From IMG/VR virus record IMGVR_UViG_3300020472_000171, positions 1-23,421 of that record: a stretch of 23,421 nucleotides of DNA; one strand, 5' to 3'. The position numbers and the translations under genes were made by a program. The notes beneath the pieces are model-generated. The model saw only the letters and a program-made list of their open reading frames with translations. It was not told where the DNA came from and did no database searches. Below, piece by piece: positions 1 through 23,421 of this stretch (positions within the stretch are counted from its first letter, which is position 1; every line of letters starts with the position of its first letter). This stretch comes from a virus.

Positions 1-77
1 AGTTCATCAGTCTGCTCTGCATTGCATCCTAACACACGTGTGCAGTAATCAATGTCTTTGTTCAATTGAGAGAGCAT
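1..77 (-). CDS. Partial unknown protein, N-terminus only
   Basis: A reading frame opens with ATG at 77-75 and continues without a stop to the left edge, giving 25 residues that begin MLSQLNKDIDYCTRVLGCNA and then run acidic. The frame has an in-frame TAG a short way upstream of the ATG, so this ATG is the first available start. No strong Shine-Dalgarno sequence is seen; AAGACAG lies just upstream. It follows the terminator of the preceding operon, so it would be a separate transcription unit in the same direction. The two cysteines and mixed polarity look protein-like, but the piece is too short to identify. It could be a chance open frame, because only 77 bases are visible. Confidence 0.4.
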   Translation of the reverse strand, partial: MLSQLNKDIDYCTRVLGCNAEQTDE

Positions 78-100
78 AACTGTCTTAATATAGAATAAAG

Positions 101-189
101 TGTTGAGGGACTAGGACAGTTTGATTATCTTGACGTGATGTGTCTGCTTCAGAGTCAGACTAGTCAAGAACCCAGTGATCCTCTCAACA
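101..189. other. Nested inverted repeat, possible structured RNA
   Basis: The spacer between the operon terminator and the next gene can fold into three nested helices. The outer helix pairs 101-109 with 181-189 (TGTTGAGGG with CTCTCAACA, nine pairs including one G-T). The middle helix pairs 128-134 with 163-169 (TCTTGAC with GTCAAGA, seven perfect pairs). The inner hairpin pairs 142-146 with 156-160 (GTCTG with CAGAC) around a nine-base loop. The fold is possible on either strand, so the sense is unknown. It would lie in the leader of the gene starting at 77 if the promoter is near 190. It is not a tRNA, because no T-loop or D-arm can be placed. Confidence 0.4.
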
Positions 190-195
190 TTTATA
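188..195 (-). promoter_or_regulatory. Candidate T4-like late promoter
   Basis: The minus strand reads TATAAATG here, seven of eight matches to the T4-type late promoter octamer TATAAATA. It lies immediately downstream of the operon terminator and upstream of the reading frame that begins at 77, giving a leader of about 105 bases that includes the nested inverted repeat. AT-rich sequence makes chance matches likely, so this is only a candidate. Confidence 0.3.
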
Positions 196-204
196 TAATA
201 GCAT

Positions 205-229
205 AAAAAAGCACCCTGTGTGGGTGCTT
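205..229 (-). terminator. Rho-independent terminator of the fibre operon
   Basis: On the minus strand an eight-base-pair stem (AAGCACCC / GGGTGCTT, 229-222 with 216-209) closes a five-base loop and is followed directly by a run of T (210-205). It sits about 20 bases after the stop codon of the gene ending at 250. The opposite strand has no T-run after the stem, so it works in the minus direction. It marks the end of the transcription unit that contains all the fibre genes. Confidence 0.9.
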
Positions 230-249
230 GTGACAGTTCTTAAAGTGGT

Positions 250-591
250 CTACACATTCTCCCATGTGATGTCACCTTGTGTATCAATAACATAACCATG
301 TATGTAATGGTCTGCATCGGGACACTGTGACAGTTTGGGGAATGACCCACCAGCAGTCACCAGTGCTGTCTCTTCATCACCAAATGATATACTAGTAAAC
401 TTACCTTGTTTAATGATGTCAAGTAAGTAATCATCAATGAACTCTGCATAATATGTGTTCACCGTTGCTTTCTTAGTTGCATCAAGAGCATTATATGTTG
501 ATAAATCAATGTGCAACACAGTCTTTTGCTGACTCTGTGCATAAGCAGCAACCAAATCTAATACTTGTAACTCGTTACCTATAGTAATCAT
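250..591 (-). CDS. Small unknown protein, last gene of fibre operon
   Basis: This encodes 113 residues that I do not recognise. The N-terminal half is rich in hydrophobic and charged residues compatible with helices (for example around IDDYLLDIIKQGKF), and the C-terminus, YVIDTQGDITWENV, looks like a short beta hairpin. There is no signal peptide or membrane segment. The start ATG (591-589) overlaps the stop of the preceding gene as ATGA, and no good ribosome site is close by, so translation is probably coupled to the gene upstream. A terminator follows about 20 bases after its stop. From position alone, next to a tail-assembly-chaperone-like gene and behind fibre genes, it may be another small tail-fibre assembly factor or minor virion protein; the sequence itself does not show this. 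Confidence 0.8.
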   Translation of the reverse strand: MITIGNELQVLDLVAAYAQSQQKTVLHIDLSTYNALDATKKATVNTYYAEFIDDYLLDIIKQGKFTSISFGDEETALVTAGGSFPKLSQCPDADHYIHGYVIDTQGDITWENV

Positions 592-1499
592 GATTCTAAA
601 TTATCTAATTCCTTCTGTGCTACCTTCAAGAGAGCATTCAAATAATCTGAAGTTTGTGATGGGTTAACAACTCCAACATCCTCAATTATTTTAGTATTAT
701 AATCTCTTGCTTCTTTATTTGCCTTAACATACTCATACTCTGCTATGAATGTAGCAAACAGTCCTTTCTCTGTTGCTTGTTTCAACATCAAATAGTTTGC
801 TATCTTATCTTTAAAGAATCTTAAGTAGTGACCTGCTAATGGTAAGAATTGTTCATCTGTTGATAGGTAATCAATACCAGGATTCTCTGTCTTCCATATT
901 TTAGTATAGAATAGTGGAGAGATTGGAAATTTAGTGTTCTGAGTATCACTAGCAAACTCTGGTTGATCAGTTATTTCTCTTAACTTTGTTCTATACGTTG
1001 TAAACAATACTTTATCATCAGCACTAACAGATGAATCAGGAACTTGTGTCCAATCTGTTTCATCCAACAAGAAGTCCCTAGCAATCCTCACATTTAATGG
1101 TGTAACTTGCTTTGTCTTTAGATATAATCGTGCTAATTCATTTTGAAAGTCATCATTCTCAAGTGAATCAATTAAATAGAAACCTTCAATTAATTTATCC
1201 TTGAGTGTAGTGGCTTCAGCAACACCAACTTGCTCCATCTCATAATCAACCCACTTGAAAGTATTAGTCTTAAAGTCTTTTACATACTTTCTACGCTTGG
1301 CAACATATGTCCCATTAGTATACCAACTAAACAATATCAATTTATCCTTATCACTATCCCACGTAGGATATAATAGTGGAGATAAAGTATCAGTCCAATA
1401 TGTCTGTGGTATTACCTTCGGTAACCCATTATATTCTAATTCCTGTTGTACAACATCTAGTTGTATCTGTAATACAGGTGCTTCAGCGTTAATAGCCAT
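588..1499 (-). CDS. Tail-assembly-chaperone-domain protein
   Basis: This encodes 303 residues. Residues about 138-195 carry the signature of the phage tail assembly chaperone family: RDFLLDETDWTQVPD, then TTYRTKLREIT, then FPISP. This matches the family pattern of LL-xxx-(S/T)DWTQ(L/V)PD, YRxxLR(D/E)I and a terminal P-rich WPxxP-like motif. The family is usually found just after tail-fibre genes and is thought to help fold or trimerise fibres. The flanks are longer than in the short family members: an N-terminal part (1-130) with aromatic-rich WDSDKDKLILFSWYTNGTYV, and a helical C-terminal part (215-303) that I do not recognise. The start ATG (1499-1497) has GGAG only 14 bases upstream, longer than ideal. 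A possible late promoter lies just upstream, over the stop of the preceding gene. The next gene overlaps by four bases. Confidence 0.85.
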   Translation of the reverse strand: MAINAEAPVLQIQLDVVQQELEYNGLPKVIPQTYWTDTLSPLLYPTWDSDKDKLILFSWYTNGTYVAKRRKYVKDFKTNTFKWVDYEMEQVGVAEATTLKDKLIEGFYLIDSLENDDFQNELARLYLKTKQVTPLNVRIARDFLLDETDWTQVPDSSVSADDKVLFTTYRTKLREITDQPEFASDTQNTKFPISPLFYTKIWKTENPGIDYLSTDEQFLPLAGHYLRFFKDKIANYLMLKQATEKGLFATFIAEYEYVKANKEARDYNTKIIEDVGVVNPSQTSDYLNALLKVAQKELDNLES

Positions 1500-1521
1500 G
1501 TTATTATACTAGTCTCCGTAT

Positions 1522-1529
1522 TATTTAGA
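1522..1529 (-). promoter_or_regulatory. Candidate late promoter for the two chaperone-side genes
   Basis: The minus strand reads TCTAAATA, seven of eight matches to the late octamer TATAAATA. It overlaps the TAA stop of the 1308-residue fibre protein and lies 22 bases before the next ATG, in one of the very few intergenic gaps of the operon. It could allow the two downstream genes to be expressed apart from the fibres. The same octamer also occurs inside coding sequence at 6970-6977, so chance is a real possibility. Confidence 0.3.
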
Positions 1530-4500
1530 ATGCTTTAATTAAGTATTTACACAACCTATAGGGTGTAATCAATGAAACATGATAATCTGGGTCTATAGTT
1601 GCTTGTGGTTCAATAGGTGTAGTTCTTCTAAGTGTTAGTTTTGCATCATTAGATCCTAGTCCAGAACTATAAGTGACACCAGCTCCTGTCTCACCTTGAA
1701 CAGTATATGATAAAGTTTCTACTGATGCTTTATTAATAGCACCAGCAGTAGGCACGAATACCAACTCTGATACCTTCTCATTCCAGAATATAATTTCACA
1801 AATACCATAATGATCAGTATCAGGGTCATTATCATTTGCATTAGATGGTGTCTGACGTGGTTGTTCAAGTTTTATCTTGACACCTGCTTCCTTTGCATTA
1901 GTTGGCATTTGTACACTATAAGTATACCATTTAGTATCACCAGATGCACCATCCCATGCCTCACTGACAGCAGGGACAGTACCAAGAAGAGGATCCTGTC
2001 TTGGTACTGATGGTGTAATAATAGTATCAATTAAAGTCCACCCTGTCTCAGTTGATCTCTGATAATATACTCTCAATGATTCTTCTGGTACATTTCCACC
2101 ATTAACACCATTACCACGTGCAGCTTTAATTGAAAAATAATTACAATCAGAGCAATCAGTTGCTTCTACTATAGCATATCTAGTACCAGCAGATCCACTT
2201 AACCCACCAAACTTAAGATATTTCTGATTATATGGTGTTGATGATCCAGCTATGTATTGTAATGATGTTACTGTTCCTGCTGCTGTATCAACGGCAGATG
2301 ATACTTTAGTTGAAGCACCAGCACCATTTAACACGTAAGTATATGGTGTCTCAGTATATCCAGCACCAGGATTAGTCATTGTAACACCACTAACAGATCC
2401 ATTTCCTACCTGTACAGTTCCTGTTGCATCAGTTGTTGCACCACCACCACGAACAACAAGAGTTGGTAGTTGTGTTGTTGGTAGTTTAAAATCACCAGAA
2501 CTTCCAGTACCAGTACCATCAGCAACAATATCAATATCCCATAATAATGTAGTTTGTGATCCTTCTATAATAGGACTGCCATCCTTTATTTCAGTTGTGG
2601 CTCCTATGTATCCAGTAATTTTACCAACACCAATCTTAGCATATCCAGCACCACCTTTAGATGTTGTTCCACTTGTATTTCCACCTGGATTTACACCAGC
2701 ACCACCATGTCCAACAGTAACTTGTATTGAACCAGGATTACTTAATTGAGTCCATTGAATATCACCATCCCAGATTCCACCTTGTCCACCACCTCCACCA
2801 CCAGATGTCCAGTGATCATTATTATATTGAATTTCTAGTGTAGCGTATCCATCTCCTCTATTAGAATCACCTTTATTTCCTGTATCAAAATATAATGTAC
2901 GATAAGAACTTATACCTTGCCATGCACCAGCACCACCTTGGTGTCCACCTGAGTTACCAGGAGCACCACCAGGTCCAGCAGATCCACCACCTGACGCATA
3001 AGCACCATCACCAGTAGTTCCTCCATTAAATGTAAATCCACTTCTGGCAACACCACCGCCGCCTCCTCCACCGCCGCCACCGACACATCCGTAGCGACCA
3101 CCTGGACCACCATTTCCTGGACCAATAGTAGCAGATGCTTCCGCTTGTAAACCTGCACCTTCTGGTGTTCCTCTTCCTGCCTCACATGGACCACCATCCC
3201 ATCCAGCAGCACCAGCACCACCGCCACCACCTGCTCCAGCAACGACTTGTGATCCTCTTCTCAATATAGTAGCAGCACCTCCACCACCACCATTTGCCAT
3301 ATAGTTATTACCATTATTATCTGATCCCCATCCAGCATATCCACCATCAGCACCTAAAGTATTTGTACCATTTGTACCAGCAACACCTTGATATCCACCA
3401 CCATTTTCACCACCGTATCCAGCATTGGTTGTTCCTTGACTACCTGTATAAACACTCCATCCTTGATTATAAAATGTTGCCAACTTAGTTGGATCAGTGA
3501 TAGTTAATGTAACATAAGCAGCAGAACCACCTGCACATCCTCCATAGTTAGGATTTCCACCTCTTCCACCTTCTAATGTGAATTGTACCTGTGTAGGTGC
3601 ATAACCTGAAATTGCTTGGAATCCTGCTTCTGAAGCAAAATCTTTATCTGAACTAGCAGTATCAGTATATGTTCCTGACTGTCCACCAATCTCAAGATTT
3701 ATTCCATCACTACCAAATGATGCTTGAGCACCATTTTGACCTCCTGGATAACCAAGTCCACCACTGTTAGGATTGTTAGGATAATCTGCCTTTGGATATC
3801 CTATTAATGTTGGTCCATTAGCTCCAGCAAGACCACCTCCTCCATTAGTATTTCCACCAGGAGTAAATGATCCACTATTTGATGCAATACCTCCAGCACC
3901 TCCTTGACCTCCATTTAATCCTACTGCTGCATTTCCTTTCTTTCCACCACCAGCACTAATGTCAATGATACTACCAACTTGTACTCTCGTTGAAGTACCA
4001 TCATTACCTGCTGTGGTTCCAGCAGCACCAGATCCACCACCACCAGTAATTAAATATCTCATTACAGCAGGAGTACCACCTGTAATATTTCCCAAGTTGA
4101 TAGAATATGATTGATCAGATCCACTAGTATTAGTCCACTCCCACTCATCTGAGAACTCATACTGTGCTTCTCCACCACTAGACCATGTTCTACCACCAAT
4201 GATAGATGTGTTAGCAAACTTCTTAAACTCTGGATCTTTAATAAATGTTTGGAACTCATATGTTCCTGCCCCTGATTCACCAGAAGCAAGGAATTCTAAA
4301 TCAGAAGCACTAACTGAAGGATCTTTGAGTGATCCACAACCACCAGCACCACCCTGCCAATCAAATACATCATAAGTTGCTACATCAGTATCAGTATTTG
4401 GCTTTCTTAATAATCCATGCTCATGTGTTAATACTGTATCAACACCCTGTGGATAGAATCTTGATATTCTTCCATTCTGTTCTTTATACTGAACAAGATA

Positions 4501-5451
4501 TCTGTCACCATTTATAGCACATTTATAGAGTTCGTCACCAGGAATAGTATGATATACTAAATGAGTATGTTGAGGTGGACCTGATAGTTTGGTCTCTCTC
4601 ATACTAAGTTCAATTGTTTGTGATCCAACTATAGTACACTCAGTAGTCTCAGTAACATTCTCATATCCAGTAGTAACTATTCTACCAAGAGAGAACAAAT
4701 CATCTTGAGCGTCCTGATCAAGATACCATTTACCACCAGTGTTACCAGTACCCATCTGTGAGTTACCTATATTTGGAGAATTATTACCAAATACAGGACC
4801 ATTACCAACAATCTTTCTTGCTTTAGTATCAGGTACACAGAATGTTCCCAAGTAAGGTTGTCCAACATAGTTCATCACAGTCTGAGGACTAATACCTCTA
4901 ACTGTACCTTGACTGATCCTAACTTTAAATGTAGCACCATTACCAGCACTACCACTAATAGTTACAGTTGGTTCACTAGTATATTCTGTACCTACATTAG
5001 TAATAGATAATCTTTTAATACCATTAGTAGCAGTAAGTTCTTGAATAGTAGCAACAGCAGTCGTTCCTGTTCCACCAGGAGCAGAAATAGTTACAGTATC
5101 AGTAAGAGCATATCCACTTCCAGGAGTAACTACATCAATACCATTACTTACTACTCCACCGTACTGATTACCAATTATCTCATATAATGCTGGAAAATCA
5201 TTTATATCATATTCAGTTCCATCACAATATAAGTATCCTTCATGAGTATAAGCAGGGTCATCACCAGTCTGATATGCATCACCACTCTGTTCACTCAAGG
5301 TAGGATATGCTGATGCACCTGCCTTAACGTAACTCTGATCGTATGAATTACTTGTCGTTTTAAGATTAGGGACAATAGAACCAATTGGCGTAGTGTCCAC
5401 ATACAAATCTGTTAGAAATCCTTTTCTGTTATTCTTATATGTCTGTGTCAT
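1525..5451 (-). CDS. Tail-collar adhesin with large glycine-rich domain
   Basis: This encodes 1308 residues, probably a fibre-tip adhesin at the virion surface. Residues 71-98 (EGYLYCDGTEYDINDFPALY, then EIIGNQYGG) are the first half of a phage tail-collar domain; the second half, FCVPDTKARKIVGNG, appears only at 204-218. The 99-200 gap is filled by two beta repeats with PGSGY/GTEYTSEPTVTI patterns, and a third copy is at about 1013-1055. His-x-His motifs at 295-297 (HTH) and 343-345 (HEH) resemble metal-binding fibre motifs. Residues 457-945 are glycine-rich with a Gly10 run at 791-800. Residues 1093-1230 look like a beta-sandwich, and the C-terminus is CKYLIKAF. Translation is coupled to the previous gene by an ATGA overlap. 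An extracellular binding role is inferred from collar and context. Confidence 0.9.
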   Translation of the reverse strand: MTQTYKNNRKGFLTDLYVDTTPIGSIVPNLKTTSNSYDQSYVKAGASAYPTLSEQSGDAYQTGDDPAYTHEGYLYCDGTEYDINDFPALYEIIGNQYGGVVSNGIDVVTPGSGYALTDTVTISAPGGTGTTAVATIQELTATNGIKRLSITNVGTEYTSEPTVTISGSAGNGATFKVRISQGTVRGISPQTVMNYVGQPYLGTFCVPDTKARKIVGNGPVFGNNSPNIGNSQMGTGNTGGKWYLDQDAQDDLFSLGRIVTTGYENVTETTECTIVGSQTIELSMRETKLSGPPQHTHLVYHTIPGDELYKCAINGDRYLVQYKEQNGRISRFYPQGVDTVLTHEHGLLRKPNTDTDVATYDVFDWQGGAGGCGSLKDPSVSASDLEFLASGESGAGTYEFQTFIKDPEFKKFANTSIIGGRTWSSGGEAQYEFSDEWEWTNTSGSDQSYSINLGNITGGTPAVMRYLITGGGGSGAAGTTAGNDGTSTRVQVGSIIDISAGGGKKGNAAVGLNGGQGGAGGIASNSGSFTPGGNTNGGGGLAGANGPTLIGYPKADYPNNPNSGGLGYPGGQNGAQASFGSDGINLEIGGQSGTYTDTASSDKDFASEAGFQAISGYAPTQVQFTLEGGRGGNPNYGGCAGGSAAYVTLTITDPTKLATFYNQGWSVYTGSQGTTNAGYGGENGGGYQGVAGTNGTNTLGADGGYAGWGSDNNGNNYMANGGGGGAATILRRGSQVVAGAGGGGGAGAAGWDGGPCEAGRGTPEGAGLQAEASATIGPGNGGPGGRYGCVGGGGGGGGGGVARSGFTFNGGTTGDGAYASGGGSAGPGGAPGNSGGHQGGAGAWQGISSYRTLYFDTGNKGDSNRGDGYATLEIQYNNDHWTSGGGGGGQGGIWDGDIQWTQLSNPGSIQVTVGHGGAGVNPGGNTSGTTSKGGAGYAKIGVGKITGYIGATTEIKDGSPIIEGSQTTLLWDIDIVADGTGTGSSGDFKLPTTQLPTLVVRGGGATTDATGTVQVGNGSVSGVTMTNPGAGYTETPYTYVLNGAGASTKVSSAVDTAAGTVTSLQYIAGSSTPYNQKYLKFGGLSGSAGTRYAIVEATDCSDCNYFSIKAARGNGVNGGNVPEESLRVYYQRSTETGWTLIDTIITPSVPRQDPLLGTVPAVSEAWDGASGDTKWYTYSVQMPTNAKEAGVKIKLEQPRQTPSNANDNDPDTDHYGICEIIFWNEKVSELVFVPTAGAINKASVETLSYTVQGETGAGVTYSSGLGSNDAKLTLRRTTPIEPQATIDPDYHVSLITPYRLCKYLIKAF
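2617..4083 (-). repeat. Glycine-rich domain, ALK/LTK-like
   Basis: Within the 1308-residue adhesin, residues 457-945 contain many Gly-Gly runs separated by short ordinary segments. The core at 721-747 (GGGGGAATILRRGSQVVAGA followed by GGGGG) closely follows the pattern of the eukaryotic and bacterial glycine-rich domain typified by ALK/LTK, where a Gly run, a short ATDIR-like beta strand and a second Gly run form packed polyglycine-II helices. The domain begins with a beta-rich lead-in (about 430-470) and ends near 945. T-even phage gp38 adhesins also use polyglycine-II helices, though with much shorter domains. The DNA is visibly richer in G and C than its neighbours because of the GGN codons, with a cluster of GGC codons near 3052-3081. 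Confidence 0.75.
4852..5157 (-). repeat. Beta-repeat insert splitting the collar domain
   Basis: Residues 99-200 of the 1308-residue adhesin interrupt the tail-collar domain between GNQYGG and FCVPDTK. The insert holds two similar units: VVTPGSGYALTDTVTISAPG and ITNVGTEYTSEPTVTISGSA, each followed by a strand with TAVATI or TFKVRI. A related unit, MTNPGAGYTETPYTYVLNGA, recurs near residues 1024-1043. In ordinary collar domains the corresponding loop is only a few residues long. Confidence 0.7.
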
Positions 5452-6911
5452 ATCTTGATTAAGTATTCCATTACAATGAATGGTTGTACGGCAGAATCTA
5501 TTGATACAGATGCATCAGCACCAATAGTCATTGTTGTTGATAAATTGTCAGGTTCAATAACAATAGCGTTTGTCTTAACCCTATAGTCATGATCTCCCTT
5601 AACTATATCTATACGATGATTATGTAGGGTAGGATCAGATGTTTGAATTAATTCAGCAGTCTCACTTTGTTCATTTCTAAGATCTAATATTCCTGGTCTA
5701 CCTTGTGTAACAGCTTGATTAGAGTTTAATGGTAATACATCATGTAAACTAAAACCATTACAATCATCAGGAACACCGTTTTCTCCCTGAGCATATGTCA
5801 CATGCATTTTTACATTAGGATCACCAGTATTACCAAGATCATCCTTTCCATATGCAATACAAATTATATTGAAAACTATTTGAAGTTTTGCTCCATTCTC
5901 ATACTGTGCTGGCACACCATTAATACCACCACAATCTCCATCTCCTCTATTACAATTCAATTGATTAGTTTGTGCTGCATCTAATGGATGATATCCTCCA
6001 CTACCAAGCTCATAATAATAAGGATTAAGACAACTGTATCTAAAAATAGTATTGTCTGCACCTTGCTGTATACATCCATTACTATATCCAGTAAAAGCTG
6101 GAATAACTGGCCAGAAGTTACTACTAAACACATAATTAAGTGATTCGTATCCTGGTGTCCATCTATCATTTGCAATACAAGTTTGCTGACCACTAAAAGG
6201 GGCATTACTACCATTAGTGGTAGCTATACCCCATTCATCAATGTTTATTGTTGAAGCAGTTCTACATCCAACAGATCCAGATGGTTTAGGAAGACCATTA
6301 GCACCTTTCTCAGAATTTGAGTGAAGTCTAGTTCTTCTTGTAGTAGAATAGTGAGCATGAGCACCTATTGCATTCTCTTCTACACCTTCAGTCTCTGTAC
6401 GATGAGTATCTCCAGCATATTTCCATCCAGGTTTACCCCTAACATCAATCTCTTGACTAGGTACTGAAATAGATCCACTATACGTTATTGGTACATCAGT
6501 TCCAATAGCAGAAGTTGCTTCAATACCTATACCAGACCTACTAACTTCAGTACCTAGTACATTATCCAATCTTATGTTATTATATACTCCAGCGTTAGCA
6601 CCTGTAGTTGGATTAGGATACTTAGAACCTAAGTCAGGGACAATAAATTGTGAATCTTGTATATTATCATAAAGAGTTCCATCATTATTTCTCTTTAAAA
6701 ATTTACTAGTTGTTCCTATGCCTAATACTGCTGCCAGTCTTGGATAATCAGATGCGTAATATTTTGTACCATCACATTTCAAATATCCAGCTGGTAATTT
6801 ACGAGCATTATTAGCACCATCGGGAGTACCATCATATTCAACTGGCCAAATAATAATTTGCCCTGTTAAATTACCATACTTAGCTCTCTCTTTACTGTAA
6901 AAACTTGCCAT
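5448..6911 (-). CDS. Tail-collar fibre protein
   Basis: This encodes 487 residues. Residues 40-95 form a recognisable tail-collar domain: PAGYLKCDGTKYYASDYPRL, then AAVLG, then QFIVPDLGSKY. Two His-x-His motifs are present, HAH at 185-187 and HNH at 430-432, of the kind that coordinate metal in the intertwined tips of T4 fibres. The protein has about nine cysteines (for example 46, 216, 245, 280, 294, 320, 327, 351, 384), which is many for a fibre. A hydrophobic strand at 343-354 (LQIVFNIICIAY) may pack in the trimer core; it is too short and too internal for a membrane anchor. It ends FIVMEYLIKI, similar to both neighbouring fibres. The start overlaps the preceding stop by one base (TAATG), with AAGG 7 bases upstream. 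Assignment as a short-fibre/tip protein is firm at family level; the receptor is unknown. Confidence 0.9.
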   Translation of the reverse strand: MASFYSKERAKYGNLTGQIIIWPVEYDGTPDGANNARKLPAGYLKCDGTKYYASDYPRLAAVLGIGTTSKFLKRNNDGTLYDNIQDSQFIVPDLGSKYPNPTTGANAGVYNNIRLDNVLGTEVSRSGIGIEATSAIGTDVPITYSGSISVPSQEIDVRGKPGWKYAGDTHRTETEGVEENAIGAHAHYSTTRRTRLHSNSEKGANGLPKPSGSVGCRTASTINIDEWGIATTNGSNAPFSGQQTCIANDRWTPGYESLNYVFSSNFWPVIPAFTGYSNGCIQQGADNTIFRYSCLNPYYYELGSGGYHPLDAAQTNQLNCNRGDGDCGGINGVPAQYENGAKLQIVFNIICIAYGKDDLGNTGDPNVKMHVTYAQGENGVPDDCNGFSLHDVLPLNSNQAVTQGRPGILDLRNEQSETAELIQTSDPTLHNHRIDIVKGDHDYRVKTNAIVIEPDNLSTTMTIGADASVSIDSAVQPFIVMEYLIKI

Positions 6912-8605
6912 TAGTATGCCTTAATGATAAACGTTACTGTGCAATTTGCTTGAGCACTATCTATATTAATATTTAGAGCATCTTCAAGGCTATCTGCTAT
7001 CAAAGAAGAACCATCTGCATTAGTTGCAGTGTGTGATGGTGGTCCTGACATAGATCCCATTGTTTGTTCTATCTCAAAACTTCCATGACTATGACTATCA
7101 AATGCCTCTTTAAGTGGGTTCTTAGTATCATCAAACATACTTAATGATGTAGGATATGTACCAAAGAAGAAATCTAAATTAATAGTACCATTCTGTAATG
7201 CATCTGATGTTGTAGTTACCTTCCATGTATTACCAACCTGCTCTATCTTCTTAACAGTTACACCATCAGCATACCATGCATATCTTTGATAGTTAACAGA
7301 TGTTTGAACACACATCGTTGGTACTACTCTGTCCCACTGATACCAACTGTCAGTACCATTAGTATACTCTCTCCTAATATCAGTATTAGCTGGAAAAGTA
7401 ATTTCAGCACCATTAACAACACAATCAGCAACACGAAATCTACCTGACTTTACTGTTGGTTGTCCATCCAAAGCAATTGGTGTAGTTTCTGGGTCATCTT
7501 CCAAACCATCACTTCTTACAGGTGATCCCACATCATAACCTAAGAAGTTAGATCTACTAGCATTCTTCATAGGTCTTGGGTGCATCCCTGTATGTGCTGG
7601 TTGTTGGTGTGTTTCAACTGGAGTCGTGGCAAGAATCTCATCTGTATTATTAATACCTGATACATTCTGAGTATATGTTGGATTCTCTTGTCCAGATCCT
7701 CTATCAGTACCTCGCCAATTGGCAGCACCAGCAGGAACATTAGCCCAATATGCTTTACCAGTAGAATCTTCTATAAATGACCAAGGTTCATTTGTTCTGG
7801 GTAATGTATTCTCAAAGTTTCCATTACCATAGTATGCTATACTTGCAGCACCTTGATTCCATTCTTGTGGTTCTGCATCTCTATGCTCACAAAATATATT
7901 AGTAGCAGTTAAACATTGATAGTCAGCACTACCACTAGTAGTAACACCACCGTCAGTTCTAAATGTCATAGCACCTACACCACCATCTGCTGCTGTTGGA
8001 ATAGTTCCAGGATGACTATGTGATGGTGTATGGTTTGGACCTAACTTACGAGGTATCATATAAACTGTCTCCAAGAAATCAGGAGAATTTAAACTCATAT
8101 CTTCAAATTTAAAATATAAATTACCAGATATATTTAATGTGAAATCAATATCTGCTGTTGCTTGCCATGATGTTTTAACAATTACATCATTACCCCACCC
8201 AGATATTTGATCTCCAAACTTATTACCATTCTTATCTAAAACAACATTCTTAGCATTAGGTTGTCCCATCTCATACTTAGGATCATCTAAGTAATCCAAT
8301 TCTAAATCAACCATAAGATGATTTGATATATTAGGTAATCCAAATGTTGCTGGAGTATCATAATAAGGGAACTCATAATGATTACCAGCAGCATCACTCA
8401 TGCTACCACCATAAGTATCACCCAATTGTGATGCTAACAATGGATAATCAGATGCAGGTAACATATTTTGTCCCTGTCCCATAACAATCCATCCTTTAGG
8501 TATATTAGATGCAAGGAAACCATTTCCTCCATCTCCACCCCAAGGCATGATCGTGCCAATCTTGGCAGCTCTCATTGTTTTTAGTGAATCGTAATGTATT
8601 GCCAT
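6911..8605 (-). CDS. Tail-collar fibre protein
   Basis: This encodes 564 residues. A tail-collar-like domain spans about 36-93 (IPKGWIVMGQGQNMLPASDY, then PLLASQLGDTYGG, then FGLPNIS). The usual CDG is replaced by GQG, so the collar cysteine is lost. His-x-His motifs occur at 196-198 (in HTPSHSHPG) and 505-507 (FDSHSHGSF), and a further histidine cluster (HQQPAHTGMH) lies at 333-342. The C-terminus CTVTFIIKAY shares its final pattern with the next two fibres. No signal peptide or membrane segment is present, as expected for a virion protein made in the cytoplasm. The gene follows the giant structural gene with a 3-base gap and has GGAG nine bases before its ATG. The family role is a baseplate or fibre tip that contacts the host; which host structure is bound cannot be told. 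Confidence 0.88.
   Translation of the reverse strand: MAIHYDSLKTMRAAKIGTIMPWGGDGGNGFLASNIPKGWIVMGQGQNMLPASDYPLLASQLGDTYGGSMSDAAGNHYEFPYYDTPATFGLPNISNHLMVDLELDYLDDPKYEMGQPNAKNVVLDKNGNKFGDQISGWGNDVIVKTSWQATADIDFTLNISGNLYFKFEDMSLNSPDFLETVYMIPRKLGPNHTPSHSHPGTIPTAADGGVGAMTFRTDGGVTTSGSADYQCLTATNIFCEHRDAEPQEWNQGAASIAYYGNGNFENTLPRTNEPWSFIEDSTGKAYWANVPAGAANWRGTDRGSGQENPTYTQNVSGINNTDEILATTPVETHQQPAHTGMHPRPMKNASRSNFLGYDVGSPVRSDGLEDDPETTPIALDGQPTVKSGRFRVADCVVNGAEITFPANTDIRREYTNGTDSWYQWDRVVPTMCVQTSVNYQRYAWYADGVTVKKIEQVGNTWKVTTTSDALQNGTINLDFFFGTYPTSLSMFDDTKNPLKEAFDSHSHGSFEIEQTMGSMSGPPSHTATNADGSSLIADSLEDALNINIDSAQANCTVTFIIKAY
6919..6923 (-). promoter_or_regulatory. Ribosome site inside upstream gene's last codons
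   Basis: The minus strand reads TAAGG seven bases before the ATG at 6911. These bases are also part of the codons for Ile-Lys-Ala in the C-terminal IIKAY of the preceding collar protein, so the conserved C-terminal codons double as the initiation signal of the next gene. The stop and start share one base (TAATG), which supports this start choice. Confidence 0.6.
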
Positions 8606-8608
8606 CTA

Positions 8609-9130
8609 TTATAACTCCATGAGCCACCAACCTCTTAGTGCAGGTGGAATTGTTTGTGCATTTGCAGAATTTGCAAGGTCTGTATCACCAGCATAAACTA
8701 ATCCAAATGATGCATTACGTGTCTGAATTATTAATTCTCCAGAATCCCACTGAGGAATACTTCCACCAGCACCAGCAGCAATAGATGTACCACTGCTATC
8801 ACCTTGAATTGATACAGCAATATTATTAACCTTAAGTGCTCTAATAATAAGACTTGTATTGTATGTTAGATTACCACTTAGTTCAACGAATCTAATCATA
8901 TCACCTGTCTGTGCATTATCTGGTAAATATAGAACCATATTATTACCACTTGCAGAATTAATCAAATAGTTATTATTAACTTGTAGTGGTGTGGTCTGTG
9001 TTTGACCAACACCAGCTATGTCAAATTCAACATAGGTGAATCTTCTACCACCATTTGCAGTCCAATACTTCTCAATACCAAATGAATCAATAGCATTGTC
9101 CTGATAGATCTTAAAGTCTTTAGCACCTTG
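8609..9130 (-). other. C-terminal globular end of giant protein
   Basis: The last 175 or so residues of the giant protein change from shaft-like repeats to a compact beta-rich segment: NNNYLINSASGNNMVLYLPD, NLTYNTSLIIRALKVNN, WDSGELIIQTRNASFGLVY and finally LRGWWLMEL. The pattern of NNNYxI, LPxxxxxGDxxRxVxxxGNL, SLxIRA, SGELxxQTxxAxFGLVY and GWWLMEL is familiar from C-terminal ends of cyanophage structural proteins. It is probably the exposed tip or the trimerisation cap. Confidence 0.55.
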
Positions 9131-12100
9131 AGTACCACCAACTCCAGCAGATCCAAGATTATCTATATGGAATATAGACTCAGTACCACTCTCAGTTGGG
9201 AAAATTTTACCCTTCTGATAGAATGATTCACCCATCTCAACACTACCAGATAGACCTGCTACCCTAAATGTTCTTACGTTTGAACATACATTATTAATCT
9301 GACAAGACTCTTGGTAAGTATAAAGGTCACCAAAGAAGTTACCATTACCTTTAAGAGTTAATCCATTTGTACCTGTCTTAGGATCAAGTAGAGAACCATC
9401 ACCTGAGTGCTCATCATCATTAGCAATAGACAATACCACAGTTTGACGATCAGAACCATAGATTCTCAAAGCACCACTGTATATTTCTACATCATCATTA
9501 GTAGTTAAATGACCACCACCAAATAGTTTGGTGACATCACCATTAGACTCTCTTATACTCTTAACTAACTTAACACCGTATGCAGTATCAGTAGATCCAT
9601 CAATACTATCAGGTAAGAACCACTCAGTTCCTATTCTAATATACTGTTCATAGTCTTGCTTGTTAGATATTAAATCAGAATCCCTTAACTGTATCTCATA
9701 TCTAAGATCACTGCTGTTAGGTTGTCTTGCTTTAATAGAAGTTAATCCACTAGACCTATCAGTGCGAGTTGCAGGGATAGTATTTAATAGTGTAGTAGTT
9801 CTATCAAACTTATTAATCTTAACTACATCATCACCAGCACTAAATGTAGTTGCTACTGTATCTTCCTTACCTCTACCTCCAAGTGGATAGTTAGCATTGG
9901 TTTGTGTTGGAAGAATTAAGTTGCCACTACCATCTGTATATGGTGCTTGTGTGATCTGAATGATCTCAATATTAGATTGATTAGTAATCATTACAAGATC
10001 ACCAACCACAAATCCATCAATGTTAGAAGCAATTATAATATCAGATGTTGAAGCAACTATAGGATCAGCAACAGTTGTGCTTGGTCCACCAGCAGATTTT
10101 GCTTGTGGATCCTTTCTATAAACATGAACGACATCAACACCAGCAGCATATTGAGACGTTCCAGTACCAAATGCTTCTGCTGTTACAAATACTGTACCAT
10201 GTGTATTACCAATAACTGTGTCACCTGTACAAGTGTCAACCTCAAAGGTCTCAATACCATCACCATTTGTTATAGTTAACTTCTGATTAGTATCAGAGTT
10301 AGTATATGGTGCAGCACATGAACCATTAATAGTAAGAGATCCTTCTGTAGTTAGATCACCACCAATGAATAAATTACCATTGGTTGAATCAACCTCAAAC
10401 ATCACCTCTTCGGCTGTAGTATCACAACCCTTCTTAACAGTAAGTTTCTTAGGAACTTGATTAATTAGAGTCTTAACTTCAATGATCTCACCAGTTGCTC
10501 CTGTAGCATCACGATCAACCATTACATAGTCACCAACCTCTAGTGATCCACCAAACTGTGATAGATACACATCATCTTCTGCTCCTGAGTTATCAATATC
10601 AGCAGTGATCCAAGTTGATTGGTACTGTACCTGACACTTGAATATTGCTGTATCTTCATCATGGAAGTCACCAATGGTAGTCATTGTACCAAATGGTTGT
10701 CTCTCAACTATGATGTAGTATGGAGCCTGATTAACTCTTACTAAAGATTTAATCTTAACAAACTCTGCATACTCACCACTACCATCACTATCAATAATTA
10801 ATATGTCATTGATACCATAGTATAGGTTACCAGCAGCATCATAAGGACTCTTATCAATTGGTAAGTAATACTCAAGACCACTCAATGCTGGTAGATTAGG
10901 AGTAACGTTAGTCCTAGGATTCTGATACTCAGCACCACCCCAAGGATCTCCAGACTCAGTGTTAACTGCGTTGTACTCACCTGTGGGTGTTGTTGATGGG
11001 AATCTTAGAACATCAATGAAATCTACATTCCTTGTAGGAGAGAGTCCACCTTGTTGGGTGTGACTCATTATTGTAGATCCACCCTGTGCTCTATATCCTG
11101 TAAATGTGTAAGAGGAAGAACCACCACACAATATTATATCAGAATTAAATCTAGCACTAGCATCTACAACCAAATTGTTTCTAACATTAGTCTTACCACC
11201 TTGTCCAGCGATTGTTACATCAGAACTATTTTCTGCAAACTTAACTATACTTGTAGCACTATTACCTGAGAGGAATTCAACAGTTTCAGAATTAGATTCA
11301 AACTTAGTAATACTACCTGCACCACTCCTTCTGAATCCAAGTCTAACATCACCAGCAATACCAAATGACTTAGTTCCAATCTCAGTGTATGAATCTGTTT
11401 CAGTACTTAAGAAAGCACCACCAATCTTAATCCTAGACTTATTGATATAAGGTGAAGCACCGTCTGGTGTTGCACCAACGTTAATAGCACTAGAAGAACT
11501 CTGATTACCTATCTTGATATCCTGTGCATCTGTCTGTACATTACCAAGTTCAATATTCTGAGCAGATCCAGCAATAAGAAGTCCCTTACTACCACCTGTT
11601 GTAGTACTCTGAGTACCCTTGAAGTGTGTACCCATTAGGAAGTTGAATGTTCCCGTTGTGATACCCGTACTTACATTAACAGTACCATTATCAAAAGCAT
11701 CAGGCCACCAACCAATTGTTACATCCTGTTCAAATTTAACATCATCAGTGAATCTACCAGTACCAACAACAGTTAATGTACTATCAAGCACATCATTTGT
11801 CTGGGTCATTATTCCAGGAATTGCTACCGATGGCCCCATTGTGTTGATACCAACCATACCTGAGTTGGTTGTAGCAACTCTGAAGGTTGCTGCATTGTCA
11901 GGAGTTGCACTATCACCACCAACCAATAATGCATGATCTTGCTCAGTCAATGCATGAGCAGTACCAGCCTTATAAGTTGTTGTCCAATTAGGAGAAGTCT
12001 TACCACTAATGAATGTAGTACCAACAACATCTAAGTTAGCACGTGGATCTGTTCCATTATCAACAAATGCATCCTTCCATGCATCACCACCAGCACGTTG

Positions 12101-15100
12101 TATTGTGTTAACACCAACCTTAAAGTCACCCCAAACATCTGTATCTGTTCTGATAGACTCTGCACCAAGTACACCTGTCTCTTTCCAAGTACTATCAGAA
12201 TATGATAGTGTTGCATTTGGTTCACTAGACCACAATCTTGGGTCATCATTACCAATATTACCTCTAGCAGCAGTGATTGTTATGTCAACATAATCATTAC
12301 CACCAGCGAATGATCCAGAATTAATTGGCCAACGACCATTAACTGCATTGTCACTCAAACCATCTATCTTAATCGTAGATGCAGCAGTAATAGGTGGTAC
12401 GAATGAACTATTCGTTACACTATTCTTCCACTTAAGTCTGATTGTTTGAGTACCATCAAGATCAAGATGCTGAACCTGAGATGATATATCATTAAAGGAG
12501 TTAGCAAGTATCCATGATACTGAACCAGAAGATCCAACACTCTTACCCTTAAGTAAGATGTCACCTGTCTTAGGTAATGGTCCTTGAGAACCATAACGAA
12601 CTATCTGATCTGTTCCAAATGTTCCATCCTGATCAGGAGTAATGTTTGAACCTACTCCACCAACAGCATGGTTTTGAATCTTATATCCTTGAGCAATACC
12701 ACCTGAACCACGTGGGTTGAATTGGAATACAGAAGCAGCAACCATGTTCTTATTAAGAACAATGTCACCTCTTGTTGCTTGGTTACCTTGCTGATTATCT
12801 CTTCCTAAGAGAGCATCTTCTCCAAGACTAGTATCAATAGTTGATAGAATAGTCAGAGATTGTAATCCAAGATTAGGTTCTACTGATATCTGAACAGGTG
12901 AGTTGAAGTTATTAGTCTTCTTACCATCATCACCACCATTAACAGTAATATTCTCATTGAATGTTACAGGAGTGTCAAATGTAGTAACAAGATTATCAAT
13001 AGGATCATCAGGAGTGAATGAATCAACTAATGTTGCTCTTTCTAAGAATTCCTCTTCACCAGTGATAGCATCAATCTTACGGTTACCAATGTATAGGTCA
13101 CCATTAGAGTTTAATCCTGTGTAGAATACCAGACCACCATTCTCTTTCTTAGATTGTGAATAGAAATCCTGAATAGGTGATAGTAATACTTCCTGTCTAA
13201 TTGGTAGAGCAGTTGAGTAGTTACCTGGACCAAAACCAAGGTATTCAAACGTGTGGTTACCAGCACGAGCGATAGATGGTCGTCTAAGTTCAACATATAG
13301 TCTCTGATCTACTACAACTGTACTAGTACCAGCAATAGGAATCTGACGATCTTCAGAACCAGAGGTAGCATTACCTTCCTCTGCCTTGATTATACTATTC
13401 TGATTAACATCCTTAAAGTTGAAAGGTGTTAATGCTGGAGTTTCAACTAAATCTTCAATACCTTCCCTTGTTAGAGAGTTCTTGAAGTCGTTAACAGTAA
13501 CTAAACCATGAATATAGTTATCAGCAGCAGAGTATGTTATTGGTGGATCAACTAAATTACTATCTAATTGCTTAAACCATACAGGATCATTCTTATAGTT
13601 AAGAGGATATAACTTACTTACTGGCTGGGAGAACTTGAAGTTTCTAAAGTTGCCAAGGTTACCAGCACCAGTAGGATATGGTGATACATTACCACGAATA
13701 GCAGTTAGATAGAAAATACCATCTTGCTGTTCAAAGATACGTTTTTGGATCTCTTGAACATCAAAGATATAGAATGTATCATCAATCTCTCCACCATCCT
13801 TAACTGAATCAATATAGAATTGAACACCATCATCATCCTCAACAATATCACCAGGAGTCAGAGTATATACTGCTGCACCATTTTGTCTGTAATAATTTTC
13901 AGGATATTCCTTCTTAATAAGATCTTTAAGTACCAATGACTTACCAAAGTCAGGATCAGAAAGTAGATCTGCAAATACTGCTCCCTGTGATAATCTGATA
14001 GAATCACTAGCAGAATATTCAATCTTTCCAGATACACCCTTAAGAACTAAATGCCATGTGGTATTATTTGGATCATTAGGATTTGTTGGAAGAGCAGCAT
14101 GAATATAACCATATCCAGCACCTGTGCCAGGATCATTCCATTCAACCTTAGATGCCTGATCATACGTACCACTAGGCATATTTGGATTCTTAATGAAAGA
14201 TCCACCTTGAGGTACAGTTACTTGTACAGTAACAAATGATTCATTCTTAAGAGCATTATTTGATATTCCTAAATCAAATACTGACAACTCTAATTGAGTG
14301 TCACCAGTAACAGAATCAACAAAGTATCTACCAGACTGAATAGTAAAGTCAACATAATTCTGAGTAGTTATGACTTTCTTATAAATTATTCCTGATCCTG
14401 TAAGATCTTTCTTATATGGATCATAAGCATCGTCTATCTTACACTCAGGTGATGCATTCTTAAACTGCGAAGCAGTCCAACCAATGATTTCATTAGTCTG
14501 TGTACTACCACTTACATTATTATAGAACTTAGCTTCAGATACTGAGCCAGAAATTTTCTTCAGAATAATTTTTTGTGAAGGAAGTTTTCTAGTCTCATCT
14601 TTCCTCATCTTAATCGTAAATCCATTTAGAGGATCACGAACAGACTTCAGATACTTAGGTACAACATATCTTAAACGATAGATACGATCATTAGGATCTC
14701 TTTCATCCTCTATTCTTGTATAGTAACTATCATTACTCTTATCCTTACCAGATGCATCATTATAATCAGTATCATGGAATCTCTTCAAGATACTTTGAAC
14801 ATCATAGTCTTGAGTACCAGGAGTAGAAGTATCTTTTACTTGTAAATACCACTTACCTTTCTGAGTAGCAGTAGGAGTATTGTCATACGTAGGATCAAAC
14901 TTTAATGGTGATGTACGTTTGTTACAATATACAGCATAATCTTTATCTTCAGTTATTATAATAGGCTGATTATCACCTAAAGCATTAGCGAAAGTCTTAT
15001 ATAATTTGAATACTTTAGGACTCACATATCTAGCCCAGAAGATTACATCTCCACGTATTCTATTATTAGCATCAGCAACAGTAGGATCATTAGCAAAGTT

Positions 15101-18100
15101 TCCACCAACTTTAGGTAGGTCACCTGTATTTGCTCTAAAGAATATTGGATGACCTTCTGGAACACCAGAGTCTGGCTTATCAAATATATGAGCAACATCT
15201 GTTCTCAATCCACCAGGAACAACACCAACACCTGTATCAATAGAAGGAATATATTTAACTAAATCATATACATTATCAAGAGTAAACTGATAGATATCAA
15301 TTTCTACATCTCTATCAATCGCTTCTACTTCAGCAGAGTGAATGTAGATACCAGCAGCAGCATTCTCTACACTGTTTGCTAACATCAACTGACTCTGATC
15401 AGAACCATCAAATGATGTAGTTATTGAATAATCTTTAGGTTGTGTAAATCTACCTGGAGCAATTACATAGTATGTCTCATTAGGACTAAACCCATTAGGA
15501 AGTCTTACTCTACGCTTATCAACATCAACATATTTTTGGGTTACTGTATCCCAACGTGGACGTGGAACCAAGCGTACAGGAGTTCCAGTCTCTAATTTAT
15601 GTGGATTGCCCTGAGATGGTGGTGCTTGATTTGGATCCCTGAGTGACCATACTGTTGCTCTAGTAGAAAGAGCAGCAGTTGATTGTGCTGGCTCATTCCT
15701 AGGAACAGAACCCAATCCATTTTGAATTATAGTATTGATATTAGCGAAGTACTGACGAACAGCAATTGCTTGTGTAGCACACTCAGGATATGATTCTTCA
15801 CGTCTAGAAGCATTTGCAGCAGAAGCAGAGAATGAAGGATCAATATTTGGTCTCAAGTCTGTATATACACCCTTTTCAGCAGCACCAGAACCACCAGTAC
15901 CAGCTACCGTTGGCCAAGAGAACCACAATATCGTTGATGTTGTGCTAGTATTAGCATTAACAGAAGGACCAAATGATATTCCTTTAGGAGATTCTATCCT
16001 CTCTATAGTATCAAGATATCCACTGTTAGATATGGTACTAGTAATAATACCAAACAGAGTAGTTATTGCAGAAGCAACAGTCTGACATGAACCATTAGAA
16101 ATAGTTCTACTAACACTATCAAGTGATGAACCATCAGAAATAGTATCAGTAAGAATCTTAAAGAGTGAGTTAACTGTTGCTCTAATGTCTTCACATCTTC
16201 CAACAGAAGGAGTTCTTATAATACCACCAACTTGTAATGCTCCTATATCTGCACTAACAAATGTATGAGTACTTGTGTTAGTAGAAGGTGCAGATGATAA
16301 TACATTAACTGTAATAGTATCAGCAGTTACTGCTGTAATAGCATTGTAACTAGTGTATGATGGGTCAGTTGCACGTGGATATGTATGAACTGTGTTATCA
16401 CTGTCCTTAGCACAAGTAAATGATAATGAGTTAGGAGCTATGTTAACAACATCACTTGTTGTGAATCCATGATTACCAATGGTCAATACCATGTCACCTG
16501 TGACAGGATTATAATCAGCATTGGTTACAGTTCTATTAACACCAGCCAAGCTTGATGGATCTGTGATAGCATTAGTTGCAATTGCAGTTAATGTATTGAT
16601 AGCAGATCTTACATCCTCACACTTCTCAGCAGACACTGTGCGTGTTACACTATGAAGTGATGTTGGTGTTGCTATAGTATCAGTTAATATTTGAATTAAT
16701 GTTGTTACAGCAGAAGTTTCATTCTGACACTTAGGATTAGCAGTATCAACTGTTCCTGTGTACATAGACTGAGTTAACTGTGTGTGTCCACCAACAGTAA
16801 CTGCTTCATTTCTAACAACTTCAATGATTAGGTCACGTACTGCATTAAATCCAAATATAGTTTCATTCTCATGACCATCAGCATGACCACCAGAAACATA
16901 TAAGTTACCTGTATCCCATACTCTATCGTTACCACCAAATGCTACGTTATGTGCTACAACTTCTACTACATCCTTAAGATCATCAAGACAATCAGCAGTA
17001 GTATATCCAGCAGCAGGGATGTAATTGGTATACTGTGCAAGCATTCTACCCAATGCAATCTCAGAAATAAAATTCTTATTTGCAAGTATTAAGTTCTTAG
17101 CATCAGCAGCCTTATTATTCTGTGGTGTTGAAGTACTAGTTGTAATGGTGTTATCATATGTCTGAGTTTTACCATGTGATCCAATAATAAGAACTCTTTC
17201 GTTTCTCATTACTTGAACCATTAACTCCTTAGCATCTTCAAATGCCATAAGAGTCTGTTCTTCTTCACCAGCAACATGAGCACCTGTTACATACAAGTTT
17301 GCCATGTCATATACTCTGTCATTTCCACCAAACGCTAAGTTATATCCAATTTCAGTAATGAAATCTTTAATATCATCTCTGCAATCCTGTGGATTGCCTG
17401 TTGGAGGAACGAATCCAGGATTCTGAAGGATCATTCTATCATATGCTTCATATGATATTAAATCAGCATTGGATAGAATAAGATCACGAGCATCACCAAA
17501 CCTACCATGTGGAGTAGCATTCTGTGTAGTATCTCTAGTAATGCTAGTATCTCTAGTCTGAGTAAGTCCATGAGAACCAATAGGAAGTATTTCCTGATCT
17601 CTCATGACCTGAACAGCCATATCTCTAGCATGTTCAAAGACTACATTAGTTTCTAGTTCTTCACCAACAACATGAGCACCTGTCTTAAATGAGTATGCGG
17701 CATCATATGTCTTATCATTACCACCATATGCTACGTTGTCTGCAATAGATTCTAATACATCTCTAACATCATCAACACAATCTACATTATGGTATGCTCT
17801 ACTACCACCAACAGAGAATACTTTATGTACTGAGTTAGAAGCAGAACTTACCCAAGCATGAGTGTAATTACCACCACTAGTTACAGCACCAGCAGTTGCA
17901 CTTATAAATTGATGCTGATAACGATCACCAGGAGCAGCAGCACCAACATCAATAGTGATAGTACCTGACTGTCTCTGAATAGCACCTATTGCACCTCTCT
18001 TAAATGTATGAGCAGTTGCTGGCTTCTGATGTACACAGAGATTAGCAGCAGTTACAAATGTATGAGCAGATAGAGGTAGATATTCAACAGCATTAGCGAT

Positions 18101-21100
18101 TGAACTTACAAATGTATGCTTGTAGTGATGACCTGTAGTAATTGAATTATCAAGAGAATCTACATATACATGAGCACCTGCTGTATTATCATTAGCCTGT
18201 CCAACATTAACTGTAATTGTTGTAGATGTTGTAGAAATAATATCAATATACTTTTGATAGAATGGATCAGTTGTACGTGGATAAGCATGTAGTGTTGTAT
18301 TACTATCCTTAGCACAAGTAAATTTCAATCCACCTTCTTTTATTTGTATACTATCACCAACCTGTAAGGAGTGACTACCAATAGTAATCTCCATAACACC
18401 AGTAGCAGGGTCATATGCTGCATTGGATGGTTTGTAATCAGTTATAGTTGGAGTACCAACATTTATTGTTACTGTTCCTGTCTGCTTCTTAATACCATTC
18501 TTAGTAGCAGAAAGGAAGACATGGTTACCTGTATAACTAGACAGACCAACATTAACTCTAAATGTATTAGCAGTAGTCTCTCTAATTTGTAACCACTTTC
18601 CACTTGGATAATCAAATCCTGCACGTGGATAAGCAGATCCTGCCGAAGCTTTACCAACATTAATTGTTATGGTATCATTAGTAATAGCCCAAACCTCTAG
18701 AGGTGTAGCATGTGCTGGATCTGTTGTACGAGGATATGTGTGGACAGTAGCGTTGTTATCTTTATCACATGTGAAGCTTAAAGCATTAGCACCAAAGGTA
18801 ACTGTACTATTTGATTTCTGAAGACCACTAGGAGTAGCACTTGCAAATATATGAGCATGGTCACCACCACTAGTGATAGCATTAGATGCAGCAAACCCAG
18901 GTTTCCATCTGTGAAGTGAATCATCTGTAGTAGTACCAACATTCAAGGTTATTGTAGTTGCTGTTACTGAAGTAATATTAACTGCTGTATCATAAGATGG
19001 ATCAGTTGCTCTTGGATATAAATGATCAGTAGCAAAGTTATCCTTATCACATTGGAATGGTAAGGATCCATTAGTAATCTTAACACTAGTATCAGGAGTT
19101 AAATTATGAGCTCCAATAGTAAGTGTCATTAATCCTGTTGAAGGATTATAAGAACCATCAGTAGGAGTATGCTGTACTAAAGGAGATGTTCCAACATTAA
19201 TATCAAATGTGTCAGTCTGTACATTAGAAATTGTTATCCACTTTCCACTAATAGGATCACTAGGACGTGGGTATTGCTTACTAACAGTATTGCCATCCAT
19301 TGCACACTTCATGCTGATAGAATTATCAGCAAGTTTCACCTTATCTCCATTGGTGAATCCATGACTAGCAACAGTAAGTGTCATCACACCTGTTGATGCT
19401 GTATAAGATGCATTAGTTACAGTAACTGATGAAGGAGCTTGAAGTCCATGTGCAGCACTGGTAATAACCATAACACCAGTAGCAGGGTCATAAGTTGCAT
19501 CAGTTACACTCTTATTACTATTGAATGCATTGGCAGCAGTACCACCAACCCAACTGTGAACACCAGAACCACCTAAAGAACATGCTAATGTTAATGATCC
19601 ATCAGCAATCTGAATATGATCTCCACCATTAGTAACAGCACCAGTAACTGCTGAAACAAAAGTATGTGGATACTGATCAGCAGAAGCAGCTACCTCTACT
19701 TGTACTGTAAATGTACTTTGAGTTACATTACTAACAACTATATCTTTATTACTTACAGGATCACTTGATCTTGGATAAGTATGCTCACTAACATTATTAT
19801 CTTTATCACATGTAAATTTGAGTGTATTATCCTTAATTCTAACGTACTCACCATCAGATAATCCGTGGTTAGGAACATTAAGTGTTAGTACCCCAGTAGC
19901 AGGATCATATGCTGTCAGACCAACAATAGGTGTAAACTCTTGAGGTCCAGCAAATCCATGACTAGGAACGGTAACTGTTAAATCACCAGTAGAAGAATCA
20001 TATACTACATCAGTTGCTGTATGTTCTGATTGTCCTACTTCTGTAATTGATAGTGACTTACCTGCATATGGATCAACACCTGGACGTGGGTAACTATGGT
20101 TTGATACATTACCATCTTTATCACATGTAAATGTGAGTGAATTATCCTTCAAGATAATATCAGAACCAACAGCAAGTCCATGTTGACCCAATGTTAGAGT
20201 CATATCACCAGTCATATAATTATAGTCTGCTGATGTAGGTTGGAAGTACTTGTTATCACCTGCCATACCAACATCAACTATAACAGTATGCTGTCCATCA
20301 CCACCAATAATAGGAAGTGATCTACCAGCAGCTTTGTCTACATTAGGACGTGGATATGTTTGTGGAACTTGATTACCATCCATTGTACATGTAAATGATA
20401 ATGCATTATCATCAATTACAAGACTTGTACCCACACCCCAACCAACTGTACTTGCAAAGGTTAGTGTAAGATGACCACTAGCAGGATCATATGCTGCATT
20501 AGATGGAGTAAATGACTCATTAGCACCAGCAGCTTCAACATTAACCTTAAATGTATCAACTGTGGTATTAGATACAGTCAACCAATCTCCACTTACAGGA
20601 TCGCTTGATCTTGGATATGAATGCTCACTAGCATTACCATCCATTGCACATGTGAAGGTCAATCCATTATCAGAAATTTTTATTCTATCTCCGTTAACAA
20701 ACCCGTGACCAGGAACAGTTAGTTCTAAAATACCAGTAGCAGGGTCGTAGTCACCACCCTCTGCTGTATGATATGATGCACCAACTTTCTTAATCTTAAG
20801 AGCACTCTGGTATGCAGGGTCAGTAGAACGTGGATAGCTTGTAGCAGCATTGAAATTGTCCTTAGCACACTTGAATATTAATGATTGATCTGCTAGTCTA
20901 ACACTGCTTCCAGTTCTAAGATTATGTGAACCAATGGTGAGTGTCATATCACCAGTATTAGGATCATATTGAGCAGCAGAAACATCGTGACTGACGTTTA
21001 TAGTCTTGCCAACATTAATTGTAATTGTATCAGCAGTCTTTGCTGAGACAGGAAGAAGAGCAGTAGCAGCAGGATCACTTACACGAGGATAAGCATGTGT

Positions 21101-23421
21101 TGTGGACTGTCCATCCATATCACACTTAAAGTTGATAGAACCATAATCAAGTCTAACTTGATCAGCAGCTCTCTTCATTCCTTGAGGAGCAGCAGTTACA
21201 AATGTGTGAGTGTAATCACCACCTGTAATTACAGCACCAGCAAGAGCACTAACAAATGTATGTGGATCTGTATTTGTTGATGGTTGTGTAGCTAAAACTT
21301 GTATGGTAATAGTATCAGCAGTAACAGACTCAATCTGAATTGATGTATCATGGAATGGGTCTGTAGATCTAGGATATGATTTCTCAGCAGCAGTACCAGT
21401 AGCACCACCAAATCCACAACTAAACTTCAATGATTCTTCTAGAAGTTTAATACTTGTACCAGCAGTTAGTCCATGATTACCAATCGTTAAGGTCATTAGA
21501 CCTGTTGTTGGATTATAATCAGCAGCAGTAGGAGTGAATGATACTGTAGGTGACTCACCAACATGAACATCAAAGGTATTTGTAGTTACATTACTAACCT
21601 CTAACCACTTACCAGATACAGGATCAGTTGCTCTAGGATAAGTATGCTGAGTAGCATTATTATCCATGTCACACGTTAATGTGATTGAATCATCAGCAAA
21701 CTTAACTTTCTCACCAGCAGCAAACCCATGAGCATTCATGGTTACAGTCATCTTACCTGATGTTGCATTAAATGCTGCACCACCAATAGTATGAACATCT
21801 GCTGCATCTAATCCATGACCAACAATTGTTAGTTCAAGTTCACCAGTAGTAGCATTATAAACTGCCCCTGTAGGTGTGAACTGCTCTGTTGAGGATGAGA
21901 GAACCATTCTCTCAACTGCCTCATGTGCAATAATTTCTTTATTAGCAAGGATTAAATTACGTGCGTCACCATTTCTATCATTTACTAACTCTGGTGCTTC
22001 CTGAGTAATAGTAGCATCCTTATTCTGACTTAATCCATGAGCACCATAAACAAATACATCCTCACTACGCATGATTTGAACAGACATGTCCTTGGCATAT
22101 TCAATAGCACGTAAAGTTTCAGGTCTCTTCTGTGCAATATATGCTACCCTACCACTATCATAATGGTCAGCAGCATCCCAAACTTCATGGTTACCACCAT
22201 ACTTAGTGTTCTCTGCAATAGATTCTACAATATCAACTAAATCATCTTTACAATCTTGGGCAGTATATCCTGTTGGTGAAGTATATCCTGGATAATCCAA
22301 GACCATACGATCAAATGCTTCTGCTGCAATAAAGATCTTATTAGTTAATAGTTGATCTCCAGCATCACCAAAACGATCACCAACTACTTTTTTCTCTTCA
22401 GCAGTTGCTTGTTGTCCTATCTCAATTGTACTAGAGTCAACAATTCTCTTAACGTAAGTACCAGCTGGAATAACAGTATTATTTGGTGTTGCAGTAGATT
22501 TTAATTCATTAGCTTCAAAATCTGCTGGATCATAGTCAGCAACTAACATACCTGGAACAATACCAGAGCTATCACTAACATTAACAAGAGAATTATTAGC
22601 AGTTGTCTCTACATTAGTACGCTTGTAAGTAAAGTTACGAAGTGCTGCAATAGCAAGATCTCTAGCATAATCATATCCTTCCAGAGTCTCTGTTAATTCC
22701 CCAGTAATATAAGAAAGATTGTTACCAACGTAATATGATTCACCAGCTTGAATAGTATTGATGTTTCCACCAAGTCTTAAATCTTGTATTGTTGCATCAA
22801 GAAGGTATCCAATATCTCTACGACATTTCTCAATAGTAATACCATTCTTAATTAAAAGACTTGGATACTTAGATGTAATGAATCCATATGCTTCATAAGC
22901 AATAAATTCTTTATTATCTTCAATCCTATTAGCAGCATCCTGATCTTTATTACTTACTACTACATTACCACCAGGATTAAGAATCTTAGGAGCAGCAGCA
23001 AACCTCTGGAATCCTGTTGGATTTAATGTTGCTTTATGAATACTATCATTTAATCCTGCACCAGGAGTTAACTTAACAAATATTTGTTCATCTGACTTAG
23101 CACCAATAGTATATCCACCAATAGTTGCTGCTGGTCTATCATTGGGATCATAACCTTCATCATCACCAAGATATATTGCAGTATGATTAGCAGGATCATT
23201 AGATGCTTGTATATCTAAAGTATAATATGAATTTCTCTTTATAAACTCAGGAGAATCAGAAACAATCTCTGGTGGTATGATAGCATCAATATATCCACCC
23301 TTATCTTGGTTAAATGCGTATCCTTTATGTCCTTTAGCATGTAACGATGTATTACCAAAGTTACTGTTAGAGTTGGTGATACTCATATCACCACCACTTT
23401 CCATTAGGAAGTGATCAGCAA
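8609..23421 (-). CDS. Giant multi-domain phage structural/fibre protein, 5'-partial
   Basis: The frame runs from the right edge to the TAA at 8611-8609. The first ATG in view is at 23404, giving 4931 residues (over 500 kDa), but the frame stays open for five more codons (Ala-Asp-His-Phe-Leu) to the edge, and no ribosome site precedes that ATG. A second ATG at 23386 begins MSITNSNSNFGN, a beta-helix-like stretch. The real N-terminus is therefore probably outside. Numbering from 23404: helical GGN modules at about 159-502 and 1875-2216; a beta-module array at 503-1874; a Cys repeat array from about 2226 to 2475; an unrecognised region to about 3370; RAGNHTFEYLGFGPGNYS near 3380; a repetitive shaft to about 4800; and a C-terminal globular end closing in GWWLMEL. 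These last motifs are familiar from T4-like cyanophage structural proteins. It is likely a tail fibre or tail-surface protein; the precise part is not known. Confidence 0.85.
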   Translation of the reverse strand, partial: ADHFLMESGGDMSITNSNSNFGNTSLHAKGHKGYAFNQDKGGYIDAIIPPEIVSDSPEFIKRNSYYTLDIQASNDPANHTAIYLGDDEGYDPNDRPAATIGGYTIGAKSDEQIFVKLTPGAGLNDSIHKATLNPTGFQRFAAAPKILNPGGNVVVSNKDQDAANRIEDNKEFIAYEAYGFITSKYPSLLIKNGITIEKCRRDIGYLLDATIQDLRLGGNINTIQAGESYYVGNNLSYITGELTETLEGYDYARDLAIAALRNFTYKRTNVETTANNSLVNVSDSSGIVPGMLVADYDPADFEANELKSTATPNNTVIPAGTYVKRIVDSSTIEIGQQATAEEKKVVGDRFGDAGDQLLTNKIFIAAEAFDRMVLDYPGYTSPTGYTAQDCKDDLVDIVESIAENTKYGGNHEVWDAADHYDSGRVAYIAQKRPETLRAIEYAKDMSVQIMRSEDVFVYGAHGLSQNKDATITQEAPELVNDRNGDARNLILANKEIIAHEAVERMVLSSSTEQFTPTGAVYNATTGELELTIVGHGLDAADVHTIGGAAFNATSGKMTVTMNAHGFAAGEKVKFADDSITLTCDMDNNATQHTYPRATDPVSGKWLEVSNVTTNTFDVHVGESPTVSFTPTAADYNPTTGLMTLTIGNHGLTAGTSIKLLEESLKFSCGFGGATGTAAEKSYPRSTDPFHDTSIQIESVTADTITIQVLATQPSTNTDPHTFVSALAGAVITGGDYTHTFVTAAPQGMKRAADQVRLDYGSINFKCDMDGQSTTHAYPRVSDPAATALLPVSAKTADTITINVGKTINVSHDVSAAQYDPNTGDMTLTIGSHNLRTGSSVRLADQSLIFKCAKDNFNAATSYPRSTDPAYQSALKIKKVGASYHTAEGGDYDPATGILELTVPGHGFVNGDRIKISDNGLTFTCAMDGNASEHSYPRSSDPVSGDWLTVSNTTVDTFKVNVEAAGANESFTPSNAAYDPASGHLTLTFASTVGWGVGTSLVIDDNALSFTCTMDGNQVPQTYPRPNVDKAAGRSLPIIGGDGQHTVIVDVGMAGDNKYFQPTSADYNYMTGDMTLTLGQHGLAVGSDIILKDNSLTFTCDKDGNVSNHSYPRPGVDPYAGKSLSITEVGQSEHTATDVVYDSSTGDLTVTVPSHGFAGPQEFTPIVGLTAYDPATGVLTLNVPNHGLSDGEYVRIKDNTLKFTCDKDNNVSEHTYPRSSDPVSNKDIVVSNVTQSTFTVQVEVAASADQYPHTFVSAVTGAVTNGGDHIQIADGSLTLACSLGGSGVHSWVGGTAANAFNSNKSVTDATYDPATGVMVITSAAHGLQAPSSVTVTNASYTASTGVMTLTVASHGFTNGDKVKLADNSISMKCAMDGNTVSKQYPRPSDPISGKWITISNVQTDTFDINVGTSPLVQHTPTDGSYNPSTGLMTLTIGAHNLTPDTSVKITNGSLPFQCDKDNFATDHLYPRATDPSYDTAVNITSVTATTITLNVGTTTDDSLHRWKPGFAASNAITSGGDHAHIFASATPSGLQKSNSTVTFGANALSFTCDKDNNATVHTYPRTTDPAHATPLEVWAITNDTITINVGKASAGSAYPRAGFDYPSGKWLQIRETTANTFRVNVGLSSYTGNHVFLSATKNGIKKQTGTVTINVGTPTITDYKPSNAAYDPATGVMEITIGSHSLQVGDSIQIKEGGLKFTCAKDSNTTLHAYPRTTDPFYQKYIDIISTTSTTITVNVGQANDNTAGAHVYVDSLDNSITTGHHYKHTFVSSIANAVEYLPLSAHTFVTAANLCVHQKPATAHTFKRGAIGAIQRQSGTITIDVGAAAPGDRYQHQFISATAGAVTSGGNYTHAWVSSASNSVHKVFSVGGSRAYHNVDCVDDVRDVLESIADNVAYGGNDKTYDAAYSFKTGAHVVGEELETNVVFEHARDMAVQVMRDQEILPIGSHGLTQTRDTSITRDTTQNATPHGRFGDARDLILSNADLISYEAYDRMILQNPGFVPPTGNPQDCRDDIKDFITEIGYNLAFGGNDRVYDMANLYVTGAHVAGEEEQTLMAFEDAKELMVQVMRNERVLIIGSHGKTQTYDNTITTSTSTPQNNKAADAKNLILANKNFISEIALGRMLAQYTNYIPAAGYTTADCLDDLKDVVEVVAHNVAFGGNDRVWDTGNLYVSGGHADGHENETIFGFNAVRDLIIEVVRNEAVTVGGHTQLTQSMYTGTVDTANPKCQNETSAVTTLIQILTDTIATPTSLHSVTRTVSAEKCEDVRSAINTLTAIATNAITDPSSLAGVNRTVTNADYNPVTGDMVLTIGNHGFTTSDVVNIAPNSLSFTCAKDSDNTVHTYPRATDPSYTSYNAITAVTADTITVNVLSSAPSTNTSTHTFVSADIGALQVGGIIRTPSVGRCEDIRATVNSLFKILTDTISDGSSLDSVSRTISNGSCQTVASAITTLFGIITSTISNSGYLDTIERIESPKGISFGPSVNANTSTTSTILWFSWPTVAGTGGSGAAEKGVYTDLRPNIDPSFSASAANASRREESYPECATQAIAVRQYFANINTIIQNGLGSVPRNEPAQSTAALSTRATVWSLRDPNQAPPSQGNPHKLETGTPVRLVPRPRWDTVTQKYVDVDKRRVRLPNGFSPNETYYVIAPGRFTQPKDYSITTSFDGSDQSQLMLANSVENAAAGIYIHSAEVEAIDRDVEIDIYQFTLDNVYDLVKYIPSIDTGVGVVPGGLRTDVAHIFDKPDSGVPEGHPIFFRANTGDLPKVGGNFANDPTVADANNRIRGDVIFWARYVSPKVFKLYKTFANALGDNQPIIITEDKDYAVYCNKRTSPLKFDPTYDNTPTATQKGKWYLQVKDTSTPGTQDYDVQSILKRFHDTDYNDASGKDKSNDSYYTRIEDERDPNDRIYRLRYVVPKYLKSVRDPLNGFTIKMRKDETRKLPSQKIILKKISGSVSEAKFYNNVSGSTQTNEIIGWTASQFKNASPECKIDDAYDPYKKDLTGSGIIYKKVITTQNYVDFTIQSGRYFVDSVTGDTQLELSVFDLGISNNALKNESFVTVQVTVPQGGSFIKNPNMPSGTYDQASKVEWNDPGTGAGYGYIHAALPTNPNDPNNTTWHLVLKGVSGKIEYSASDSIRLSQGAVFADLLSDPDFGKSLVLKDLIKKEYPENYYRQNGAAVYTLTPGDIVEDDDGVQFYIDSVKDGGEIDDTFYIFDVQEIQKRIFEQQDGIFYLTAIRGNVSPYPTGAGNLGNFRNFKFSQPVSKLYPLNYKNDPVWFKQLDSNLVDPPITYSAADNYIHGLVTVNDFKNSLTREGIEDLVETPALTPFNFKDVNQNSIIKAEEGNATSGSEDRQIPIAGTSTVVVDQRLYVELRRPSIARAGNHTFEYLGFGPGNYSTALPIRQEVLLSPIQDFYSQSKKENGGLVFYTGLNSNGDLYIGNRKIDAITGEEEFLERATLVDSFTPDDPIDNLVTTFDTPVTFNENITVNGGDDGKKTNNFNSPVQISVEPNLGLQSLTILSTIDTSLGEDALLGRDNQQGNQATRGDIVLNKNMVAASVFQFNPRGSGGIAQGYKIQNHAVGGVGSNITPDQDGTFGTDQIVRYGSQGPLPKTGDILLKGKSVGSSGSVSWILANSFNDISSQVQHLDLDGTQTIRLKWKNSVTNSSFVPPITAASTIKIDGLSDNAVNGRWPINSGSFAGGNDYVDITITAARGNIGNDDPRLWSSEPNATLSYSDSTWKETGVLGAESIRTDTDVWGDFKVGVNTIQRAGGDAWKDAFVDNGTDPRANLDVVGTTFISGKTSPNWTTTYKAGTAHALTEQDHALLVGGDSATPDNAATFRVATTNSGMVGINTMGPSVAIPGIMTQTNDVLDSTLTVVGTGRFTDDVKFEQDVTIGWWPDAFDNGTVNVSTGITTGTFNFLMGTHFKGTQSTTTGGSKGLLIAGSAQNIELGNVQTDAQDIKIGNQSSSSAINVGATPDGASPYINKSRIKIGGAFLSTETDSYTEIGTKSFGIAGDVRLGFRRSGAGSITKFESNSETVEFLSGNSATSIVKFAENSSDVTIAGQGGKTNVRNNLVVDASARFNSDIILCGGSSSYTFTGYRAQGGSTIMSHTQQGGLSPTRNVDFIDVLRFPSTTPTGEYNAVNTESGDPWGGAEYQNPRTNVTPNLPALSGLEYYLPIDKSPYDAAGNLYYGINDILIIDSDGSGEYAEFVKIKSLVRVNQAPYYIIVERQPFGTMTTIGDFHDEDTAIFKCQVQYQSTWITADIDNSGAEDDVYLSQFGGSLEVGDYVMVDRDATGATGEIIEVKTLINQVPKKLTVKKGCDTTAEEVMFEVDSTNGNLFIGGDLTTEGSLTINGSCAAPYTNSDTNQKLTITNGDGIETFEVDTCTGDTVIGNTHGTVFVTAEAFGTGTSQYAAGVDVVHVYRKDPQAKSAGGPSTTVADPIVASTSDIIIASNIDGFVVGDLVMITNQSNIEIIQITQAPYTDGSGNLILPTQTNANYPLGGRGKEDTVATTFSAGDDVVKINKFDRTTTLLNTIPATRTDRSSGLTSIKARQPNSSDLRYEIQLRDSDLISNKQDYEQYIRIGTEWFLPDSIDGSTDTAYGVKLVKSIRESNGDVTKLFGGGHLTTNDDVEIYSGALRIYGSDRQTVVLSIANDDEHSGDGSLLDPKTGTNGLTLKGNGNFFGDLYTYQESCQINNVCSNVRTFRVAGLSGSVEMGESFYQKGKIFPTESGTESIFHIDNLGSAGVGGTQGAKDFKIYQDNAIDSFGIEKYWTANGGRRFTYVEFDIAGVGQTQTTPLQVNNNYLINSASGNNMVLYLPDNAQTGDMIRFVELSGNLTYNTSLIIRALKVNNIAVSIQGDSSGTSIAAGAGGSIPQWDSGELIIQTRNASFGLVYAGDTDLANSANAQTIPPALRGWWLMEL
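8615..8618 (-). promoter_or_regulatory. Shine-Dalgarno in the end of the giant gene
   Basis: GGAG on the minus strand lies nine bases before the ATG at 8605 and is formed by the last Met-Glu codons of the giant protein (MEL, stop). It is the clearest ribosome binding site in the window and supports the chosen start of the 564-residue collar protein. Confidence 0.65.
9800..10820 (-). repeat. Three degenerate GD-V beta modules in the shaft
   Basis: Three segments of the giant protein resemble each other. They lie at about 10810-10640 (DILIIDSDGSGEYAEFVKIK then LVRVNQAPYYIIVERQPFGT), about 10575-10410 (EVGDYVMVDRDATGATGEII then EVKTLINQVPKKLTVKKGC) and about 10045-9810 (VVGDLVMITNQSNIEIIQIT then NYPLGGRGKEDTVAT). 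The shared plan is a GDxVxI strand, an E-xx-xI strand, then a V-xR-xxxGT-like strand. They are interspersed with paired cysteines and short G-L-x-I-G-G-D shaft repeats (for example NGNLFIGGDLTTEGSLTING). Confidence 0.5.
13200..13290 (-). other. Conserved fibre motif in giant protein
   Basis: The stretch RRPSIARAGNHTFEYLGF, followed by GPGNYSTALP, lies near residues 3375-3401 of the giant protein. I recognise it as a strongly conserved block in structural proteins of T4-like cyanophages and related marine phages. It comes just before the shaft region and is the best family anchor in the giant protein. The function of the block is not established. Confidence 0.6.
15980..16735 (-). repeat. 36-residue cysteine repeats with a 106-residue insert
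   Basis: Four repeats follow the pattern C-xx(V/I)-x(S/A)-(A/V)-(I/V)-xxL-xxI-xxxxI-(S/T)-xx-S-L-xx-V-xRT. The leading cysteine codons start at 16729, 16621, 16195 and 16087. Repeats 1-2 and 3-4 are each exactly 108 bases (36 residues) apart. Repeats 2-3 are 426 bases (142 residues) apart, because one complete beta module (YNPVTGDMVLTIGNHGF to HTFVSADIGAL, with YPR at 16381) sits in the linker after VNRTV. The repeats are predicted to be helical hairpins; their function is unknown. Confidence 0.8.
16760..17782 (-). repeat. Second half of helical module 3, modules 4 and 5
   Basis: At 17782 the missing second half of helical module 3 begins (DCVDDVRDVLESIADNVAYGG) and ends with GSHGLTQTRDTSITRD near 17545. 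Module 4 (about 17510-17150: LILSNADLISYEAYDRMIL, CRDDIKDFITEIGYNLAFGG) and module 5 (about 17130-16760: LILANKNFISEIALGRML, CLDDLKDVVEVVAHNVAFGG) follow in full. In intact modules the linker between the two halves is only 13-15 residues. Confidence 0.75.
17783..21898 (-). repeat. Array of YPR/FTC beta modules
   Basis: About 1372 residues are built from a recurring unit. First comes YDPxTGxMTLTIxxHGL, then GxxVKIxDxSLxFTCxMDxN, then HxYPRxxDPxxxxxLxIxxV, then TxxTIxVNVG, and in many copies HTFVSAxxGAVxxGG. The tyrosine of YPR is encoded at 21640, 21376, 21091, 20836, 20617, 20356, 20092, 19777, 19273, 19018, 18736, 18631 and 18283, so most spacings are 73-105 residues with a mode near 85-88. 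One unit near 19500-19620 has lost YPR (HSWVGG instead), and one near 18631 is only 35 residues after its neighbour. The left end (18180-17830) has only HTFVSA-type submodules. The protein fold is unknown to me; the alternating strands suggest a beta-rich rod. Confidence 0.85.
21899..22940 (-). repeat. Helical GGN modules 1, 2 and first half of 3
   Basis: The giant protein has a helical module of about 115-125 residues. It begins with LxNKxFIAxEAxxRMVL, continues after a linker with DC-xDD-(L/V)-xD-(I/V), then YGGN, and ends with a helix carrying AxDMxVQxMRxE and the motif GxHGLxQ. Copy 1 (about 22940-22640) is divergent (CRRDIGYLLDATIQDLRLGG). Copy 2 (about 22382-22000) is complete (CKDDLVDIVESIAENTKYGG). 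Copy 3 begins at about 21990 (LILANKEIIAHEAVERMVL) and stops abruptly at 21899, where the beta array begins; its second half is found 4.1 kb away. Confidence 0.75.

Follow-up and report, generated by a model that had tools for sequence, protein, structure and literature searches.

The giant gene described here is, taken as a whole, quite probably best explained as encoding a phycobiliprotein-like helical spine, that is, tandem domains homologous to phycobiliproteins (bilin-binding globin fold), the third copy of which has been opened at the loop between helices B and E (the B-E loop) by an array of beta modules. The gene lies in a 23,421-base virus record, probably a fragment, to the whole of which we refer as the window. 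Its minus strand carries a single uninterrupted frame, 8609-23404, which counts 4931 codons and stays open up to 23419; at 23404-23421 the giant ORF runs past the contig edge. PHROG 4527 matches residues 2435-4931 (2608 bits for the protein), the 449-456 related phage records nearly all bear the names of Synechococcus or Prochlorococcus phages or of cyanophages, and the genes downstream of the ORF carry tail-collar and tail-assembly-chaperone domains, the upstream side being cut off in the window. Judged by homology and gene order (collar-domain genes downstream), the protein belongs to the giant cyanophage tail proteins T4-GC734/296 and is the giant tail protein of a T4-like marine cyanophage. 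In S-PM2 (L034), a string of tRNA genes is annotated within the coordinates of the giant tail gene (15914-20741).

Residue 1 as read corresponds to positions from about 490 to more than 1400 within orthologue frames, and to about 490-525 in the nearest full-length orthologues (L007, L012). Since it is internal in these frames, the true N-terminus is absent from the window, a point that the preliminary description had missed: the contig edge removes about 500 N-terminal residues and thereby offsets the numbering. The full protein would probably comprise around 5.4 thousand residues. The features of the window, with residues numbered as read, are:

8609-23404, minus strand: giant tail protein ORF, read as 4931 aa and open at its 5' end; orthologue of S-PM2 T4-GC734 (3779 aa)
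22628-22960, minus strand: copy 1, phycobiliprotein-like; residues 149-259, KCRRDIG motif, Cys194
21989-22390, minus strand: copy 2, phycobiliprotein-like, whole; residues 339-472
21866-21985, minus strand: first part of copy 3; residues 474-513, helix 1 resembling helix B
17783-21898, minus strand: insertion in copy 3; 1372 aa (residues 503-1874), placed in the loop that joins helix 1 to the Cys helix
18155-21889, minus strand: beta-module array, modules of about 100 aa; 12 clear and some partial by HMM; all-beta in the AF2 model of orthologue L008
17798-18154, minus strand: array end; beta segments of the HTFVSA..GAVTSGG type, conserved up to YHNVDC
17528-17797, minus strand: second part of copy 3; residues 1870-1959, from the Cys1876 helix on
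17777-17779, minus strand: Cys1876 codon; corresponds to the chromophore Cys of phycobiliproteins and follows the insertion directly
17132-17515, minus strand: copy 4, phycobiliprotein-like, whole; residues 1964-2091
16733-17119, minus strand: copy 5, phycobiliprotein-like, whole; residues 2096-2224, modelled with pLDDT about 95 and matched to phycoerythrin
16253-16543, minus strand: single beta module; residues 2288-2384, flanked by short helical hairpins

The split of copy 3 and the inserted array

A helical profile (HMM) built from copies 2, 4 and 5 only matched copy 3 in two pieces, namely residues 474-513 on profile positions 3-41 (27.5 bits) and residues 1870-1959 on positions 41-130 (95 bits), the two halves covering exactly complementary parts of the profile. 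When shuffled, the region scored at most 5.5 bits (1000 shuffles), and a search of the insert with the helical profile gave zero matches. Copy 3 is cut between residues 502 and 1875, and the insert (residues 503-1874) corresponds to window 17783-21898, the position that the preliminary description had assigned to it, exact to the base. Between the RMxx and DC motifs there are 14 residues in copy 2, 13 in copy 4, 14 in copy 5 and 1372 in copy 3, which makes the earlier wording of an 'unusually large scale' a fair one. The linkers of the other copies are indeed short, as had been said, but the lengths then given (1-15 or 13-15 residues) have to be replaced by the measured 13-14 in copies 2, 4 and 5. 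With a second profile, made from 72 copies of the uninterrupted clade, the halves of copy 3 scored 31+122 = 153 bits, while copies 2 and 5 reached 143 and 151 and copy 4 reached 194. We regard the split of copy 3 and the nested insertion within it as practically certain.

The intervening 4.1 kb had been assigned entirely to another domain family; by HMM, the insert holds 12 clear beta modules and partial ones. A repetitive gene within a metagenomic contig might in principle stem from an assembly chimera or misjoined reads. The probability of this is negligible here, however, as 16 other contigs, with collinear arrays, have this junction at an identical profile position, and insertions at a second loop are present in S-CAM4 and Sf-FP1, both complete isolate genomes. 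An assembly artefact is thus refuted by a junction common to many contigs.

It is fairly likely that the halves of copy 3 still form one domain, within one chain or between chains. Their continued pairing is supported indirectly, given that both halves keep profile scores on a par with copies 2 and 5. We modelled a natural orthologue segment that contains the whole insertion (L008 562-1560, 999 aa, eight rows). The model (mean pLDDT 75, pTM 0.42) shows helices at 20-44, strands from 47 to 880 and helices at 897-957, which agrees with an all-beta insert placed inside a helical domain. Foldseek returned weak matches only for this 999-residue model, many of them to proteins with repeated beta domains. 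We consider it rather unlikely that the halves no longer make up one domain in one chain, with the array as a straight rod and helix 1 either domain-swapped in a multimer or unpaired. Such an arrangement would fit the 8-13 serial modules, which set the ends far apart unless the array turns back, and the pLDDT of about 45-70 in the second half of the L008 model, along with its pTM. This low model confidence may only reflect the eight rows, however, and both halves keep their full profile score and their invariant core positions. The preliminary description had proposed an expandable surface rod looped out of a helical spine: the expandable part stands, with 8-13 modules at the same site, but at a pTM of 0.42 the L008 model does not bear out the looped-out rod.

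Across the clade the arrays are collinear (module order 534-620-722-803-876-961-1051) and differ in length, modules having been gained and lost inside. Pairs of beta modules in the window are 19-53% identical, so that the duplications are old, and a recent tandem duplication was rejected on these values. Single modules of L006 (residues 634-734) and L098 (residue 1159 onward) are 83-86% identical to window module 620-720, compared to about 50-65% for their neighbours, a sign of module-level recombination between phages. Within window residues 534-1750 there is one near-invariant Cys (FTC) per clear beta module, and each helical copy likewise has one Cys. The single module at 16253-16543 is flanked by the hairpins KCEDVRS and RCEDIRAT and looks like a smaller insertion of the same kind. 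PF12195 (endosialidase beta barrel) weakly matched 3 of 22 beta modules (best E 0.0096), and with 15.6 bits for member 1 the modules stay below the cut-off of 35. A host origin of the beta modules found no support in a genome scan, which gave two contigs, both probably viral. Giant phage-type proteins with the same two module families occur in a Nonlabens xiamenensis record (L106) and a Euryarchaeota MAG record (L107), both of them probably virus contigs that were assigned to the genomes of a bacterium and an archaeon.

Whole and split copies among relatives

Copy 3 is whole in at least 19 related contigs and cut at the same place in 16 others, where it holds 8-13 beta modules. L012 (61% identity over the N-terminal part) contains four whole copies and zero beta modules, and a whole copy 3 without array was also found in L043-L055 and in L056-L063, the latter having more copies. 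Conversely, copy 3 is cut at the same profile position and carries 8-13 beta modules in L006-L011, and it is split as well in L064, L068, L072, L073, L075, L076 and L096-L099, fragments besides. The preliminary description had proposed to ask whether some homologues have this module uninterrupted, and such orthologues exist (L012, L043-L063). Its idea of a nested insertion into one ancestral module holds, since empty orthologues exist, split and whole copies 3 are nearest relatives and the halves fit the profile. Recombination at the junction via the FTPTG motif, also suggested there, is compatible with what we found; among the relatives examined, we found no close pair of split and empty alleles.

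In a tree of all copies, copy 3 of L012 pairs with the split copy 3, and L012 is basal in copies 2-5. On the tree of the neighbouring repeat-free region (residues 2481-3130), the split/whole label amounts to one change; when this tree is rooted with an outgroup, the uninterrupted rows group together as a clade next to L011, surrounded by split lineages, a single split clade not being rejected (AU p 0.34). Given that the paralogous copies and the single outgroup copy are whole, the uninterrupted form came first in either case. There is a somewhat less than even chance that the array was ancestral to the clade and that the uninterrupted clade lost it cleanly, the 'empty' copy 3 being a restored site. 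The nesting of the uninterrupted rows beside L011 would fit such a loss, as would the homogenised look of the L012 copies (identical linkers), which could reflect conversion by neighbouring copies. Set against it are the AU result, the basal position of L012 in each of copies 2, 3, 4 and 5 and the wholeness of the paralogous and outgroup copies; the choice affects the timing of the insertion, not its nature. Since the arrays are collinear, we do not favour the view that whole arrays entered this site several times independently.

The helical domain also has a second insertion site, located in the loop that connects helices 3 and 4 and precedes the GEE.ET motif. In S-CAM4 this loop is opened by 2 modules in a domain that is whole in S-WAM2 and S-MbCM7. 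In Sf-FP1, Sf-CH11 and L023 it holds 3 modules in another copy than that of S-CAM4, the opened domain being whole in S-RIM44, S-RIM32, S-H9-2 and S-PM2. Copy 3 is doubly interrupted in L072 and L096-L099, by a long B-E-loop array and by one module before GEE.ET, and L071 has three modules between whole copies 3 and 4. These separate second-loop insertions in other phages indicate that insertion into domain loops recurs, and, as far as sequence comparison reaches, the loops of the helical domain are repeated entry points for beta modules. In L072 the doubly interrupted region spans residues 2170-2380 of the giant ORF; the single modules found in L072 and L098 closely resemble each other and were perhaps exchanged between lineages. 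A domain that is either empty or filled (0 or 8-13 modules) represents a natural experiment on the tolerance of very large insertions, and also informs how phage tails gain length.

Likeness of the helical module to phycobiliproteins

We are highly confident that the helical module, whose nature the preliminary description had not recognised, is, by homology, a phycobiliprotein-like (bilin-binding globin) domain, as AlphaFold with Foldseek, profile searches of the PDB and PF00502 on relatives agree on this identity. An AF2 model built from 89 rows for window 16205-17125 (copy 5 together with the hairpins and the beta module behind it) had a pLDDT of 88.7, and copy 5 within it one of about 95, with four helices at 5-31, 43-63, 67-80 and 86-104. 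In a Foldseek search of the PDB, phycoerythrin beta came out on top (E 2.7e-4, probability 1.00, TM by target 0.65-0.68), followed by other phycobiliproteins, plain globins being mostly weaker. The fold is accordingly a globin-like helical one, at a pLDDT of about 95 and a Foldseek probability of 1.00 to phycoerythrin/phycocyanin. A profile of 38 copies matched 53 PDB sequences at E<=10, all of them phycobiliproteins (best 6.5e-4), and aligned the invariant module Cys on the chromophore Cys-82; a copy-1-like profile gave 101 matches, of which all 60 listed were phycobiliproteins (best 5.4e-5). In hhalign comparisons with five phycocyanins (PDB sequences), the copy-1 alignment reached P 3.6e-7, with shuffled controls above 0.08, and copies 2-5 reached P 0.0018. 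Copy 1 of S-PM2 and phycoerythrin alpha are 33% identical over an alignment of 63 aa (E 2e-9, valid for a single comparison). The homology is clear for helices B-E and weaker after them.

PF00502, whose curated cut-off is 22.2 bits, matched 25 of the 38 copies (best E 8.6e-6). It exceeded the cut-off in four whole orthologues, at 75.7, 58.1, 45.7 and 38.8 bits (E 5.1e-21, 1.3e-15 and 8.6e-12, and 1.1e-9 for the S-PM2 protein), and in a single copy of L053 at 23.3 bits. Within the window, copies 1 and 4 scored 14.3 and 12.2 bits, both below the cut-off, and copies 2, 3 and 5 gave no match. A direct PF00502 search of the window, Pfam on the whole window ORF and phmmer of the whole ORF against the PDB all returned nothing, and it took a profile built from the family to reveal the likeness. 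With the window's own copies below the Pfam cut-off, membership rests on the family. As a unit of about 125 aa embedded in a larger protein, the module is not a light-harvesting phycobilisome subunit, which would stand alone, measure about 160-177 aa and have helices X/Y.

It is possible, at odds that we put a little short of even, that the modules share only the globin-like topology by convergence, or that they lost their ligand long ago, the Cys being structural and the domains a scaffold. In the window there is a single Cys per helical copy and one per clear beta module, which would suit an inter-chain disulphide network, and copies 2-5 have lost the Arg of the CxRD motif; disulphides are also used in the tail of phage Milano (PMC10811340). 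Pulling the other way, the profile searches give only phycobiliproteins among the matches listed, Cys on Cys, bilin-free globins mostly stand behind phycobiliproteins in Foldseek, and K, C, R and D are invariant in 18 aligned copy-1 sequences, beyond what a disulphide needs.

Putative bilin site, possible function and comparison with known systems

For the phycobiliprotein-like domain that we favour, the insertion in copy 3 sits in the B-E loop, directly before the helix with the chromophore-equivalent Cys, and the bilin Cys and Asp positions are conserved in the helical modules. The CXRD motif, which includes the chromophore Cys (PMC10151467), is found in 115 of 121 copy-1-like modules, as KCxRD in 111 and as SCxRD or ECxRD in four more. 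Copies 2-5 do not have it and show CxDD instead.

In each of the 33 loci whose flank extends for 2.2 kb or more, a cpeT homologue is found upstream of the giant gene. It is upstream in 12 of 12 isolates, and only 2 of the 33 gene clusters in the 5.5-kb interval are universal. In L030-L041, cpeT and the small gene T4-GC730 make up the universal upstream pair, amid changing tRNAs and metabolic genes. The giant tail gene is directly preceded by a gene noted as phycocyanobilin:ferredoxin oxidoreductase in Sf-FP1 (L032; 10957-11664) and in L023. The cpeT gene was detected in 66 phage records and a copy-1-like module in 266, which means that not every phage with such modules needs the lyase. Enzymes of the CpeT type are reported to serve the Cys-153 equivalent (PMC10452541), and the phage helical modules are without this residue. 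The linkage between cpeT and the giant gene points, suggestively, to a bilin role; it is only suggestive given the 66 versus 266 records and the relatedness of the phages. A bilin bound in the virion appears rather unlikely, though conceivable.

The giant protein, whose family is annotated as tail or structural, is likely to be part of the adsorption apparatus. Its S-PM2 orthologue (S-PM2d218, 3779 aa) is among the genes mutated during coevolution with the host (PMC9910659), and adsorption is light-dependent in several cyanomyoviruses (PMC2984593). In the mechanism that we propose, the array would be a side arm or extension that places many beta modules, possibly carbohydrate-binding, off the axis, and it would grow or shrink as modules are gained or lost. 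Bilin enzymes of the phage or the host, together with the neighbouring CpeT, may supply copy 1 (KCxRD) with a bilin, and this could affect adsorption to the host. The genes with which cyanophages make and attach bilins are read as helpers of host light harvesting. How bilin genes help Prochlorococcus phages is described as unclear in a review, Prochlorococcus having no standard phycobilisomes (PMC2984593). An improbable but consequential idea is that the tails of marine cyanophages are pigmented: copy-1 modules might bind PebS/PcyA bilin, aided by CpeT, with a bearing on light-dependent adsorption. If true, it would explain why bilin genes are kept even on Prochlorococcus hosts without phycobilisomes, and the B-E-loop beta arrays would be arms next to the bilin site. 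With CxRD domains in the tail downstream of a bilin-lyase gene, a link to light-dependent adsorption could be tested in the culturable S-PM2.

In the open-licence literature we found no description of phycobiliprotein-like domains in a phage structural protein, although automatic Pfam annotation may show them. Each of the parts is known by itself (phycobiliproteins, their paralogues in bacteria, the giant tail proteins of cyanophages), but in that literature we came across neither their combination nor split copies holding as many as 13 inserted domains. Phycobiliproteins (phycocyanin, phycoerythrin, allophycocyanin; PF00502) have the same fold (TM up to 0.68 by target) and a common sequence of helix B, loop and helix E with the chromophore Cys and an Asp at +3, and the K-C-x-R-D of alpha-phycocyanin is also present in phage copy 1. 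In contrast to them, the phage unit has neither the N-terminal helices X/Y nor the second Cys, shows CxDD in copies 2-5, and occurs in tandem inside a viral tail protein of thousands of residues, with one copy split by 1372 residues. Bilin biosynthesis-associated globins (BBAGs) are phycobiliprotein paralogues outside the antenna, encoded beside bilin-related genes, and the CXRD motif is present in BBAG-1/3, which bind bilins without lyases (PMC10151467). BBAGs are stand-alone small bacterial proteins, whereas the phage domains are repeats of a tail protein encoded beside a CpeT-type lyase gene.

Compared with the T4-GC 734/296 'short tail fiber' proteins (PHROG 4527), the gene is orthologous and stands in the same order in S-PM2, S-RIM44, S-CAM1/3/4 and S-WAM2; the phycobiliprotein domain is unnamed in the annotations of the giant tail proteins of this group that we examined. 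The majority of distant orthologues show one copy where the window clade has four (copies 2-5), and the window clade carries a beta array in copy 3. The phage endosialidase beta barrel (PF12195) has a weak sequence likeness to the beta modules, and endosialidases are also among the weak Foldseek matches, but this likeness lies below the cut-off and the window family has arrays of 8-13. Insertion of domains into loops of host domains is known, including Ig-like domains in phage proteins. There, too, a domain is placed in a loop of another fold; here, by contrast, 8-13 domains share one loop, two different loops are used, and several lineages are involved.

What the first reader, a model, noticed from the sequence alone, without database searches (positions are those of the whole stretch)
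15980..16735. The same beta module is inserted a second time, with exact length arithmetic
The 36-residue cysteine repeats keep a spacing of exactly 108 bases except between repeats 2 and 3, where it is 426 bases. The extra 318 bases (106 residues) are one beta module with YNPVTGDM, FTCAKD, HTYPR and HTFVSA. Flanks of the insert both read RT (VNRTV and IIRTP), as if the linker was duplicated. Two independent insertions into unrelated helical repeats imply that the beta module behaves as a transferable cassette.
Basis: partly seen in the sequence, partly recalled or inferred. Interest (0 to 1): 0.8.

Follow-up and report, generated by a model that had tools for sequence, protein, structure and literature searches.

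The report
Optional beta-barrel insert in cyanophage tail fibre
A small barrel-shaped protein domain sits like an optional bead between the coils of a giant tail-fibre protein of a marine cyanobacterial virus; close relatives carry none, one or several at exactly the same joint, so these viruses have repeatedly gained or lost whole beads there.

Summary
In a 4,936-aa tail-fibre protein of a marine cyanomyovirus (same gene order as Synechococcus phage S-WAM2), four 36-aa Cys repeats are spaced 108, 426 and 108 bases. The extra 318 bases (about 16226-16543, minus strand) encode one beta module of the family that forms the array at 18.1-21.9 kb. Three separate occupied/empty pairs have 87-95% identical flanking DNA and differ by a clean in-frame 306-315 nt indel; the flank tree needs 8-9 gains or losses. 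So it is not a fixed domain. Two parts of the reading fail. The module was not copied recently from the window's own array (DNA identity at most 62%). The 'RT...RT' linker is not a duplication: the left RT aligns with the module's own first strand. First-position modules at this joint cluster in the tree, suggesting a resident lineage repeatedly lost and regained by recombination. AlphaFold gives a confident beta domain most like phage endosialidase beta-barrel and E1 FCCH domains. A glycan-binding or spacer role is inferred. Same kind of thing as phage Ig-like and BACON domains.

The parts
8609..23419 (-). Giant tail-fibre ORF, 4,936 aa, open at the contig edge (5' end of the gene probably missing)
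   Evidence: PHROG 4527 'short tail fiber', E=0; same gene order as S-WAM2 gp224-gp220
16226..16543 (-). Inserted beta module (318 nt, 106 aa, about residues 2293-2398) in the linker between Cys repeats 2 and 3
   Evidence: AF2 pLDDT 93.7 for 16214-16534
16301..16531 (-). Core of the module (79-position profile, 96.8 bits)
16226..16267 (-). Cap of the module, HTFVSADIGALQVG(G), supplying the last two strands of the model
   Evidence: the cap ends every C-site run counted, 18/18
16622..16735 (-). Cys repeat 1 (Cys2231)
16523..16624 (-). Cys repeat 2 (Cys2267); its 3' linker is the insertion joint
16097..16201 (-). Cys repeat 3 (Cys2409)
15989..16093 (-). Cys repeat 4 (Cys2445), the 'SNGxCQ' terminal unit
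18104..21880 (-). Main array of the same beta module (16 profile hits, some partial) at a junction of the ~130-aa helical repeats
16640..17785 (-). Three ~130-aa helical repeats (H120) between the beta array and the Cys repeats
21863..23035 (-). H120 helical repeats before the beta array (four profile hits, some partial)

Best explanation
This is an optional beta-barrel-like domain in the giant tail fibre of a marine cyanomyovirus, held in the linker between two helical Cys repeats. Shown: it belongs to a cyanophage-wide module family, it folds (predicted) as a self-contained beta domain, and at this joint relatives carry none, one or several copies, with repeated gain or loss. Inferred: one ancestral module settled at this joint, and since then empty and occupied (and multi-module) forms have been swapped between phages by homologous recombination in the conserved helical flanks. 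Each unit is in frame and structurally self-contained, so the swap does not disturb the fibre. Inferred function: the module extends the fibre and adds a surface-binding site, probably for glycans, so copy number tunes reach and avidity on the host surface.
For: 60 distinct homologous sites: 40 empty, 17 with one module, three with two or more. Three separate occupied/empty pairs with 87-95% flank DNA identity and in-frame indels of 306-315 nt: L017 vs L011/L013, L015 vs L104, L091/L106 vs L113/L117 (DNA alignments of L017 vs L011-L013 and L015 vs L009/L010). L014 differs from L011 by 633 further nt within 96-98% identical flanks. The flank tree needs 9 changes (8 forced by supported branches) and one clade of occupied sites is rejected, p 6e-7. 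First-position C-site modules cluster (3 changes vs 10.3 shuffled, 0 of 500 as low) and one origin is not rejected, p 0.24, while the second modules of L102 and L103 fall among array modules. AF2 of the module alone: pLDDT 93.7, nine strands. VIA Z 7.0 to E1 FCCH and 6.9 to phi92 endosialidase; weak Pfam matches to the same two families, each in 4 of 100 members. Among phage records, relatives occur only in Synechococcus, Prochlorococcus, cyanophage or marine virus records, 329 of 329. A published cyanophage evolution experiment inferred recombination between stretches of one genome in a tail-fibre-type gene (PMC6224464).
Against: No donor with near-identical module DNA at another site was found; the best cross-site identity is 74%, so no transfer has been caught in the act. 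The sliding-window scan shows only a mild identity dip beside the L017 joint, with no donor identified. The order of gain and loss is not polarised, as the tree is unrooted. Module trees rest on about 80 columns and most deep forks are weak. Glycan binding rests on fold resemblance with Z under 8 and is untested.
Confidence: 0.7

Rival explanations
1. Ancient fixed domain: the module has always been part of this Cys-repeat array.
For: First-position C-site modules cluster across distant phages and one origin is not rejected.
Against: 40 of 60 homologous sites are empty, including relatives with 87-95% flank DNA identity; 8-9 gains or losses are needed.
Confidence: 0.03
2. Recent copy from the window's own array at 18-22 kb by intragenic duplication or gene conversion.
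For: Same family; one shared 18-nt exact word; C-site modules were seen only in proteins that also carry an H-site array: 15 of 15 scorable occupied vs 16 of 31 empty.
Against: DNA identity to the window's array modules is at most 62%, within the array-to-array range of up to 64.5%; other phages' modules are closer; one clade of the window's modules is rejected, p 7e-6. The H-site association is not significant on independent pairs.
Confidence: 0.04
3. Pure spacer: the modules only lengthen or stiffen the fibre and bind nothing; copy number drifts by recombination.
For: Copy number varies widely (0 to 27 profile hits at the H site, 0 to 4 at the C site), and repeats recombine easily.
Against: Y8, C41, Y52, P53, R54 and D57 are invariant over 100 diverse modules, which could be fold or function; the nearest folds include a domain of phage endosialidases, which from general knowledge contributes to polysialic-acid binding.
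Confidence: 0.3
4. Active mobile cassette with its own transfer machinery or target-site duplication, as the RT...RT flanks suggested.
For: RT on both sides in the window and in L011-L014.
Against: The left RT aligns with the module's own first strand ([F/H/Y]T in array modules); other occupied sites have KKHT, SKAS or VVRD there; the DNA shared by the two flanks is AGAACT, also found at the linker before repeat 4. All the copies counted lie in frame inside structural ORFs; no recombinase was seen in the window.
Confidence: 0.03

Closest known systems
Ig-like and BACON domains of phage tail proteins (crAssphage BACON tandem repeats, PMC6949934)
   Same: Small beta domains carried singly or in tandem by tail proteins, with duplication and horizontal transfer of separate domains (abstract)
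   Different: Different sequence and, as far as tested, different fold; here units sit in the linkers of helical repeats and at one joint form a resident lineage with empty alleles in close relatives
Beta-barrel domain of phage endosialidases (Pfam PF12195 End_beta_barrel; PDB 4hiz, 1v0e, 3ju4)
   Same: Closest phage fold: Z 6.9 and 6.6, about 80 residues aligned; weak Pfam match in 4 of 100 modules
   Different: The window module itself matches no Pfam family; no endosialidase propeller was recognised in this protein by Pfam; sequence identity 15-18%
E1 FCCH domain (Pfam PF16190; PDB 4p22)
   Same: Top VIA match, Z 7.0 over 76 residues; weak Pfam match in 4 of 100 modules
   Different: Domain of eukaryotic ubiquitin-activating enzymes; a fold resemblance, not a functional one
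Giant 'short tail fiber' proteins of cultured cyanomyoviruses (S-WAM2, S-CAM4, ACG-2014i, Sf-CH1b)
   Same: Same kind of protein and gene order; beta modules also occur in them, in S-WAM2 between Cys repeats 1 and 2 and in the others inside an H repeat
   Different: None shows the module at the repeat 2/3 joint of the window; in S-CAM4 and ACG-2014i the Cys array is empty

Membership tests
Cyanomyovirus giant tail-fibre protein (PHROG 4527) | Profile match over the C-terminal half | tested here: met
   E=0, 2,623 bits, residues 2440-4936
Cyanomyovirus giant tail-fibre protein (PHROG 4527) | Gene neighbourhood: short tail fiber, structural proteins and tail assembly chaperone downstream | tested here: met
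   Window ORFs 6911-8605, 5448-6911, 1525-5451 and 588-1499 follow S-WAM2 gp223-gp220
End_beta_barrel (PF12195) | Pfam profile match of the module | tested here: not met
   The window module matches no family at E <= 0.1; 4 of 100 relatives match, best E 0.0028
End_beta_barrel (PF12195) | Same fold | tested here: inconclusive
   VIA Z 6.9 and 6.6, below 8; Foldseek E 0.04, probability 0.99
End_beta_barrel (PF12195) | Binding of polysialic acid or another glycan | not testable with these tools
   Needs a binding assay
E1_FCCH (PF16190) | Pfam profile match of the module | tested here: not met
   No match in the window module; 4 of 100 relatives, best E 0.012
E1_FCCH (PF16190) | Same fold | tested here: inconclusive
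   Z 7.0, rmsd 2.5, 76 residues
Mobile or tandem beta domains of phage tail proteins (kind of Ig-like/BACON) | Several copies in a tail-associated protein | tested here: met
   16 array hits plus the insert
Mobile or tandem beta domains of phage tail proteins (kind of Ig-like/BACON) | Presence/absence or copy-number differences between close relatives | tested here: met
Mobile or tandem beta domains of phage tail proteins (kind of Ig-like/BACON) | Same module in different proteins | tested here: met
   Also in proteins annotated gp7, baseplate wedge, of P-SSM4, P-SSM2 and P-HM2
BACON domain (PF13004) | Pfam match | tested here: not met
   2 of 100 modules at best E 0.051; none in the window module

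The most novel reading that the evidence does not exclude
The repeat 2/3 joint is a standing exchange slot: cyanophage populations keep empty, single and multi-module alleles in circulation and swap them by recombination in the helical flanks as a way of changing which hosts they attach to.
Probability: 0.25. Interest if true: 0.65.

Novelty: new member of a known kind. Interest (0 to 1): 0.45.

Why it matters
It gives a clean natural series (0, 1, several domains at one joint, flanks nearly identical) in a widespread group of marine phages. That makes it possible to ask directly what a single added fibre domain does to host attachment. It also points to a widespread cyanophage module that Pfam does not name and links it, tentatively, to a known small beta-barrel fold.

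Tried and rejected
Recent copying from the own array: rejected. RT linker duplication: rejected. Fixed ancient domain: rejected. Homology of the two helical repeats: HHalign probability only 9-30%, left open. Solved-structure search by sequence: no convincing relative (best 7c5x, E 0.0025, carbonic anhydrase, over 37 columns). Folding the whole Cys region: mean pLDDT 65.7, with the helical repeats mostly under 60, so their fold and the insert's orientation are not known. C-site occupancy linked to an H-site array: raw Fisher p 0.0007 but only 2 of 7 independent pairs informative, not significant. Recombination donor for L017: none identified. The cap statistic (57/66 terminal vs 45/246 internal) is partly circular, as directly adjoining modules leave no room for a cap.

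Full report
What the window is. The window is a 23,421-base virus record. One minus-strand ORF of 4,936 aa, open at the contig edge, fills 8609-23419. It matches PHROG 4527 'short tail fiber'. The downstream genes match short tail fiber, structural and tail assembly chaperone families in the same order as Synechococcus phage S-WAM2 gp224-gp220, Kyanoviridae. All 329 phage records with a relative of the region are Synechococcus, Prochlorococcus, cyanophage or marine virus records. It is most likely a T4-like marine cyanomyovirus.

The observation. The Cys repeats lie at residues 2231, 2267, 2409 and 2445, so the spacing is 108, 426 and 108 bases. The extra 318 bases are one beta module. Against empty-site homologues the insert falls between 'PSSLA' and 'IIRTPSVG', about 16226-16543. 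The module scores 96.8 bits with the module profile (the profile's seeds were array modules plus this one).

Relatives. Two scans of viral contigs and profiles for the three units (H120, C36, B) gave 60 distinct homologous sites: 40 empty, 17 with one module, L102 and L103 with two, and L014 with four profile hits, some of them partial. Occupied and empty forms recur side by side. L017 (empty) against L013 and L011, L015 against L104, and L091/L106 against L113/L117 have flank DNA 87-95% identical and differ by 306-315 nt in frame; L014 has 633 nt more than L011 within 96-98% identical flanks (DNA alignments). On a tree of the flanks occupancy changes at least 8-9 times, and one clade of occupied sites is rejected, p 6e-7. 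Three empty contigs of one lineage (L091, L092, L106) carry different sample numbers, which argues against assembly error there; L015 and L017 are single contigs.

Where the module came from. In the window it is no closer to its own array (DNA at most 62%) than array modules are to each other (up to 64.5%). Its best protein matches are in other phages, 60-64%. Holding the window's sampled modules together as one clade is rejected, p 7e-6. Between sites no DNA match exceeds 74%. So recent exchange is excluded for the window. First-position modules at this joint cluster (3 changes against 10.3 shuffled) and a single origin is not rejected (p 0.24; p 0.64 in a larger quick tree). The second modules of L102 and L103 fall among array modules; the extra module of L014 is on a long branch and is not resolved. 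The best reading is one old insertion, then repeated loss, regain and enlargement by recombination between phages. The direction of each change is not known because the tree is unrooted. A cyanophage evolution experiment proposed at least two recombination events between stretches of one genome in a YadA-domain structural gene (PMC6224464), which makes the mechanism plausible.

The RT flanks. In the alignment the left RT sits where array modules have FT, HT or YT, that is in the module's own first strand; other occupied sites have KKHT, SKAS or VVRD there. The shared DNA is AGAACT, also present at the linker before repeat 4. There is no sign of a target duplication.

Other joints. Module runs lie mostly at junctions of the H120 repeat (44 entries) and between C36 repeats (26 entries; some loci are the same contig), with a few inside H120. 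In cultured S-WAM2 modules sit between Cys repeats 1 and 2; in S-CAM4, ACG-2014i and Sf-CH1b they sit inside an H repeat. Proteins annotated gp7 in Prochlorococcus phages carry them too.

Fold and function. The module alone is predicted with pLDDT 93.7 as nine strands. The nearest solved folds are the E1 FCCH domain (Z 7.0) and phage endosialidases (Z 6.9 and 6.6), all under Z 8; weak Pfam hits point to the same two families. The best BFVD matches that carry names are cyanophage structural proteins. Y8, C41, Y52, P53, R54 and D57 are invariant over 100 modules. From general knowledge the endosialidase barrel helps bind polysialic acid; glycan binding here is an inference. All C-site runs counted (18/18) end in an HTFV-type cap, which supplies the last two strands of the model. 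The Cys-repeat region itself is predicted poorly (mean pLDDT 65.7), so how the module is displayed is unknown.

Verdict. Observation confirmed; cassette reading partly supported. It belongs with Ig-like and BACON domains as a kind of modular tail domain (PMC6949934) and adds a family with an unusually clear occupied/empty series.

Noticed in passing
L102, L103, L014 (C-site): Multi-module inserts at the joint: the second modules of L102 and L103 fall among array-type modules in the tree, unlike the first ones.
   Followed up: partly
window 18104-21880; all loci: An HTFV(S/R)A...GG cap follows most run-ending modules (57/66) and few internal ones (45/246), as if it closes a run; partly circular because adjoining modules leave no room.
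   Followed up: partly
L070-L072: An additional C36 unit upstream followed by three H120 repeats (CHHHCCCC), a different array layout.
   Followed up: no
L018-L020, L080, L082, L085, L086, L108: These phages have one extra Cys repeat in the array and no beta module.
   Followed up: no
window 16412-16414 (Cys of the module's FTC motif): A single cysteine invariant in 100 of 100 modules, with YPR and a following Asp also invariant; role unknown.
   Followed up: no
window 1525-5451: 1,308-aa structural protein with a long glycine-rich stretch, PHROG 30655.
   Followed up: no
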